Origin: Rikenella microfusus DSM 15922 | GTDB lineage: Bacteria > Bacteroidota > Bacteroidia > Bacteroidales > Rikenellaceae | Assembly (NCBI RefSeq): GCF_000427365.1 | Contig: NZ_KE386488.1 | Location: 868,001-932,000 of the forward strand | Reading direction: 5' to 3' | DNA: 64,000 nucleotides | Shown here: one piece after another, positions 1 through 64,000 of the stretch | Layout of the letters: each line of letters starts with the position of its first letter | Numbering within the stretch: position 1 is the stretch's first letter | Translations under genes and position numbers: made by a program | Notes under the pieces: model-generated | Database searches by the model: none | The model's input: the letters and a program-made list of their open reading frames with translations, nothing else | What the model was told of the DNA's origin: nothing

Positions 1-8376: not shown

Positions 8377-11304
8377 ATGAAACGAATTTTAGGATTATTT
8401 GTTCTGTCGGTGCTTTCGGCAGCCGCTCAGGCCGCGCCGATCACCCTGAAAGGGAAAGTCGTCGGAGGCGACGACGGCCAGCCCATCGCAGGCGCCTACG
8501 TCATTATCAACGCCTCCGAGCCGGACGCCGCCAAAAGGACCAGCCTGACCGGAACAGGCGGGACATTCCAGGTCACCAGCCAGGAGAAAAGCACCGACAT
8601 TACGATCTCTTTCATCGGATATAAGAATTTTCACCGCGCCATCAGTCCGGCCTCCGGCAACACCGTCGATCTGGGGACGATCCGGATGCAGCCGGAAGCG
8701 CAGGTAACCGAAGAGGTGCAGGTAATAGCCAAAGCCCCGATCGCCACCGTGAAAGGCGACACGCTGCAATACAACGCATCGGCATTCAAGACCAATCCCG
8801 ACGCCACCAGCGAAGACCTCCTCAAGAAAATGCCCGGCGTGACCACCAACGACGACGGCGCCGTGGAAGTGCACGGCGAGACCCTCGGAAAAGTCTATGT
8901 GGACGGGAAGGAATTTTTCGCCGACGACCCCGCCGTAGCCCTGAAAACACTGCCGGCCGACGTAATCGCCGGCATTCAGGTGTTCGACGACAAGAGCGAC
9001 GAATCGAAATTCTCCGGTTTCGACGACGGCGAACGGATCAAAGCCATCAATATCGTCACCAAAAGCGGCGTAAGTACCAGCACTTTCGGGAAAGTGTACG
9101 GCGGTTACGGTACCGACCACCGGTACTCCGCGGGAGCCGCCGCCAATATGTTCAACGCCAACCAGCGTTGGACCGTGCTCGCCTCGCGCAACAACGTCAA
9201 TAACCAGGGCTTCACCCTGAACGACATAGCCAGCGCCATGACCGGCCGGCGCGGCGGCATGGGCGGCGGCATCGACGCCAGCCAGTTCACCACCAACGTG
9301 CGCGGGGGCATCCAGACCACCACGATGGCCGGCCTCAACTATCAGGGCGAATTCGAAAAAGTGAAAATCAACGGCAGCTACTTTTTCAACAACGTGAACG
9401 CCGATATCTGGCGCATCACCAGCCAGGACTACCAGACCGAAGGCAAACGGCAGGACTACGACACGACCGCCACCCGCGGATACAACTACCAGCACCGGCT
9501 CAACATGCGTCTCGAATGGAACCCGAACGAAACCAACCGGATATTCTTCATGCCCCGCGTGACCTATTCGACCAACCACGGTTCCAGCACCAACGCCTCC
9601 CGGACCATGCTCAACGCCCTGCTGAGCAACACGGCCGCCAACCGCTACGCCACCCAGCTGGGGACTTACGACGCTTCGGCCAACCTCTGGTGGATGCACC
9701 GTTTCGGGAAAGCCGGGCGCACGCTCTCCGTCGGCGGCTCGGGCGGAGGCAGCAACGGCTGGGGCGAACGTTCGCAATTGTCGGAATACGGTTCGCTGGC
9801 CGACGAAGACGCCGCCCTCAGCGCCCTGCTGACCAAAGCCGACGGGCTGGCTTATACCACCCTGAACCAGATCGGTACGCTCGATGCCCCCGGGTTCGAC
9901 GTTTCGGGCCGGATCAGCTATTCCGAGCCGCTGTCGCAATCCTCGCGGTTGCAGTTCAGCTACCGGATCGCTTACGACAAGACCGACTCGCACAAATACA
10001 GCTATAACCTGACCGAAGAGCTGGAGACGCTGGATGCCGTCCGCGACCTGGTGAGCGAACTCGGTCTGGATCCCGACCCTACCACCTCCAACCTGTTCGC
10101 CCGCAACCAGACCCGGCAGACCGGAACCGTCGGCTACAACTGGGTCAAGGGCGAGACTTTCCGTCTGAACGCCTCGGTCGGCTACCAGCACTCGCGGCTC
10201 AACGACGACGAGACTTTCCCCAAGGAGCTGACCAGCGATTACGCCTTCAATGCCTGGCTGCCCCGCCTGCGGTTCGAATACAACCCCGGCAAGATGCAGC
10301 ACCTGCGGTTCGAATACCGCCGCACGACCTCGACCCCGTCGGTGAACCAGCTCCAGGACCTGCTCGACATCAGCGACCCGCTGAACGTCTCGCAGGGGAA
10401 CCCCGGATTGAAGCAGAGTTACACCGACCGTCTGGAACTGCACTATAACCTGGCCAACCCCGAAAAATCCAACTACTTCCACGTATTCGCACGGGCCAGC
10501 TTCACGCAGGACTACATCGCCACCCACCGCGAAACGCTGACCGAAGACCGGGTGATCCAGGGGACGACGCTCGTCAAAGGGGCGCAGTTATCGACGCCGG
10601 TCAATCTGGACGGTTATATCAGCGCCAACCTCTTCTCGATGTACGGATTCGCCATCAACCCGATACGCAGCAACCTCAACCTCGGGCTGATGTACATGTA
10701 CGCGCGCACCCCCTCCATGGAAGACAACGTGCAGTACATGTCGAACAGCAACCGGTTGGGGCTGAATCTGTCGCTGACGAGCAACATCTCGGAAAACGTC
10801 GATTTCACCATCGCCTACCGTCCGGGGCTGACCTTCACCACCAGCCAGCAGAAAGACCGGCAGACCCAACAGATGAGCCGGCAATTCGACCGTTACGTAC
10901 GCAGCGACCTGTCGGCTTTCCTGAACGTGTACCTGTGGAAAGGGCTGTTCGTCAATATGGACGCCTCGTGGCGCAACTCGTTCGGGACGCAGTCGTCTTA
11001 CAGCCAGCATTTCGCGTTGCTGAATGCCGGCATCGGGTACAAATTCCTCAAATACCGCCAGGCCGAAGTCCGCGTTTCCGGTTACGACCTGCTGAACCAG
11101 AACCGGGCATTCTGGCAAACGAGCAACGCGACCTATACGCAGACCACGCTGTCCAACGTACTGAAACGCTATTTCATGGTCAGCCTGACCTATAAGTTCG
11201 ACACCCGGAAGGGCCGGTCGGCCGAAAACTACGGCACCGAAGACCGCGGGCCGTTCGGAGGACACGGAGGTCCTCGCCCGGGCGGGCCGGGTCCCCGGAG
11301 ATAG
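8377..11304 (+). CDS. outer-membrane TonB-dependent-receptor-like beta-barrel protein
   Basis: A 975-residue exported protein. A signal peptide (MKRILGLFVLSVLSAAAQA) is followed by a carboxypeptidase-regulatory-like Ig domain (about 22-105, ITLKGKVVGGDDGQPIAGA), a plug-like region (GDTLQYNASAFKTNPDATS, LLKKMPGV, VYVDGKEFFADDPAVALK), then a long beta-barrel rich in alternating aromatic strands. The C-terminus is a Gly/Pro/Arg-rich tail. It belongs to the outer-membrane beta-barrel family common in Bacteroidetes. No SusD-like partner is adjacent, so substrate is unknown. The start at 8377 is preferred over the frame opening at 8356 because the signal peptide begins there. Confidence 0.85.
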   Translation: MKRILGLFVLSVLSAAAQAAPITLKGKVVGGDDGQPIAGAYVIINASEPDAAKRTSLTGTGGTFQVTSQEKSTDITISFIGYKNFHRAISPASGNTVDLGTIRMQPEAQVTEEVQVIAKAPIATVKGDTLQYNASAFKTNPDATSEDLLKKMPGVTTNDDGAVEVHGETLGKVYVDGKEFFADDPAVALKTLPADVIAGIQVFDDKSDESKFSGFDDGERIKAINIVTKSGVSTSTFGKVYGGYGTDHRYSAGAAANMFNANQRWTVLASRNNVNNQGFTLNDIASAMTGRRGGMGGGIDASQFTTNVRGGIQTTTMAGLNYQGEFEKVKINGSYFFNNVNADIWRITSQDYQTEGKRQDYDTTATRGYNYQHRLNMRLEWNPNETNRIFFMPRVTYSTNHGSSTNASRTMLNALLSNTAANRYATQLGTYDASANLWWMHRFGKAGRTLSVGGSGGGSNGWGERSQLSEYGSLADEDAALSALLTKADGLAYTTLNQIGTLDAPGFDVSGRISYSEPLSQSSRLQFSYRIAYDKTDSHKYSYNLTEELETLDAVRDLVSELGLDPDPTTSNLFARNQTRQTGTVGYNWVKGETFRLNASVGYQHSRLNDDETFPKELTSDYAFNAWLPRLRFEYNPGKMQHLRFEYRRTTSTPSVNQLQDLLDISDPLNVSQGNPGLKQSYTDRLELHYNLANPEKSNYFHVFARASFTQDYIATHRETLTEDRVIQGTTLVKGAQLSTPVNLDGYISANLFSMYGFAINPIRSNLNLGLMYMYARTPSMEDNVQYMSNSNRLGLNLSLTSNISENVDFTIAYRPGLTFTTSQQKDRQTQQMSRQFDRYVRSDLSAFLNVYLWKGLFVNMDASWRNSFGTQSSYSQHFALLNAGIGYKFLKYRQAEVRVSGYDLLNQNRAFWQTSNATYTQTTLSNVLKRYFMVSLTYKFDTRKGRSAENYGTEDRGPFGGHGGPRPGGPGPRR

Positions 11305-11343
11305 CCGGTCGGCACGACGAACGGGAATCCCGGAACCACCGAA

Positions 11344-11376
11344 AAAAGCGGTGCGGAAAATTTCCGCGCCGCTTTT
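11344..11376. terminator. terminator after the barrel gene
   Basis: Stem AAAGCGGTGCGGAAA / TTTCCGCGCCGCTTT with one bulge, followed by a T-run. The promoter of the next gene overlaps its right edge. Confidence 0.75.
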
Positions 11377-11384
11377 TATCTTTG
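11377..11384 (+). promoter_or_regulatory. -7 box of DUF1847 gene
   Basis: TATCTTTG, a perfect TAnnTTTG, 21 bp before the ATG at 11406 and fused to the preceding terminator's T-run. Confidence 0.6.
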
Positions 11385-11405
11385 AGGCAACCAAAACGGT
11401 TTGCC

Positions 11406-12074
11406 ATGAACGAAAACGAAACGACGCCCCCCGCCGAAAAACGGGACACCCCTACCTGTGTGGACTGCGGGACGCAGAACTGTAAAATCAAGACGAGCGT
11501 TTATCCCGGATTCTGCCTGACGACCCGCCTGCCCGAAACCGACCGGCAATGGGCCGCAGAGCGGTACGACGAAGGCCGGAACCGCGAAATCATGCGGGCC
11601 GCGGCCGAAGTGGAATACGAAGGGTACGGCCGGTGGACGCGCGTACAGGAAATTATGGAGTTCGCCCGCAAAACCGGCGCCCGGAGAATCGGCATCGCCA
11701 ACTGCGTCGGGCTGGTGAACGAAGCCCGCATCTTTGCCCGTATCCTGCGTGCGAACGGATTCGAGGTCTATTCCGTCGTCTGCAAAGTGGCCGGGCAGCC
11801 GAAAACGTCGATGGGCATCCCGGCCGAATGCGAAACCATCGGGGCGGCCATGTGCAACCCGATTCTCCAGGCCCGCCTGCTGAACGAAGCGCACACCGAC
11901 CTGAATGTAGTGATCGGGCTTTGCGTCGGCCACGACAGCCTGTTCTACAAATATGCCGACGCCTGCACGACGACGCTGGTGACCAAAGACAGGGTAACGG
12001 GCCACAATCCCGTGGCCGTGCTCTATACCGCCGGCTCGTATTACAAAAAGAAACTCGAACCCGGAGAGAAGTAA
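11406..12074 (+). CDS. DUF1847 family Cys-rich protein
   Basis: A 222-residue cytoplasmic protein. The N-terminus has a CVDCGTQNC cluster and a fourth Cys in PGFC, as expected for a bound metal or Fe-S cluster. The rest is an alpha/beta domain with conserved Cys residues (ANCVGLVNEAR, VCKVAG, GAAMCNP, GLCVGHDSLFYKY). It matches the uncharacterised DUF1847 metal-binding family, and no enzymatic function is established for it. It has its own promoter and is followed 68 bp later by nadA, which has a separate promoter. A role in redox or metal metabolism is inference. Confidence 0.8.
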   Translation: MNENETTPPAEKRDTPTCVDCGTQNCKIKTSVYPGFCLTTRLPETDRQWAAERYDEGRNREIMRAAAEVEYEGYGRWTRVQEIMEFARKTGARRIGIANCVGLVNEARIFARILRANGFEVYSVVCKVAGQPKTSMGIPAECETIGAAMCNPILQARLLNEAHTDLNVVIGLCVGHDSLFYKYADACTTTLVTKDRVTGHNPVAVLYTAGSYYKKKLEPGEK

Positions 12075-12127
12075 AACCGCCGGCGACCGAACTTTCCGGG
12101 AAAATCCGGAATCCCGATTTTATCGCG

Positions 12128-12135
12128 TATCTTTG
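12128..12135 (+). promoter_or_regulatory. -7 box of nadA
   Basis: TATCTTTG ends only 7 nt before the first possible ATG (12143), so the transcript should be leaderless or nearly so. Confidence 0.6.
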
Positions 12136-12142
12136 CCGTATC

Positions 12143-13090
12143 ATGATGGCACTGAAAGAGAAAATCGAAGCGCTCAAGCGCGAACGCAACGCAGTCATAC
12201 TGGCGCACTACTATACCGAGGGCGACGTACAGGACGTAGCCGATTTCGTGGGCGACAGCCTCGCCCTGTCGCAGAAAGCCGCCACGACCGACGCGGAGGT
12301 CATCCTGTTCGCCGGCGTGCATTTCATGGGCGAGACGGCCAAAATCCTCTCGCCGCGGAAAACGGTGTTGATGCCGGACATGGAGGCCGGCTGTTCGCTG
12401 GCCGATTCGTGCCGGGCCGAAGATTTCGCGGCCTTTATCGCGGCCCATCCCGGCCGCACGGTTATCTCCTACGTCAATACCACGGCGGAGGTCAAGGCGC
12501 TGACGGATATCGTCTGCACCAGCAGCAACGCCGTGCAGATCGTACAGTCGCTGCCCGAAAACGAACCGGTCATTTTCGGGCCGGACCGGAATCTGGGCAA
12601 CTACATCAAGAATATCACCGGCCGGCAAAACATGCTGATCTGGGACGGGGCGTGCCACGTGCACGAGGAGTTTTCGCTCGAAAAGATACTGGAACTGAAA
12701 AAAGAGTATCCGGCGGCCAAAGTGCTGACCCATCCGGAGTGCAAACGGCCGATCGTTCTGGTGTCGGATTATGTCGGTTCGACGGCGGGATTGCTCAAAT
12801 TCGCCGTGGAAGATACTTCGACCGACACCTATATCGTGGTGACGGAGCCGGGAGTGCTGCACCAGATGAAAAAAGCGGCTCCGGGCAAAACGTTCATCCC
12901 GGCTCCGCCGATGGATTCGACGTGCGGTTGCAACAATTGCAGTTTCATGAAACTGGTCACGCTCCGGAAAATGGCGGACGCGCTGGAACGCATGCAGCCG
13001 GAGATCGTCATTCCGGAAACGACGCGTGCCGCAGCGGAGAAATCGATCCGGCGGATGCTGGAAATCTCAAAAAGAATGGGGTTGATCTAA
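12143..13090 (+). CDS. nadA: quinolinate synthase A
   Basis: NadA condenses iminoaspartate with dihydroxyacetone phosphate to quinolinate for NAD synthesis, using a 4Fe-4S cluster. The 315-residue protein has AHYYTEGDVQDVADFVGDS, HFMGETAKIL, DMEAGCSLADSC, VCTSSNAVQIV, THPECKRP and the C-terminal CGCNNC cluster; the three ligand cysteines are present. Two adjacent ATGs (12143, 12146) are possible starts, and the -7 box leaves almost no leader. nadB and nadC are not nearby, unlike the usual nadABC clusters. Confidence 0.96.
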   Translation: MMALKEKIEALKRERNAVILAHYYTEGDVQDVADFVGDSLALSQKAATTDAEVILFAGVHFMGETAKILSPRKTVLMPDMEAGCSLADSCRAEDFAAFIAAHPGRTVISYVNTTAEVKALTDIVCTSSNAVQIVQSLPENEPVIFGPDRNLGNYIKNITGRQNMLIWDGACHVHEEFSLEKILELKKEYPAAKVLTHPECKRPIVLVSDYVGSTAGLLKFAVEDTSTDTYIVVTEPGVLHQMKKAAPGKTFIPAPPMDSTCGCNNCSFMKLVTLRKMADALERMQPEIVIPETTRAAAEKSIRRMLEISKRMGLI

Positions 13091-13234
13091 TATTTACACC
13101 ATAGGGGAAACAGTTCCGGGGGATCCTATTTCGACCCGGAGCCGGACAGTTTCCAGCCGTCGGGACAACACATTCCGAGCACGGATATAGTACAAAATGG
13201 TCTATAAACGCCTGATTTAACGCCAGGAAAAATT

Positions 13235-14146
13235 ATGATTCTGTTTAAGACAGGTACGGACAACGCATTGACAGTCGTAAACGAAAAACCGTTCAGACTG
13301 GAACGCGATATGCAGAAAATTTTCGAACGGAACCTACCCGTCATTATGGGCTTGGAGCTGGTCAAGTCGGAATGTTCGATTAAAAATAAACGTATCGACA
13401 CACTGGCTTACGATCCCCAAAGCAATGCTTTCGTGATTATCGAATATAAACGCAACCGGAATATCAGCGTTTTCGATCAAGGGATAACGTACCTGAATTT
13501 AATGCTTCAATATAAGGAGGTTTTCCTGGTCGAATATAACGAATCGTTGGGGCGCAATTTGAAACGCTCCGATGTCGATTGGTCCCAAACGCGCGTCGTA
13601 TTCGTTTCGACCGACTTTACCGAGAACCAGATCGAAGCGACCAATTTCAGGGATTTGTCCATCGAATTGTGGCAGGTCAAACGATACGAAAACGGAACAA
13701 TGGCCGTTATCCCAATCAAAAAAAGCCATACGGCTGAAAGTATCGGGCAATTGGCCGGTAAAAACGATTCGGCGATTAGAACGGTGGCCGAAGAAATCAA
13801 AACTTATACGGAATCGGATCTGCTACAGGGAAAACCGGATGAGACTGCCGAACTTTACGAACGCTTCAAGGGGGCGATATTGAATCTGACCGACGATATC
13901 GAGGTGAAACCGCTGAAATTCTGGGTATCGTTCAAGAAAGACGGACACAATATTGCAAGTATCGAAGTGCAGCAACGGAATCTTAAATTATTTATCAATG
14001 TCAAGAGCGGAAAACTCGATGATCCGAAAAGATTGGCCCGCGACGTTGCCACAATCGGACATTTTGGGTCGGGAGATTATGAAATCAAGGTCGCGGACGA
14101 CCGGAATCTGGAGTATATCATGAGTCTGGTGAAACAGGCGATCTGA
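13235..14146 (+). CDS. DUF5655-type protein with N-terminal PD-(D/E)xK nuclease-like domain
   Basis: A 303-residue cytoplasmic protein. The N-terminal half has a nuclease-like signature: Asp55 in RIDTLAYD, then Glu70 and Lys72 in FVIIEYKRN, the order seen in the NucS/DUF91 nuclease fold. The C-terminal part (about 185-300) resembles the DUF5655 domain (KFWVSFKKDG, GDYEIKVADDRNLEYI). The gene is visibly AT-richer than its neighbours and uses many AAA, AAT and ATT codons, which suggests transfer. It stands alone, ends in a strong terminator, and has no restriction or defence partner next to it. A role in DNA cleavage or repair is inference. Confidence 0.78.
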   Translation: MILFKTGTDNALTVVNEKPFRLERDMQKIFERNLPVIMGLELVKSECSIKNKRIDTLAYDPQSNAFVIIEYKRNRNISVFDQGITYLNLMLQYKEVFLVEYNESLGRNLKRSDVDWSQTRVVFVSTDFTENQIEATNFRDLSIELWQVKRYENGTMAVIPIKKSHTAESIGQLAGKNDSAIRTVAEEIKTYTESDLLQGKPDETAELYERFKGAILNLTDDIEVKPLKFWVSFKKDGHNIASIEVQQRNLKLFINVKSGKLDDPKRLARDVATIGHFGSGDYEIKVADDRNLEYIMSLVKQAI

Positions 14147-14186
14147 CCGCTGAAAGTTCCGAAAAACGACGGTGAATCAATGAAAG

Positions 14187-14231
14187 AACGCTCCGTACGG
14201 ATGATCGACGATCATCCGTACGGAGCGTTTT
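14187..14231 (+). terminator. terminator after the DUF5655 gene
   Basis: 19-bp perfect stem (14187-14205 with 14211-14229; core CTCCGTACGGATGAT) followed by TTTT. It also serves the convergent U32 gene. Confidence 0.85.
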
Positions 14232-14273
14232 GCATTTCGTGCAGGTCCGTACTACGGGAACTCCGCATGACAT

Positions 14274-15527
14274 CTATTTCCGCGGCACCTCCACCAGTTT
14301 GAACACCTTGTCGCCCCGGTGGACGGGTTCCGGCATTTTGACCGAACATTTCACGCCCTGCGGCGCCAGCTCCGTCGGTTTCAGATCGACCCGTATCTCG
14401 TCCGGCGTAAACTCCAGCGCCCCGGTGGTGGCCCCCAGAAACAGCAGCTTTTCGCCCAGCGCCAGCGGCACCGCCTCGACCGATACCTCCGCCACGCCTA
14501 TCCGGGCGAAATAGTTCGTCACCTTGCCGACCATCACTTTTTTGACCGTCGCGGCCGAACCGTAATGTTCCGACCACTCGCCGAGCCGCTGCCCCAGGTA
14601 ATAACCGTTCCAGAAATCACGGTTGAATACCGTCCGCAGCCGCTCTTTCAGGGCCGCGGCCAACTCGCGCGTAAAGCGTCCTTCGGCGACGGCCCGCACC
14701 CCTTCCTTGTAACATTCGCACACCCGGCGCACATACTCTCCCGAACGCGCCCGGCCCTCGATTTTCAGCACGCGCACCCCGGCCTCCAGCATCTTATCCA
14801 GAAATTCGATGGTGCAAAGGTCTTTCGGCGACATGATATGTTCGTTTTCGACCACCAGCTGCATCCCCGTCTCGACGTCCTCCACGCGGTAGGAACGACG
14901 GCACAACTGGCGGCACTCGCCCCGGTTGGCCGACTTCCAGGCTTCGTGGAGACTCAGATAACATTTCCCGGAGGTAGCCATGCAGAGCGCGCCGTGCGCG
15001 AACATCTCGATCCGTACCGGTTCGCCTTTTGGCCCGCGGATATCGCGTTCGGCGATCTGTTCATGGATATGCCGGACCTTTTCGAGGGTCAGTTCCCGCG
15101 CCAGCACCACCACGTCAGCATATCGCGCGTAGAAGGCCACCGCCTCGGTATTGCTGATGTTGAGCTGGGTCGAGATATGCACCTCCATCCCCTGTTCCCG
15201 GGCGTAATCCATCGCCGCCTGGTCGGCTATGATCACCGCGTCCACCCCTTCGAGTTTCGCACGGTCGATCACCTGCCGCATATAGGGGATATCTTCGTCG
15301 AAGAGTACCGTATTGAGGGTCAGGTAGGTCTTGATTCCGTGTTCCCGGCAAACGGCGACGATGCGGGCCAGGTCGTCGAGCGAAAAATTCACGCTCGACC
15401 CGGCCCGCATATTGAGACCCTGCACGCCGAAATAAACGGAATCGGCGCCGCCCTGAATGGCGCCTTGCAACGATTCCCACGACCCGACGGGGCACATCAC
15501 TTCGATTTCGGTAGGTTGTATCATCAT
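14274..15527 (-). CDS. U32 peptidase family protein, TrhP-like tRNA hydroxylation factor
   Basis: A 417-residue U32 family protein. The TIM-barrel half carries ELMCPVGSWE-type sequence, GADSVYFGVQGLNMRAG and NTEAVAFYARYADVVVLAREL. The signature region around residues 170-205 (FAHGALCMATSGKCYLS, NRGECRQLCRR) provides the Cys ligands proposed for an Fe-S cluster in this family. The closest characterised relatives by length and layout are TrhP/YegQ, which makes 5-hydroxyuridine in tRNA; RlhA is longer. The start at 15527 is chosen where homology begins; the frame extends upstream without recognisable sequence. It lies downstream of rpiB on the same strand. Confidence 0.85.
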   Translation of the reverse strand: MMIQPTEIEVMCPVGSWESLQGAIQGGADSVYFGVQGLNMRAGSSVNFSLDDLARIVAVCREHGIKTYLTLNTVLFDEDIPYMRQVIDRAKLEGVDAVIIADQAAMDYAREQGMEVHISTQLNISNTEAVAFYARYADVVVLARELTLEKVRHIHEQIAERDIRGPKGEPVRIEMFAHGALCMATSGKCYLSLHEAWKSANRGECRQLCRRSYRVEDVETGMQLVVENEHIMSPKDLCTIEFLDKMLEAGVRVLKIEGRARSGEYVRRVCECYKEGVRAVAEGRFTRELAAALKERLRTVFNRDFWNGYYLGQRLGEWSEHYGSAATVKKVMVGKVTNYFARIGVAEVSVEAVPLALGEKLLFLGATTGALEFTPDEIRVDLKPTELAPQGVKCSVKMPEPVHRGDKVFKLVEVPRK

Positions 15528-15701
15528 GGTATTCGTTCTGAGAATCGGCCGGGTGCCGCGCGGGAATACCCGTAACGTCCGGCCTGAATCCGGTGAAACA
15601 GGACAGCCCGAAGCCGTTTCCGGCAGCGGGCTGCTTGCTGTAAGAAAACCGGTCTGCCTGGACTTTCGTTGTCCCGGCACGGCTTTCGGCGGTCGGAAAG
15701 C

Positions 15702-16139
15702 CTACAAGTCGATCATCTCCACGCGCCGCCGGTGCCGGCCGCCTTCGAACTCGGCTTCGAAGAAGGCGTCGAGAATCGCCGCCGCCTGCTCCTCGCTAAG
15801 AAAACGCGCGGGCAGCGAACAAACATTGGCGTCGTTGTGCTGCCGGGCCAATGCCGCGATTTCGGGACACCAGCAGACGGCGGCCCGCACTTTCGGATGT
15901 TTGTTCAGCGCCATGCTGATCCCGTTGGCGCTCCCGCAGAGCGACACGCCGAGGTCGCACCGTCCTTCGGCCACTTCGCGGCCCAAGGCATGCGCATAGA
16001 CGGGATAATCCACGCTCTCTTCGCTTCGGGTACCGAGGTCGTTCACGGCGTAGCCTTTGGCAAGCAGGTATCCGGCGACGAACTCTTTCATACGGTATCC
16101 GGCATGGTCGCTGGCGATGGCGACGTTAAAGGTTTTCAT
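15702..16139 (-). CDS. rpiB: ribose 5-phosphate isomerase B
   Basis: RpiB interconverts ribose 5-phosphate and ribulose 5-phosphate in the pentose phosphate pathway. The 145-residue protein shows ASDHAGY (residues 9-15), the catalytic cysteine Cys68 in GVSLCGSANGISMALNK, and the C-terminal GGRHRRRVEMI phosphate-binding arginines. A TAACTTTG box (minus strand) lies about 28 nt upstream of the ATG at 16139. U32 follows on the same strand after a 174-bp GC-rich gap containing inverted repeats (AGCCCG/CGGGCT). Confidence 0.95.
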   Translation of the reverse strand: MKTFNVAIASDHAGYRMKEFVAGYLLAKGYAVNDLGTRSEESVDYPVYAHALGREVAEGRCDLGVSLCGSANGISMALNKHPKVRAAVCWCPEIAALARQHNDANVCSLPARFLSEEQAAAILDAFFEAEFEGGRHRRRVEMIDL

Positions 16140-16166
16140 AGGGGTACGGTTTGTTTTTAACGCCGC

Positions 16167-16174
16167 CAAAGTTA
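16167..16174 (-). promoter_or_regulatory. -7 box of rpiB
   Basis: CAAAGTTA on plus, TAACTTTG on minus, 28 nt upstream of the rpiB start and abutting the stop of the preceding gene. Confidence 0.55.
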
Positions 16175-16177
16175 CGA

Positions 16178-16702
16178 TTATTTTGCGGGATTGCCGACGC
16201 TGACAGCTACTTCGGGCGCCTGTCCTTCCTGGAAATAGTAGGTGCCGGAAACTTTTTCGTATGTGTACGGCACGAACTGCATCACTTGCAGGGAGACGAA
16301 ACGGTCGTCTTTGGAACGCTGTACGTCGAGGCGGACGGGACCGCTTTCTTTACGCCGCGCGTCGCGGATTTCGTCGAATTTGCCTTGTTCGATCAGTTTG
16401 ACGAGTTCGTCGCCGGAAAGGGCTTCGAAATAGATGCTGTAACTTTTCACAGGACTTTTGGTGGGCAGATAGATGGTCTCTTTCCCACCGAAACAAAGTT
16501 TGAGCACGCCGACGATCATGGCGGCGAAACCGCCTACGGTGCAAACCATATAAAGCGACGAGGTGGTGTCGGACAAAATGGTCGAAATGAAATAAAGACC
16601 GGCTCCGATTATGATCAATCCGATCCCCGCAACTACGGATTTGCTGCTTTTGCGTTTGGCGATCTGCGATTCGATGGATGTTGTATTTGCTTGTGCTGAC
16701 AT
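16178..16702 (-). CDS. two-transmembrane-helix hypothetical protein
   Basis: A 174-residue protein I do not recognise. After a short Lys/Arg/Ser-rich cytoplasmic N-terminus there are two hydrophobic helices (about 23-43 and 49-70: VVAGIGLIIIGAGLYFIS, MVCTVGGFAAMIVGVL). A soluble alpha/beta domain follows (YLPTKSPVKSYSIYFEALSG, FVSLQVMQFVPYTYEKVSG). The soluble part may face the cytoplasm. Repeat element A2 lies directly upstream, ending 20 nt before this ATG. The gene ends just ahead of the rpiB promoter. Confidence 0.75.
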   Translation of the reverse strand: MSAQANTTSIESQIAKRKSSKSVVAGIGLIIIGAGLYFISTILSDTTSSLYMVCTVGGFAAMIVGVLKLCFGGKETIYLPTKSPVKSYSIYFEALSGDELVKLIEQGKFDEIRDARRKESGPVRLDVQRSKDDRFVSLQVMQFVPYTYEKVSGTYYFQEGQAPEVAVSVGNPAK

Positions 16703-16722
16703 GATATTTCGTGATTTTTAAT

Positions 16723-17042
16723 GGTTCGATTATCCGCTCTTTCAGGTTTGAGGGGATTGTTCTTTCTTTGAAAAGAAAGAACCAAAGAAACTTTCGAGCA
16801 GGTTTGCGGCGCCTCAGTTTGTCAGAAGCCTTTTCTTGGTGGACTTCTTTATTCTGTAACGGATAGGGGGCATCGGGTAACGACATGAATAGCCCCCTAT
16901 CCGTTACAGAACAAGCTCATTAAAGAATAGGTCATCCGATAGGCTCAGGAGATGCGAAGCATCTCAAAAAGTTTTTCTGGTTCTCTTTGTTCACAAAGAG
17001 AACAGTTCACGCAAACCCAAACAATACGATAATCGAACGATT
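16723..17042. repeat. intercistronic palindromic element A2
   Basis: About 320 bp. Arms are GGTTCGATTATCCG and CGATAATCGAACGATT. Internal hairpins: GTTCTTTCTTTG/AAAGAAAGAAC, a 19-bp central stem (16852-16870 with 16893-16911; TTCTGTAACGGATAGGGGG side), GAGATGCGAAGCATCTC and GTTCTCTTTGTTCACAAAGAGAAC. The stop codon of the 17042-17500 gene touches its right end. Its left end is 20 nt before the next start. Confidence 0.9.
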
Positions 17043-17500
17043 TAAATCACGATACGGCGCAGGGCGAAGACATAGCCGTCGCCCGGCCGCGAGACAGATA
17101 TGGCTCCGCCGCACGAGGCCCCGCAGAGCGAGGTCCGCCACGAAGCGAACGAACGGGCGGAAGACTCCCGCCCCAGATAAGCAAGAAAAATATCGGAAGA
17201 CTGAAAGACAGGACTCGACAACTCCCGTCGCAGTCCCGTCAGCCACGAGCAGCGCACCCCGCCTCCGCCCCCGTTCGCCGGGCGTCCCGACACCGAAGCC
17301 GGATCCGCCGCAGGCGCGAGATACCACGTATAACTATCCTGCAAAGCGAAATCCGAAGAGGTGCCCTCCGCTACCAGCAACTCCGCCCCGGCCGGCGAAC
17401 CGGCGCACGCCTCCCCCCTCTCCGCCGGGAAACGGAACACCCCGGAAGACAGCAACAGCACCGTACACACTACAGATAGATATACCGCCAAACGTCGCAT
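17042..17500 (-). CDS. small exported hypothetical protein
   Basis: A 152-residue predicted secreted protein of unknown function. The N-terminus is a clear signal peptide (MRRLAVYLSVVCTVLLLSS). The mature part is rich in Ser, Gly and Ala with scattered cysteines (EACAGSP, GVRCSWLTG, TSLCGASCGG), so disulfides are possible. It starts 40 bp after the PAP2 gene on the same strand, and its TAA abuts repeat element A2. No family is recognised. Coding status is supported by the signal peptide and operon position, not by homology. Confidence 0.6.
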   Translation of the reverse strand: MRRLAVYLSVVCTVLLLSSGVFRFPAERGEACAGSPAGAELLVAEGTSSDFALQDSYTWYLAPAADPASVSGRPANGGGGGVRCSWLTGLRRELSSPVFQSSDIFLAYLGRESSARSFASWRTSLCGASCGGAISVSRPGDGYVFALRRIVI

Positions 17501-17540
17501 CGACCGTAAAGATAGAGGAAATTCCCGACACCGGAAAACC

Positions 17541-18209
17541 TTATGCCCGGTTCCCCGGCAAAAAAGAGACCAGAGGCCACAACATCCGCTTCTCTCGCCA
17601 GCGACGCATGAAACACAACCGGTAGGGAGTATGACGGTCGAGCCGCCTGAGCGCCGTGATGCGCATATCCGCCCAACATAACGCGCGGTACCAGACGAAA
17701 GCCCAGAACAGGCCCTCCAGCGTCCCGAACAGGATATCCATCGGATAATGGACCCCCAGATAAATCCGGCTGTACGAAACCAGAGCCGCCCAACCGAACA
17801 TCATCCATGCGAACCACCGCCGCCGGATCAGCAACGACGAGAGCAGGGCCAGGCCGAAACAATTCGCCGCATGAGACGAGACCGTCCCGTATGGGCCGCC
17901 CACATAACCGTTTACCGTATGCACGTCCGCCATGATCGCCGCGAAATGGGTCGGCCTCTGTTTGGGCAGATATTCCTTGGCCAGCGTGGCGGTCTGGTCG
18001 GCGCATGCGATGAGCAGCGCGACCGTCAGCGCGAAAAGCACCAGCTTGCGCAATCCCAGCCGGGTATAGACCAGCCACAGGATACAGAGGTAGAACGGCA
18101 CCCACGTGAGTTTGCCGGACACTACGTACATCACCTGATCCATCGCCGAACCTCCATCGAAATTCAGCGCAAGAAGCAGATTCTGGTCGAACAGATAAGG
18201 AGTTATCAT
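17541..18209 (-). CDS. PAP2-family membrane phosphatase
   Basis: A 222-residue integral membrane phosphatase. The three PAP2 motifs are present: KEYLPKQRP (Lys78...Arg85-Pro86), SSH (Ser111-Ser112-His113, in place of the common PSGH) and SRIYLGVHYPMDI (Arg148, His154, Asp158). Five or six hydrophobic helices surround them. Likely substrates are lipid phosphates such as undecaprenyl pyrophosphate or phosphatidylglycerol phosphate, or lipid A phosphates. The start at 18209 is chosen because the promoter box at 18217-18224 lies inside the longer frame. The cysteine-containing exported gene follows 40 bp downstream. Confidence 0.9.
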   Translation of the reverse strand: MITPYLFDQNLLLALNFDGGSAMDQVMYVVSGKLTWVPFYLCILWLVYTRLGLRKLVLFALTVALLIACADQTATLAKEYLPKQRPTHFAAIMADVHTVNGYVGGPYGTVSSHAANCFGLALLSSLLIRRRWFAWMMFGWAALVSYSRIYLGVHYPMDILFGTLEGLFWAFVWYRALCWADMRITALRRLDRHTPYRLCFMRRWREKRMLWPLVSFLPGNRA

Positions 18210-18216
18210 CTCGATG

Positions 18217-18224
18217 CAAAGATA
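18217..18224 (-). promoter_or_regulatory. -7 box of PAP2 gene
   Basis: CAAAGATA on plus, TATCTTTG on minus, ending 8 nt upstream of the ATG at 18209, implying a very short leader. Confidence 0.55.
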
Positions 18225-18436
18225 ACATCCTTTCATCGTTCGTTGTTCTGTTTACGAACAAAAAATCGGACTTTGCGAACAAAACGGAGGATTCCGCAAA
18301 CTTATCTTGATATAGAGGAGCCTCGCCCCTCCCCATGTACCGACCCCCGCCCGAGCCGGTACGGTTCGCGCGGCGGAGGTACGGTATGCGTGCAGGGCAA
18401 AGCCGCCGTTCGGCCGGTTTCCGGCCGCCGGATACT

Positions 18437-21328
18437 CTAATGGGCGTCGAGCCAGCTGGTACCCGCATCGGCCTCGACCAGCAGCGGCACGGACAGTTCC
18501 GCCGCCCCGGCCATCGCTTCTGTCACCAGCGCCGTCACGGAAGCCACCTCGCCCTGCGGCACCTCCAGCACCAGTTCGTCGTGCACCTGGAGCACGATCC
18601 GCGCCCCGCTGCCGCATTCGCGCAAACGGCGGTCCACTTCGATCATCGCCAGTTTCATGATGTCCGCCGCGCTGCCCTGTATCGGCGCGTTGATGGCATT
18701 CCGTTCGGCCAGCGAACGCGTCATCGAATTGCCGGAACGGATGTCGCGCAGGTAACGCCGCCGGCCGAAAATCGTCTCCACGTAACCCCGCTCGCGCGCC
18801 TCGGCGACGACCTTCTCCATATATTCTTTCACGCCCGGATAGTGGGTGAAATAGCCCTCTATCAGCTCTTTGGCCTCTGTGCGGGGGATATGCAGCCGCG
18901 TGGCCAGCCCGAACGCCGAGATGCCGTAAATGATCCCGAAATTGGCCGTTTTGGCCCGCCGACGCTGTTCGCGCGTCACCTGATTGGGAGCGACGCCGAA
19001 CACCTTGGCTGCCGTGGCCGTGTGCACGTCCTCGCCGTCGAGGAATGCCTGCCGCAGGGCCTGGTCGCCCGACAGGTGGGCCATGATGCGCAGTTCGACC
19101 TGCGAATAGTCGGCCGAGACGACCACGTGTTCCCGGTCCGGCGCCGTGAACGCCCGGCGTATTTCGCGCCCCGCGGCATCGCGTATCGGTATGTTCTGAA
19201 GGTTCGGGTTGGTGGAACTCAGCCGTCCGGTAGCCGTCACGGCCTGGTTGAACGAAGTGTGGATCCGCCCCGTGTCCGGGTTGATGAGCTGGGGCAAAGC
19301 CTCTATGTAGGTCGAGAGCAGCTTTTTCAACCCCCGGTATTCCAGTATTTTGCCGATCACCGGATGGTTGTCGGACAGCGATTGCAGGTACTCTTCGTCG
19401 GTGCGGTACTGTCCCGTTTTGGTCTTTTTCGGCTTCGGGTCGATCTTCAGCTTTTCGAACAGCACTTCGCCCAATTGTTTGGCCGAATTGACGTTCAGTT
19501 CCGGCGCTTCGGCCACTTCGCGTATCCCGGTTTCCAGCCGGGAGGCTTCGACGGCCAGCGCCGCGCCCGATTCTCCCAGTATCTGCCGGTCCACGAAAAC
19601 GCCGGCGAACTCCATCCGCGCCAGTACGGGGATCAGCGGTGCTTCGATCCGGCAGTACAGTCCGGTCTGCTGCGTCTCCTCCAGCAGCGGCCAGAGTTTC
19701 CCGTAAAGCCGCAGGGTCACGTCCGCATCCTCGGCGGCGTATTCCGCCACCGCCGCCGGATCGGCGTCGGCCATGGAGGTCTGCCTGGCCCCTTTGCCGA
19801 TCAGCGTTTCGATCGGCACCGGCTCGTAGTTCAGGAAACTCTTGGCCAGAAAGTCCATCCCGTGCCGGGCTTCCGGGTCGAGCAGGTAGTGGATGATCAT
19901 CGTGTCGTAAAGCGTCCCCCGCACTTCGATGCCGGCCGCGTGCATCAGCACCAGCAGGTCGAATTTGACGTTCTGCCCGATTTTCCCGATACTTCCGTTT
20001 TCAAAAACGGGTCTCAGGGCCTGCAATACGGCGGCGCGGCGTTCGGCCGTCGGCGTAGGCACCCACCAGGCTTCGTAAGGTTTCACGGCGAACGAAAGCC
20101 CCACGAGTTCCGACCGGAGGGGGTCGATGCCCGACGTTTCGGTATCGAAACAGAATTTTTCGGCCCGTTCGAGTTCCGCGACCAGCGCGGCCAGTTCGGT
20201 GTCGGTCGAAACGATGCGGTAGCGGTGTTCGGTGGTGGCGAGGGTCGCGTAACCGGCTTCCGGCGTCCCCTCTTCGGACAGGGCCGGAGTGGGCGGCACG
20301 ACCGGATCCGGCAACGGTTCGGCAACGGTCGCCGGAGCGGTTTCCGGTTCGCCGAAAAGCGACATCTGGCCGGTCAGCTGCGAGTAGGGTTTCGGTTTGC
20401 CCGGTTTTTTGCTGAGCGGGGGTACGGTATCGGTACGCAGCGCGCTGCTATGGTAGAGCCGGCTGTCGAGGTCGCGCAGCAACAGGCTGAAATTATGTTC
20501 GATATAGATGCTCCGCAGGGCGGCGTAGTCCGGTTCGTCGATTCGCAGGGCCGTCGGATCGAAATCGATGGGGACGTCCAGCCGAATGGTAGCCAGCACT
20601 TTGGAGAGCCGCAACTGCTCCTGATTGTCCAGCACGGAGGTCCGGAGTTTCGGGGTCAGGGAATCGGCATGGGCGATGATATTTTCCACGTCCCCCCATT
20701 CGGCGACGAGCTTTTTCGCCCCTTTTTCACCGATTCCCGGCACGCCGGGGATATTGTCGGAGGCGTCGCCCCACAGGGCAAGGATGTCGATCACTTGCTT
20801 GGGGTCGGCGATTCCGTAGGTTTCGCACACTTTGTCGAGGCCCACGATGTCGATTCCTTCGCCGCCTTTGGCGGGCTTGTACATGCTGACGTTTTCCTTG
20901 ATGAGCTGGCCGTAGTCTTTGTCGGGGGTCACCATATAGACGTCGTATTCGCCGCAGCAGGAGGCCCGGTGCGAAAGGGTGCCGATCACGTCGTCGGCTT
21001 CGTAGTCGGGCACTTCGAGCACGGGAATCCGCATGGCTTCGAGCCATGCCTTGATATGGGGCACGGCGGCGATGATGTCTTCCGGAGTGGCGTCGCGGTT
21101 GGCTTTGTAAAGCGGATAGAGTTCGCGGCGGAACGATCCGCCGGGCGGGTCGAAAGCGACGCCGAGGTATTTCGGCTGTTCGCGGGCGATGATTTCGTTC
21201 AGGAACTTAGCGAAACCGAATATGGCGGAGGTGTTCAGCCCCTGCGCGTTGCGCATGGGACGGTTGATAAAGGCGTAGTGGAACCTGAATATCAGGGCAT
21301 AGGCATCGATCAGGAACAGTTTTTCCAT
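18437..21328 (-). CDS. polA: DNA polymerase I
   Basis: A 963-residue, three-domain Pol I for Okazaki fragment processing and repair. The 5'-nuclease domain (about 1-290) has LFLIDAYALIFR, FDPPGGSFRRELYPLYKANR and the GDASDNIPGVPGIG helix-hairpin. The 3'-5' exonuclease is intact: FDTETSGIDP (near 396), GQNVKFDLLVL and YAAEDADVTL. The polymerase domain has motif A DYSQVELRIMAHLSGD (near 740), motif B RRAKTANFGIIYG (near 790) and motif C QVHDELVLEVP (near 914). It begins 9 bp after queD on the same strand, so the two are co-transcribed. The 227-bp gap after it contains a GC-rich palindrome (around 18390-18430). Confidence 0.97.
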   Translation of the reverse strand: MEKLFLIDAYALIFRFHYAFINRPMRNAQGLNTSAIFGFAKFLNEIIAREQPKYLGVAFDPPGGSFRRELYPLYKANRDATPEDIIAAVPHIKAWLEAMRIPVLEVPDYEADDVIGTLSHRASCCGEYDVYMVTPDKDYGQLIKENVSMYKPAKGGEGIDIVGLDKVCETYGIADPKQVIDILALWGDASDNIPGVPGIGEKGAKKLVAEWGDVENIIAHADSLTPKLRTSVLDNQEQLRLSKVLATIRLDVPIDFDPTALRIDEPDYAALRSIYIEHNFSLLLRDLDSRLYHSSALRTDTVPPLSKKPGKPKPYSQLTGQMSLFGEPETAPATVAEPLPDPVVPPTPALSEEGTPEAGYATLATTEHRYRIVSTDTELAALVAELERAEKFCFDTETSGIDPLRSELVGLSFAVKPYEAWWVPTPTAERRAAVLQALRPVFENGSIGKIGQNVKFDLLVLMHAAGIEVRGTLYDTMIIHYLLDPEARHGMDFLAKSFLNYEPVPIETLIGKGARQTSMADADPAAVAEYAAEDADVTLRLYGKLWPLLEETQQTGLYCRIEAPLIPVLARMEFAGVFVDRQILGESGAALAVEASRLETGIREVAEAPELNVNSAKQLGEVLFEKLKIDPKPKKTKTGQYRTDEEYLQSLSDNHPVIGKILEYRGLKKLLSTYIEALPQLINPDTGRIHTSFNQAVTATGRLSSTNPNLQNIPIRDAAGREIRRAFTAPDREHVVVSADYSQVELRIMAHLSGDQALRQAFLDGEDVHTATAAKVFGVAPNQVTREQRRRAKTANFGIIYGISAFGLATRLHIPRTEAKELIEGYFTHYPGVKEYMEKVVAEARERGYVETIFGRRRYLRDIRSGNSMTRSLAERNAINAPIQGSAADIMKLAMIEVDRRLRECGSGARIVLQVHDELVLEVPQGEVASVTALVTEAMAGAAELSVPLLVEADAGTSWLDAH

Positions 21329-21337
21329 GGTCTTGTC

Positions 21338-21793
21338 TTATAGCGGATTGTCTTCGGCCCGCCAGGTGGCGTGCGATTTTGCGGTTTCGTAGAGCGACAG
21401 TTCGGCGAGCCGCACTCCGGCGGGAAGTGCCGCGGCGATCTGCTCGGCGAACCGGCTGAGCATCATCTCGCAGGTGGGTTGGTAATCGACGAGGTAAACG
21501 CGCTCCCATTTCTCGCGCACTCGTTCGAGCAGCTCCGTATTCCCGGAGGTCCGCCGCAACACGAGGGCATGGTCATACCGATCGACAACCAGCTCATTCA
21601 CAATTCGTTTCAGATCGCCGAAGTCCATCACCATGCCGTATTTAGGGCTGGAGGGGTCGTCGCAGGGGATGCCGCTGACGGTCACGAACAACTTGTAGGA
21701 GTGTCCGTGCACGTGCCTGCACAAACCGTCGTACCCTTCGAGGGCGTGGGCCGTCTCGAACGAAAATTCACGGGTCAATCGTATCGTCGCCAT
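21338..21793 (-). CDS. queD: 6-carboxy-5,6,7,8-tetrahydropterin synthase
   Basis: QueD converts dihydroneopterin triphosphate to 6-carboxytetrahydropterin in queuosine synthesis. The 151-residue protein has the zinc ligands His16, His29 and His31, and the catalytic Cys25 (CRHVHGHSY). It also has the DRYDHA segment and the PTCE motif with the conserved Glu after Thr. queE and queC are not adjacent. polA begins 9 bp downstream. thiC lies upstream, separated by the degenerate repeat element A6, whose end is about 18 nt before the queD ATG. Confidence 0.92.
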   Translation of the reverse strand: MATIRLTREFSFETAHALEGYDGLCRHVHGHSYKLFVTVSGIPCDDPSSPKYGMVMDFGDLKRIVNELVVDRYDHALVLRRTSGNTELLERVREKWERVYLVDYQPTCEMMLSRFAEQIAAALPAGVRLAELSLYETAKSHATWRAEDNPL

Positions 21794-21810
21794 AACAATA
21801 TCTGTTAAAT

Positions 21811-22277
21811 GATCGGTTCGTTTATTCGTGCTATTGGGTTTGAGGGCCTGTTTTCTCTAACATCGGTGTGTTCGTTTCCTTTCTCGCCGCTCGCCAAAGC
21901 CCGACAGCGGTCTCCGGTTCTTCCGGCAACGACGGCTGCGGACAAAGAGCACCGGGAAAACCGACGGTGCCGTCCGCGGACCGTAAATACCCTCGCGGCC
22001 GAGGCCGACCGAAAGAAAGCGGAACCGTACTCTTCGAGATGTCTCATGCGTCTTCCGAGTTTACCGGGTACCCCGTACTCTCGGAATTTCCTGCCGAAAC
22101 AACGGTTTGCACTTCAAGCCTTATTTCCGGCCTTGCGCCGCCGTCTCGACCGAAAAATATCCGACGTACAAAGGGTTGCGGAGCCTGAGACGTAACGGAA
22201 CCGACTCAAAAGTTTTCGATGCCGCTTTTTACAGAAAACGGCAGCCTATCCTGCCGCAAATACGGATAAACGAACGG

Positions 22278-22280
<3 letters not shown>
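21811..22280. repeat. intercistronic palindromic element A6 (thiC-queD), diverged
   Basis: A 470-bp block with family-A termini (GATCGGTTCGTTTATTCGTGC at left, ACGGATAAACGAACGGTTA at right) and a recognisable inner GTTTGAGGG...GTTTTCTCT next to the left arm. The internal hairpins have decayed or been replaced by unrelated GC-rich sequence. The thiC stop TAA is the first triplet of its right terminus. The left end is about 18 nt from the queD start. No credible gene lies inside. Confidence 0.75.
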
Positions 22281-24811
<2,531 letters not shown>

Positions 24812-24861
24812 TCCGAAATTATGACCGTCCGTCGCAGCCCGCCCCGCGGATCGGCAGGAAA

Positions 24862-25593
24862 TCAGCCGCGCAACGCGGGCAGGATCTTGCGGAAACGCAT
24901 GCGGAGCACTCCCCAGAACGCTTCGCCGAAGATGCCGCTGCTCATTTTAGAGCTGCCCCGCGTACGGTCCGTAAAGATGATCGGCACCTCCGTGATGCGG
25001 AAACCCAGTTTCCAGGCCGAATATTTCATTTCGATCTGGAACCCGTAACCTTTCATGCGGATATGGTCGATGTCGATCGTCCTCAGCACCTCCGAACGGA
25101 AGCAGACGAAGCCCGCCGTGCAGTCGCGCACCGGAATGCCCAGCACGCACCGCACGTAGGCCGAGGCGTAATAGGACATGATGACCCGTCCGATCGGCCA
25201 GTTGATGACGTTCACCCCCGTCACGTACCGGGAGCCGATCGCCACGTCCGCCCCGCCTTCGCTGCAAGCCTTGCAGAGCCGCGGCAGGTCGTCCGGATCG
25301 TGCGAGAAATCGCAGTCCATTTCGAAAATATAATCGTAGCCCTGCTGCAAGGCCCACTTGAATCCCGCGATATACGCCGTGCCGAGACCCAGTTTGCCGC
25401 TCCGCTCGATCATATGGAGCCTTCCGGCATACTTCTGCGCCATCGCCCGGCGCACCACCTCCGCCGTACCGTCCGGCGAACCGTCGTCGATCACCAGCAT
25501 GTCGAACGCCTCGGGCAATGCGAAGACCCTTTCGATCATCGCTTCTATATTCTCGATCTCGTTGTACGTGGGAATGATAACGACCTTCTTCAT
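24862..25593 (-). CDS. DPM1-like polyprenol-phosphate glycosyltransferase (GT2)
   Basis: A 243-residue GT-A glycosyltransferase that likely transfers mannose or glucose from a nucleotide sugar to a polyprenyl phosphate. It starts IIPTYNEIENIE, has the metal-binding DCDFSHDP (DxD-type), IGSRYVTG, and the DPM1 signature MKGYGFQIEMKY with TDRTRGSSKM. No C-terminal membrane helices are present, so it resembles the soluble eukaryote-like DPM1 form. It heads the probable unit with the prenyl synthase and thiC. Confidence 0.9.
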   Translation of the reverse strand: MKKVVIIPTYNEIENIEAMIERVFALPEAFDMLVIDDGSPDGTAEVVRRAMAQKYAGRLHMIERSGKLGLGTAYIAGFKWALQQGYDYIFEMDCDFSHDPDDLPRLCKACSEGGADVAIGSRYVTGVNVINWPIGRVIMSYYASAYVRCVLGIPVRDCTAGFVCFRSEVLRTIDIDHIRMKGYGFQIEMKYSAWKLGFRITEVPIIFTDRTRGSSKMSSGIFGEAFWGVLRMRFRKILPALRG

Positions 25594-25638
25594 CGGGATG
25601 CTGAATATGGATGGAGCTATAAAGGTAGAATTTTTTGT

Positions 25639-25646
25639 TATCTTTG
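25639..25646 (+). promoter_or_regulatory. -7 box of GH20-like gene
   Basis: TATCTTTG ends 3 nt before the ATG at 25650, so the transcript would be leaderless if this start is right. Confidence 0.5.
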
Positions 25647-25649
25647 AAG

Positions 25650-26651
25650 ATGATTTTTCCGAAAAAGATACATCCCGGACGCCCGCTGCGGCGGTGGCTG
25701 TGTGCCGTTTTCTGCGTTCTGGCCCTGCTCGGCCCGGATACGGCCGGCGCGCAGCACAAAAGTCCGGCGGGCAGGCACCAGCCCCGCCAGTCGGTTCCGA
25801 CCCGGCAGAAATTCCTGCTGGACAAAACCATTTTCGTCACATCCGATTTCGAACGGAGCAACACGGCCGCCGATTTCGCCAAATGGCTCCGCTCGCAGGG
25901 CGCGGCGGCCTCCAATTCGTATAACAAGGCGCGGAACCGGATCACATTCGTCAAAACGAACGCCATCGAAGGCGCGGCGGGAAACGACGCCTGGCAGATC
26001 GTCGTGAAATCGCGGCGCATCTTCGTGACCTTCACCAGCGACAAGGCCCTGCGCCAGGCCGTGGAGACTTTGCAGGACATGGTGGCCGAAGATGCCGCGA
26101 AAGGCAAATACATACCGGGCGGAATACTGACCGACTGGGGCGCCAGCACGGCATCCCGCGACCACGGGGCGACGACCGACGCGGCTTCCGGCCTGCGGTC
26201 GGTCGGCGATCTGGAGGCTGCCGTCAGGCGGCTCGGCAGCAAATCGAGAGAGGTTTACCTGATCCTGGCCGATACCGACCACTGGCGCATGGAAAGCCCG
26301 TCGCTCGAAACCGCCGCGCCGGGAGGCAGGCTTTATCCCGCGGACGGCTATTACAGCACGGCGCAGTTGCAGCAACTCGTCGCGTCGGCCAAACGCAGCC
26401 ATATCGAGATCATTCCCACGTTGGAGCTGCTGTCCGAGAACCGCTCGTTCACGGAGACTTTCGGCCATTCGGTCTTCTCGGTGGAGGGGATGAGGCTCGT
26501 GCGGGCCGCCATAGAAGACTGCATCGCGACCCTGCACCCGTCCAAAATCTGCCTCGGGAGCCTGTCGCCGCAGGCCGACATGCGTTATATGGAATTCATC
26601 TCCGACCTGGCTTCGATGCTGGGCATCGAACTGGTGATCCTCGAATCGTAA
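25650..26651 (+). CDS. exported GH20-like protein lacking the catalytic centre
   Basis: A 333-residue protein with a signal or anchor segment (WLCAVFCVLALLGPDTAGA). An N-terminal alpha/beta domain (about 55-150) resembles the GH20b domain of beta-hexosaminidases. A short piece follows that looks like part of the GH20 barrel: VYLILADTDHWRME parallels the substrate-loop Trp segment, and GYYSTAQLQQLVASAKRSHI with IIPTLELL parallels the barrel strand. The catalytic Asp-Glu pair is not found; the matching place reads KICLGSLSP. The protein is less than half the normal length. I infer a binding or structural role rather than hydrolysis. It is followed 48 bp later by dtd. Confidence 0.55.
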   Translation: MIFPKKIHPGRPLRRWLCAVFCVLALLGPDTAGAQHKSPAGRHQPRQSVPTRQKFLLDKTIFVTSDFERSNTAADFAKWLRSQGAAASNSYNKARNRITFVKTNAIEGAAGNDAWQIVVKSRRIFVTFTSDKALRQAVETLQDMVAEDAAKGKYIPGGILTDWGASTASRDHGATTDAASGLRSVGDLEAAVRRLGSKSREVYLILADTDHWRMESPSLETAAPGGRLYPADGYYSTAQLQQLVASAKRSHIEIIPTLELLSENRSFTETFGHSVFSVEGMRLVRAAIEDCIATLHPSKICLGSLSPQADMRYMEFISDLASMLGIELVILES

Positions 26652-26699
26652 CGGACGGCGCCGGAACACGGGAAATTTTCAGAAAACAACGGAATAACT

Positions 26700-27152
26700 A
26701 TGCGGGCGGTGGTTCAGCGCGTTTCGCGGGCGGCGGTATCCGCGGGCGGAACGGAAATTGCAGCAATCGGTCGGGGAGTGATGATTCTTCTCGGCGTGGC
26801 CGAAGGGGACAACGAGGAAGACGTGTCGTGGCTGGCGGGCAAGATCGCGCGGATGCGTATCTTTGCCGATGAGACGCAGGCCATGAACCGTTCGGTGGTC
26901 GAAGCGGGAGGCGAAGCGCTGGTGGTGAGCCAGTTCACGCTGCAAGCCTCCACCCGTAAAGGGAACCGTCCTTCGTTCATCGCGGCGGCGCGTCCGGAAA
27001 CGGCGGAACCGCTGTACGAATCGTTCGCGGAGCGACTCTCGCGGGAGATCGGGAAACCCGTATCCACCGGACGTTTCGGGGCCGACATGCAGGTGTCGCT
27101 CGTGAACGACGGGCCGGTAACCATCGTGATCGACTCCCGGCTCCGCGAATAA
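26700..27152 (+). CDS. dtd: D-aminoacyl-tRNA deacylase
   Basis: Dtd removes D-amino acids (and mischarged glycine) from tRNA. The 150-residue protein begins [13 protein letters not shown], carries the active-site SQFTL segment (with RKGNRPSF following) and the cross-subunit Gly-Pro motif [11 protein letters not shown] at the C-terminus. Length and motifs are standard. The second polyprenyl synthase gene starts 9 bp after its stop, so the two are co-transcribed. Confidence 0.96.
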
Positions 27153-27161
27153 CTTTAGCCT

Positions 27162-28163
27162 ATGGCCCAATTAGACGATATCATTGCGCCCGTCGGCGAC
27201 GCGTTCCGGGCGTTCCGTACGCTGCTGAACGAAACGACGGTCTCCGAACAACCGTTCATGAGGCCCATCACGCGGGACATCCTGCGCAGCGGGGGAAAAC
27301 AGATGCGCCCCCTGCTGACCCTGCTGACGGCGGCGCTGCACGGGGACGCGAACGATCCGAAGGTACAGGCCGGAGCGGTGCTGATCGAAATGATCCACTG
27401 GTCTACGCTGGTGCACGACGACGTGATCGACGAAGCGTACGTGCGGCGCGGACAATGGACGCCGGGCACACTGCTGAGGTCGAAATCGGCCGTGCTGGTC
27501 GGTGATTACCTCTTCTCGAAAGGGCTGGCCCAGGCTTCGCGGGCGGGCGGTTACGGAGCGATGCGGTCGGCCACGCGGGCGATCGAGCTGATCGTGGACG
27601 GCGAACTGAGGCAGATGGAGCACGCCCGACGGCTGGACAACACGGAAGAGACCTATACGGATATTATCCGGCACAAGACGGCGGCGCTGATCGCCTCGGC
27701 AGCGGAATGCGGCGTGCTGCCGGCTTTCGGCGACGACGCCGAAGCCCCTCAGGTGCGGGACATGTACCGTTTCGGGGAACTGCTGGGGCTGGCGTTCCAG
27801 ATCAAGGACGACCTGCTGGATTTCGGTTTCGCCGAAGACGGCAGCCGGCTGAAAACAGGCAAAGTGTCGTGCAACGACCTGCGCGAAAGGAAGATGACCC
27901 TGCCGTTGATCCGCGCTATGGAGGACCTGTCTTCCGGCGAACGGCGGACAGTGCTGAAACACCTGCGCCGGGCCTCCGAGCGCAACGAATCGGTGGAATG
28001 GCTGCGCGATTTCGTAGCCCGCAGCAACGGAGCGGCTTATTCCGTACAAATCATGGAACGATATCACCGCGAGGCGGTGGAGTTGCTTGCCGTTTATCCC
28101 GATTCGCCCGTGCGGCGCGCGCTGGAGGCCTATGCCGCATACGTGATCGGCCGGGCGTTCTGA
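27162..28163 (+). CDS. polyprenyl diphosphate synthase, probably long-chain
   Basis: A 333-residue E-prenyltransferase. GGKQMRPLL near residue 45 binds IPP, the first Asp-rich motif is VHDDVIDEAYVRRGQ, and the second is FQIKDDLLDFGF. The residue pattern before the first motif (MIHWSTLVHDD, small residues at -4/-5) is typical of enzymes making longer chains, such as those for menaquinone side chains. It shares an operon with dtd. The other paralogue (23828-24811) has bulkier residues there. Product lengths are inference. Confidence 0.92.
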   Translation: MAQLDDIIAPVGDAFRAFRTLLNETTVSEQPFMRPITRDILRSGGKQMRPLLTLLTAALHGDANDPKVQAGAVLIEMIHWSTLVHDDVIDEAYVRRGQWTPGTLLRSKSAVLVGDYLFSKGLAQASRAGGYGAMRSATRAIELIVDGELRQMEHARRLDNTEETYTDIIRHKTAALIASAAECGVLPAFGDDAEAPQVRDMYRFGELLGLAFQIKDDLLDFGFAEDGSRLKTGKVSCNDLRERKMTLPLIRAMEDLSSGERRTVLKHLRRASERNESVEWLRDFVARSNGAAYSVQIMERYHREAVELLAVYPDSPVRRALEAYAAYVIGRAF

Positions 28164-28252
28164 TTCGCGGATTCCTCCGGCTCAGTCCCGCCCGCCCGTA
28201 TTTCCGTCCTGCCGCGCGAACATCCGCTCCGCCGGCGGTGCGACCTCCGGCG

Positions 28253-29425
28253 CTACATCAGGCACAAAGCCATGGCCGCCCCGGCCGCCGCCACCTCGTA
28301 TTCCAACGCCATCTGGCTGTCTTTCATGGCGTACCACTCTCCCAGTCCCATCAGGGCATCGATCGACGTGATGTTGCCCGCCTCGGCCGCGCTCTGCAAC
28401 AGATCCGGATAATCTTGGGCCGAATCGTCGTCTAAACGGACTTCCAGCGCCGCCGACAGCGAACGATAACGCGCATAGAGCGAACCGAGGCGTGTGCGGG
28501 CCGAAGCCTCGACCGCCGCGTGCTGGGCTTTCGCCGCCTCGCCCAGCGATCGGGCATGCCGTGTGCGCCCGCTGTTCTGCCACAGGGGCAGCGAGATCCC
28601 CGCCAGCAGGGCGTTCGTCCCTTTCGTGCCTTCGATTTCCGCTTTGTAGCCCACTTTGAGTTTCGGAAGCCATTCGTTACGGCTCAGCTTCAGCTCCCGT
28701 TGCGCGATCAGGGTATCGATAGCCGCCGCCTGAAGCTCGTAGTCGGCAGCCAGGGCGGCACGGACGAATTCGTCCTGCGTTCCGGTAAAGTCGAAACGGG
28801 GATAGCCCTGCGGCGACACCTTCCGCCCGCCGTTCAATTGGGCGAGCGCAGCGGCGGCCTCCTCCCGTTCGGTCTCGGCCAACGTCAGGCTGTTTTCGAT
28901 TTCGGTCAGGAGCATTTGAGCGTTCCGCATCTCCATGACCGTATTCCGTCCGGCTTCCACCCCCTGCCGGTACAGGGCGACGACCTGCCGGATGTCGTCC
29001 CGGCGCCGGGTCAGGATCGTTATCCGTTCGGAAGCGTAGTTCAGGTTCAGGTAGGCGTCCGACACGGCCGCCATCACGCCCCGTCTCGCGGCCTGGTATT
29101 CCTGTTCGGCTTTCGAAACCCCCAGTTTGCTGATCTTGTTCCGCTGGTGGTAGACGGTCGGGAAATCGAAGGCCTGCTCTACGGAAATTTCATACTGCGT
29201 CTCTCCCGCGAAATAATATTCCAACCCTACCTCCGGATCGTCCGGAGCCAGTCCCGTCCGGAGACCGCGGACTGTCGCTTCATGGCCTTTCTGTGCGGCG
29301 GCCAACTGAGGGCTGCGCGACGCCACGTCGCTGAGGAACGATGCGTAGTCCCCGGTCTGCGCCGGGGCGGCGCCGATCGTCGCGAGCGTCAATGCCGCCC
29401 CGATCGTGAATCTGAATATGTTCAT
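28253..29425 (-). CDS. TolC-family outer-membrane efflux channel
   Basis: A 390-residue exported TolC-like protein (signal peptide MNIFRFTIGAALTLATIGA, cleavage near AQT). It has the family's two long coiled-coil repeats (SPQLAAAQKGHEATVRGL, EQEYQAARRGVMAAVSDAYL, ALAADYELQAAAIDTLIAQRE, SLGEAAKAQHAAVEASART). It is the last gene of the metal-efflux operon and would form the outer-membrane exit for the RND pump at 29667-32780. The 240-bp gap before it holds no recognisable repeat of family A and no gene. The start at 29425 is where the signal peptide begins. Confidence 0.9.
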   Translation of the reverse strand: MNIFRFTIGAALTLATIGAAPAQTGDYASFLSDVASRSPQLAAAQKGHEATVRGLRTGLAPDDPEVGLEYYFAGETQYEISVEQAFDFPTVYHQRNKISKLGVSKAEQEYQAARRGVMAAVSDAYLNLNYASERITILTRRRDDIRQVVALYRQGVEAGRNTVMEMRNAQMLLTEIENSLTLAETEREEAAAALAQLNGGRKVSPQGYPRFDFTGTQDEFVRAALAADYELQAAAIDTLIAQRELKLSRNEWLPKLKVGYKAEIEGTKGTNALLAGISLPLWQNSGRTRHARSLGEAAKAQHAAVEASARTRLGSLYARYRSLSAALEVRLDDDSAQDYPDLLQSAAEAGNITSIDALMGLGEWYAMKDSQMALEYEVAAAGAAMALCLM

Positions 29426-29666
29426 CGGTTCTTTTTTCGTTGACATCTAACAATTTACACAACAAGGAAATAACAGTCGCAAAACCGCTGCCGGCTTGCA
29501 GCCGACGGGAGGGGACGGCGCGGGCCGAAAAGACAAAACGGAACGGAACCGGGCAAATATCGTACAGTTTTACCCAATATTACTCGCATGTCCGATTTTC
29601 AGACCTCTTCGGCCCACACCGCCGCCCGACGGTTCAATCAGCGAGTCCGGAAACCCCGGATACGCT

Positions 29667-32600
29667 TTATCCGCGTCGGCGGTACATCAGCGAATAGACC
29701 ACCGGCACTACGAACAGGTTCAGCAGCGTCGAAGTCAGCAGGCCGCCGAGAATCACGATCGCCATCGGGCTTTGTATCTCGTTGCCCGGCAAGTCGCCGC
29801 CCAACGCCAACGGAATTAGCGCCAGCCCCGAAGTCAGGGCCGTCATTACGATCGGGCTGAGCCGGTCGGCCGACCCGTGCAGGATCCGTTCGCGCAGGGA
29901 CAATCCCGCTCCCTCGGCCTCGCACGCCAGGTGCCGGTAACGCGAGATCAGCAATATCCCGTTGCGCGTGGCGATCCCGAACAGCGAGATGAACCCGATG
30001 ATCGACGGGATGCTGACGATGCCCGAAGTGAGCCGGATGGATACCACGCCCCCGATCACCGCCAGCGGCAGGTTCAGCAGCACGACGCCCGTCAGCCGGA
30101 GGTCCTTGAACTCGTTGTAGAGCAGCATGAAGACCACCAGTACGGCCAGCAGCGAGGTAAGCAGCAGCGTCCGCGAGGCGGCGGCTTCGCTTTCGAACTG
30201 ACCGCCGTATTCGATGTGGTACCCTTCGGGCAGGGGTACTTGTTCGGCGATGCGTTTCTGTATCTGCTCGACCACGCCCCGCAGGTCGGCCCCCTCGACG
30301 TTGCCCGAAACGACCAGCTTGCGGCTCACGTTTTCGCGGTTGATGGCGTTCGGCCCCGACGCGGAGACGATCTCCGCCACATCGCCCAGCGGGACTTTGA
30401 CTGTCTCGCCCGCCGCGTTGCGGCCGTCCAGCAGGATCTGGGAGATCCCTTCCATCGACGAACGGCTGACAGAATCGAATTTCAGCGTCAGGTCGAAATT
30501 CCGCTCCCCTTCATATACTTCGGAAACGGCACGGCCGGCCAGGGCGACCTCGACGGTCTGCGCGAATTGCGCCGGCGTAATGCCCCATTGGCTCAGCACG
30601 CCGCGGCGCGGCTTGATTTGCAGTTGGGGACGCTCGATCTGCTGTTCGACGTTCAGATCGACCAGCCCCGGAATATCCTGCGTGGCGGCTTTGATCCGGT
30701 TGCCCAACGCGAAAAGTTCGTTCAGGTCGTCGCCGAACACTTTGATCGCGATGTTCGACCGCGTACCCGAAAGCAGCAGGTCGATACGGTGCGAAATGGG
30801 CTGCCCGATCTCGAAAACGATCCCTTTGATACCGCCCAGCCGTTCGCGCACGTCGGCGAACACTTCGGCGCGGCTGCGCTCTTTCAGCACGAAGGGCACG
30901 TCCATTTCGGAAGTCTCCGTCCCGAGGGCGTGTTCGTCCAGTTCGGCCCGGCCGGTTTTGCGCGAGACGACGACCACTTCCGGGACCTGCATCAGCTGCT
31001 CCTCGGCCAGCGAAGCGATCCGGGCGCTCTCTTCGAGCGAAGTGCCGGGCAGGGCGGAAATCGAGATAGCCATCGACCCTTCGTTGAAAGGCGGCAGGAA
31101 ATTGCGTCCCAGGGTGGTAAAGAGGGCGACGGCGCCCGCGAACAGCACGACGGCCGCGGCCACGACCGCTTTGCGGTGGTTCAGTACGCCGGAGAGCAGG
31201 ACCGTGTAACCGGCTTTCATCTTGCGGACGATCCAGGGTTCGCGTTCGTGCCGCCCCAGCATCCGGTCGCCGGTCAGCAGGTAGCTGCTCAGTACGGGGG
31301 TCAGCGTAATGGCCACGACCATCGAGGCGAACAGCGATACGATAAAGGCGATTCCCAGCGGTTGCAGCATCCGCCCCTCCATGCCGCTCAGGAAAAAGAG
31401 CGGGGCGAAAGTGACGATGATGATCAGCGTGGCGTTCCAGATAGAGGCGCGTATCTCGGTCGAGGCTTCGTAAACCACCCGCAGGTTGGACTGCCGCTCG
31501 CTTTCGGGCCGTCGGTGGTTCTCTCGCAGCCGTTTGAATACGTTCTCGACGTCGATGATGGCGTCATCGACCAGCGATCCGATCGCAATGGCCATCCCGC
31601 CGAGGCTCATGGTGTTCAGCGAAAAACCGAGTGCCTTGAGCGTCATCATCGACACCAGGAGCGAAATCGGGATCGCCAGCAGCGAAATGACCGTCGTGCG
31701 GAAGTTGCCGAGAAAGACCATCAGGATCACGATCACCAGCACGCCGCCTTCGATCAGCGCCCGTTCGATATTGTTCACGGAGCTTTCGATAAAGGTGGCC
31801 TGCCGGAATATCTCGGTGGTGACCTGCACGTCCGGCGGCAGGTTTTCGGCGATTTCGGCGATCGTCCGGTCGAGTTTGTCGGTCAGTTCGAGCGTCCCTG
31901 TCGCGGGCTGCTTGGTGACCGAGAGGCGCACGGCACGGATGCCGTCCACCGAGGCGTCGCCCATTTGCGGGGTCTTGCCTCCGATGCGTACTTCGGCGAT
32001 GTCGGCCACGGTGATCGGCGTCCCTTCGGGCGAGAGCTTCACCACGCTGGCGGCGATCTCTTCCGGCGAGGCGGTGCGCACCCGGCCGCGGACGATGTAT
32101 TCGTTGCCGTACTGGTTCAGAATGCCCCCGGCCGCGTCGGCGTTCATATTTTGTGCGGCGGCGAGCAGTTCGTCGAGGCTCACGCCGTAATGGCGCATCA
32201 GCTGGGGCGAGGCGATGATCTGGTACTCTTTGATGTCGCCGCCGACGACGGTAACCTGGGCTACGCCGCCGGTCGAAAGCAGCCGGGGCCGCAGGGTCCA
32301 GTCGGCGAGCGTCCGCAGCTCTTCGAGGGAGGTGCTGTCGGCGGTCAGGCCGATCACCATCACTTCGCCCAGCAACGAGGACTGGGGAGCCAGCACGGGG
32401 GCCTGCGCTCCCTGGGGCAGTTGTTCGCCGATGCCGACGAGTTTTTCGGCGACGATCTGCCGGTCGAGGTAGATGTCGGTGCCCCAGTCGAATTCGACGG
32501 TAACGGTCGAAAACCCGGTCGTGGAGACGGAACGCACGCGCCTCACGTCGGTGGCGCCGTTCAGGGCGGTTTCTATGGGAAAGGTGACGAGCCGCTCCAC

Positions 32601-32780
32601 CTCTTCGGCCGCCATACCGGGGGCTTCGGTCATCACCACGACGGTGGGCGAGGTGAGGTCGGGAAACACATCGACTTCCATCCGCTGGGCGGTATAGGCG
32701 CCGGCGATGAGCATCAATGCGGATACGATCATCACCGTGAGCCGGTTGTGCAGCGAGAAGCTGATTATCTTGTTGATCAT
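29667..32780 (-). CDS. CusA/CzcA-type heavy-metal RND efflux pump
   Basis: A 1037-residue inner-membrane proton antiporter. It has the RND layout: TM1 at about 10-30, a large periplasmic loop, TM2-6 (about 340-500), a second loop and TM7-12. The TM4 segment SLGGMAIAIGSLVDDAIIDVENVFKRL carries the proton-relay acidic residues and the EN pair typical of heavy-metal pumps. The sequence RVRSVSTTGFSTVTVEFDWGTDIY is typical of the CzcA/CusA group. Metal specificity (Zn/Co/Cd versus Cu/Ag) cannot be fixed. Its operon partners are the adaptor upstream and TolC downstream. Confidence 0.93.
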   Translation of the reverse strand: MINKIISFSLHNRLTVMIVSALMLIAGAYTAQRMEVDVFPDLTSPTVVVMTEAPGMAAEEVERLVTFPIETALNGATDVRRVRSVSTTGFSTVTVEFDWGTDIYLDRQIVAEKLVGIGEQLPQGAQAPVLAPQSSLLGEVMVIGLTADSTSLEELRTLADWTLRPRLLSTGGVAQVTVVGGDIKEYQIIASPQLMRHYGVSLDELLAAAQNMNADAAGGILNQYGNEYIVRGRVRTASPEEIAASVVKLSPEGTPITVADIAEVRIGGKTPQMGDASVDGIRAVRLSVTKQPATGTLELTDKLDRTIAEIAENLPPDVQVTTEIFRQATFIESSVNNIERALIEGGVLVIVILMVFLGNFRTTVISLLAIPISLLVSMMTLKALGFSLNTMSLGGMAIAIGSLVDDAIIDVENVFKRLRENHRRPESERQSNLRVVYEASTEIRASIWNATLIIIVTFAPLFFLSGMEGRMLQPLGIAFIVSLFASMVVAITLTPVLSSYLLTGDRMLGRHEREPWIVRKMKAGYTVLLSGVLNHRKAVVAAAVVLFAGAVALFTTLGRNFLPPFNEGSMAISISALPGTSLEESARIASLAEEQLMQVPEVVVVSRKTGRAELDEHALGTETSEMDVPFVLKERSRAEVFADVRERLGGIKGIVFEIGQPISHRIDLLLSGTRSNIAIKVFGDDLNELFALGNRIKAATQDIPGLVDLNVEQQIERPQLQIKPRRGVLSQWGITPAQFAQTVEVALAGRAVSEVYEGERNFDLTLKFDSVSRSSMEGISQILLDGRNAAGETVKVPLGDVAEIVSASGPNAINRENVSRKLVVSGNVEGADLRGVVEQIQKRIAEQVPLPEGYHIEYGGQFESEAAASRTLLLTSLLAVLVVFMLLYNEFKDLRLTGVVLLNLPLAVIGGVVSIRLTSGIVSIPSIIGFISLFGIATRNGILLISRYRHLACEAEGAGLSLRERILHGSADRLSPIVMTALTSGLALIPLALGGDLPGNEIQSPMAIVILGGLLTSTLLNLFVVPVVYSLMYRRRG

Positions 32781-32796
32781 GGATCGTATTTTTTAC

Positions 32797-33121
32797 GGTT
32801 CGGTTAAATATAAGCGATGCGCAGCATCGCCAGCTCCACCGCGAGCACGCGGGGCCTGCCCGGTAGGGCGGTTCCGTAGTCGCGCACACCGCGCTAACGC
32901 AGGAAAGACAACCGAAAAGCCGTAAGGCTTTCGGGGTGGATTTCCGTCAGCGCGCGACTTCCGGCAGCATCATCAGAGCCTCTCCGAAACATACGGAAAC
33001 CTGTCCGGCGAGCGCCGCGAGCCGCGCTGCCCGAAACTACCTCGGGCGGAAAGCTGCAACCCGCGCTTCGCCTGGGGTTTTACCTCCGCGGATTCCGGGG
33101 GGGTAATCGAACGATTGAAAT
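32797..33121. repeat. palindromic block between adaptor and pump genes
   Basis: The 341-bp gap between two co-directional genes. Its right edge (GGTAATCGAACGATTGAAAT) matches the right arm of element A2, and the adaptor's stop codon abuts it. Its left edge (ACGGTTCGGTTAAATATA) resembles a family-A left arm. The interior is different and GC-rich, with GCGATGCGCAGCATCGC and other short palindromes. I read it as a hybrid or remodelled family member. No gene is seen in it. Confidence 0.55.
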
Positions 33122-34306
33122 TTAGTGCGTATGTCCGTGCGGAATAGCTGTGGACATACCCGCCAGGCGGACGTAGTAAGCGCCTTCGGTCACCACCTCG
33201 TCGCCCGGTGCGAGACCCTTCGCGATCTCGACCCTCGCCCCGTCCGACGCGCCGATCTCGACCGGTTTTTTGAGGTAATGCCCCGGCGAAGTACGCACAT
33301 ACAGATAATACGCCCCCTGCTCCTCGGTCAGCGCCGAAGCCGGCACCGTCATCACCCCTTCGCGCGGCGCACCCTTGAGGAAAACCTCGACCACCGTTCC
33401 CGGCGTCAGGCCGTCCCCGTTCTCGAATTCGAAACGCACCGGCAATGTCGGAGAACCCGCCGCCAGCGCCCGGGCCGAACCGATCAGGCGGCCGTTCGAC
33501 TGCGACAGGTCGTAAGTACGGCCATCGTAGGGCGTCGTGAAATTGGCCGTCCGGACTTCGGCCGCTTCCGCCAGGTAACGCTGCGGCACATCGGCCCGCA
33601 GCACCAGGTTGCGGTTGGCCGAAATCGTGGCCAGCGGCTGTCCCGCCGTCACGTAATCCCCTTCGCCCACCGCGAGCGAAGTCACATAACCGCCCAGCGG
33701 GGCGACGATGTTTTTGCCTCCTTTGGTGGCATGCTCGGACAGGACGGCCACCTTGCGCCGGGCCACGTCCACCGCCAGCTTCGCCGCTTCGAGTTCGGCC
33801 CCGCTGACCACTTTGTTGCCAGAAAGGGTCTCGGCACGGGCATAATCGGCCTCGGCCTTGGCCAGCTCCGCACGGGCGTCGGCCAGCTGCTGCGGATAGT
33901 TGCCCTCTGCCATCCCGGAAGAACCTAAAATCAGGAAAGGCGTCCCCTTGGCGACCTTCGTCCCTTCGGTCAGCCGCCGGCCGCCGAAACTGACGATACC
34001 GGACGCGGTGGCCGTCACGGTGGAACGGTCGCCCGGGGCTGCTTCGATGCTGCCGCCGGTGCGCACGACGCTGGCGAACGGTCCGGCCGCGGCCTTTTCA
34101 TACTTCAGGCCGAGTGCCGCAGCCTGCGCGTCGTCGAGCGCGATGACGCCCGGTCCGTCGGAATGCTCCTCCTCTTCGGCAATCGCCTCGGCGGCATGGT
34201 CATGGCCTTCCGCTCCGTGGTCGTGCGCGTCGCCGGAATCGCCGGACGTACATGCGGCCAACGCCAGCGCAGCGAGCGCCGGCAGAATTATCACAGGAAA
34301 TTTCAT
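33122..34306 (-). CDS. RND efflux periplasmic adaptor lipoprotein with His-rich metal-binding ends
   Basis: A 394-residue membrane fusion protein. A lipobox (LALAAC, Cys19) anchors it. Directly after it is an acidic His cluster (HDHGAEGHDHAAEAIAEEEE), and the C-terminus ends HGHTH, both suited to bind a divalent metal. The body has the adaptor layout: barrel-sandwich halves (VTATASGIVSFGGRRLTEG and NIVAPLGGYVTSLAVGEGD), a coiled-coil hairpin (AELAKAEADYARAETL), a beta-barrel and a membrane-proximal domain. It links the RND pump to TolC and probably delivers metal ions. Confidence 0.93.
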   Translation of the reverse strand: MKFPVIILPALAALALAACTSGDSGDAHDHGAEGHDHAAEAIAEEEEHSDGPGVIALDDAQAAALGLKYEKAAAGPFASVVRTGGSIEAAPGDRSTVTATASGIVSFGGRRLTEGTKVAKGTPFLILGSSGMAEGNYPQQLADARAELAKAEADYARAETLSGNKVVSGAELEAAKLAVDVARRKVAVLSEHATKGGKNIVAPLGGYVTSLAVGEGDYVTAGQPLATISANRNLVLRADVPQRYLAEAAEVRTANFTTPYDGRTYDLSQSNGRLIGSARALAAGSPTLPVRFEFENGDGLTPGTVVEVFLKGAPREGVMTVPASALTEEQGAYYLYVRTSPGHYLKKPVEIGASDGARVEIAKGLAPGDEVVTEGAYYVRLAGMSTAIPHGHTH

Positions 34307-34380
34307 GGTATTTCGTTTTACAGTTCAGCAATGGAAGATACATGCCGCCCCTTTTCCCGGCGCGGCACGAACAAGACGAA

Positions 34381-34833
34381 CTATAAAACGGGAGGAGCCC
34401 TTCCGGCGACGGAACCGGGCGTCCATTGCGCAGCCAGACGCGCATCGGCGACAAAATAGGAGACCGCCCCGGACAGGACGGACAATTCCGGGACGGACAG
34501 ACGGCCCGCGCCGGTGCAAAGTTCGCATTCGAAGAGTGGCAGCAGCCCCTGTGCCGCCGCGGAATGATCGTCGCCGTCGGTACCGCAACGCAGGGTGAAG
34601 GGCAGCGGAGCGGCGCACTGCACGCCGTTGCAGCCGCAATCGCAGCCGGCATCGGACAACACCGCCGTTCCGGCCGCCTCACGGACAGCGGAGACATGGC
34701 GGCAGGGCGCCGGCTCTTCCGTGCAGACCGACAGATCGGACGCGCGGTGGTGGTGCGGCACGACGGCATGCACGAACATCAGCGCGCTGGCGATCAGCAC
34801 GGCGAAAAAAGCGATATGTCGGCGCAATGGCAT
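34381..34833 (-). CDS. Cys/His-rich exported protein, DUF6769-like, first gene of the metal efflux operon
   Basis: A 150-residue protein with an N-terminal signal or membrane helix (HIAFFAVLIASALMFVHAV) followed at once by VPHHHR. It then has many cysteines (CTEEPAPC, GCDCGCNGVQC, CELC). This matches the small His/Cys exported proteins (DUF6769) that often precede heavy-metal RND operons in Bacteroidales. A periplasmic metal-binding or sensing role is inference. It has its own -7 box 24 nt upstream and precedes the adaptor gene by 74 bp. Confidence 0.7.
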   Translation of the reverse strand: MPLRRHIAFFAVLIASALMFVHAVVPHHHRASDLSVCTEEPAPCRHVSAVREAAGTAVLSDAGCDCGCNGVQCAAPLPFTLRCGTDGDDHSAAAQGLLPLFECELCTGAGRLSVPELSVLSGAVSYFVADARLAAQWTPGSVAGRAPPVL

Positions 34834-34856
34834 GGATCGGTCGCGGGATAAACGCC

Positions 34857-34864
34857 CAAAGATA
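34857..34864 (-). promoter_or_regulatory. -7 box of the metal-efflux operon
   Basis: CAAAGATA on plus, TATCTTTG on minus, 24 nt upstream of the first gene's ATG (34833). The promoter lies in the 45-bp gap after the phosphoethanolamine transferase gene. Confidence 0.6.
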
Positions 34865-34878
34865 ACGATTTATTCGTG

Positions 34879-36633
34879 CTACCGGGTTGCAGATTCCGTT
34901 TCGGGGGCCGGATAATCGAGCCCCAGCCGGCGGAACATCTCGACGTCCTGCGGTTTGAGGCCGATGCGGTCGAGCGTTTCCGGTTCGTTATGGTCGTTCA
35001 GGTAATGGCGCGGGGTTACGGTAAAATGCGGTGAAGTCACGGCCAGCGAGTCGTTGCGGTAGGGCGTTTCGATACCCCCCACCGAAAGCAGCGTGTGGAA
35101 AATCACGTTCGTGGTCACCGGCCGCCCGCTGTTGGCCGCCGCGCAGGCATGGGCCTGGGGCCACAACGAGTCGTACAGCGGCGAAAACCACATGAGGTAC
35201 GGGATATGGAGCTGGTAATAGGACGGGATCGGCGAAGCGTGCAGGAACAGGTTCCGCCGATCGTCGAAAATATCTTCGCCGTGGTCCGAAGCGTACAGCA
35301 TGGCCGCCGCCGTATTCGGCTGCGCCGCGAGCCGTCCGATGATCCCGTGCAACAACTCGTCGGTGGCCCGAACCGAATTGTCGTAAGCGTTCATCAGAAT
35401 GTCCCGGTTGTCGCGGTTCACCGATTCGTAGCTGGCCGGCCGGAAATGGATATCGTTCACGGAATAGCGCTCCTGGTAGTCGAAATGCGAGCCGTAAGTG
35501 TGCAGCACGATAAACAATTTCCGCACAGCGGTATCCGCCAGCAAAGAATCCACGCTCCGCAGCAGCACCTCGTCGTACGGGTTATACTCTTCGCCTTTGG
35601 CCATCGCGTTGGCTTTGAGGAAGACGGTGGTGTCCGCCTCGTTGCCGAAATGGTCGATGAACGAACGGTTCGGCAGCTGGTTCGAGAAAAACGCGGTACG
35701 GAAACCCGCCTCCTTGAAAGCGGTCAGGACGCTTTTGTGGGTATAGAGAATGTCGTAATTTTCGGCCGAAGCCGCGCTCAGCATGATCGGCACGCTTTTG
35801 TGCGTGGCGTTGGCCTGCGTCAGCATGTCGCGGAAACAGACCAGCCCCTCGGTCTCCGACAGGCGCGGATTGGTCTCCCGCCCGTAACCGTACAGTTGCC
35901 AGTTGAGCGCCCGCGAGGTTTCACCGATCACCATCACGTAGACTTCCCGCACGCTGTCCGACCGTTCGGAAACCGCACCGAAGCGGAAGTCTTTCGAGGT
36001 CTCGGCATAACGGTTGCCCCGCTCCCACCGATCGACGGCGAGTTTCAGGTTGTAACCGATATTGACCGGCCAGAGGTCGAGTCTGGCCCGGTAGGCCGGA
36101 TCCTGCATCCGGGCGCCGAGCATGGCGCCGAGCCCGACCGCGAAAAGGGCCGCTGCCCGCAGCGCGTTCCGTTTCCGGAACGCCGGCGCCAGCCGGTCGG
36201 AAAGGCGGATCGACATCGCTCCGAGTATCAGGGCGGGGACATAGAGCAGAACGACTCCGACGATGGCCGGCGCCAGTTTGCCCAGCAGTTCCATCGCCTC
36301 GCCCGAATTGGTGGTCGCCACGTTCAGCAGCATGTCCACCGCGATGATGGAGTTGCCGAACAGGTAGAGCAGCACCAACTGGAACGCCCCGAACACGAGT
36401 ACCGGCAGCAGGCACCAAATGATGTTCCCCGGTTTGCGGCTGACGGCGAGCAGGGCCATCCATACGGCCCCCGGCACCAATATCAGAGCCGCTTTGCCGA
36501 AAAGCGGCATCGGTTCGGTCAGACACAGGAAAAGGTTCGGGACCAGCAATACCGCCAGAAATATCCAATAGTAAGTCCGCTGGTCGGCGAACCGTTTCCT
36601 GATCCGCTCTATGGTCTCTCTAAAATGCTTCAT
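34879..36633 (-). CDS. EptA-family phosphoethanolamine transferase (sulfatase fold)
   Basis: A 584-residue inner-membrane enzyme. Five hydrophobic helices occupy about residues 20-180, followed by a periplasmic alkaline-phosphatase-fold domain. Metal and catalytic elements are visible: VMVIGETSRALNWQLYGY (Glu ligand), the LTQANATHKSVPIMLS segment expected to carry the catalytic Thr, LHTYGSHFDY, and ASDHGEDIFDD. It likely adds phosphoethanolamine to lipid A or another envelope glycan, which in this family alters resistance to cationic peptides. The start overlaps the 3' end of the barrel gene by 14 bp. Confidence 0.9.
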   Translation of the reverse strand: MKHFRETIERIRKRFADQRTYYWIFLAVLLVPNLFLCLTEPMPLFGKAALILVPGAVWMALLAVSRKPGNIIWCLLPVLVFGAFQLVLLYLFGNSIIAVDMLLNVATTNSGEAMELLGKLAPAIVGVVLLYVPALILGAMSIRLSDRLAPAFRKRNALRAAALFAVGLGAMLGARMQDPAYRARLDLWPVNIGYNLKLAVDRWERGNRYAETSKDFRFGAVSERSDSVREVYVMVIGETSRALNWQLYGYGRETNPRLSETEGLVCFRDMLTQANATHKSVPIMLSAASAENYDILYTHKSVLTAFKEAGFRTAFFSNQLPNRSFIDHFGNEADTTVFLKANAMAKGEEYNPYDEVLLRSVDSLLADTAVRKLFIVLHTYGSHFDYQERYSVNDIHFRPASYESVNRDNRDILMNAYDNSVRATDELLHGIIGRLAAQPNTAAAMLYASDHGEDIFDDRRNLFLHASPIPSYYQLHIPYLMWFSPLYDSLWPQAHACAAANSGRPVTTNVIFHTLLSVGGIETPYRNDSLAVTSPHFTVTPRHYLNDHNEPETLDRIGLKPQDVEMFRRLGLDYPAPETESATR

Positions 36634-37939
36634 TGATCTGGAAGAGGAACCCGTTCTGTCCTTTGCCGAAGCCGTAGTCGAGGCGGACGTTCACCCTTTT
36701 CTTGAATTCCCACCGGTAGCCGATCCCGTAGTTGGGCAGCGTATGGCCCCAGCGGAAAGTTTTAAAATCCTTGTACACGTTCCCCGCGCCGACCCATGCC
36801 GCCAGCCCGTGGCGGTTGTAGATGTGCTGCCTCAGCTCCATCTGTATCTCGGTCAGGTTATTGTCGCGGTAACGCCCTTCGTAGTAACCGCGCATGCGGT
36901 ACGACCCGCCCAGTTTGGCCATCATCGTCCACGGCACGTCGCCATAGTTGTGCTGCGTGTGGAAGTCGAAAGCCAGCACGGCCCCTTTCCACAGTTTCTG
37001 GTAAAAATCCACGATCAGATCGGTGCGCCCGTAAGCGTATTTGTTGCCCAGCCATTTCGGGTTGGCGTATTGTTCCAGCCGCACGTACCAGCCCTTGTAG
37101 GCATTGGTCATCACATCGCGCGAGTCGTAGTTCAGCACGAACCCCATGCCGAAACTCAGCACTGAGGCGTCCTGGCCCAGCAACAGTTCGGGCCGGTCGA
37201 AACGCAGGCCGTCCACATAGTCGAAACTGGCCACGGGTCCCAGGTAGAGGTTCTTGGCGATCCGGAACTGGAAATCGACCTTGACCTGGTTCTGTTTCCG
37301 AGTGTACTGGCTGGCGTTGGCGTTGTCCGCGGCCATGTCGTAACCGATTCCCCAAAATGCGCTGGGGAACGAGAAGGTATAAAGCAGGTAGTTCAGCCGG
37401 TAGCGGTCGCGGGGGAAAATATTCGTGCCGCGTATCCCGACCATGTAGAACCCGGAGGTAGCCACGGAGCTGAACAGCGAGACATTGGAGGGTTGGAGCA
37501 GGGTGTCGCTGCGATCGACCCGGTAGAGGCCGGAAGCGACCAGTCCCAGGCCGACTTTCACGTCGTTCGAATAGAACGGGCCGCCGATAATGCTGAAATC
37601 GAATTTTTTATCTTTTTTTTCCTGGTTCGATTCGGTAAAGAAACGCATGAACCGCTGCCAACCGGTCAGTTTCACGGGCGTGCTGTCCGCCGGTGCCGTG
37701 CTGTCGGCGGCTGCGGCGGTGTCCGCTGCGGCAGCGGGAGTTTTGGCCTGCACCGCAGTGTCGGCCCCGGCAGAGACCGCATCCGGTAATAGTCCGTATC
37801 CGGCAGGCACGGCGAAACGGGTATGCTGCGCCTGCGCTCCGCCGGCAAGGAGCAGGCCCGCAGCCAGGGCAAAAGCGGAAGCACGCAGGAAGGTGCGGCG
37901 GGTTCTGCTTATCCGTCGGGTTTTCAAAGCGGGAATCAA
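36620..37939 (-). CDS. BamA/TamA-type outer-membrane barrel without POTRA domains
   Basis: A 439-residue exported protein whose C-terminal 330 residues resemble the surface-antigen (Omp85) beta-barrel (VGLGLVASGLYR, LNYDSRDVMTNAYKGWYV, GSYRMRGYYEGRYRDNN, final Phe). The RMRGY motif corresponds to the conserved VRGF/Y-type loop. Between the signal peptide and the barrel is only an Ala/Thr-rich low-complexity linker (AAADTAAAADSTAPADST), so POTRA domains are absent. The only plausible start is TTG at 37939, which overlaps the upstream PCMD stop (TTGA). It is translationally coupled to both neighbours. A role in surface transport or lipid handling is inference. Confidence 0.82.
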   Translation of the reverse strand: MIPALKTRRISRTRRTFLRASAFALAAGLLLAGGAQAQHTRFAVPAGYGLLPDAVSAGADTAVQAKTPAAAADTAAAADSTAPADSTPVKLTGWQRFMRFFTESNQEKKDKKFDFSIIGGPFYSNDVKVGLGLVASGLYRVDRSDTLLQPSNVSLFSSVATSGFYMVGIRGTNIFPRDRYRLNYLLYTFSFPSAFWGIGYDMAADNANASQYTRKQNQVKVDFQFRIAKNLYLGPVASFDYVDGLRFDRPELLLGQDASVLSFGMGFVLNYDSRDVMTNAYKGWYVRLEQYANPKWLGNKYAYGRTDLIVDFYQKLWKGAVLAFDFHTQHNYGDVPWTMMAKLGGSYRMRGYYEGRYRDNNLTEIQMELRQHIYNRHGLAAWVGAGNVYKDFKTFRWGHTLPNYGIGYRWEFKKRVNVRLDYGFGKGQNGFLFQINEAF

Positions 37940-38901
37940 TATTGGAGTTTCACGTTATCCACCCACAGACTGTTGCCCACCGTGCCCACATAAGCGCCGT
38001 CGTAGCTGGAAGACATCTGGAGGATCATATGGGTGGGGCGTTCGCCTTCCGGCGCCCAGCCGGTCTCGTGGATCGGCACCATCCGGCCCTTGCTGTTGCG
38101 GCACCAGTAGGCCCGTTCGTCCGGTACCAGTCCCATCTGGGGCCGGAACGCCGGGTTCCCGGTAATATCGCCGTAAAGTACGGGAATCGCATGGCCGTCG
38201 ATCCATTCGGGCGTATTCTTCCCGAACCGTTCGTTGGCCGTCCCCACGCGCTGGGCGTAAACGTTCCCGTCGGCGTCTTCCCACCGTTTCTGGAGCAGGA
38301 GGAGCACATCGGCGTAGTCCTGGCCCGGAACGGTTTTCTGGGCGCTGAAACCGGTAGCTTTGATCCGGTTCGCCGAACCGTCGGTGCGGAATTTGTAGTC
38401 CAGCACCAGCGCCGTCGGCCGGTCGGTGAACGGCACGCCGTGATTCAGCTTGGCCAGGGGGTTTTTGGTGTCTTTGATCGGTTCGAGCATCTCGCCGAAG
38501 AAGATACTGCCCGACGCCAACACGGAAATATTGACGATCCCCAACACTTTGACCGTTTCCATTTTGGTGTCGAGACGGGCGCAGAACCCGTCTCCGCGCC
38601 GTTCGGGGAAGACGGTCGCGCTGCATTTGGTGATGCCGCTCACTTTGGCCATCACGTTGGAGGTCCTCCACGGGGATTTGGGGTTGCGCCGATATGGCGC
38701 GTCGCCCTTGATCGTGTCGCCGGGGGCGATTTCGTACAGGTAACGGACGTTGCCCCCGATCACGCCCGATTCCTTGATTTCGCGTACCGTCCACCGGTCG
38801 AAATCGCCGAAAGCGATGTTCACGGTTTTCTGTCCGGACGCCGGCAGGGCCGTCGTTCCCAATCCGGCGGCGACCATGAGCGCGGTGAATATTCTGTTCA
38901 T
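37936..38901 (-). CDS. PCMD-domain exported protein
   Basis: A 321-residue secreted or surface protein with a cleavable signal (MNRIFTALMVAAGLGTTALPASG). The body matches the PCMD (putative carbohydrate metabolism) domain seen in Bacteroidetes surface proteins: ASGSIFFGEMLEPI, GVPFTDRPTALVLDYKFR and the C-terminal VGNSLWVDNVKLQY. It adopts a beta-sandwich in relatives and is thought to bind glycans or surface components; the ligand is unknown. It is the first gene of the three-gene envelope unit with the barrel and the EptA-like enzyme. Confidence 0.78.
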   Translation of the reverse strand: MNRIFTALMVAAGLGTTALPASGQKTVNIAFGDFDRWTVREIKESGVIGGNVRYLYEIAPGDTIKGDAPYRRNPKSPWRTSNVMAKVSGITKCSATVFPERRGDGFCARLDTKMETVKVLGIVNISVLASGSIFFGEMLEPIKDTKNPLAKLNHGVPFTDRPTALVLDYKFRTDGSANRIKATGFSAQKTVPGQDYADVLLLLQKRWEDADGNVYAQRVGTANERFGKNTPEWIDGHAIPVLYGDITGNPAFRPQMGLVPDERAYWCRNSKGRMVPIHETGWAPEGERPTHMILQMSSSYDGAYVGTVGNSLWVDNVKLQY

Positions 38902-38974
38902 GTCTTGTCCTGTTCGTTTACATAGGGTCGGGGATTCCCGTCATCATTCTCTCAGGCAAGCATATACGGTTTTC

Positions 38975-39125
38975 CCCATTTTATATCTGCCTGAATTTCG
39001 GATAGTTTCGGCCTGCGCCCACCCCGGAGCCGCAAAGCGGCCTGAACGCAGGGCCGATGAACGGGATCATCGGCCGATACCAGGGGCAGGGGAGACTGTT
39101 TGCTTACTCTTCCGCTTAATTATCA
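38975..39125 (+). repeat. repeat F, copy 1 (in the PCMD 5' leader)
   Basis: About 150 bp beginning CTGCCTGAATTTCGGATAG and including TTTCGGCCTGCGCCCACCCC. Copy 2, in reverse orientation, lies at 41283-41440. They flank the AspT-type exchanger as an inverted pair and align by eye over most of their length with scattered differences. Confidence 0.6.
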
Positions 39126-39141
39126 GGCGATAACGGATTTG

Positions 39142-39149
39142 CAAAGATA
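39142..39149 (-). promoter_or_regulatory. -7 box upstream of the PCMD-barrel-EptA operon
   Basis: CAAAGATA on plus, TATCTTTG on minus, about 240 nt upstream of the PCMD start. The long leader contains repeat F copy 1. The rest of the 529-bp gap 38902-39430 holds a terminator and no gene. Confidence 0.45.
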
Positions 39150-39307
39150 CAAATTATCCGTAACTCTCCGGAAATTCGTTCATATTCCCGACATATAGAA
39201 CAATTTTGGCGTCGAATTTAGCATGTCCGGAGAGGTGTTCCATGCGATTTTATATTTCAACATGTCGAAATACCGCCCCGCCGGGACAGGTTTCCGGTCG
39301 CCGGCGC

Positions 39308-39350
39308 AAAAAAGACGCAGGGCCGGTCCGATTCACGGATTCCGGCCCTA
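39308..39350 (-). terminator. terminator of the AspT-type exchanger gene
   Basis: Stem AGGGCCGG(TCCG) / (CGGA)TTCCGGCCCT (39319-39350). On the minus strand it is followed by GCGTCTTTTTT. Confidence 0.7.
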
Positions 39351-39430
39351 TGTTTCCGGATTCGTTCCGCCGGCAACGGAACCTGCGACGGCTCCTTTCG
39401 CCGTCCGTTCCGGTCGGCGAAAGGTCTCTG

Positions 39431-41134
39431 TCAGCCGACCAGCAGGACAATCACCACGCCCCAGATAATCAGCAACGTATTGCCGATGGCATAGGTGATC
39501 GTATAGCCCATCGCCGGCACCGTGCTTTCCAGCGTCTCCTCCACGGCTCCCAATGCCGCCGTGGTCGTGCGTGCCCCGGAACAGCAACCCAGCGTCAGCG
39601 CGTCGTTGAACTTGAAGAGGTATTTCCCGATAAAAATACCCGAAATCAACGGTAGGGAGGTCGCCACCGCTCCTACGATGAACAGGCTCCAGCCCACCTC
39701 CTGGAAACCCCGGATGAACGTCGGCCCCGTGGAGATACCCACGATCGCGATGAAGACATTCAGCCCTACATTGTTCATGAACCACACCGCCGGTTCGGGG
39801 ATGCCGCCCAGGTTGGGCCGTTTCGCCCGCAGCCAGCCGCACACCAGCCCTGCGATCAGCACGCCCCCGCTGACCGTCAGGCTCAGCGGGATGCTCCCGA
39901 TCCGCGTGACCAATATCCATCCGAAAATCAATCCTCCGAGCACGATTCCCAAACCGGCCAGCGTCATGCTGCTCTTTTCCGTCGCCGGGTCGCCGAACCC
40001 CAGGCGGGCCGCCGCGCGGTCCACGTCCTGCCTGAGTCCGATCAGTTCGATCCGGTCGCCCGTATCGAGCCTGCCGCCCCCGAATACGGGTATTTTCACC
40101 CCGGTACGCGTGATGCTGCGGATCATCACCCCGTGCATGAAGTCCGACTTCAGCAGCTCGCGGATACACATCCCCGAAGCCTCTTTCCTGCCGACCACGA
40201 CGGAGAGTTTTTCCACATTGAAATTCACCAGTTCTTCGTCCACGATTTCCGCCCCGATCCAATCTTCCTCCTCGATCACGAACTCCCGCCGGCCGCTGAC
40301 CACGATTTCGTCGCCCCGGTAGAGCATCATTTTAGGCGTCACGTCGCGGATTTTCCCCTGTTGGCGCAACCGTTCGACGAAAATACGCTTCCCCTGCTTG
40401 CGCATGTTTTCCTCGAACTCGCGCACCGTGCGGCCCGGAGCGAACCATTCGTTATCGGCGCTGAAGGCCCGGAACACGATAGCCCGTACCGCCGGATTGA
40501 ACCCCGGCTGGGCGCTGACATCCTCGCCCATCCGGCTCTCCAGCTCCCTGGCGGCCGCTTTCACTTTGTTCACCCCGCCCAGCAGACGCGGCCCCAGCGT
40601 TCCCAGCAGCCAGGCCGATCCCGCGGTACCGTAGATGTAGGTAACGGCATAGACGACAGGCATCGTGCTCAGATCCAGGTTTTTGAGGTTCGGCATCTCC
40701 CGTATCGTATCGGTCGCCACTCCCAGTACCGCGGACATCGTCTGCGAACCGGCCATCAGGCCCGCGGCCTGCGCCGCATCGTACCCCATCACCAGCGCGC
40801 ATAACCACACCGATCCCAGACACAGCAGGCAAACCACCACCGCGAACGCCACCTGCGGCAGCCCGTCTTTACGCAGCCCCCGGAAAAACTGAGGGCCGAC
40901 GGCATACCCCACGGCGAAAAGGAACATCAGGAAAAAGAGCGTTTTGGCCGGTTCGGGGATTTCGATTTTCATCTGCCCGACGAGTACCCCTACGAGCAAT
41001 ACGCTGGTGACGGTGCCGAGCGAAAAACTTTTGTATCGGAATTTGCCGATCCAAAAGCCGACCGCCACGGTCAGGAAAACGGCCAGCGCGGCGTTCTCCT
41101 GGAAAAATTGGACTAAATCGGTTCCGGTAAACAT
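39431..41134 (-). CDS. AspT/YidE/YbjL-type antiporter with two RCK_C (TrkA-C) domains
   Basis: A 567-residue membrane protein. Two hydrophobic halves (about 1-185 and 385-567, each with five or six helices) flank a central soluble region with two TrkA-C-like domains (about 205-285 and 295-375: RDVTPKMMLYRGDEIVVSG, GGRLDTGDRIELIGLRQD). Repeat GSQTMSAVLG in half one and GCCSGARTTTAALGAVEE in half two carry the family's helix motif. AspT exchanges aspartate for alanine, but most homologues have no known substrate. It stands alone between inverted copies of repeat F. Confidence 0.9.
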   Translation of the reverse strand: MFTGTDLVQFFQENAALAVFLTVAVGFWIGKFRYKSFSLGTVTSVLLVGVLVGQMKIEIPEPAKTLFFLMFLFAVGYAVGPQFFRGLRKDGLPQVAFAVVVCLLCLGSVWLCALVMGYDAAQAAGLMAGSQTMSAVLGVATDTIREMPNLKNLDLSTMPVVYAVTYIYGTAGSAWLLGTLGPRLLGGVNKVKAAARELESRMGEDVSAQPGFNPAVRAIVFRAFSADNEWFAPGRTVREFEENMRKQGKRIFVERLRQQGKIRDVTPKMMLYRGDEIVVSGRREFVIEEEDWIGAEIVDEELVNFNVEKLSVVVGRKEASGMCIRELLKSDFMHGVMIRSITRTGVKIPVFGGGRLDTGDRIELIGLRQDVDRAAARLGFGDPATEKSSMTLAGLGIVLGGLIFGWILVTRIGSIPLSLTVSGGVLIAGLVCGWLRAKRPNLGGIPEPAVWFMNNVGLNVFIAIVGISTGPTFIRGFQEVGWSLFIVGAVATSLPLISGIFIGKYLFKFNDALTLGCCSGARTTTAALGAVEETLESTVPAMGYTITYAIGNTLLIIWGVVIVLLVG

Positions 41135-41176
41135 GATTCGATATTTTTAGTAATTATATGCTATTTTACACTGCCT

Positions 41177-41262
41177 GCTTTTTCGGCTCGTGCCGGACCC
41201 TCCGGGTCTTTTGCCCGGGTTTGCACCGCTTCACATCGTCCGGCGCGGAGCCGAAAGGGAGG
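41177..41262 (+). repeat. repeat E, copy 1
   Basis: Core TTTTTCGGCTCGTGCCGG...CTCCGGGTCTTTTGCCCGGG...GAGCCGAAAGG with AT-rich outer arms TATTTTACAC and GTGTAAACGTATA. Copy 2 is at 48601-48732. Both are imperfect palindromes outside genes. Confidence 0.65.
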
Positions 41263-41282
41263 TTGTGTAAACGTATATAGTC

Positions 41283-41440
41283 CGCCTTTTTAATAAGCCG
41301 ATCTGCATTTCCCCGGCATCGGACAACGATTCCGCCCATCGGCCTTCCGCCCAAGCTGCTTTGTGCGGTTCCGGGGTAAGCACGGGCCGAAAGCATCCGA
41401 AATTCCGGCATACACACAGATAGAAAAAGTCGTATGGATA
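41283..41440 (-). repeat. repeat F, copy 2
   Basis: Reverse-complement relative of 38975-39125: on the minus strand it reads GCCGGAATTTCGGATGCTTT followed by CGGCCCGTGCTTACCCCGGAA. It lies upstream of the AspT-type gene. The surrounding gap 41135-41691 otherwise contains repeat E copy 1 and the pdxH promoter, and no gene I can support. Confidence 0.6.
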
Positions 41441-41681
41441 GCATAACGGGAACCGCATGCCGCAATCACTGTGCCGAAAAATGCCCGCAGGACATCGAAA
41501 TACGAAAAAGAGGCCGCCGGAGAAAAATTGCACCGTTTTTGCGATGCTCTTGATGAGGAGGATTATATACGGCTTTTCTTGCGTATAGTCCCGTTTCCGC
41601 TCCGCGCCGGAGGGATTCCAGCGCGGGCGGGCAGATGCGGTACAGAAGATGATATATAATCGGGATCGCTAAAGATATAAA

Positions 41682-41689
41682 TACTTTTG
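41682..41689 (+). promoter_or_regulatory. -7 box of pdxH
   Basis: TACTTTTG fits TAnnTTTG and ends 2 nt before the pdxH ATG, implying a leaderless transcript. Confidence 0.5.
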
Positions 41690-41691
41690 CA

Positions 41692-42339
41692 ATGGACTTG
41701 TCCGGAATCCGAAAAGAATATACGCGGGGCGGGTTGAACCGCCGCGACGTGCCGCCCGACCCGTTGATTTTGTTCGAACAGTGGCTGGCTACGGCAGTCG
41801 GAGCGCAGGAGATAACCGAGCCGACCGCGATGGCGGTCGGCACCGTTTCGGCCGACTGCCGCCCGTCGATACGCACCGTGCTGCTTAAAGAACTGCGCGA
41901 CGGGCAGTTCGTCTTCTTCACCCATTACGAAAGCCGCAAAGGGAGGCAATTGGCGGCTAATCCGCAGGTCGCCCTGTCGTTCCTGTGGTACCCGCTCGAA
42001 AGGCAGGTCCATATCGAGGGAACGGCGGAACGGATTTCGCCCGAAGAGTCGGACGCTTACTTCCGTTCACGGCCGCCCGGCAGCCGGATCGGGGCGGCCG
42101 TGTCGCCGCAAAGCCGGCCGATACCGGGGCGTGCATGGTTAGCGGAGGCTTACGAAGCGAAACTCGCGGAAGCCGAATCGTCGGACACCCCCGTCGAACG
42201 CCCCGAGCACTGGGGCGGGGTGGCCGTAACGCCCGTACGGATCGAATTCTGGCAGGGGCGCGAAAACCGCCTGCACGACCGGATACTCTACACCCGGCAG
42301 GACGACGGTTCGTGGCGGATCGAACGGCTTGCGCCTTGA
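41692..42339 (+). CDS. pdxH: pyridoxamine 5'-phosphate oxidase
   Basis: PdxH is the FMN enzyme making pyridoxal 5'-phosphate from PNP or PMP. The 215-residue protein has the expected order: IRKEYTRGGL at the N-terminus, PTAMAVGTVSADCRPSIRTVLLK, FVFFTHYESRKGRQL (FMN phosphate binding), LSFLWYPLERQVHIEG, and the C-terminal signature IEFWQGRENRLHDRI ending in IERLAP. Length is normal. A TAnnTTTG box abuts the start codon. It converges on the DUF2271-like gene with only 36 bp between stops. Confidence 0.96.
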   Translation: MDLSGIRKEYTRGGLNRRDVPPDPLILFEQWLATAVGAQEITEPTAMAVGTVSADCRPSIRTVLLKELRDGQFVFFTHYESRKGRQLAANPQVALSFLWYPLERQVHIEGTAERISPEESDAYFRSRPPGSRIGAAVSPQSRPIPGRAWLAEAYEAKLAEAESSDTPVERPEHWGGVAVTPVRIEFWQGRENRLHDRILYTRQDDGSWRIERLAP

Positions 42340-42375
42340 GGACGCAGCGCCGCCACGGGTTTTCAACCGGCTCCG

Positions 42376-43104
42376 TCACCGTGCCGTTACGGTGATCCGT
42401 TCGACGATACCGAGCGCCGTGGTCAGGGTCGAAAGATCGGGATCGACCGTTCCGTCCGTCCCGTCCGGACTGCTGTGGCCGACCAATACGGCATGGAACG
42501 CCTTTTGTCCCGAATCCAGATCGACCCGCGCCGCATAGACCAGGGCGGGCTGTCCGCTTCCCATCTTTCCGCCCGACCAGCCGGCCGTGCCCGGCGCGGC
42601 GTCTTTCGGGTAAAAATCGTTGAAATCGGTCGAATGGTTGATTTCCGCTTTCACGACGAACCGGCGCGGCAGTTCGCCGGACGAAAAACCTATCCCGAAC
42701 CCGGCCCGCGGAGTCGCCCCGGAGACAGCGTCCGTCAGCGGCCGTTTTTCGGTCGGCAGGAAAAGTCCGTCTTCGTAACGCACTCCCCGCGCGTAGCACC
42801 AGACCGGCAGGGCCTCCTTGCGGCGGTTTCCGCCCGACATCACCCAGCCCTGCGTGGCGATCTTTTCGCTCGCATAGAGCGTCGTCAGGTAACGGCCCGC
42901 CGTATCTTCGACCCAAACGGCGATCTGGGGCGCATTTTTGCGGCCGATCCCCAGGAAAAGCGGAAAATCATGCAGCCAGTTTTCGCCCTGTTCGACCGTT
43001 ATCTGCAAATCCCCGGCACCGTATCGCGCCGCTTCCTGCCGGCAGGAGCCGCAAAGTCCCAAAGCAATCGGTACGGCTGCCATCCACGCATATACCTTCG
43101 TCAT
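42376..43104 (-). CDS. DUF2271-like exported protein, probably a lipoprotein
   Basis: A 242-residue protein with an N-terminal export signal ending in LGLCGSC. One of the two cysteines could be lipidated, although neither context is an ideal lipobox. The mature domain (ITVEQGENWLHDFPLFLG, APQIAVWVEDTAGRYLTTLYASEK, RKEALPVWCYARG) resembles the DUF2271 periplasmic domain. A second half (PRRFVVKAEINHSTDFNDFY, GGKMGSGQPALVYAARVDL) follows. Its start overlaps the TetR stop by four bases, so it is translationally coupled to the regulator and is the likely regulated output. Function is unknown. Confidence 0.72.
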   Translation of the reverse strand: MTKVYAWMAAVPIALGLCGSCRQEAARYGAGDLQITVEQGENWLHDFPLFLGIGRKNAPQIAVWVEDTAGRYLTTLYASEKIATQGWVMSGGNRRKEALPVWCYARGVRYEDGLFLPTEKRPLTDAVSGATPRAGFGIGFSSGELPRRFVVKAEINHSTDFNDFYPKDAAPGTAGWSGGKMGSGQPALVYAARVDLDSGQKAFHAVLVGHSSPDGTDGTVDPDLSTLTTALGIVERITVTAR

Positions 43105-43727
43105 TTCGATTTGTTTTTCAGATTCTCCAGCCACAGATCGACCAATGCGTCGATCCCTTCGGCATATTGTTCCCAGCCGGCGTTCCGCTGCAACGGGATG
43201 CCGTTGTAGGCCGGGCAGTTCTCTTCCAGCAAAGCCAGGTAGCTGACCGAGGCTGAAATCATCGTCGCTATCGAAGCCACTTCGGCCCGCGGCCGGCCGG
43301 TCGCTTCGCTCACGGCTTCCACCAACCGCAGCCCCGCCGCTTCGCGCTGGCCCCGCAGTTCGGCGATAAGCGCGTTATTGCCGTTCAGCTCCCATCGGTA
43401 GAGTCGCCGCAGCGTCGTATCGCTGCGCAGACGGTCGATCTGACCGCGGAACATCTGTTTCAGGAAAGGGGCCAGATGCTTCTTTTTCGGTATTTCGGGC
43501 CGGTAGTTGATCCAGAAGTCGTGTTTGCGGATATAGGCCGCTATCAATCCGTCCAGCGATCCGAAATAGCGGTATATCAACATCTTGGATACTCCGGCCC
43601 GGGCTGCTGCCGCATTGACTCCCAACTTCTCGAATCCCTCTTCGGCCACGAGTCCGCCGACAGCCTCCAATAGGGCGTTTTCCGTCGCCTCTCGGTCCTT
43701 TTCCATCCGTATTTTCCGTTGCACCAT
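43101..43727 (-). CDS. TetR/AcrR-family transcriptional regulator
   Basis: A 208-residue dimeric repressor-type protein. The N-terminal HTH is clear (ENALLEAVGGLVAEEGF, then GVNAAAARAGVSKMLIYRYF at about 35-55). The C-terminal all-helical domain would bind an unknown ligand. It is the first gene of a two-gene unit with the DUF2271-like exported protein (ATGA overlap). Two palindromes of the form TATGTTAC-N6-GTnAC lie in its own promoter, so autoregulation is strongly suggested. Confidence 0.92.
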   Translation of the reverse strand: MVQRKIRMEKDREATENALLEAVGGLVAEEGFEKLGVNAAAARAGVSKMLIYRYFGSLDGLIAAYIRKHDFWINYRPEIPKKKHLAPFLKQMFRGQIDRLRSDTTLRRLYRWELNGNNALIAELRGQREAAGLRLVEAVSEATGRPRAEVASIATMISASVSYLALLEENCPAYNGIPLQRNAGWEQYAEGIDALVDLWLENLKNKSK

Positions 43728-43734
43728 GTCCGGT

Positions 43735-43756
43735 TATGTTACCATTCGGTCACAAA
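43735..43756. promoter_or_regulatory. second, imperfect TetR operator
   Basis: TATGTTAC at 43735-43742, six-base spacer, then GTCACAA, a degenerate copy of the perfect operator next to it. Centre-to-centre spacing is 24 bp, and it lies between the -7 box and the start codon. Confidence 0.6.
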
Positions 43757-43760
43757 TATA
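43753..43760 (-). promoter_or_regulatory. tetR promoter -7 box
   Basis: CAAATATA on plus, TATATTTG on minus, with TTG (plus CAA at 43781-43783) 20 nt upstream as a -33 element. About 25 nt separate it from the ATG at 43727. Confidence 0.75.
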
Positions 43761-43780
43761 TGTTACTTATCGGTAACATA
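43759..43780. promoter_or_regulatory. perfect TetR operator
   Basis: Perfect 8-bp dyad TATGTTAC-TTATCG-GTAACATA. It fills the spacer between the -33 and -7 elements of the tetR promoter, an ideal place to block RNA polymerase. Confidence 0.75.
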
Positions 43781-43793
43781 CAAGTGAAATATT

Positions 43794-43818
43794 AAGCCGG
43801 ACCGCGAAAGTCCGGCTT
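43794..43818. terminator. hairpin after the DyP peroxidase gene
   Basis: 9-bp stem AAGCCGGAC / GTCCGGCTT (43794-43802 with 43810-43818). The T-run is better on the plus strand, but the hairpin also closes the minus-strand DyP gene. Confidence 0.55.
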
Positions 43819-43837
43819 TTTACCTGGCGGGGGACGG

Positions 43838-44785
43838 TTATTCGCCCAGTTCGCCGAGCAGGTCGAACGAGGGAGCGAAGAACAGCGTGCCCGTAACGGC
43901 CGTGCTGAAATCCAGCAGGCGGTCGGTGTTCCCTTCCGGTTCGCCGACGAACATGCGTTCGAGCATCGTGCGTGTGGTTGAAAAAGTGCCCGCGTAACCG
44001 ATAAAATAGGTTCCGTACTCGCCTTTCGAAGTATTGGCGAAAGGCATGTTGGCCCGGACGATTTTCAGCTCGTCGCCGATATTGGTCACCGCGTTGTGGG
44101 CGTCGGCGGGTTTCTCCTCGTCCGAAAGCTCCACATCGTCGAATTTCCGGCGGCCGATTACCTTCTCCTGTTCTTCGACCGGCAGCGCGTTCCACGCTTT
44201 CATGTCGTGGATGTACTTCTGTACGAAGACATAACTTCCCCCGGCGAAGGAGGGGTCTTCGTCGCCGATCAGGGCGAAGGAGCGGGGATTCTCATCGACG
44301 GCCGGATTTTCGGTACCGTCCACGAAGCCGATGATGGCCCGGCCGTCGTGGAACCGGAAACCGTGTGTCTCGTCCTCCGGTTCGACCGTGCCGTCGAGCT
44401 TCCGGTCGAGGATCGACGCGAATTCGAAACACAGCGCCATGCGCCGGGCGCGGATATGGAAAAAGAGGTCGCCGGGCGTCGAAACGGCGGTATGTTTCGG
44501 TCCTCTGATCTCTTCGAAAGGCTCCAGTTCGGCCGGTTTCGGGCGTCCGGGGAAGAGCCTCCCCCAAGCCTGCGCGCCGAATCCCATTACGGCGCTGAAC
44601 TGTTCCTGCGGATAACGGTTCGTCATGCTGCGGATCAGGGCCGAGAAATTGGCGCAAACGTCTTTGACGGCATCGGCCGTGCCGGGAAGGTCTTTCAGCG
44701 TATAGACGATAAAGATGGCGTTTTCGCCGGGGCGTTCGGTCACTCCCTGGGGGAAATGCGCGATATGGTTCGTTTCGGTATCCAT
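43838..44785 (-). CDS. DyP-type haem peroxidase
   Basis: A 315-residue dye-decolourising peroxidase without a signal peptide, so cytoplasmic or encapsulated. The DyP motif GFVDGTENP contains the distal Asp156. The proximal haem ligand is probably His230 in ADAHNAVTN. RANMPFANTSKGEYGTYFIGYAGTFSTTRTMLERM carries the distal Arg region. It lies upstream of tetR on the same strand but before the tetR promoter and its operators. No encapsulin gene is adjacent. The ATG at 44785 is where homology starts. Confidence 0.93.
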   Translation of the reverse strand: MDTETNHIAHFPQGVTERPGENAIFIVYTLKDLPGTADAVKDVCANFSALIRSMTNRYPQEQFSAVMGFGAQAWGRLFPGRPKPAELEPFEEIRGPKHTAVSTPGDLFFHIRARRMALCFEFASILDRKLDGTVEPEDETHGFRFHDGRAIIGFVDGTENPAVDENPRSFALIGDEDPSFAGGSYVFVQKYIHDMKAWNALPVEEQEKVIGRRKFDDVELSDEEKPADAHNAVTNIGDELKIVRANMPFANTSKGEYGTYFIGYAGTFSTTRTMLERMFVGEPEGNTDRLLDFSTAVTGTLFFAPSFDLLGELGE

Positions 44786-45005
44786 AAATATGCTGTATTT
44801 GAAAATCGGACAGACGGCTGCCTGCTCAAAAATACGAAAACAATGGCAATTTACCGGCATATTTTAATGAATACGGAATCGCCCGTTACAAATCGGCCCA
44901 TTCCGCCGTTCGACCTCTCTTCAGCGGAACGGCGGTCTCCGGTACCAAAATAAAAAGAGACATACCGATTTGAGGTATGTCTCTTTTTCCGGATTACAAC
45001 CTGGG

Positions 45006-45090
45006 CGGAGAGGGAGGGATTCGAACCCCCGGAGCCTCGCAGCTCAACGGTTTTCAAGACCGCCGCAATCGACCACTCTGCCACCTCTCC
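45006..45090 (-). tRNA. tRNA-Ser (TGA anticodon)
   Basis: Minus strand begins GGAGAGGTGGCAGAGTGGTC, with acceptor stem GGAGAGG/CCTCTCC (45084-45090 with 45007-45013) and discriminator G. The anticodon loop CTTGAAAA gives TGA, a long variable arm (GTTGAGCTGCGAGGCTCC) marks class II, and GGTTCGAATCC is the T-loop. CCA is not cleanly encoded (CCCA follows). Confidence 0.95.
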
Positions 45091-45184
45091 GGGCACAAAA
45101 GTAGCGGTTTTTTCATTACGGCCAAAACACTGGCTCCTTTTTAGCCGAATCCGCCGGGTTCCTGCAAAAAAAATCATTAAATCC

Positions 45185-45214
45185 TTGGCAGTTACGTTTT
45201 ATAGGCTATATTTG
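45185..45214 (+). promoter_or_regulatory. promoter of the HU gene
   Basis: -33 TTGG at 45185-45188 and -7 TATATTTG at 45207-45214 with an 18-bp spacer, the best match to the Bacteroidetes sigma-A consensus in the window. The ATG is 45 bp downstream. Confidence 0.8.
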
Positions 45215-45258
45215 CAACGTACAATCGAGAAACTACTAACTCTCTAAATGTTACTGCT

Positions 45259-45534
45259 ATGAATAAAACTCAACTCGTCGATGCAATCGCTGCGGAAGCA
45301 GGACTGACCAAAGCCCAGGCTAAAAAAGCGCTCGAAGCTTTTATCGAGGTTACGGGCAAAACGCTGAAAGCAGGCGATAAGATCGCTTTGGTAGGCTTCG
45401 GCTCGTTCGGCGTGACCGAAAAACCGGCACGCACCGGCCGCAACCCGCGTACGGGCGCCACGATCAAGATCGCTGCCAAGAAAGTCGTTAAATTCAAGGC
45501 AGGAGCCGAACTCAGCGCAGCCGTAGAAAAATAG
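45259..45534 (+). CDS. HU-family nucleoid DNA-binding protein
   Basis: A 91-residue histone-like protein that bends DNA and compacts the nucleoid. It has the canonical [20 protein letters not shown] start, the helix [27 protein letters not shown], and the DNA-arm consensus [16 protein letters not shown] with the intercalating Pro. A consensus promoter precedes it, fitting high expression. A hairpin terminator follows and lspA has a separate promoter. Confidence 0.97.
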
Positions 45535-45575
45535 TTTTCCGAAGGTTGCCGACAGCCTTATACCTGATCGAATAG

Positions 45576-45629
45576 TGCCGATCGCTTCCGTTCCGTCCCG
45601 AGGGCGGCGGAAAGATGATCGGCATTTTT
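45576..45629 (+). terminator. terminator after the HU gene
   Basis: Outer stem TGCCGATC / GATCGGCA (45576-45583 with 45617-45624) enclosing a GC-rich inner loop, followed by TTTTT. Confidence 0.6.
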
Positions 45630-45631
45630 AG

Positions 45632-45639
45632 TACCTTTG
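45632..45639 (+). promoter_or_regulatory. -7 box of lspA
   Basis: TACCTTTG, matching TAnnTTTG, immediately after the HU terminator and about 59 bp before the lspA start. Confidence 0.55.
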
Positions 45640-45697
45640 CCGCAGTCCGGTCCCGGCGGTTTTCCGAACCGTATCGCCGGCGGCAATGCTTTGTCCT

Positions 45698-46315
45698 ATG
45701 GAACAGAAAAAGAAGAAAACCCTGCTCGTCGTCTCGCTTATCGTTTTGCTGCTGATCGCCGACCAGGCGGTCAAACTCTGCGTCAAAACCCACATGACTA
45801 TCGGAGAAGCCATCCCGGTCTTCGGGAAATGGTTTTATATCCACTTTATCGAGAACCAGGGCGCCGCGTACGGCATGGAATTAGGCGGGGAGTACGGCAA
45901 ACTGATTCTGAGCTTGTTCCGGATCGCGGCGGTCGTCGCCATCGGCTGGTACATCCGCCGGCTTATCAGGCGGGAAGCCCCGACGGGGGTGATAGTGGGG
46001 GTCTCGCTCGTATTGGCGGGAGCTTTGGGCAATATCTTCGACTCGGCTTTCTACGGGCTGTTTTTCTCGGAATCCACATTTACGGAGGTGGCGCATTTCG
46101 TACCGTGGGGCACGGGATATGCTTCGTTTCTGCACGGAAGCGTGGTGGATATGCTTTATTTCCCGCTGATCGAAATCGACCGGATGCCGGACTGGATGCC
46201 GATCTGGGGCGGGGAGCCTTTCATATTCTTCGGCCCTACGTTCAATATCGCCGATTCGTACGTCACGTGCGGAATGCTCTACCTCATCCTGTTCCAATAT
46301 AAATTTTTTAAATAA
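45698..46315 (+). CDS. lspA: lipoprotein signal peptidase
   Basis: LspA cleaves signal peptides of diacylated prolipoproteins in the inner membrane. The 205-residue protein has four hydrophobic helices and the family motifs DQAVKLCVKTHM, FIENQGAAYGM, ALGNIFDS and VVDMLYFP...FNIADSYV, with the two catalytic Asp in GNIFDS and NIADS. It is longer than the enterobacterial form because of an extra segment between helices (PEIDRMPDWMPIWGGEP region), as in other Bacteroidetes. The ATG at 45686 is an alternative start. Its stop TAA is fused to repeat element A3. Confidence 0.95.
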   Translation: MEQKKKKTLLVVSLIVLLLIADQAVKLCVKTHMTIGEAIPVFGKWFYIHFIENQGAAYGMELGGEYGKLILSLFRIAAVVAIGWYIRRLIRREAPTGVIVGVSLVLAGALGNIFDSAFYGLFFSESTFTEVAHFVPWGTGYASFLHGSVVDMLYFPLIEIDRMPDWMPIWGGEPFIFFGPTFNIADSYVTCGMLYLILFQYKFFK

Positions 46316-46914
46316 CCGTTCGTTTATTTGTACGTATAGTGTAGAGTCCATTGTTCTTTCTTTGAAAAGAAAGAACCAAAGAGCCGAAACAAAGAGGAAA
46401 ACCAAGGCAACCTGCACGCTTCGGGTTCCGGAATACTGTTGTCCGAAACGACGGCCTGCACCTAAACCTGAGGCTCGGCCTGTCGCCCTCCCCCCGTGGC
46501 GCAAAGCGCCAGGGCGACAAGGCCGGCGATTCTGCGAACCGCAAAACAACGGACTGTCGTTCCGACCGAAAATCCTGAAGGAAAAGAGTATCTGCCAAAC
46601 TCAGGAGATGCGATCTCGAAAAGTTCGGCTTCGCCTTTTCCCGGCGCCTCGGCCATCCGAACGAGTTCGATGGCGCTCGGCTGCTGCGTCGGTTTTCTGG
46701 TTCTCTTTGTTCACAACCGACGCTGCCAGCGCATCCGGAGACCGCTTGCGGGCTATGGTAAGCGGCGAGGAGGAACCGAGTAGCGTTCCGAGACCCAAGA
46801 CCGTTCACGGTCTTTGGCAAGGCAGCACGAGGAAGCCGCAGGCAAAACGAGCGTAGCGAAGTTAAAGAGAACAGTCGCCTCAAACCTGAACAGTACCAAA
46901 TAAACGAACGGATA
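46314..46914. repeat. intercistronic palindromic element A3 (lspA-response regulator), enlarged
   Basis: About 600 bp. The left terminus (TAACCGTTCGTTTATTTGTAC) includes the lspA stop. The right terminus (CAAATAAACGAACGG) ends 10 nt before the next ATG. It keeps the left hairpin GTTCTTTCTTTG/AAAGAAAGAAC. The central stem is replaced by GC-rich sequence, and the right hairpin GTTCTCTTTGTTCAC...AAAGAGAAC is split by about 150 bp (46715-46863). Frames inside are translations of repeat sequence and are not credible genes. Confidence 0.85.
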
Positions 46915-46924
46915 ATTGAAAAAT

Positions 46925-47629
46925 ATGGAAGCGGACAAGCGATATACGGTATTATTAGTGGACGACCACGCTCTATTTCGGAACGGATTGAAGTTATTGC
47001 TCAATTCGCATCCGAAGTTCAGCGTATCCGGCGAAGCCGGTACCGGCACCGAGATGCTCGCCCTTCTGGAGGCCGCCGCACGGACGCCGGCAGGGTTGCC
47101 CGATATCGTGCTGCTCGACATTTCGATGCCCGAGATGAACGGCATCGACGCCGCCGGCGAAGCCCTCGCCCGCTATCCCGACCTGCGGATCATCACCCTG
47201 TCGATGTACGGCGAAGAAGACTACTACTTCAAGATGGTGTCCCAGGGCGTCAAAGGATTCCTGCTCAAAAACTCGGACATTACGGAGGTCTACACCGCCC
47301 TCGAAACGGTACTGGACGGCGGGTCCTACTTTTCACAGGAACTGTTGTTCAACCTTGTCAGCAACCTGCGGTCATCGTCTCCCGCCCCGGACGAAACGGA
47401 AACCGACGAAAAAGGCGCCCACGAAGACGGGACCGTACTTTCCGAACGGGAGAAAGAGATCCTGCTGCTGATCTGCAAAGGGCTGACCAACTACGAAATC
47501 GCCGACATGCTCTTTATCTCGAAACGGACTGTCGATAAACACCGGGCCAACATCCTCGAAAAAACGAACTGTAAGAATACGGCGAATCTGGTCGTTTACG
47601 CCATCAAAAACGGCCTGGTCGAAATCTGA
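46925..47629 (+). CDS. NarL/FixJ-family response regulator
   Basis: A 234-residue two-component regulator. The receiver domain has the acidic pair Asp13-Asp14, phosphoacceptor Asp65 in IVLLDISMPEMNG, the Ser/Thr switch in ITLSMYG and Lys in GFLLKNSD. The C-terminal LuxR-type HTH is LSEREKEILLLICKGLTNYE then ISKRTVDKHRANILEK. No histidine kinase is adjacent, so it is an orphan here. lspA precedes it across repeat element A3, and a PepSY-like exported protein follows after 280 bp. Target genes are unknown. Confidence 0.94.
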   Translation: MEADKRYTVLLVDDHALFRNGLKLLLNSHPKFSVSGEAGTGTEMLALLEAAARTPAGLPDIVLLDISMPEMNGIDAAGEALARYPDLRIITLSMYGEEDYYFKMVSQGVKGFLLKNSDITEVYTALETVLDGGSYFSQELLFNLVSNLRSSSPAPDETETDEKGAHEDGTVLSEREKEILLLICKGLTNYEIADMLFISKRTVDKHRANILEKTNCKNTANLVVYAIKNGLVEI

Positions 47630-47909
47630 CCCTCCCCCGGTTCCCTTGCGGGAAAAATCCGTTGCCCGGCTGAACTCGACAGAAACGGGCAGGTTGTGCA
47701 TATCCGTTACTCCCGGCCTCCGGACGGCACGCCTCCCGCCCGACCCGAAGGGGGGGATCGTCCGCGAAATAGTTACCGCCCCGGAACTCCGCTCGAAAAT
47801 TTTCACGGGAAATCGCCGATTTCATATTCTTTTCAGAATCGCTCCCCACCTTTGTCATGTAGTTAATGCCAAGGCTACGGATTGTCAAACCCTAAAAACC
47901 TATAATGCC

Positions 47910-48347
47910 ATGAAAAAGATCCTCGTTCTGTTCGTTTGCCTCTTCTCGCTGCAAACCGTCGTCCGCGCCGACAACGATCGGCCGATCACCGTCGCCCAGC
48001 TCCCTGCCGCCGCCCAGCAATTCATCAAGAAATATTTCGCCGACGTGAACGTCGCTTTCGCCAAAGAGGAAAAAGACTTCTTCAAGACCTCGTACGAAGT
48101 GTTGTTCGCCAACGGTAACAAGGCGGAATTTAACAGCTCGGGCGAATGGTCGGAACTCGACTGCAAATATACCGTCGTACCGGCCGAACTGGTCCCGGCA
48201 CAGATCGCCGATTACGTGAAACAGTATTATGCGGGGGCGAACGTCCTGAAAATCGAACGCGGCTATGCCGATTACGAAGTCAAACTCAGCAACCGTCTCG
48301 AACTGACCTTCAACAAGCAGTTCCAACTGATCGATATCGACGATTGA
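47910..48347 (+). CDS. PepSY-like periplasmic protein
   Basis: A 145-residue secreted protein. A signal peptide (MKKILVLFVCLFSLQTVVRA) precedes two tandem beta-lactamase-inhibitor-like repeats (PITVAQLPAAAQQFIKKYFA...YEVLFANGNKAEFNSSGEW; then VVPAELVPAQIADYVKQYYA...YEVKLSNRLELTFNKQFQL). This is the DUF2874/PepSY-like group common in Bacteroides. Function is unknown; relatives are often controlled by two-component systems, and the response regulator gene lies directly upstream, which fits. No convincing TAnnTTTG box was found (CACCTTTG at about 47846 is close). Confidence 0.85.
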   Translation: MKKILVLFVCLFSLQTVVRADNDRPITVAQLPAAAQQFIKKYFADVNVAFAKEEKDFFKTSYEVLFANGNKAEFNSSGEWSELDCKYTVVPAELVPAQIADYVKQYYAGANVLKIERGYADYEVKLSNRLELTFNKQFQLIDIDD

Positions 48348-48367
48348 ATCCGTGTGCCGTAAAAGGA

Positions 48368-48411
48368 AAGCGGTTTCGCCCGATTTTCGGGCGAAACCGC
48401 TTTTTTATTGG
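48368..48411 (+). terminator. terminator after the PepSY-like gene
   Basis: Perfect 15-16-bp stem AAGCGGTTTCGCCCG / CGGGCGAAACCGCTT followed by TTTTTTATT. Confidence 0.88.
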
Positions 48412-48420
48412 GTAAACAGA

Positions 48421-48562
48421 CAGGACTTTACTCTTATACAGGTTGATTATCAGGCTATCCCGGTTTCCGCCCTCCTGATCCGTACAGAGTCCTGATCCGA
48501 GCGTCGAACGGTACCGCAGAACCGTTCGGGGCGAGCATTGTACGGCTGTGGGTAAAGTCCTA
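48421..48562. repeat. long imperfect palindrome G
   Basis: Outer arms ACAGACAGGACTTTAC and GTAAAGTCCTAATATT bracket about 120 bp with AACCGTTC/GAACGG pairing inside. A related GGTAAAGTCCGGATATAGG occurs at 62289-62307. It lies between the convergent PepSY-like and DUF6850 genes. Confidence 0.5.
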
Positions 48563-48600
48563 ATATTTACCAACACTTATTCTTTCCCGATGATCTATTT

Positions 48601-48732
48601 CGATATACCGATTCGTTTTCATGGATGCTTTTTCGGCTCGCGCCGGCCCTCCGGGTCTTTTGCCCGGGGGTGCGCCGCCTCATGCCATCGGGGGAGGAAC
48701 CGAAAAACGCGGGTAAAAGTTATCGGTATATC
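48601..48732 (+). repeat. repeat E, copy 2
   Basis: Outer arms GATATACCGAT (48602-48612) and ATCGGTATATC (48721-48731) enclose GCTTTTTCGGCTCGCGCCGG...CCGGGTCTTTTGCCCGGG...GGAACCGAAAAACGC, the same core as 41177-41262. Confidence 0.7.
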
Positions 48733-48791
48733 AAAGTACATAGACCGGGATTTGTATATAATCGGGTACTCTTTTCCTACTGCCGAAACCG

Positions 48792-50321
48792 TCAGAACGC
48801 GAATCCGAGCGACACCGACCAACCGTCAGCCGTACCGCAGGCCGAGAACCAATCGTGCGTCCAGCCTCCCTGCGCAAAGATCGCCCGTTCGCCGCCGATC
48901 CGACGACTGACCCGGATTCCCAGCCGCAGACGGGTGAAATCATCCGTCAGATACCGGTAATTGGCCTCCAGCGTGCGGATGCGCGAAGTGCTGAAATCAG
49001 CCTCCGGCAAAGCCAATTCGCCGGAGATTCTGCCCGACCGGGACAGACCGACTTCGGCCTGCAACATCCACTGTTCCCAGGCGCAGATCGCCGCTGCGTC
49101 CATCCCCGCCTGCCAACGCGAGAAAGACATCCGGCGCAGGGCCGACGGATATTCGGAACGGAAATCGAACCAGGAAACCGACGGTTTCACCCACCAGACG
49201 GTATGGGCCGCTGGCAGACTTCCCACGAATCCCGACACAGTCCCGTTCACGATCCGGTCGGAATAGCCCTCGCTCGTTCCGATCTCAGGGTAGATATTTC
49301 CTGCCGGATCGCCGAAGATATGCTCCGTCCCGTTCCGTTTCCGATAACCGCCCTCGGCCGTGACGCCCCAGGCCACCCTGTCCGCACGGCCGTTGTAGGC
49401 CGCTGTGGCGGACGCGGAATGGTCGGCCACGGATACCAGCGGCAGGTTGTTCATCCCGGTCATCTCTTTGCGGAAAGTGAAATAATCGTACCCCGCCGAG
49501 GCCGAAAAACCGTTCCGCGAAGCCGGAAAGAGATCCACCGAACCGCCCGCGCCCCAACCCGAATAATTGGCGCTGGTCTGGACGCCCGCGAAACGGACGT
49601 AATCCATACCCAGCCCGGTCAGGTGGTAAACGGAAGCTTGATAGGTCTCGTTATAGAAAGCGATATCTCCCCGTTGGCCGTATTTCCGCCCCCGCACGGC
49701 CAACGACAGCCGGTACTCCGACCCCACGTTCCGTGCCGCCGCCAACGACCCTTGCAGGTCGGAAACCACGTTCCGGGGCCGGGGATCCACTTCCCGGTAT
49801 TCGAGCAACGCCCGGTAATCCAGCCAGGCCGCCCAGGTCCATTCGCCCGTCGTATGGGCATATCCGCCCGAAAAACGGTAGGTCTCCGAAGACAGGCTAC
49901 CGCCGACCGAATCGGCGGTCACATACGGATAAAGCAAGGCGAAATCAGCGGTTTCGCTCCACCGTACATCGCGCCGCGTACCGTTGGTATAACCGGCTCC
50001 GCCGAAAGCCCGCCCTTTCGGGCCGGTCAGCACGAAAGAACGCGCGGCGAAACCGAACCCTCCGTACCCGTTTCCGTCCTGTGCCAAGGCCGCCGTACCC
50101 CGCCGGCTGTCTTCATAGCCGATCGACAATTCGGAGAGCGAAAATCCCTGCCGATACCACATGGCGGCCGGATTCCGCAAGACTGCGGCAGGCAGGGCCG
50201 CCGCAGGCGACGCATCGAGCATCGCCCGCCGGAAGAGCGGCAGGCTGTCGGCCTGTACGGCCGCTGCCGAAAGGACGGGCTGGCACAAGGCCCAGAGGAA
50301 GATATGTCGGATGCACCTCAC
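48792..50321 (-). CDS. DUF6850-type outer-membrane beta-barrel protein
   Basis: A 509-residue exported protein beginning at a GTG. The signal peptide (HIFLWALCQPVLSAAAVQA) is followed by a barrel-like sequence of alternating aromatic strands (YGGFGFAARSFVLTG, ETYRFSGGYAHTTGEWTWAAW, WSVSLGFAF) that ends in the outer-membrane terminal Phe. It matches the DUF6850 family found beside DUF4876 lipoproteins and TonB receptors in Bacteroidales, as I recall. It is the last minus-strand gene of the putative uptake locus, 1.1 kb downstream of the DUF4876 gene. Role (secondary channel or anchoring) is inference. Confidence 0.75.
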   Translation of the reverse strand: MRCIRHIFLWALCQPVLSAAAVQADSLPLFRRAMLDASPAAALPAAVLRNPAAMWYRQGFSLSELSIGYEDSRRGTAALAQDGNGYGGFGFAARSFVLTGPKGRAFGGAGYTNGTRRDVRWSETADFALLYPYVTADSVGGSLSSETYRFSGGYAHTTGEWTWAAWLDYRALLEYREVDPRPRNVVSDLQGSLAAARNVGSEYRLSLAVRGRKYGQRGDIAFYNETYQASVYHLTGLGMDYVRFAGVQTSANYSGWGAGGSVDLFPASRNGFSASAGYDYFTFRKEMTGMNNLPLVSVADHSASATAAYNGRADRVAWGVTAEGGYRKRNGTEHIFGDPAGNIYPEIGTSEGYSDRIVNGTVSGFVGSLPAAHTVWWVKPSVSWFDFRSEYPSALRRMSFSRWQAGMDAAAICAWEQWMLQAEVGLSRSGRISGELALPEADFSTSRIRTLEANYRYLTDDFTRLRLGIRVSRRIGGERAIFAQGGWTHDWFSACGTADGWSVSLGFAF

Positions 50322-50539
50322 GTATCAGGCGGATTTTTATGAATTTTACGAACGATGGCCGATCGGTTCTGCCGGCGCGATAAAAGCGGGACGACTTATC
50401 GTACAATTACTTGAAGCGTTCTCCCTTATCAGTCCGGAACCGTCCCCGGCATAGCCCGGCGCCGCTCGGCTCCCCGGGCCGTAACTGCCCATGCCCTGCG
50501 GGTTTATGCAGGCAACCGTACGGTTTATTTCAATATTCT

Positions 50540-50618
50540 CCCTTAGTCAGGCCGAAGCCACCCCGGGCGGCGGCCTGCAACTGCGCTACGCTTGTTTCGG
50601 CTCCGCTGGCTCCGGCTA
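50540..50618 (+). repeat. GC-rich palindromic element B (copy in island)
   Basis: Begins GTCAGGCCGAAGCCACCCCG and ends CTCCGCTGGCTCCGGCT. The inverted outer parts (AGGCCGAAGCC / GGCTCCGGCT) and the internal GCGGCCTGCAACTGCG match the elements at 50918-50985 and 60873-60968. Confidence 0.6.
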
Positions 50619-50636
50619 TAAAATTAACTGTACGGT

Positions 50637-50893
50637 TTAAATGTACTGTCTTTCGCCGACGGGCGTTTGTTTTTCTGCGCCCGCTCATGCCACGGGGCAC
50701 CGGCTTCCCCGGACGCCTCATGCCGGCGGGGCACTTGCTTTCTTGGGCGGGCAAGAAAGCAAGCAAAGAACCCGCCGGGAATGCGATTCCCCGCTCCCGA
50801 CTCCCGTCGGATCGGAAAATCGCACATTCCCGGGTCGGCAGTCTCTGCCCGTACTTCGGGTACAAAGTAAGGCACCGAAAGAAGTACTTATTT
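50637..50893. repeat. family-A-like long palindrome inside the island
   Basis: Outer arms TAAATGTACTGTCTTTCG and CGAAAGAAGTACTTATTTA. Inner hairpin TTGCTTTCTTGGGCGGGCAAGAAAGCAAG sits at the position of, and resembles in layout, the GTTCTTTCTTTG hairpin of family A, even to the following CAAAGAAC. The sequence is otherwise different. Confidence 0.55.
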
Positions 50894-50917
50894 AAACCTA
50901 CTTTTAATTTGCAGACT

Positions 50918-50985
50918 CAAGGCCGGAGCCAGCGTGGACTGCTTGCAGGCCTACGCCCGGGGTGGCTCCGGCCTGACTAAAAGAA
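50918..50985 (-). repeat. GC-rich palindromic element B, inverted copy
   Basis: AGGCCGGAGCC at left, GGCTCCGGCCT at right, with TGCTTGCAGGCCTACGCCC in between: the reverse orientation of the element at 60873-60968. Together with 51300-51333 (GGCCTGCACCGGGAGTGGC) it makes the 50322-51453 gap a repeat island with no supportable gene. Confidence 0.6.
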
Positions 50986-51401
50986 AACATGGTAATTAAC
51001 CGTAGAGTTTTTAGTTTCCGCGATTCATAAGAATCACCGGCTTTCGCGGTGCCTCCGGGCACTCCGACCGGGAGTTTGCGCCAATGGGTGGGCGCAAAGC
51101 CGAACGGGTAAAATATTTCGGCAGTATCCCTATTCGGCTTGTTCCGGTTTCCGGACGGCTGTCTCGGTCGCGGGCGAGCCCGCAGGGCGCGCAGGGGGAC
51201 GCGCGCCGAGACATCGAGGGCCGGGAGCTACATAGATATATAAAGTACAAGCCTGAAAGGGATATTTCCGAAATATTTTAACCGTACGATAAATAGCAAG
51301 GCCTGCACCGGGAGTGGCTCCGGACCGGTCGCTGTGCGGACAAACAACCCCAGGGCTATCCGTAATAGTACCCCGAGTCGGGCCGCAGCCGCGTCCCGCG
51401 T

Positions 51402-51446
51402 AGGGCCGGCTCCGGGTTCCGGAATGGAATCGCGGGAGCCGGCCCT
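51402..51446. repeat. hairpin at the 3' end of the DUF4876 gene
   Basis: 12-bp stem AGGGCCGGCTCC / GGAGCCGGCCCT (51402-51413 with 51435-51446). The T-run follows on the plus strand, so as an intrinsic terminator it is oriented the wrong way for the adjacent minus-strand gene, but it may protect its mRNA end. Confidence 0.6.
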
Positions 51447-51453
51447 GCGTTTT

Positions 51454-52728
51454 TTATTTCATCGACGGCGTCACGTTACGTTCGAAATCTTCAGCCGAAT
51501 TGTTCGTATCCTGCAAAATCTGGCGTCCGTCCTCGGTCGTCGAAGCCACTTTGCGGCGTACGGCGGTACCGAAATCGATCGAACCGGCATTCAGATCGCC
51601 GCAATAAGTATAGCTGATATCGAACGACGGGTCGAATACCGGCCATGCGAATTCCGACTTGTAACTGCGGAGTTCCACGGCATCCACCACCCATTCATTC
51701 GGAACCTTGTAGGCCGTAGAACCCTTGGAAGGTTTGCCGGTCACCAGCGTATAAGTATAGGTATAGGCATAATCGTTGAGCCACTTTTCCTTGGTCATCC
51801 CCTCCGGCAGACGGGCGAGAGCATAAGCCTTCGTTCCCTGCTTGTTGAAGACGAAAATAGTTCTCGTATAGCAATAGTAGATATCGAGGTTCGGCACGGC
51901 AGGGTTATCCGTATCCGTAGTAGTACTGCTGGTGGACGACGTGTACCACTCGAAATTCGCGCCGCTGAGGTTCATGAACGACGGATCGGCCTCCTTATGA
52001 TTCTGGGCATTGTCGCACAGGATAATCGACTCGCCGGGCTGTACCGGATAATCGGTTCCCGAACCGGGGATCACCATAAAACAGTCCACCGTAATCGCCT
52101 CGTCGCGGACATCGGGAGTCAGCCCGCTCTTTTTCTGGGAAGTCGTGAATTCCGACTCGCAAAGGGCCAGCCCGTCAGCAAAAAGCACCGTATCGGAGTT
52201 GTTGGTGATTTTGATATACTGATCGCCGTTATACTGTTTCTGTTTGCCGCTGGCATCGGGCGCATAGGCGGAACCTACATAATAAATCTCCGAAATCACG
52301 AAATCGTTGCTGGCTTCCGGGACGACGGAAAGTTTGAGTTCCAGGCTGAAAGTCCCGTCGGCCTTGACCACCACGTTGTTGGCCACGCCCTGCATCTTGA
52401 CGGTAACGGGCGTCGGGGCCTCCTCTTCGTCGGCCGCTTTGGTCAGATCGACCAGCACTTCGGCTTCGCCTTCGAATTTCACGTTATACAGCCCTTCCTC
52501 GACGCTGGCATCCGACGAAAGCGGATATTCGAGTTCTTTCGCCACGCCGGTAGTCACGTTGGTAAAAGTATATTTACCGCTCTTGACATTCATCGAAGTG
52601 ATGTTGCCGGGAGCCGTCAATTCGATCGTCTCGTTGCCGATCGTTACCTGTTTCGGCGTGTTGTCCGAGCAGGAAGCCAACGCCAGGGCCGCGGTGCACA
52701 GCAGCGCGAGTCTTTTCAGTCGTTTCAT
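51454..52728 (-). CDS. DUF4876 surface lipoprotein
   Basis: A 424-residue lipoprotein (lipobox LALASC, Cys20; the SDN after the Cys fits surface-exposed Bacteroidetes lipoproteins weakly). It has an N-terminal Ig-like region (about 25-130), then a domain with FVISEIYYVGSAYAPDASGK, GDQYIKITNNSDTVLFADGL and DCFMVIPGSGTDYPVQPGES, which looks like the lamin-tail (LTD-like) beta-sandwich typical of DUF4876. It follows the TonB-dependent receptor by 71 bp on the same strand. By analogy with receptor-lipoprotein pairs it may capture the substrate at the cell surface; this is inference. Confidence 0.82.
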   Translation of the reverse strand: MKRLKRLALLCTAALALASCSDNTPKQVTIGNETIELTAPGNITSMNVKSGKYTFTNVTTGVAKELEYPLSSDASVEEGLYNVKFEGEAEVLVDLTKAADEEEAPTPVTVKMQGVANNVVVKADGTFSLELKLSVVPEASNDFVISEIYYVGSAYAPDASGKQKQYNGDQYIKITNNSDTVLFADGLALCESEFTTSQKKSGLTPDVRDEAITVDCFMVIPGSGTDYPVQPGESIILCDNAQNHKEADPSFMNLSGANFEWYTSSTSSTTTDTDNPAVPNLDIYYCYTRTIFVFNKQGTKAYALARLPEGMTKEKWLNDYAYTYTYTLVTGKPSKGSTAYKVPNEWVVDAVELRSYKSEFAWPVFDPSFDISYTYCGDLNAGSIDFGTAVRRKVASTTEDGRQILQDTNNSAEDFERNVTPSMK

Positions 52729-52799
52729 GGTTCGTATGTTTTTTAGTTAGACATTTCCGTGTTCTTCGGGGAAATCCCCGCCGGGTATCCCTCTTTTCG

Positions 52800-55535
52800 T
52801 TAAAAAGTCAGGTTCAGTTCCATCCCGAAATAGGGCGACGCCGACCGCCGCGTCAGCACCCCGTTGCGGTAATAGTCCGGATAGGCGCTCAGCAGTCGAT
52901 TGACATACATCGCCAACCGCGCCCACCGGCCGAAATGCTTGGTCGCCTTCAGGTTCACATCCATCGCGAACGGCACTGTCGAACGGTCGAAATAGCTCGC
53001 CGAGTAGGTCTGCACCAGCCATTGCAGCTGCGTATCGTGCTTGTCGGCCTCGGTGAAGGGATGTTCCGTGCCCGAAGCGTCCACCCACGCCACCGGCACC
53101 CCGTCGTTCCACAACGGCTGGCTGCTGGTAAACCAAAGGCACTGGAACGTGGTCGAAAAGGTCAGCCCCAGCTTTTCCAGATGGGTATCGAACGTCACGT
53201 TGGTGTTGAACTGCTGGCGCACCGAGCCGTCTTCCCAGTCGTACAGGCCCACGTATTTGAGCGGATCGCCCCCCAGATTGACCGTCGCCGAACGGTATAT
53301 CGGCGCACTGTTGCTGTACGTCGTCCGGAACCACGCCCCGTTCACCGTGATACGCGTGCGGATGGATTCGATCCGCGGCGAGGAGAACTGGAACTCGATC
53401 CCCCGTTTATCGATCCGGCTGCCGTTCGCCCATCGGCCGTACGTATCCAGCAACGTATCGGTCGTGTAAGGCACGTCCGCCAGGTCGGGCGGCCCGGTGA
53501 GCGTTCCGGGGTCGATCGCGTTCGCGTCGTACTTTTTATACGGCAGGGCTTTGTAGTAGCTCATCGTGCGGAACCCGTCCCGCATCCGTTCCTGAAAATA
53601 GGTTACCGAAAAGTCCATCCCCCGGTGCTGCGTGCTGAAACGGACTTCCCACTTGAGGTTGCGGGCCGGACGCAGGTCGAAATTGATGTTGTCCCACACG
53701 TAAGTCAGCATATTGATCCGCCGCAGGTCGGGATCGGTCGGGTAGTAGTTCAGCTGCACCAGATCGTTGTAAATCGGGTCGGGATAAAGCTGGTCGAGCG
53801 TCGGGGTTTTGGTATGCCGCCCGATCCCCCCGGCGACTTCGAAGTTCCACCGGCCCGCCCCTTCGCCCGCGGCGGGCAGTTTCCATTGCACGTTCACGCG
53901 CGGATCGACATATACTTTGCCGTGCATCGCATACGCTTTGCGGATGTTGAGCGGCATCATGGCACGCACCCCGGCCGTCACCACGAACCGGTGCCGGCCC
54001 GCCTCGAACCGGAGCGCGTCCTCGGCGAAGAGCGACAGCTCGGTGCCGGCCGGAATATCGCTGAACGCCCGCGGTCGGTTGGTATTGCTCGGGTTCAACG
54101 GCCGCGTGATGTCGTACACCTGGCCTTTCCCCCAGTTCTTGTCGTATTTCCAGTCCAGCCCCGCTTTGCCGTCGTGCCGCACGCCGCCCGTCCGGCCTCC
54201 CAGCCCCAGGACGGCCTTGACGAAAGCGTTCATCGGCTTGCCGTCCACCGCCACGTCGGCCGTATATTTATAGGGCAGCAGTTCCGCATCGTGCTCCTGG
54301 CCGTTCGTCATCCCCACCGGCAGCGGGACGGGCCGGTTCAGATAGACCTGTTTGGTCTGTTCCATCCGGCTCACCTCCTGCGCCAGCGACGCCGTGATAT
54401 CCAGCGATTTTACCGCCCCGGCATCGAAAAAGACCCAATGGAAAGCAGAGGCAAATGCGAAACGGTTGTACGAGGCTTTGAAGCGGTCGCCGGCCATCGA
54501 AGCGTCGGCGTCCGTTTTTTCCTTGTCGAGCGAACCGGTGTAGTCCAGGCTCAGCCGCCAGCGGAGCGAGGCGCGGTCGGTCACACTGCGACTGTTGTAA
54601 CGCAGCGATCCGGTGATACGCCTGTAATTGGCCAACGTGTTGCGCGGATCGCTGCGGGCCGTCAGGTAATCTCCGTCGATATTCAGCACCTTGTCGTCCC
54701 CCTTGAGCGCGATCCCTTTGCCCGCCGAGACCAGTTTTCCGTATTCGTCGGCCTTGAATCGCGCTTCGAACGGCGTGGCGGTCGCCCGCCGCCGGATATT
54801 GACCAGCCCGCTGGTCAGGTTGCCGTATTCTACCGAGGGGATGCCCCGCACGATCTCGACGGATTCGATGTTGTCGGTCGGGATGGCCCGCATGTCCAGC
54901 CCGCGCGAGACGAGCGAATTATCGATACTCGACCCCGGTACGGCCTGCAAGTTGGCGTCGGTGCTGATCGGCACCCCGTCCACCGTGAACGCCGTCCCCA
55001 GCGAGGAGATGTCGTAATCGTCGCTGCTGTTGCCTGCTTCGCGCAACTTGATCAGGTTTGGAGCGCCCAACCGGGGGGTCTGCGCCATACCGCCGGGAAG
55101 CAGGGAGAGCAAATCCGAGAAACTCGACGGCTGGATATGTTCCATCGCCTGCCGGTCGATGCGCGAGGCGCTGGTGGCCCCTTTCGACTCTTTGGCGGTC
55201 ACCACCACCTCCTGCGCCGTCAGCGGCTTGGCCACCAGCCCGATCCGCAACGTGGTGTCGCCTGCGATCCGCACGGTACGTTCCCAATCCCGGAACCCCA
55301 CGAAAGCGACTTTAACCCGGTAGTCTCCGGGTTGCAGGCCGGAAAAGACGAATGCACCCTGCGCGTCGGTAATGGCCCCGCGCGGCGAACTGCTCCCGGC
55401 CGGGAAAAGCTGTACCAGCGCGTAGTCCTGCGGCTGCCCCGTAGCGGCATCGGCGACGGTACCCCGCAGAATGGCTCCCGCCGCGGCGCCGGGGGCGACC
55501 AACAGGAGCAGTATGGAAACGAAAAACCGGGGCAT
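52800..55535 (-). CDS. TonB-dependent outer-membrane receptor
   Basis: A 911-residue receptor. The signal peptide (MPRFFVSILLLLVAPGAAA) is followed by a carboxypeptidase-regulatory-like domain (about 23-105: LRGTVADAATGQPQDYALVQ). The plug (RIDRQAMEHIQPSSFSDLLS, PGGMAQTPRLG, TDNIESVEIVRGIPSVEYGN, LTSGLVNIRRR) carries the classical TonB-receptor signature. A 22-strand-type barrel ends SPYFGMELNLTF. The start at 55535 is favoured by the signal peptide and the -7 box at 55555-55562. The partner lipoprotein (DUF4876) is downstream. Plug features resemble siderophore or cofactor receptors rather than SusC, but the substrate is unknown. Confidence 0.92.
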   Translation of the reverse strand: MPRFFVSILLLLVAPGAAAGAILRGTVADAATGQPQDYALVQLFPAGSSSPRGAITDAQGAFVFSGLQPGDYRVKVAFVGFRDWERTVRIAGDTTLRIGLVAKPLTAQEVVVTAKESKGATSASRIDRQAMEHIQPSSFSDLLSLLPGGMAQTPRLGAPNLIKLREAGNSSDDYDISSLGTAFTVDGVPISTDANLQAVPGSSIDNSLVSRGLDMRAIPTDNIESVEIVRGIPSVEYGNLTSGLVNIRRRATATPFEARFKADEYGKLVSAGKGIALKGDDKVLNIDGDYLTARSDPRNTLANYRRITGSLRYNSRSVTDRASLRWRLSLDYTGSLDKEKTDADASMAGDRFKASYNRFAFASAFHWVFFDAGAVKSLDITASLAQEVSRMEQTKQVYLNRPVPLPVGMTNGQEHDAELLPYKYTADVAVDGKPMNAFVKAVLGLGGRTGGVRHDGKAGLDWKYDKNWGKGQVYDITRPLNPSNTNRPRAFSDIPAGTELSLFAEDALRFEAGRHRFVVTAGVRAMMPLNIRKAYAMHGKVYVDPRVNVQWKLPAAGEGAGRWNFEVAGGIGRHTKTPTLDQLYPDPIYNDLVQLNYYPTDPDLRRINMLTYVWDNINFDLRPARNLKWEVRFSTQHRGMDFSVTYFQERMRDGFRTMSYYKALPYKKYDANAIDPGTLTGPPDLADVPYTTDTLLDTYGRWANGSRIDKRGIEFQFSSPRIESIRTRITVNGAWFRTTYSNSAPIYRSATVNLGGDPLKYVGLYDWEDGSVRQQFNTNVTFDTHLEKLGLTFSTTFQCLWFTSSQPLWNDGVPVAWVDASGTEHPFTEADKHDTQLQWLVQTYSASYFDRSTVPFAMDVNLKATKHFGRWARLAMYVNRLLSAYPDYYRNGVLTRRSASPYFGMELNLTF

Positions 55536-55554
55536 CTTTATTCGAATAGCGGCA

Positions 55555-55585
55555 CAAAGATATTCGCGCCCTCCAGCCGCCGCAA
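55555..55585 (-). promoter_or_regulatory. promoter of the TonB receptor operon
   Basis: -7 TATCTTTG (plus CAAAGATA, 55555-55562) and -33 TTG (plus CAA, 55583-55585) separated by 20 nt. The ATG at 55535 is about 20 nt downstream. Confidence 0.75.
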
Positions 55586-55603
55586 TCGCCATATATGAGG
55601 ATA

Positions 55604-55645
55604 AAACGGTCCGGGCCTCCCCACTTTTGGGGAGGCCCGGACCGC
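55604..55645 (-). terminator. terminator of the DUF4932 gene
   Basis: 15-bp GC-rich stem GGTCCGGGCCTCCCC / GGGGAGGCCCGGACC (55608-55622 with 55629-55643). On the minus strand it is followed by GTTTTAT. Confidence 0.8.
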
Positions 55646-55679
55646 CTCGCAGAAATCGTACTGCCGGCCGACTCCGGCG

Positions 55680-57128
55680 TCACTCGGCTCGGGTACGGAA
55701 CTTAACCAGATAGTCTTCGAGCATATGGATGCCTTCGGGCGTTACGAAGCTGAGGCCGTGTAGCACCACCAGTTCGTATTCGTGGTTCGGTTCAAGCTCG
55801 ACCGCCAGGGTCAGTGCCGTTTTATCTTTGGAGTAGTTTTTAACGTCGAACTTAAAAAGCGTCGCCTCGCCGCCCGGCCCTGCATTAAAAGCGTAGCCTC
55901 GTCCGACCAGCGGTTTATCGAAACGAATGGTGATTTCGGTCAGTTTCGGGTCCACATCCTGCGCTCCGTTGCCGAAGGGTTCGATGGCTATGACATGCAG
56001 GGCGTTGGCTTTCATGCGCTCTTTCTCAGCCGCCCGGCGGGCACGAATAGTGTCGATCTGCGCCGCCGTCTCATTGCAGAATTCCGCGATACGGGGCGTG
56101 AAACTGCGGAAATCGGGATATTTCTCCCGGTCGGCCTCATATTCGCCCAACAGTTCCACCGCCTCCGGCATCCAGATGAACCGGCGGCCGATCTGCATCC
56201 ACATTTCTTTATCGACAGCCGCCGTGTCGGCCTGCTCCATCAGATAACGGATCACTGCCGCACGGACGAAAGTCTCGTTCAGCACCGTCTTCCCATCCCC
56301 GTAAGCCTGCGCGCGCATCGGTTCGGCATAAGCCGAGAAAAGCCGCTCTGCAGGCCGCGCCAGCTCCGCGTCGCCCTCCAAAGCCGGATTGACGAACGAA
56401 TGGCAAAATTCATGCACGATGGTATTCCGGAACATTTCCGGATCGAAATACGGCTTTCCGTCCCGCATGCCCCACGACCCCATAAAAGCATACCGATCGA
56501 CGGTCGAATCGGGATAAACGATATCGCCCCCGTAATTGCCTCCGCCGAAACCCATGCCGACGACCGGCACCATACCTCCTTGCGCTTCTTTACCGAAAAA
56601 ACGGGCGAACCAGCCCATATCGATTTCGGCGAAAACATCCCCGAACGCCTTTTCCACCTGAGTGAATAATGAATCCTGTCGGGCGAAAAACTCCCCGCAG
56701 CGGGCCTCTTTGTAGAATTTGTTCAGCAGCTTAATGAATTTCGTGCCGTATTTGACTCCCCATCGGCTTTCCGGCTGCATCTCGGTGAGTGGCAGCCGCG
56801 GGCACAGATGCGGCGGATCGGTCAGATAAACGCCCATAATAGGCACGGCATTGTAACTCAACCCGGTCCTTTCGCGCATCATTCTCATATACTCCACGGC
56901 CGGATGCTCTTTATAGGGGGCGAACCAGGCGTCAAGGCTATCGGTATATGCGGGAGTGAATTTCGATTGATACTCCGGATAGCCGGCCAGCCGGGCGACG
57001 ATGGTCATCAATTCGACCCGCCGGTCCACCGCGGGTTCTGAAACGCCGGTCGTAGCCGTCGCTTTGGGCTTTGCGGCAGCCCCGAGGACGATCATCAAGC
57101 CGGTAAACAGGAAAACGATCTTTTTCAT
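55680..57128 (-). CDS. DUF4932 exported zinc metallopeptidase-like protein
   Basis: A 482-residue secreted protein (signal MKKIVFLFTGLMIVLGAAA). A gluzincin-type active site is visible: NTIVHEFCHSFVNP has the HExxH zinc motif, with a downstream Glu candidate in AYAEPM or LNETFVR. The C-terminal about 110 residues form an Ig-like (Big_5-type) domain (DPKLTEITIRFDKPLVG, LTLAVELEPNHEYELVV). The overall layout matches DUF4932. It is transcribed away from the CTHIC lipoprotein and ends in a terminator before the receptor promoter, so it is a separate unit of the locus. A role in releasing ligand from host protein is speculation. Confidence 0.82.
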   Translation of the reverse strand: MKKIVFLFTGLMIVLGAAAKPKATATTGVSEPAVDRRVELMTIVARLAGYPEYQSKFTPAYTDSLDAWFAPYKEHPAVEYMRMMRERTGLSYNAVPIMGVYLTDPPHLCPRLPLTEMQPESRWGVKYGTKFIKLLNKFYKEARCGEFFARQDSLFTQVEKAFGDVFAEIDMGWFARFFGKEAQGGMVPVVGMGFGGGNYGGDIVYPDSTVDRYAFMGSWGMRDGKPYFDPEMFRNTIVHEFCHSFVNPALEGDAELARPAERLFSAYAEPMRAQAYGDGKTVLNETFVRAAVIRYLMEQADTAAVDKEMWMQIGRRFIWMPEAVELLGEYEADREKYPDFRSFTPRIAEFCNETAAQIDTIRARRAAEKERMKANALHVIAIEPFGNGAQDVDPKLTEITIRFDKPLVGRGYAFNAGPGGEATLFKFDVKNYSKDKTALTLAVELEPNHEYELVVLHGLSFVTPEGIHMLEDYLVKFRTRAE

Positions 57129-57227
57129 GGTACGAATACATATATTTCGACGGAACAGAATCGGGCAATTCGGATGCCATTCATACCAATATACTGTTAA
57201 TCAATAGTATCCAAGAACATCACCTGT

Positions 57228-57350
57228 CGAAAAGTGTCTAAAAAATAGACACCGGATGTCAAAAAATCAGACACTTCCGGGATAGCCATTTATTAGGATA
57301 TCCGAAGGTACTTATCCCCATATTTGGGGATTCCCTACCCGAAAGGGGTA
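57228..57350. promoter_or_regulatory. cluster of palindromes between divergent DUF4932 and lipoprotein genes
   Basis: The 338-bp divergent gap holds AGTGTCTA-AAAAA-TAGACAC and a second pair ending CAGACACT (57230-57273), the perfect dyad ATCCCCA-TATT-TGGGGAT (57314-57331), and TACCC-GAAAG-GGGTA (57335-57350). They look like operators or attenuator hairpins controlling one or both directions. No gene is seen in the gap. Confidence 0.5.
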
Positions 57351-57353
57351 TTT

Positions 57354-57361
57354 TACCTTTG
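57354..57361 (+). promoter_or_regulatory. -7 box of the lipoprotein operon
   Basis: TACCTTTG, immediately downstream of the TACCC/GGGTA dyad and 105 bp before the ATG at 57467. Confidence 0.55.
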
Positions 57362-57466
57362 CCGACGCGCAGGTATGTCCGAACCGGGACGCACAAGGTA
57401 AGGCAACCTGCCCGGAAAGGTCGCTCTCCGGAGCCGCATAGGAAACCAATTAAAACCAACCATACC

Positions 57467-58066
57467 ATGAAAAAGCACATTCTGTTCTCGCTCGCCCTTG
57501 CCGGCGCACTGACTTTCGCTTCTTGCGGAAACGGCACCCCAAACGCCGGTACGGCCGAAACGACCGAAAACCAGTCGGTTGCGACGAAGACGATGGATCT
57601 CGATTCGCTGCTGTCCGTCGCCGAAACGCTGGTGGATCAGCCGATCGTCGTAGAGGGTATCTGCACGCATATCTGCTCGAAAGGGGGCGGCAAACTTTTC
57701 CTGATGGGCAGCGACGACACGAAAACGATCCGGGTGGAAGCGGGCGAAAAAATCGGGAAGTTTCCGCAGGATGTGGTCAATAATATCCTGACGATCAACG
57801 GCATCCTACGCGAACAGCGTATCGACGAAGCGTATCTCTCGCAATGGGAGGAACAGGTGAAAACTCAAACCACTGAACAGCACGGCGCAAACGGCGCGGG
57901 CTGCGACTCGGAACAAAAGGCGCGCGGCGAGGCGACGGGAGCGGTTTCGGCTGCGGATCGTATCGCGGCGTTCCGCCAGCGCATCGCTGACCGGAAGGCC
58001 AAGGATGGAAAGGAGTACCTCTCGTTCTATTATATCGACGGAGATTCCTACACGATCAATAAATAA
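57467..58066 (+). CDS. lipoprotein with CTHIC motif (OB-fold-like)
   Basis: A 199-residue lipoprotein (lipobox TFASC, Cys20). The core (QPIVVEGICTHICSKGGGKL, FLMGSDDTKTIRVEAG) reads like a small OB-fold domain with a Cys-Thr-His-Ile-Cys motif that could bind a metal or haem. The C-terminal third has a further Cys and a charged helix (AADRIAAFRQRIADRKAKDG). It is unnamed. It is the first gene on the plus-strand arm of the uptake locus, followed by repeat element A4 and the PepSY-type membrane protein. A periplasmic carrier role is inference. Confidence 0.75.
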   Translation: MKKHILFSLALAGALTFASCGNGTPNAGTAETTENQSVATKTMDLDSLLSVAETLVDQPIVVEGICTHICSKGGGKLFLMGSDDTKTIRVEAGEKIGKFPQDVVNNILTINGILREQRIDEAYLSQWEEQVKTQTTEQHGANGAGCDSEQKARGEATGAVSAADRIAAFRQRIADRKAKDGKEYLSFYYIDGDSYTINK

Positions 58067-58093
58067 TCCCCTCTCTCGTAAATCATAACTTTT

Positions 58094-58418
58094 AACCGTT
58101 CGTTTATTCGCACTGTTTAGGTTTGAGGCGACTGTTCTCTTTGTGAACAAAGAGAACCAGAAAAACTTTTTGAGATGCTTGCGCATCTCTTGAGCCTGGC
58201 GGATGACCTTTGCCTTTGAAAGCTTGTTCTGTAACGGATAGGGGACTTTAGTATCGTTATACCCGATGTCCCCTATCCGTTACAGAACAAAGAAGTCTGT
58301 AAGAAAAGGTTTTCGACAAACTGAGGCGTTGCAAACCTGCTCGAAAGTTTCTTTGGTTCTTTCTTTTCAAAGAAAGAACAGTGGACTCTACCCTCAATGT
58401 ACGGATAAACGAACGGAT
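58094..58418. repeat. intercistronic palindromic element A4
   Basis: About 325 bp in opposite orientation to A1, A2 and A5. Arms AACCGTTCGTTTATTCGCAC and GTACGGATAAACGAACGG. Contains GTTCTCTTTGTGAACAAAGAGAAC, GAGATGCTTGCGCATCTC, the central stem TTCTGTAACGGATAGGGGAC/GTCCCCTATCCGTTACAGAA, and GTTCTTTCTTTTCAAAGAAAGAAC. It begins 27 nt after the lipoprotein stop and ends 22 nt before the next start. It is nearly identical to the reverse complement of A5. Confidence 0.92.
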
Positions 58419-58439
58419 TAAGAAATTAAGATATAAAGG

Positions 58440-59015
58440 ATGGCATCGTCATTTATGACCGGAGTACGGAAAGCGAGCCGTCGTTTGCACCGCGACTTTT
58501 CGTACTTTTTCGCCGGCGTGATTCTGATTTACGCCATATCCGGGATTGCCCTGAATCATAAAGCGACCTTCAACAGCAACTACGACATCAGCCGGCATAC
58601 CTTCGCCGTCGAAGGAGGCATTCCGCCCCGCAGCGGCATCACCGAAGAGTGGGTCAGAAAAAACCTTCTGGAACCCGTAGGGGAAGAAAACGCCTATACC
58701 AAGCACTACTTTCCGAAAGAAGGCACCCTGAAAGTTTTCCTCAAAGGAGGTTCCAGCGTCGTGGCCGACCTCGGCACCGGCCAAGCCGAATACGAAGCCT
58801 TCAAACGGCGTCCCTTTTTCAGTGCCATCAGCCGCCTGCACTACAACCCCGGCCGCTGGTGGACCGTTTTTTCCGACATCTTCGGCATCGCCCTGATCCT
58901 CATTACGGTCACCGGATTCACCATGATGAAAGGGCGCAAAGGATTCCTCGGCTGGGGCGGCATCGAAATGCTCGCCGGACTGCTTTTCCCGTTGGCGTTC
59001 CTGTTCTTCTTTTAG
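58440..59015 (+). CDS. PepSY-associated transmembrane protein
   Basis: A 191-residue inner-membrane protein. TM1 (YFFAGVILIYAISGIALNHK) follows RRLHRDFSY. A periplasmic PepSY-like segment (about 45-125) leads to ISRLHYNPGRWWTVFSDIFG, TM2 (IFGIALILITVTGFTMM) and a third helix near the C-terminus (LLFPLAFLFFF). Conserved His residues near TM ends are typical of PepSY_TM proteins, several of which are linked to reduction of ferric siderophores or flavin/haem chemistry. It is next to an ABC exporter/importer pair in the locus. Substrate is unknown. Confidence 0.85.
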   Translation: MASSFMTGVRKASRRLHRDFSYFFAGVILIYAISGIALNHKATFNSNYDISRHTFAVEGGIPPRSGITEEWVRKNLLEPVGEENAYTKHYFPKEGTLKVFLKGGSSVVADLGTGQAEYEAFKRRPFFSAISRLHYNPGRWWTVFSDIFGIALILITVTGFTMMKGRKGFLGWGGIEMLAGLLFPLAFLFFF

Positions 59016-59033
59016 GGTAGGGGCGAAGCCTGC

Positions 59034-59110
59034 GGAAATTAGGGCAATTACAGTCCGGATCGGGTGCCGCTCGATACCCTCCGCGGGGGAGGCTTCGGCC
59101 CGCGCGGTTC
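59034..59110. repeat. GC-rich palindrome between PepSY and ABC genes
   Basis: Outer parts GGGGCGAAGCCTGCGGA and TCCGCGGGGGAGGCTTCGGCC are complementary with small bulges, spanning the gap between two co-directional genes. It resembles family B in layout. Confidence 0.55.
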
Positions 59111-59142
59111 CGCGAACCGCCTGAATCGATAAATTCAAACAT

Positions 59143-60030
59143 ATGACAGACAACATCATAGAGTGCCGTAGCCTGACCCACTACTACGGGAAACGGCTCA
59201 TTTACGAAAACCTGAGTTTCGGCGTTCCCCGGGGCCGCATTCTCGGGCTGCTCGGCAAAAACGGGACAGGTAAAACCACCACCATCAATATCCTGAGCGG
59301 ATACCTCAAACCCCGTTCCGGCGCGTGTTACATCTTCGGCGAGAATATCCAAGAGATGGATCCGCGTACCCGGCAGAACATCGGTCTGCTGATCGAAGGG
59401 CACATCCAGTACACCTTCATGAGCATCGCGCAGATCGAAAAATTCTACGCCCCGTTCTATCCCCGCTGGAACCGGGCGGCCTATTACGAACTGATGGACA
59501 AACTGCACGTCGCGCCCGGCCAGCGCATTTCGCGCATGTCGTGCGGCCAGCGGTCGCAGGTAGCCCTCGGCCTGATCCTCGCCCAGAATCCCGACCTGCT
59601 CGTGCTCGACGACTTTTCGCTGGGTCTCGACCCCGGCTACCGGCGGCTCTTTATCGAATACCTGCGCGAATACGCCAAAGCCGAAAACAAGACCGTCTTC
59701 CTCACCTCGCACATCATCCAGGACATGGAACGGCTGATCGATGACTGCATCATGCTCGACTATGGCCGGATCCTGCTTCAGAAACCGGTAGGCGAACTGC
59801 TCGACACCGTCCGGCAATATACCTTCACGATGACCGCCGAAGGGCCGCTGCCCGAAGACGAACGGATCTACCATCCGTCGGCGATCCGCAACAGCGGAGA
59901 GTTTTTTTCGTTCCTGCCCGAAGAGGAAGTCCGCCGGATACTGGACGCGCAGAAAGTACCCTATGCCGGTCTCGAAAGCCGCCGCGTCGGCCTCGAAGAC
60001 GCTTTCATCGGCCTGACCGGAAAATATTAG
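59143..60030 (+). CDS. ABC transporter ATP-binding protein
   Basis: A 295-residue ATPase. Walker A is GLLGKNGTGKTTT (about 36-48), the signature is RMSCGQRSQVALGL (a degenerate LSGGQ), Walker B is LLVLDDFSLGLDPG (about 152), and the switch His is in LTSHIIQDME. The D-loop and Walker B Asp-Asp rather than Asp-Glu (LDDFSLGLD) is unusual: the catalytic Glu position is Asp. The C-terminal 70 residues form a regulatory tail. It pairs with the permease at 60175. Direction of transport is unknown; the family is closest to export-type (CcmA/NatA-like) ATPases. Confidence 0.9.
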   Translation: MTDNIIECRSLTHYYGKRLIYENLSFGVPRGRILGLLGKNGTGKTTTINILSGYLKPRSGACYIFGENIQEMDPRTRQNIGLLIEGHIQYTFMSIAQIEKFYAPFYPRWNRAAYYELMDKLHVAPGQRISRMSCGQRSQVALGLILAQNPDLLVLDDFSLGLDPGYRRLFIEYLREYAKAENKTVFLTSHIIQDMERLIDDCIMLDYGRILLQKPVGELLDTVRQYTFTMTAEGPLPEDERIYHPSAIRNSGEFFSFLPEEEVRRILDAQKVPYAGLESRRVGLEDAFIGLTGKY

Positions 60031-60042
60031 CCTGAATCCCGC

Positions 60043-60100
60043 GGCAGCGGCGGGCCGCTCCGGGCAGTAAAGCTGCCGCGGGCGACGGAGCGGCCCGAAA
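60043..60100. repeat. GC-rich palindrome between ABC ATPase and permease
   Basis: GCGGCAGC...GCTGCCGC and CGGGCCGCTCCG...CGGAGCGGCCCG are interleaved inverted repeats filling the short intergenic gap. Confidence 0.55.
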
Positions 60101-60174
60101 ATCGAAAACACGCAATCGACCGGATGTTCCGCGCCCGCACATACAACTCCGGATACGGCCCAACCAAAAGATAC

Positions 60175-60846
60175 ATGGAAAAAGCGATATTTTACAAAGA
60201 GTGGATCAAGACCCGCTGGTATTTCCTGCTCTCGACCCTCCTGCTGGCCGCGTTCACGGGATATTGCCTGCTGAACGTGAGCCGGATTATCGAATTCAAA
60301 GGCGCAGTGCACCTCTGGGAAGTCATGCTCGAACGCGACGCCGTTTTCGTCGATCTGCTGACCTACCTGCCCCTGCTGGCAGGCCTGCTGATGGCCGTTT
60401 TCCAGTTCGTGCCGGAAATGCAGCAGAGCCGCCTGAAACTGACCCTGCATCTGCCATACCCGCATTACCGGATGGTCGCATCCATGCTGCTGTACGGCAC
60501 GCTGGCCCTTTGCGTCACGTATCTGGTCAGCCTCGCGCTGATCGGCATCTGTTTCGACGCGTTAGTCGCCCGCGAGCTGTTCGCCCGCGTCGTCCTCACC
60601 GCCTTACCCTGGTACGCGGCCGGTCTGGCCGCTTATTTCCTGACGGCCTGGGTTTGCCTGGAACCGACCTGGAAGCGGCGTATCCTCAATATGCTGGTCG
60701 GCGCCGGCGTACTGCGTATCTTCTTCCTGGCCCCCGCTCCCGAAGCCTATAACGCTTTCCTGCCGGGCCTGACGCTTTTCACCCTGCTGCTGAGCCTGCT
60801 CGGCATGCTTTCCGTTTACCGGTTCAAAACCGGCGAACAGGACTGA
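60175..60846 (+). CDS. ABC transporter permease
   Basis: A 223-residue membrane protein with six predicted hydrophobic helices (WYFLLSTLLLAAFTGY, LLTYLPLLAGLLMAVFQF, MLLYGTLALCVTYLVSLALI, LTALPWYAAGLAAYFLT, MLVGAGVLRIFFLA, LTLFTLLLSLLGMLSVY). Short cytoplasmic segments such as PEMQQSRLKLTLHLPYPHY look like the coupling region for the ATPase. The start at 60175 (MEKAIFYKEW) is typical of small ABC-2-type permeases. It is the membrane partner of the ATPase upstream. Confidence 0.85.
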   Translation: MEKAIFYKEWIKTRWYFLLSTLLLAAFTGYCLLNVSRIIEFKGAVHLWEVMLERDAVFVDLLTYLPLLAGLLMAVFQFVPEMQQSRLKLTLHLPYPHYRMVASMLLYGTLALCVTYLVSLALIGICFDALVARELFARVVLTALPWYAAGLAAYFLTAWVCLEPTWKRRILNMLVGAGVLRIFFLAPAPEAYNAFLPGLTLFTLLLSLLGMLSVYRFKTGEQD

Positions 60847-60872
60847 TTATATCGGGTTATTCGTATAGGGAA

Positions 60873-60968
60873 ACCGGCCTGGAGCTTGCGGCGAACGTAG
60901 TGAGCCGCGCAGGCCGGAGCCACCCCCGGCGAAGGCCTGCAAGCAATCCTCGCTGGCTCCGGCTGCGT
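60873..60968 (+). repeat. GC-rich palindromic element B between permease and DUF4857
   Basis: Core CAGGCCGGAGCCACCCCCGG followed by GCGAAGGCCTGCAAGC and CTGGCTCCGGCT. AT-rich shoulders GGGTTATTCGTA and CGAATAGCTAACCC pair across it. The same core occurs at 50540 and, inverted, at 50918. Confidence 0.65.
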
Positions 60969-61005
60969 TCCGAATAGCTAACCCAACCGTAAAACCATTA
61001 CACCG

Positions 61006-62226
61006 ATGATACGAACAAGCAAAATACTCCTGTACTTCATCGCCACCGTTCTGTTGGCATGGACCCTGCCCTGGGCCTACGGTCTTCTCGGCGGCGCTTC
61101 GCCGAGCGCACCGTTCACGCTGTACAGCTCCGTCAGCGGCGAATTTTCCTGGCTCGAAGCCACCGATCGCGGCATCGAATATCAAGACGCCGCCGGACGA
61201 CGTTTCACCGATAAACAGTTCGACAGCATACTGCCTTTCTTTTATTACCGCCAGTTGATTTCCGACAATCGGTTCCCGGACAGCATCCGGGGCGTGGCGG
61301 TCACTCCAAAACTGGCCCAGGCCGGCAACTTCATGTTCCGCAGCTCGCCGAGGCAGGTGAATGCCAACGTCCCCGGCATCTATCCGTTGCTGGAATCCAT
61401 GTCGGGCCGCGTCGATCTCGAAGCGTCGGACGACGTGTTCCGGATCGACCGGAACGGCATTACCTTCATCGATTGCGAGACCAATACCGTCAAAGCCGAC
61501 AAAAGCGCGGCGTTCACCGAAATGATGCGTAAAAAAGGGTTCGTTTTTCCGGCACGGGTGATCGCCGGGAACCCGACCACGCGCAAAGAATACGACGAAG
61601 GTTTTTTCATCACCGACAACGAAGGTAAACTCTTCCACCTCAAACAGACGAAAGGACGGCCTTTCGTCCGGGCCGTCGAGCTGCCGGAAGGGTTGGAGGT
61701 CGCGCAGATATTCGTCACGGAATACCGCGGCCGCCAGTACTTCGCTTTCCTGACCGACAAGGCCGGACAGTTTTACGCGCTGACCACCGGGGATTACGCC
61801 CTGCACCCCGTGGCCATCCCTCCTCTCGACCTGACGCGCCAGGGTGTCATGATCGTGGGCAACCCGTTCGACTGGACAGTGAAGGTCAGCGATACGGACG
61901 GAGCGGAACATTTCTATGCCATCGACGGCGAAACTTTCGGCCGGTTGAAAGAGCTGCATTATCCGGCTCCGGAACCCACGGCGCTCGAAAAGGCCGGGAA
62001 GTTCGTCTTTCCGTTCCGGCTCTCGTTCACTTCCGGTTCGGACACCGAAGTCGTGCCGCGTGTAACGGACATATCCGCCTGGGCGCTGATCCTGGGGCTG
62101 GTGTTGGCCGCCGCGTTCTGCGTAATCCGCAAGACCAATCCCGTACGGCAGGCCCCTCAATGCCTCTTTATCCTCGTATGCGGGTTGTATGCCTTTATCG
62201 GTCTGTTGCTCTTTTCCCGGAAATAG
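61006..62226 (+). CDS. DUF4857 membrane protein
   Basis: A 406-residue protein with one N-terminal membrane helix (ILLYFIATVLLAWTLPWAYG), a large periplasmic beta-rich domain (about 30-345; FFITDNEGKLFHLKQTKGR, YFAFLTDKAGQFYALTTGD, which read like propeller-type strands) and two C-terminal helices (ISAWALILGLVLAAAFCVI, LFILVCGLYAFIGLLLF). It matches DUF4857, found with this ABC pair in Bacteroidales. The architecture suggests a periplasmic accessory subunit of the transporter. Function is unknown. Confidence 0.82.
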   Translation: MIRTSKILLYFIATVLLAWTLPWAYGLLGGASPSAPFTLYSSVSGEFSWLEATDRGIEYQDAAGRRFTDKQFDSILPFFYYRQLISDNRFPDSIRGVAVTPKLAQAGNFMFRSSPRQVNANVPGIYPLLESMSGRVDLEASDDVFRIDRNGITFIDCETNTVKADKSAAFTEMMRKKGFVFPARVIAGNPTTRKEYDEGFFITDNEGKLFHLKQTKGRPFVRAVELPEGLEVAQIFVTEYRGRQYFAFLTDKAGQFYALTTGDYALHPVAIPPLDLTRQGVMIVGNPFDWTVKVSDTDGAEHFYAIDGETFGRLKELHYPAPEPTALEKAGKFVFPFRLSFTSGSDTEVVPRVTDISAWALILGLVLAAAFCVIRKTNPVRQAPQCLFILVCGLYAFIGLLLFSRK

Positions 62227-62320
62227 TGGCAGACAGGGGGAGTATTCCTCCCGAAACCGGGCCGCACGAGGATTACTGTGCTGTTTTAGGTAAAGTCCGG
62301 ATATAGGGGACCAACGATAA

Positions 62321-62356
62321 AAGCGGAGGGCCGCCTTGATTGGCGGCCCTCCGCTT
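62321..62356. terminator. bidirectional terminator between DUF4857 and ftsY
   Basis: 15-bp perfect stem AAGCGGAGGGCCGCC / GGCGGCCCTCCGCTT with A-run on the left, giving TTTTATC for the minus strand. Confidence 0.85.
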
Positions 62357-62420
62357 GTGCATATATGTTTCGGCTGCGGGAGGTTCGCAAAAATCGCTCT
62401 CCGGCATCCGCCCTCTCCGG

Positions 62421-63413
62421 TCAGGCCCGACGTCCGCCGAACAGCGACGCGACGAAACGCTCCCGGTCGAACACCTGCAAGTCGTCGATTCCTTCCCCGA
62501 CGCCGATATACCGAACGGGGATGCGGAACTGCTCCGAGATGCCGATCACTACGCCGCCTTTGGCCGTACCGTCCAGCTTGGTGATCGCCAGCGACGAAAT
62601 CTGCGTGGCGGCGGAGAACTGTTTCGCCTGCTCGAACGCGTTCTGCCCGGTGGAACCGTCCAGAACGAGCATGACTTCGTGCGGCGCTTCGGGGACCACT
62701 TTCTGCATCACGTTACGGATCTTGGTCAGTTCGTTCATCAGATTGACCTTGTTGTGCAGACGGCCGGCGGTGTCGATAATCGCCACATCGGCCCCGGCGG
62801 CTTTGGCTGCCGAAAGGGTGTCGAAGGCGACCGAGGCGGGATCGGCGCCCATCTGTTGTTTGATCAGCCTGGCTCCGGCCCGCTCTGCCCACACTTCGAG
62901 CTGGTCGATGGCTGCGGCGCGGAAGGTATCGGCGGCCCCCAGATACACGGTTTTACCGGCTGCCGCGAGCCGCGCGGCGAGTTTGCCGATGGTGGTGGTT
63001 TTCCCCACGCCGTTCACTCCCACGACCATCAGCACGAAAGGATTCCCTGCCTTGTCTTTTTCGAACAGGAAACCGAGATCGGACGAGGTGGTCGCGGCGG
63101 GAGCCTCGGCCAACAGGGCGGTCACTTCATCGCGCAAAATGGCGTTCAGTTCGTCGGTGCCGAGGTATTTGTCGCGGGCTACGCGGGCTTCGATACGTTC
63201 GATGATGCGAAGGGTGGTGTCCACGCCTACGTCGGCGGTGATCAGAATCTCTTCCAATTCGTCGAGCACCTCTTCATCGACTTTCGATTTCCCGGCTACG
63301 GCCCGGGAAATCTTGGAAAAGATCCCTTCGCGGCTCTTCTCCAACCCGCTCTCCAAAGTGGCCCGTTCGGCCTGACCGGAGTCTTTCTTCCTGAATATGT
63401 CGAATATACCCAT
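62421..63413 (-). CDS. ftsY: signal recognition particle receptor FtsY
   Basis: FtsY docks SRP-ribosome complexes at the inner membrane. The 330-residue protein lacks the long acidic A domain. The N domain (about 20-100: VDEEVLDELEEILITADVG) is followed by the G domain: GVNGVGKTTT (G1, about 131-140), ADTFRAAAIDQLE, DTAGRLHNK (G3), TKLDGTAKGG (G4) and YIGVGEGIDDLQVF. The frame extends upstream into repeat A5, but MGIFDIFRKK at 63413 is the standard start. It lies downstream of aspS across A5. Confidence 0.97.
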   Translation of the reverse strand: MGIFDIFRKKDSGQAERATLESGLEKSREGIFSKISRAVAGKSKVDEEVLDELEEILITADVGVDTTLRIIERIEARVARDKYLGTDELNAILRDEVTALLAEAPAATTSSDLGFLFEKDKAGNPFVLMVVGVNGVGKTTTIGKLAARLAAAGKTVYLGAADTFRAAAIDQLEVWAERAGARLIKQQMGADPASVAFDTLSAAKAAGADVAIIDTAGRLHNKVNLMNELTKIRNVMQKVVPEAPHEVMLVLDGSTGQNAFEQAKQFSAATQISSLAITKLDGTAKGGVVIGISEQFRIPVRYIGVGEGIDDLQVFDRERFVASLFGGRRA

Positions 63414-63424
63414 TTCTCTATTTG

Positions 63425-63750
63425 AATCGTTCGTTTATCCGTACATTGAGGGTAGAGTCCACTGTTCTTTCTTTGAAAAGAAAGAACCAAAGAAACTTTC
63501 GAGCAGGTTTGCAGCGCCTCAGTTTGTCGAAAACCTTTTCTTGCAGACTTCTTTGTTCTGTAACGGATAGGGGACATCGGGCATAACGATATTAAAGTCC
63601 CCTATCCGTTACAGAACAAACTTTCAAAGGCAAAAGTCATCCGCCAGGCTCAAGAGATGCGCAAGCATCTCAAAAAGTTTTTCTGGTTCTCTTTGTTCAC
63701 AAAGAGAACAGTCGCCTCAAACCTGAACAGTACAGATAAACGAACGGTTA
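63425..63750. repeat. intercistronic palindromic element A5 (aspS-ftsY)
   Basis: About 326 bp. Arms AATCGTTCGTTTATCCGTAC and GTACAGATAAACGAACGGTT. It has GTTCTTTCTTTGAAAAGAAAGAAC, the central stem TTCTGTAACGGATAGGGGAC/GTCCCCTATCCGTTACAGAA, GAGATGCGCAAGCATCTC and GTTCTCTTTGTTCACAAAGAGAAC. The aspS stop TAA directly precedes its terminal TAACCGTTCG (minus strand). Its other end is 12 nt from the ftsY ATG. About a dozen differences separate it from the reverse complement of A4. Confidence 0.92.
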
Positions 63751-64000
63751 TTATTCCGGTTTAGCGACAGCGATGCGGAGTTCTTCGAGTTGCGCCTCCG
63801 CCAGCGGCGACGGCGCATCGATCATCATGTCGCGTCCGCTGTTATTTTTCGGGAACGCGATAAAGTCCCGGATCGAATCCGATCCGCCGAACAGCGAACA
63901 CATGCGGTCGAAGCCGAACGCGATTCCCCCGTGCGGCGGCGCACCGTACCTGAACGCCCCCAGCAGGAACCCGAACTGCGCCTGCGCCTCCTCCGGCGAG
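63751..64000 (-). CDS. aspS: aspartyl-tRNA synthetase, C-terminal part
   Basis: The last 82 codons of a gene running off the window. The minus-strand translation includes [20 protein letters not shown], which is class II motif 3 with GFDR, then [20 protein letters not shown] and [17 protein letters not shown], the standard AspRS C-terminus. It charges tRNA-Asp. Only the 3' end is present; the rest lies beyond position 64000. The stop TAA is contiguous with repeat element A5. Confidence 0.93.

Follow-up and report, generated by a model that had tools for sequence, protein, structure and literature searches.

The perfect hairpin at positions 16852-16911 of the window (the whole 64,000-nt stretch of Rikenella microfusus DSM 15922 DNA analysed here) is the centre of a repeated unit, family A, which is a MITE-like intergenic element of about 320 nt found in Rikenella and its relatives, with imperfect terminal inverted repeats enclosing nested hairpins. 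The two arms of the central hairpin change together from copy to copy, and the match between them is most likely preserved chiefly at the level of DNA, by template switching or inversion within hairpins and by exchange between copies. Since the arms are most likely matched in this way, the covariation is weak evidence here for an RNA structure.

Read from the outside inwards, the unit starts with an end of the TTAAYCGTTCGTTTAT type, followed by the left side hairpin GTTCTTTCTTTGAAAAGAAAGAAC, a variable stretch and the central hairpin, which has arms of about 20-26 bp and a loop of about 20 nt; beyond it lie a small hairpin GAGATGCnnnnGCATCTC, the right side hairpin GTTCTCTTTGTTCACAAAGAGAAC and the inverted end. 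Perfect inverted repeats of at least 19 bp with short loops arose in none of 20 shuffles of the window. The features of the window are as follows.

5901-6214, plus strand: whole element A1, flanked by two co-directional genes
6027-6087, plus strand: central hairpin of A1, 20-bp arms and 21-nt loop
16723-17039, plus strand: whole element A2, bounded by terminal inverted repeats of the CGTTCG type, TTAA adjoining both ends
16759-16782, plus strand: left side hairpin of A2, GTTCTTTCTT-TGAA-AAGAAAGAAC
16852-16911, plus strand: central hairpin of A2 (the feature under study), perfect 20-bp arms at 16852-16871 and 16892-16911, 20-nt loop at 16872-16891
16949-16965, plus strand: small hairpin of A2, GAGATGC-GAA-GCATCTC
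16980-17003, plus strand: right side hairpin of A2, GTTCTCTTTGT-TC-ACAAAGAGAAC
21815-22276, strand unspecified: stretch bounded by terminal inverted repeats with ends of the family-A type, different interior, without the standard side hairpins
46317-46910, plus strand: altered copy A3, with family-A ends and left hairpin, another interior and a GC-rich insert splitting the right hairpin
58097-58415, minus strand: whole element A5
58224-58290, minus strand: central hairpin of A5, 23-bp arms
63428-63746, plus strand: whole element A4
63552-63620, plus strand: central hairpin of A4, 24-bp arms

An earlier, sequence-only reading of the window had described fully complementary arms in A2, A4 and A5, all of which are present as listed; it had also given A1 a perfect stem of 19 bp, which measures 20 bp. 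The genes on either side of A1 are putatively a methylmalonyl-CoA mutase pair.

Searches of the 2.88-Mb R. microfusus genome (G000) found the left-hairpin pattern at 40 sites and the right-hairpin pattern at 33, compared with no match for the reversed control patterns of both side hairpins. Both side hairpins are present in 30 copies, with 288-400 nt between the end motifs of the CGTTCG type. The terminal motif CGTTCGTTTATNNGTAC occurs at 114 sites when up to 2 mismatches are allowed, against 3 in the control, and close pairs of end motifs, among those listed, lie about 150-600 nt apart. The sequence TTAA adjoins many ends but belongs to the palindrome, so that a target-site duplication is not distinguishable. 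Of the 30 copies that have both side hairpins, 22 fall at 0.87-1.84 Mb of the 2.69-Mb contig G000:C2. The stretch at 21815-22276 shares the terminal motif without a family-A interior, and the family to which these ends belong is wider than family A.

With A2 as the query, matches were obtained in 12 of 41 genomes, comprising every one of the 8 genomes in the genus, 4 of the 17 from the rest of the family and none of the 16 from the rest of the order. The copies occupy intergenic gaps, in some cases at positions shared by related genomes, and frequently lie 0-15 bp from the flanking genes. The flanking gene pairs were tail-head in 7 cases, head-tail in 6, tail-tail in 7 and head-head in 5, and 8 of the 33 were left unassigned by simple ORF calling; because every orientation occurs, a terminator confined to gene ends was rejected as a rule. 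At the A1 locus, the relative G004 has an element-free gap of about 30 nt, and in other relatives the site holds an element, or what remains of one, with a different interior. Sequenced phages and plasmids were also considered as carriers, and no match to them was obtained. The exact 36-mer of the left hairpin, GTTCTTTCTTTGAAAAGAAAGAACCAAAGAAACTTT, is found as a lone hairpin in records labelled Rhodospirillales (in many copies), Nitrospinota and Asaia, and likewise in records labelled Clostridia, Gemmiger and Euryarchaeota (labels as in the records). These occurrences in other phyla were rejected as members of family A, the whole element being present in none of the 10 loci read (L097, L098, L106, L112, L114, L116, L118, L123, L093 and L164).

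The claim that stem positions differ on both sides so that pairing is preserved was examined over the copies of the genome, and it stands, since stem changes are mostly paired rather than mostly unpaired. In the 37 distinct central hairpins of the own genome with stems of at least 18 bp, whose arms were extracted by script, 835 of 848 pairs (98.5%) are Watson-Crick. Shuffling the 3' letters within columns gave a mean of 612 Watson-Crick pairs and a maximum of 638, and swapping whole arms between copies left 72% of positions paired (maximum 79%). At least two Watson-Crick types are carried by 21 of 28 columns (shuffle maximum 17), with 35 further pair types (shuffle maximum 21). None of 500 column shuffles matched the observed covariation; as the shuffle does not preserve relatedness, this is evidence of matched arms and not an exact probability. 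Clean double changes are also found within one subfamily, namely AAGAACAG/CTGTTCTT versus AAGGACAG/CTGTCCTT and GGGGGC/GCCCCC versus GGGGAC/GTCCCC, and intermediates are present in the form of 13 mismatched pairs in the own-genome stems.

A larger set of 70 distinct Rikenellaceae hairpins contains 14 A-C, 9 G-U and 4 other mismatches, compared with 1456 Watson-Crick pairs. This set excludes records from outside the Rikenellaceae, identical hairpins and scores below 14, the last being a cut-off by which most of the shorter, bulged G006 stems are lost, and it includes the weak hairpin L115, possibly located outside an element. The strand could be read from co-directional neighbours in 4 hairpins, which have 3 G-U and 2 A-C mismatches; since either strand of a palindrome may be given either label, only these 5 mismatches, too small a number to separate RNA from DNA as the source, are usable in a comparison of wobble pairs. 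The layout (side hairpins, central hairpin and loop length) recurs in other genomes of the genus with unrelated stem sequences. It had been proposed that structure, not sequence, is maintained. This is correct in so far as palindromy is kept over unrelated stem sequences, but a maintained RNA structure does not follow from the covariation. That this layout recurs from species to species despite the unrelated sequences makes selection for structure possible and suggests that selection acts on a structure of some kind.

The loops, which had been thought to differ freely, are in fact shared within subfamilies and occur in both orientations. Comparison of 36 central loops of the own genome found 99 similar pairs out of 630, at a score that shuffled loops reached in 0 of 1890 cases; 63 of the 99 match in direct orientation and the other 36 only as reverse complements. 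Loop 1035800 matches loop 1263454 as its reverse complement at 20 of 20 positions, and loops 1261899 and 1668207 match loops 43370, 967392, 972878 and 1127376 in the same manner at 22 of 22. The arms around the flipped central loops keep a common orientation. Counted by variant, there are six contrasts with an inverted loop, represented by 1035800, by 2667441 versus 1900430, by 1261899 together with 1668207, by 1662605 versus 1630709, by 578918 versus 1020829, and by 1199861 versus 1419567. A tree of the element minus its loop has, for the two largest subfamilies, 5 changes of loop orientation on the best tree and 4-5 in bootstraps, of which well-supported branches force only 1. Inversion extends to the shortest loops, as 4 of the 40 left-hairpin sites in the genome have the 4-nt loop TGAA inverted to TTCA, and 2 of the 33 right-hairpin sites have the 2-nt loop TC inverted to GA. 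Inverted loops were also seen by eye, unscored, in further members of the genus (L218 versus L217 and L241, and L074 versus L080).

Inversion of the whole interior was found by comparison of related genomes. The flanks are alignable between G005 and G002, two sufficiently close genomes; both are draft assemblies, and their locus pairs were sampled unevenly. Loci L121 and L159 share a collinear match of 4.8 kb with 92.6% identity, which encloses an inverted interior of 290 nt that is 95.5% identical when inverted versus 63% when collinear. The 13 differences between the two interiors include one stem change without compensation, two stem pairs with it, and the inversion of a side-hairpin loop (GA/TC), and the two compensated changes may be separate in origin, since the related copy L230 has an intermediate combination. 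Inverted interiors are likewise present in L218/L241 (88.7%, flanking stretches 95.6%) and L221/L235 (89.2%, flanking stretches 99.3%). Relative to the flanks, the central loop has one and the same orientation in L218 and L241, and is thus flipped relative to its own interior.

Among the remaining loci, the core is inverted in part in L224/L240 (72.8%), interiors have been exchanged in L225/L243, L228/L242 and L091/L278, L163/L168 is collinear with one uncompensated stem change, L091/L277 involves a shorter form, and the element is present in L204 and absent from L205; L176/L279 and L176/L280, at contig ends, were left out, and L107/L095 is truncated by a contig end. In 5 further species pairs sharing both flanks, the orientation is the same in 3 and opposite in 2. 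The clean inversion of a whole element comes from one pair of draft metagenome assemblies. In the draft assemblies compared here, an assembly flip is unlikely because the terminal repeats are short and imperfect. Some of the inverted interiors may be ectopic replacements instead of flips in place.

Inverted long loops, matched arms and flipped interiors are found together in family A, and we therefore take the covariation to be due mainly to homogenisation at the DNA level. Family A is a non-coding, dispersed MITE-like element in which the arms are probably matched mainly through DNA-level events, the covariation then arising largely as a by-product of palindrome homogenisation. Within each hairpin, one arm would be copied from the other by template switching or strand exchange, and a template switch running through the loop would invert it; recombination via the terminal repeats, within or between copies, would flip or swap the interior. 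The element could in addition serve a structural role, either in DNA (mobility, recombination) or in RNA, although none is needed to account for the stems. A more far-reaching proposal, which we put forward tentatively and consider possible rather than probable, is that an element-specific process inverts at several levels, from loops of 2 to 4 nt through 20-nt loops to the 300-nt interior, and would thereby shuffle intergenic regions genome-wide, so that covariation like that of an RNA would arise with no selection on RNA.

A conserved RNA stem is by convention proved through compensatory changes, but here a covariation signal that is strong and statistically clean sits in DNA palindromes with visibly flipped loops and interiors, so that the same signal has another plausible source. 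Paired changes may well stem from DNA copying or recombination, and alone they show no functional RNA. Selection for RNA structure would mean that the element is co-transcribed with its neighbours, that the central hairpin serves processing, stability or termination, and that compensatory substitutions were selected. The strength of the covariation, the architecture retained with unrelated sequences, the two co-directional genes around A1 and the copies abutting genes, often at 0-15 bp, are in agreement with such selection. We nevertheless regard it as unlikely to be the main cause, since inversions of loops and whole interiors are DNA events, the mismatches of the 70 hairpins have no excess of wobble pairs, a palindrome gives the same stem from either strand, and gene pairs of every orientation flank the copies. 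Family A also lacks an Rfam family: at the gathering score, the only Rfam match was one tRNA elsewhere in the window, and weak matches to eukaryotic miRNAs were far below that score.

The inverted interiors between collinear flanks, and the mixed orientation at sites shared between species (3 the same and 2 opposite of 5), are what would be expected if a dedicated site-specific recombinase acted on the terminal repeats to flip the element, and perhaps flipped the central hairpin as well, the copies then being invertible intergenic segments spread over the genome. Bacteroidetes have invertible regions on which shared recombinases act. This explanation appears still less probable than RNA selection: no recombinase was linked to family A in this analysis, loops of 2 to 22 nt, which are too short for ordinary invertases, flip as well, and replacements are found besides inversions, which fits recombination between copies. 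Finally, insertion in differing orientations at favoured sites, with the stem subfamilies as independent lineages and neither in-place inversion nor homogenisation, would suit the terminal repeats, the dispersed intergenic copies and the element-free A1 gap of G004, but is very improbable given that the inverted interior of L121/L159 has diverged about as much as its flanks, that loops flip when the stem and surrounding arms do not, and that subfamilies separated by double changes have near-perfect arms.

Homogenisation at the DNA level, the reading preferred here, can be compared with several known systems. Like MITEs and bacterial intergenic palindromic repeats, family A is short, non-coding and foldable, with terminal inverted repeats and dozens of intergenic copies; it stands apart from MITEs by its three kinds of internal hairpin with inverting loops and by interiors that flip or are swapped between fixed flanks. 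The likeness to MITEs is one of anatomy; a target-site duplication could not be told apart from the palindrome, and no parent transposon came up in this analysis. Multicopy intergenic palindromes are also a feature of the REP and BIME repeats associated with Y1 transposases, but family A is about 320 nt long and has terminal repeats, and its own genome is without a Y1 transposase. A REP element with a Y1 (TnpA-REP) transposase was rejected on this account, PF01797 having no match in the own genome and matches in 5 of 14 control genomes. The invertible promoters (invertons) of Bacteroidetes are intergenic segments between inverted repeats that are found in two orientations, as is family A at one locus in related genomes (L121/L159). 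Family A differs from them in its many related copies, the occurrence of all gene orientations, the replacement of interiors and the very short loops that flip. No paper naming family A was found in the open-access literature searched by sequence words or keywords.

The closest parallels concern the mechanism. Template switching has been proposed to make compensatory changes and to invert loops, loop inversion being its predicted mark (Monttinen and Loytynoja 2022, PMC8794818), and the combination of the two is called there the strongest possible support for the model, such cases having proved extremely rare in rRNA. In rRNA genes, loop inversion accompanied a compensatory change in 6 cases and stood alone in 69. 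Compensatory stem changes and loop inversion are shared with family A, but the loops there are mostly of 4 nt and at most of 7-8 nt, compared with 20-22 nt in family A, which is also multicopy in one genome. Small loop inversions associated with hairpins are known from chloroplasts (PMC6005162, which cites Kelchner and Wendel 1996 and Kim and Lee 2005), where, as in family A, a loop between short inverted repeats has been inverted repeatedly. The chloroplast inversions described in that source are at single loci, whereas family A is a dispersed bacterial repeat in which the whole element is inverted as well.

With dozens of copies per genome, loops of 20 nt and a readable orientation, family A would make it possible to measure how frequently paired changes accompany a flip, a question hardly addressable from rRNA data with 6 cases (PMC8794818). 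The multi-level, element-specific inversion suggested above would, if true, provide a natural test bed for template switching as a source of compensatory changes. The case also calls for caution in naming RNA motifs from dispersed palindromic repeats.

Some further observations concern the individual copies. GC-rich inserts lie inside the elements A3 (46317-46910), L043 and L278; in A3 and L278 the insert is located within the right side hairpin and divides it, and reverse-complement forms of the insert occur at mirror positions in the two arms. Inverted matches of 8 bases are present just outside the terminal repeats of A2 (16704-16722 and 17040-17052; CGTGATTT/AAATCACG) and outside the copy at G000:C2:969344 (TGATTACA/TGTAATCA); absent at most other copies, they look like insertion into a palindrome. 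A separate short repeat, starting with CCCTCCGGGTCTTTTGCCCGGG, occurs at positions 41198-41256 and 48647-48705 of the window, with 80% identity between the two places.

What the first reader, a model, noticed from the sequence alone, without database searches (positions are those of the whole stretch)
48792..62226. Putative uptake system: DUF6850 barrel, DUF4876 lipoprotein, TonB receptor, DUF4932 peptidase, CTHIC lipoprotein, PepSY protein, ABC pair, DUF4857
Nine genes in two divergent arms cover every compartment: receptor and surface lipoprotein, an extra barrel, a secreted zinc peptidase, a periplasmic Cys/His lipoprotein, a PepSY-type membrane protein (relatives are linked to reductive siderophore use), an ABC pair and a periplasmic accessory membrane protein. 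Several members are domains of unknown function. The set fits capture of a metal complex, haem or another cofactor from protein, with reduction or release and transport. The substrate is not evident, and the system as a whole is not one I can name.
Basis: partly seen in the sequence, partly recalled or inferred. Interest (0 to 1): 0.75.

Follow-up and report, generated by a model that had tools for sequence, protein, structure and literature searches.

The report
Iron-scavenging system of gut Bacteroidales
A set of eight neighbouring genes, kept together in many gut bacteria and probably switched on when iron is short, looks like a machine that pulls in iron bound to a carrier and frees it by reduction between the two membranes, with an unusual ATP-driven part whose job is still unknown.

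Summary
The nine genes are real and correctly placed. The arms form one conserved cassette: receptor, DUF4876, ATPase and permease accompany DUF4857 in 29 of 32 and 58 of 60 stretches with at least 9 kb upstream (sets overlap). The DUF4932 peptidase is the exception, seen only in Rikenella/Millionella-type cassettes.

Iron is the supported metal. The B. thetaiotaomicron locus of matching gene order, BT3625-33, rises 37- to 128-fold in low iron (PMC10434189). The window's divergent promoter carries a palindrome (57313-57332) that in the same genome also precedes flavodoxin and TetR genes; it is found in only part of the family. FeoB follows DUF4857 in two loci.

Best reading: a Xus/Fox/Hiu-like reductive ferric-chelate uptake system (surface capture, TonB import, periplasmic reduction by the PepSY protein, ferrous iron entry by FeoB) with an added ABC-2-like transporter bearing a propeller-like subunit (DUF4857) and an OB-fold Cys/His lipoprotein. 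The chelate and the ABC step are inferred. The published label 'putative fimbrillin synthesis/transport locus' is not supported.

The parts
48792..50321 (-). DUF6850 predicted outer-membrane barrel; core member of the surface arm
Evidence: Pfam PF21012 E 9.3e-92; follows DUF4876 in most relatives.
51454..52728 (-). DUF4876 lipoprotein, predicted surface capture partner of the receptor
   Evidence: Pfam PF16215 E 5.7e-65; related to solved structure 4q1z_A 'Putative lipoprotein', E 7.2e-19. Lipoprotein and surface location inferred from sequence.
52800..55592 (-). TonB-dependent receptor (true ATG probably at 55535)
   Evidence: CarboxypepD_reg 2.7e-16, Plug 2.9e-11
55680..57128 (-). DUF4932 putative secreted zinc peptidase, lineage-specific accessory, first gene of the left arm
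   Evidence: Pfam PF16286 E 6.1e-56; HEXXH (HEFCH, residue 239) and its counterparts in all 6 sequences aligned, window included; in 4 of the 80 named loci
57313..57332 (.). palindromic operator-like site TATCCCCATATTTGGGGATT in the divergent promoter
   Evidence: one mismatch to AATMCCYANNNNTRGGKATT; exact matches between the divergent genes in Rikenella relatives L069, L070 and L071
57467..58066 (+). Cys/His (CTHIC) lipoprotein, OB fold with helical insertion
   Evidence: AlphaFold2 mean pLDDT 81.6; OB-fold matches, Foldseek E 8.2e-5 and VIA Z 12.4 over 100 residues at 2.9 A; C66, H68 and C70 in 87, 94 and 94 of 95 sequences, duplicates included
58440..59015 (+). three-TM PepSY_TM protein, predicted periplasmic ferric reductase
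   Evidence: PF16357 7.5e-11, PF03929 6.2e-7; H17, H40 and H134 in 79 of 79 sequences, duplicates included, near the ends of hydrophobic segments
59143..60030 (+). ABC ATPase, DrrA/GldA/ABCA-like
   Evidence: PF00005 1.2e-20; best solved relatives ABCA3/ABCA1; NCBIfam best PmtA, DrrA, GldA, all below their cut-offs
60175..60846 (+). ABC permease, ABC-2-like, about six TM by hydropathy
   Evidence: no Pfam match for the window protein; 1 of 32 homologues matches ABC2_membrane_4 at 1.9e-5 and 2 match ABC2_membrane_2 at 0.05 or weaker
61006..62226 (+). DUF4857: N-terminal TM, periplasmic propeller-like domain, C-terminal TM segments
   Evidence: PF16149 E 2.3e-106; AlphaFold2 mean pLDDT 92.1; weak propeller matches; hydropathy

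Best explanation
A system, controlled by iron starvation, for taking up an iron chelate and releasing the iron by reduction. The DUF4876 surface lipoprotein captures a ferric chelate (a foreign siderophore or similar Fe(III) complex) and hands it to the TonB receptor, which imports it to the periplasm. The PepSY protein passes electrons across the inner membrane through haem held by its invariant histidines and reduces Fe(III), so the iron lets go. The Cys/His OB-fold lipoprotein receives Fe(II) or takes part in the redox step. Fe(II) enters by the genome's separate FeoB. The ABC-2-like transporter with the DUF4857 propeller uses ATP to clear the stripped chelator from the periplasm (perhaps out through the DUF6850 barrel) or to pull it off the metal. 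Shown here: gene content, conservation, co-occurrence, an operator shared with iron-stress genes in this genome, invariant residues. Taken from a paper: iron induction of the B. theta locus. Inferred: each transport and redox step, the direction of the ABC step, the chelate.
For: BT3625-33 rises 36.7- to 128-fold in low iron and 14- to 19-fold in the colitis column of Table 7 (PMC10434189 passages). Its nine positions match B. faecis L110, with two positions (3631, 3629) annotated otherwise in the paper; BT sequences were not compared. The paper's discussion already suggests that such ABC/TonB loci serve iron acquisition from siderophores. Operator: 25 sites against 4 for the reversed pattern in 5 genomes. 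In the own genome 3 of 4 sites precede the cassette, a flavodoxin (52 bp) and a TetR gene (62 bp). Cassette upstreams have a site within one mismatch in 5 of 31 and 19 of 69 loci against 0 and 0 for the reversed pattern. FeoB directly follows DUF4857 in L080 and L120; flavodoxin and DUF2023-like genes lie near the cassette in L037 and L096. PepSY His17/40/134 in 79 of 79; known PepSY_TM relatives are haem-linked ferrisiderophore reductases (PMC13038864, PMC13001220 abstracts and passages). A NapH-like polyferredoxin stands where PepSY is absent in 7 of 37 stretches, never with it. One FeoB in the genome.
Against: No substrate was identified. The operator is not recognisable upstream of many cassettes: 23 of 31 and 39 of 69 loci have three or more mismatches, among them B. 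faecis L110 and B. xylanisolvens L103, the loci nearest in gene order to the iron-induced B. theta locus. 16 of 37 and 16 of 80 stretches have neither PepSY nor the polyferredoxin, some of them cut by contig ends. The window's Cys/His protein has Lys where 90 of 95 have a second His. The surface arm occurs without the inner arm (14 of 260 genomes), often beside a HEAT protein with a weak peptidase match, which would fit haem or protein-bound iron as well. No iron-response data exist here for the window's own genus. FeoB adjacency is 2 of 80 named loci and 0 of 37 unnamed, without a chance estimate. PMC13142918 calls the Fe(II) importer of B. theta unknown.
Confidence: 0.55

Rival explanations
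1. Haem or haemoprotein iron capture: the surface proteins and the secreted peptidase take haem from proteins, the receptor imports haem, and the inner arm strips, reduces or exports it or its porphyrin.
For: P. gingivalis DUF4876-TonB genes rise in low iron (PMC10434189) and a P. gingivalis DUF4876 gene is lower in excess hemin, log2 -5.4 (PMC10470040; passages). The accessory slot holds a HEXXH peptidase in Rikenella. Surface-only loci carry a HEAT protein directly beside DUF6850 in 9 of 20 stretches; 2 of 4 tested members have a sub-threshold peptidase C25 match.
Against: The genome has a separate HmuY gene. No HmuY, HmuT or HmuS family came up in the cassette's Pfam and NCBIfam scans. A PepSY-type reductase plus neighbouring FeoB fits non-haem iron better.
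Confidence: 0.26
2. Uptake of copper or another metal: the PepSY protein is a copper reductase like CrpH and the Cys/His lipoprotein is a copper chaperone like NosL.
For: CrpH suggests that PepSY_TM proteins encoded with a TonB receptor can serve copper (PMC13038864, abstract and passages). Cys/His motif in the lipoprotein. The ABC-lipoprotein-polyferredoxin grouping recalls Nos maturation genes (recalled).
Against: Operator shared with flavodoxin and TetR genes in this genome; iron induction of the B. theta locus; FeoB adjacency.
Confidence: 0.06
3. A fimbrillin synthesis and transport locus, as labelled in PMC10434189 for BT3625-33.
For: A fimbrillin-like plus Fib_succ_major protein lies in the locus in some Bacteroides.
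Against: That protein or its Fib_succ_major relative was found in only 7 of the 137 stretches searched with one query; a DUF6383/T9SS-type relative was found in 16 and DUF4932 in 4 plus the window. Many cassettes have no gene in that slot.
Confidence: 0.02
4. Two unrelated operons that happen to be neighbours.
For: The surface arm can stand alone (14 of 260 genomes without DUF4857), and two stretches (L057, L067) have ABC-DUF4857 with a SusCD-like pair instead.
Against: Co-occurrence 34 of 35 against 14 of 260, Fisher p 4e-32, not corrected for relatedness. The blocks appear in several orders and directions yet stay together.
Confidence: 0.02

Closest known systems
XusABC xenosiderophore utilisation system of Bacteroides thetaiotaomicron (BT2063-65)
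   Same: TonB receptor, surface lipoprotein and PepSY inner-membrane protein, raised by iron starvation (PMC13142918 abstract and passages; PMC10434189 passages)
   Different: Lipoprotein is DUF4876, not DUF4374; adds DUF6850, the Cys/His OB-fold lipoprotein, an ABC pair and DUF4857
FoxB / HiuB PepSY ferrisiderophore reductases (Pseudomonas, Caulobacter)
   Same: PepSY_TM family, invariant His near membrane edges, partnered with a TonB receptor
   Different: 191 aa with three hydrophobic segments; FoxB-type proteins have at least four TM segments, so pairing or dimerisation would be needed for the same two-haem layout
B. thetaiotaomicron BT3625-33 iron-induced locus
   Same: Matching nine-position gene order by annotation; taken as a member of this cassette (sequences not compared)
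   Different: Carries a fimbrillin-like gene where the window has DUF4932; no function is assigned beyond 'putative fimbrillin synthesis/transport' in the passages read
NosR-NosL-NosDFY nitrous oxide reductase maturation set (recalled)
   Same: Inner-arm layout: polyferredoxin (in some loci), metal-binding-type lipoprotein, ABC-2 ATPase/permease plus periplasmic subunit
   Different: Periplasmic subunit is propeller-like DUF4857; iron rather than copper is supported
FsrB-FeoAB-ExsFGH of Bradyrhizobium
   Same: Periplasmic reduction of xenosiderophores, FeoAB import of Fe(II), a dedicated exporter acting on siderophore in the periplasm (abstract)
   Different: ExsFGH is RND, not ABC, and exports the ferric form

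Membership tests
XusABC | TonB-dependent receptor in the locus | tested here: met
   Plug and CarboxypepD_reg domains
XusABC | XusB-type (DUF4374) surface lipoprotein | tested here: not met
   The lipoprotein is DUF4876 and no DUF4374 match was listed. No DUF4374 match in the own genome either, though the 14 controls were also silent
XusABC | PepSY-domain inner-membrane protein | tested here: met
   PF16357 (42.8 bits, cut-off 27) and PF03929 (30 bits, cut-off 28.8); PF03929 only 25 bits, under its cut-off, in the genome search
XusABC | binds and imports ferric siderophore | not testable with these tools
   needs biochemistry
FoxB/HiuB PepSY_TM ferric reductase | conserved His on both membrane faces for haem | tested here: met
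   H17, H40 and H134 in 79 of 79; the faces are inferred from hydropathy and haem binding was not tested
FoxB/HiuB PepSY_TM ferric reductase | at least four TM segments in one chain | tested here: not met
   three hydrophobic segments, 18-42, 139-166 and 168-191
FoxB/HiuB PepSY_TM ferric reductase | sequence match to the solved FoxB | tested here: inconclusive
   profile search of the PDB listed no FoxB
ABC-2 exporter | ATPase of the DrrA/GldA/ABCA type | tested here: met
   nearest models, though no NCBIfam cut-off was reached
ABC-2 exporter | ABC2_membrane permease | tested here: inconclusive
   1 of 32 homologues at 1.9e-5, the window protein has none
NosDFY maturation machine | periplasmic NosD subunit fold | tested here: inconclusive
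   DUF4857 model matches propellers weakly, best VIA Z 9.3 over 128 residues at 3.5 A; NosD not listed, which does not exclude it
iron-starvation (Fur-type) regulon | operator shared with known iron-stress genes | tested here: met
   for the window: flavodoxin and TetR genes downstream of two of the other three sites in the genome. Not met upstream of many other cassettes
iron-starvation (Fur-type) regulon | regulator identity and iron response | not tested
   no regulator was assigned

The most novel reading that the evidence does not exclude
The inner arm is a new ATP-driven metal-release machine of the Bacteroidales envelope. A propeller subunit (DUF4857) riding on an ABC-2 transporter works together with a reductase (PepSY or a NapH-like polyferredoxin) and an OB-fold Cys/His lipoprotein to pull iron from its chelate in the periplasm and expel the empty chelator, closing a capture-reduce-recycle cycle with DUF6850 as the exit barrel.
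Probability: 0.22. Interest if true: 0.82.

Novelty: new variant of a known kind. Interest (0 to 1): 0.56.

Why it matters
Iron supply helps decide which gut bacteria persist in inflammation. In the Bacteroides passages seen here, XusABC and haem uptake are the iron systems with an assigned role. This cassette's DUF4857 gene is in 35 of 295 genomes sampled from the window's order, and the cassette is found in B. fragilis and P. vulgatus records among the named loci. Its B. theta form is strongly iron-induced, yet these searches found no tested function. The work links several undescribed families to iron, proposes an operator for part of the iron regulon of the group, and makes the question of what clears stripped chelators from the Bacteroides periplasm testable in a laboratory strain.

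Tried and rejected
DUF4857 alignment A2 could not seed a collection scan; a six-sequence alignment was used instead (the best 80 of 131 confirmed loci were returned). PDB sequence searches for DUF4857, DUF6850, the Cys/His lipoprotein, the receptor, the permease and PepSY gave nothing useful. Foldseek and VIA on the Cys/His model list general OB folds (nucleic-acid binders, tRNA synthetases); no haem or metal chaperone is among the rows shown, which excludes nothing. DUF4857 propeller matches are weak and mostly eukaryotic WD proteins; NosD is not among the rows shown. DUF4374 (XusB) was not found in the own genome, but the controls were silent too. I considered and set aside an ABC importer of the BtuCD/FecCD kind. 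I considered a copper system and kept it as a rival. A Bacteroides -33/-7 promoter at the window operator was looked for by eye; the spacing did not fit and no claim is made. Literature on the operator: a search for its half-sites with 'Bacteroides' found 53 papers, 10 listed, none of those titles on Bacteroides iron regulation; a Fur box search with Bacteroides found 20, 10 listed, none titled on it.

Caveats on counts. The counts of 95 and 79 sequences include the window and such duplicates. The operator consensus was first seen in these loci and widened to M/Y/R/K after Rikenella-like sites were seen; the more independent evidence is the genome-wide count against the reversed pattern and the identity of the other genes. 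Against the strict consensus the window site scores 11 of 16, no better than shuffles. The confidence in the best explanation was lowered from 0.58 to 0.55 for that reason, and the haem rival raised from 0.24 to 0.26. Accessory-slot counts come from single-query searches and not every hit was checked to lie exactly in the slot.
Full report
WHAT IS THERE. The left arm (minus strand) reads DUF4932, TonB receptor, DUF4876, DUF6850. The right arm (plus strand) reads Cys/His lipoprotein, PepSY protein, ABC ATPase, permease, DUF4857. The arms diverge from a 338-bp intergenic stretch (57129-57466). The genome is 2.88 Mb. The closest named DUF4857 relatives are Rikenella and Millionella records, so the window is taken to be Rikenellaceae-like.

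CONSERVATION. DUF4857 was sought in 295 genomes of the order and found in 35, the window's included. Stretches of up to 20 kb around 37 sites and 80 named loci were mapped with profiles built from the window proteins. Of the stretches with at least 9 kb upstream, TonB receptor, DUF4876, ATPase and permease are all present in 29 of 32 and in 58 of 60; the two sets overlap and are counted apart. The order shuffles between genomes (three blocks: receptor-DUF4876-DUF6850; CTHIC-PepSY; ABC-permease-DUF4857), but the blocks stay together. At genome level 34 of 35 DUF4857 genomes hold DUF4876 against 14 of 260 others (Fisher p 4e-32, not corrected for relatedness), and 33 of 35 hold DUF6850 above its cut-off, against 14 of 260. 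The surface block also stands alone. Exceptions: L057 and L067 pair ABC-DUF4857 (duplicated) with a SusCD-like pair; L064 has no receptor or DUF4876 in its stretch; L078 lacks the surface block and L146 a recognised receptor in the stretch held.

DUF4932 IS AN ACCESSORY. It was found in the window and in 4 of the 80 named loci, all Rikenella/Millionella type, and in none of the 37 unnamed stretches. One Rikenella record with the cassette (L071) lacks it in its stretch. HEXXH is present in 6 of 6 sequences. Other genes found between or beside the arms elsewhere are a DUF6383/T9SS-type secreted protein (relatives in 16 stretches) and a fimbrillin/Fib_succ_major protein (relatives in 7); many cassettes have neither. 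In 20 stretches chosen for a surface block without the inner arm, a HEAT protein follows DUF6850 directly in 9; 2 of 4 members tested have a sub-threshold peptidase C25 match. A variable secreted factor, sometimes peptidase-like, is therefore part of the theme.

IRON. (1) The B. thetaiotaomicron locus BT3625-33 matches B. faecis L110 position by position, although the paper annotates BT3631 as DUF4876 and BT3629 as PepSY where L110 has DUF6850 and the Cys/His lipoprotein; BT sequences were not compared. It is raised 36.7- to 128-fold in low iron and 14- to 19-fold in the colitis column of Table 7 (PMC10434189, passages). [quoted passage not shown] theta among its three species; its discussion suggests in general that induced ABC/TonB loci may serve iron acquisition from siderophores. 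The fimbrillin gene is only one of the variable genes. P. gingivalis DUF4876-TonB genes PG1019-22 rise 21- to 215-fold in low iron, and a DUF4876 gene is lower in excess hemin (PMC10470040, passages).

(2) A palindrome count in 66 non-redundant upstream regions gave AATACC-N8-GGTATT. Scored against AATACCTANNNNTAGGTATT, 34 of 84 receptor upstreams and 10 of 94 CTHIC upstreams reach 13 of 16, against 2 of 890 shuffles; the same sequences suggested the motif, so this is not independent. Genome-wide, the degenerate form gives 25 sites in 5 genomes against 4 for the reversed pattern. Two of the 25 are cassettes (the window's and P. vulgatus). Of the other 23, fetched lie within 450 bp upstream of an ORF, one lies inside a gene and one has no clear gene. 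By Pfam the genes include flavodoxin and TetR (own genome), hemerythrin, a TonB receptor, an LRR protein, two methyltransferases and an esterase; by resemblance of sequence also flavodoxin (P. vulgatus), TetR (B. faecis), hemerythrin (two more genomes) and enolase (three). Flavodoxin, TetR, hemerythrin and LRR genes are listed as iron-induced in PMC10434189; orthology was not tested gene by gene. In the window's own genome 3 of 4 sites precede the cassette, flavodoxin and TetR. Rikenella relatives L069, L070 and L071 have exact sites between the divergent genes; L072 and L074 have two mismatches.

Against this: upstream of the receptor or CTHIC gene only 5 of 31 unnamed and 19 of 69 named loci have a site within one mismatch, and 8 of 31 and 30 of 69 within two (reversed pattern: 0 and 0, then 0 and 1). 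B. faecis and B. xylanisolvens cassettes have none (four mismatches), and B. fragilis has two mismatches. The operator therefore ties the window and part of the family to iron-stress genes, not every cassette.

(3) FeoB follows DUF4857 directly in L080 and L120, 2 of 80 named and 0 of 37 unnamed. Flavodoxin and DUF2023-like genes lie near the cassette in L037 and L096 and flavodoxin in L120 (names for L037 recalled from sequence). The own genome has one FeoB and one HmuY.

MECHANISM. PepSY: three hydrophobic segments; His17, 40 and 134 in 79 of 79. Known PepSY_TM relatives use His-bound haems to reduce ferrisiderophores in the periplasm (PMC13038864, PMC13001220, abstracts and passages), and XusC is assigned that step in B. 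theta (PMC13142918, passage). The window protein has fewer TM segments than FoxB, so a dimer is likely (inference). In 7 of 37 stretches a NapH-like polyferredoxin is present and PepSY is not; the two never co-occur in either set, and 16 of 37 and 16 of 80 stretches show neither. CTHIC lipoprotein: OB fold with a helical insertion; C66, H68, C70 and C146 in 87, 94, 94 and 89 of 95; position 72 is His in 90 but Lys in the window. A role in Fe(II) binding or redox is inferred. ABC pair: ATPase nearest DrrA/GldA/ABCA types, permease weakly ABC-2, DUF4857 a membrane-anchored propeller-like protein; in the Bacteroides-type members of the alignment the C-terminal TM segments are missing. This is the layout of an exporter or of a mechanical machine like NosDFY (recalled), not of a known metal importer. 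Since FeoB can import Fe(II), and Bradyrhizobium uses an exporter to keep periplasmic siderophore in balance (PMC10760861, abstract), export of the stripped chelator is the preferred reading; it is inferred. PMC13142918 leaves the Fe(II) importer of B. theta unknown.

VERDICT. A known principle (TonB import, periplasmic reduction, Fe(II) import) in a new variant with several undescribed parts. Iron is supported by transcript data on a counterpart, by the operator in this genome and by neighbouring iron genes in a few relatives. The chelate and the ABC step are open.

Noticed in passing
58093-58415; also 63428-63750 and related ends at 46303-46924: A 323-nt repeat able to form a very stable hairpin (z -12) lies between the CTHIC and PepSY genes; the genome search listed 93 matches, many of them the same place on both strands. 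It looks like a MITE or REP-type element inside the operon.
   Followed up: partly
50514-51009 and 60910-60963: A second, GC-rich repeat family sits in the DUF6850-DUF4876 gap and between the permease and DUF4857 genes.
   Followed up: no
L193, L206, L209: The iron-type operator (one mismatch) lies 56-60 bp upstream of an enolase-like gene in three Bacteroides genomes (enolase name recalled from sequence), hinting at iron control of glycolysis.
   Followed up: partly
L152, L153, L154, L159, L161, L167, L168, L169, L170: Surface-arm loci without the inner arm carry a ~730-aa HEAT protein directly after DUF6850; 2 of 4 tested have a sub-threshold peptidase C25 (gingipain family) match.
   Followed up: partly
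L055, L056, L058, L061, L062, L064, L068: A NapH-like polyferredoxin stands in place of PepSY, often with another small lipoprotein and in some loci sigma-factor-like genes (sigma names by eye).
   Followed up: partly
L187 (G000:C2:1316464): A perfect iron-type operator in the window's genome without a clear gene downstream.
   Followed up: partly
43838-44860 and 47910-48347: Near the cassette: a Dyp-type-peroxidase-like ORF and a small secreted PepSY-like ORF (names recalled from sequence, no family search).
   Followed up: no
L120:5682-6716, L037:1-3581: Cation-efflux (CDF; for L120) and ZIP-like (name recalled) transporter genes beside the cassette in one branch, suggesting metal handling beyond iron there.
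   Followed up: no
L103, L110 (B. xylanisolvens, B. faecis cassettes): The cassettes nearest in order to the iron-induced B. theta locus show no recognisable copy of the operator upstream of receptor or CTHIC gene; how they are regulated is unexplained.
   Followed up: no
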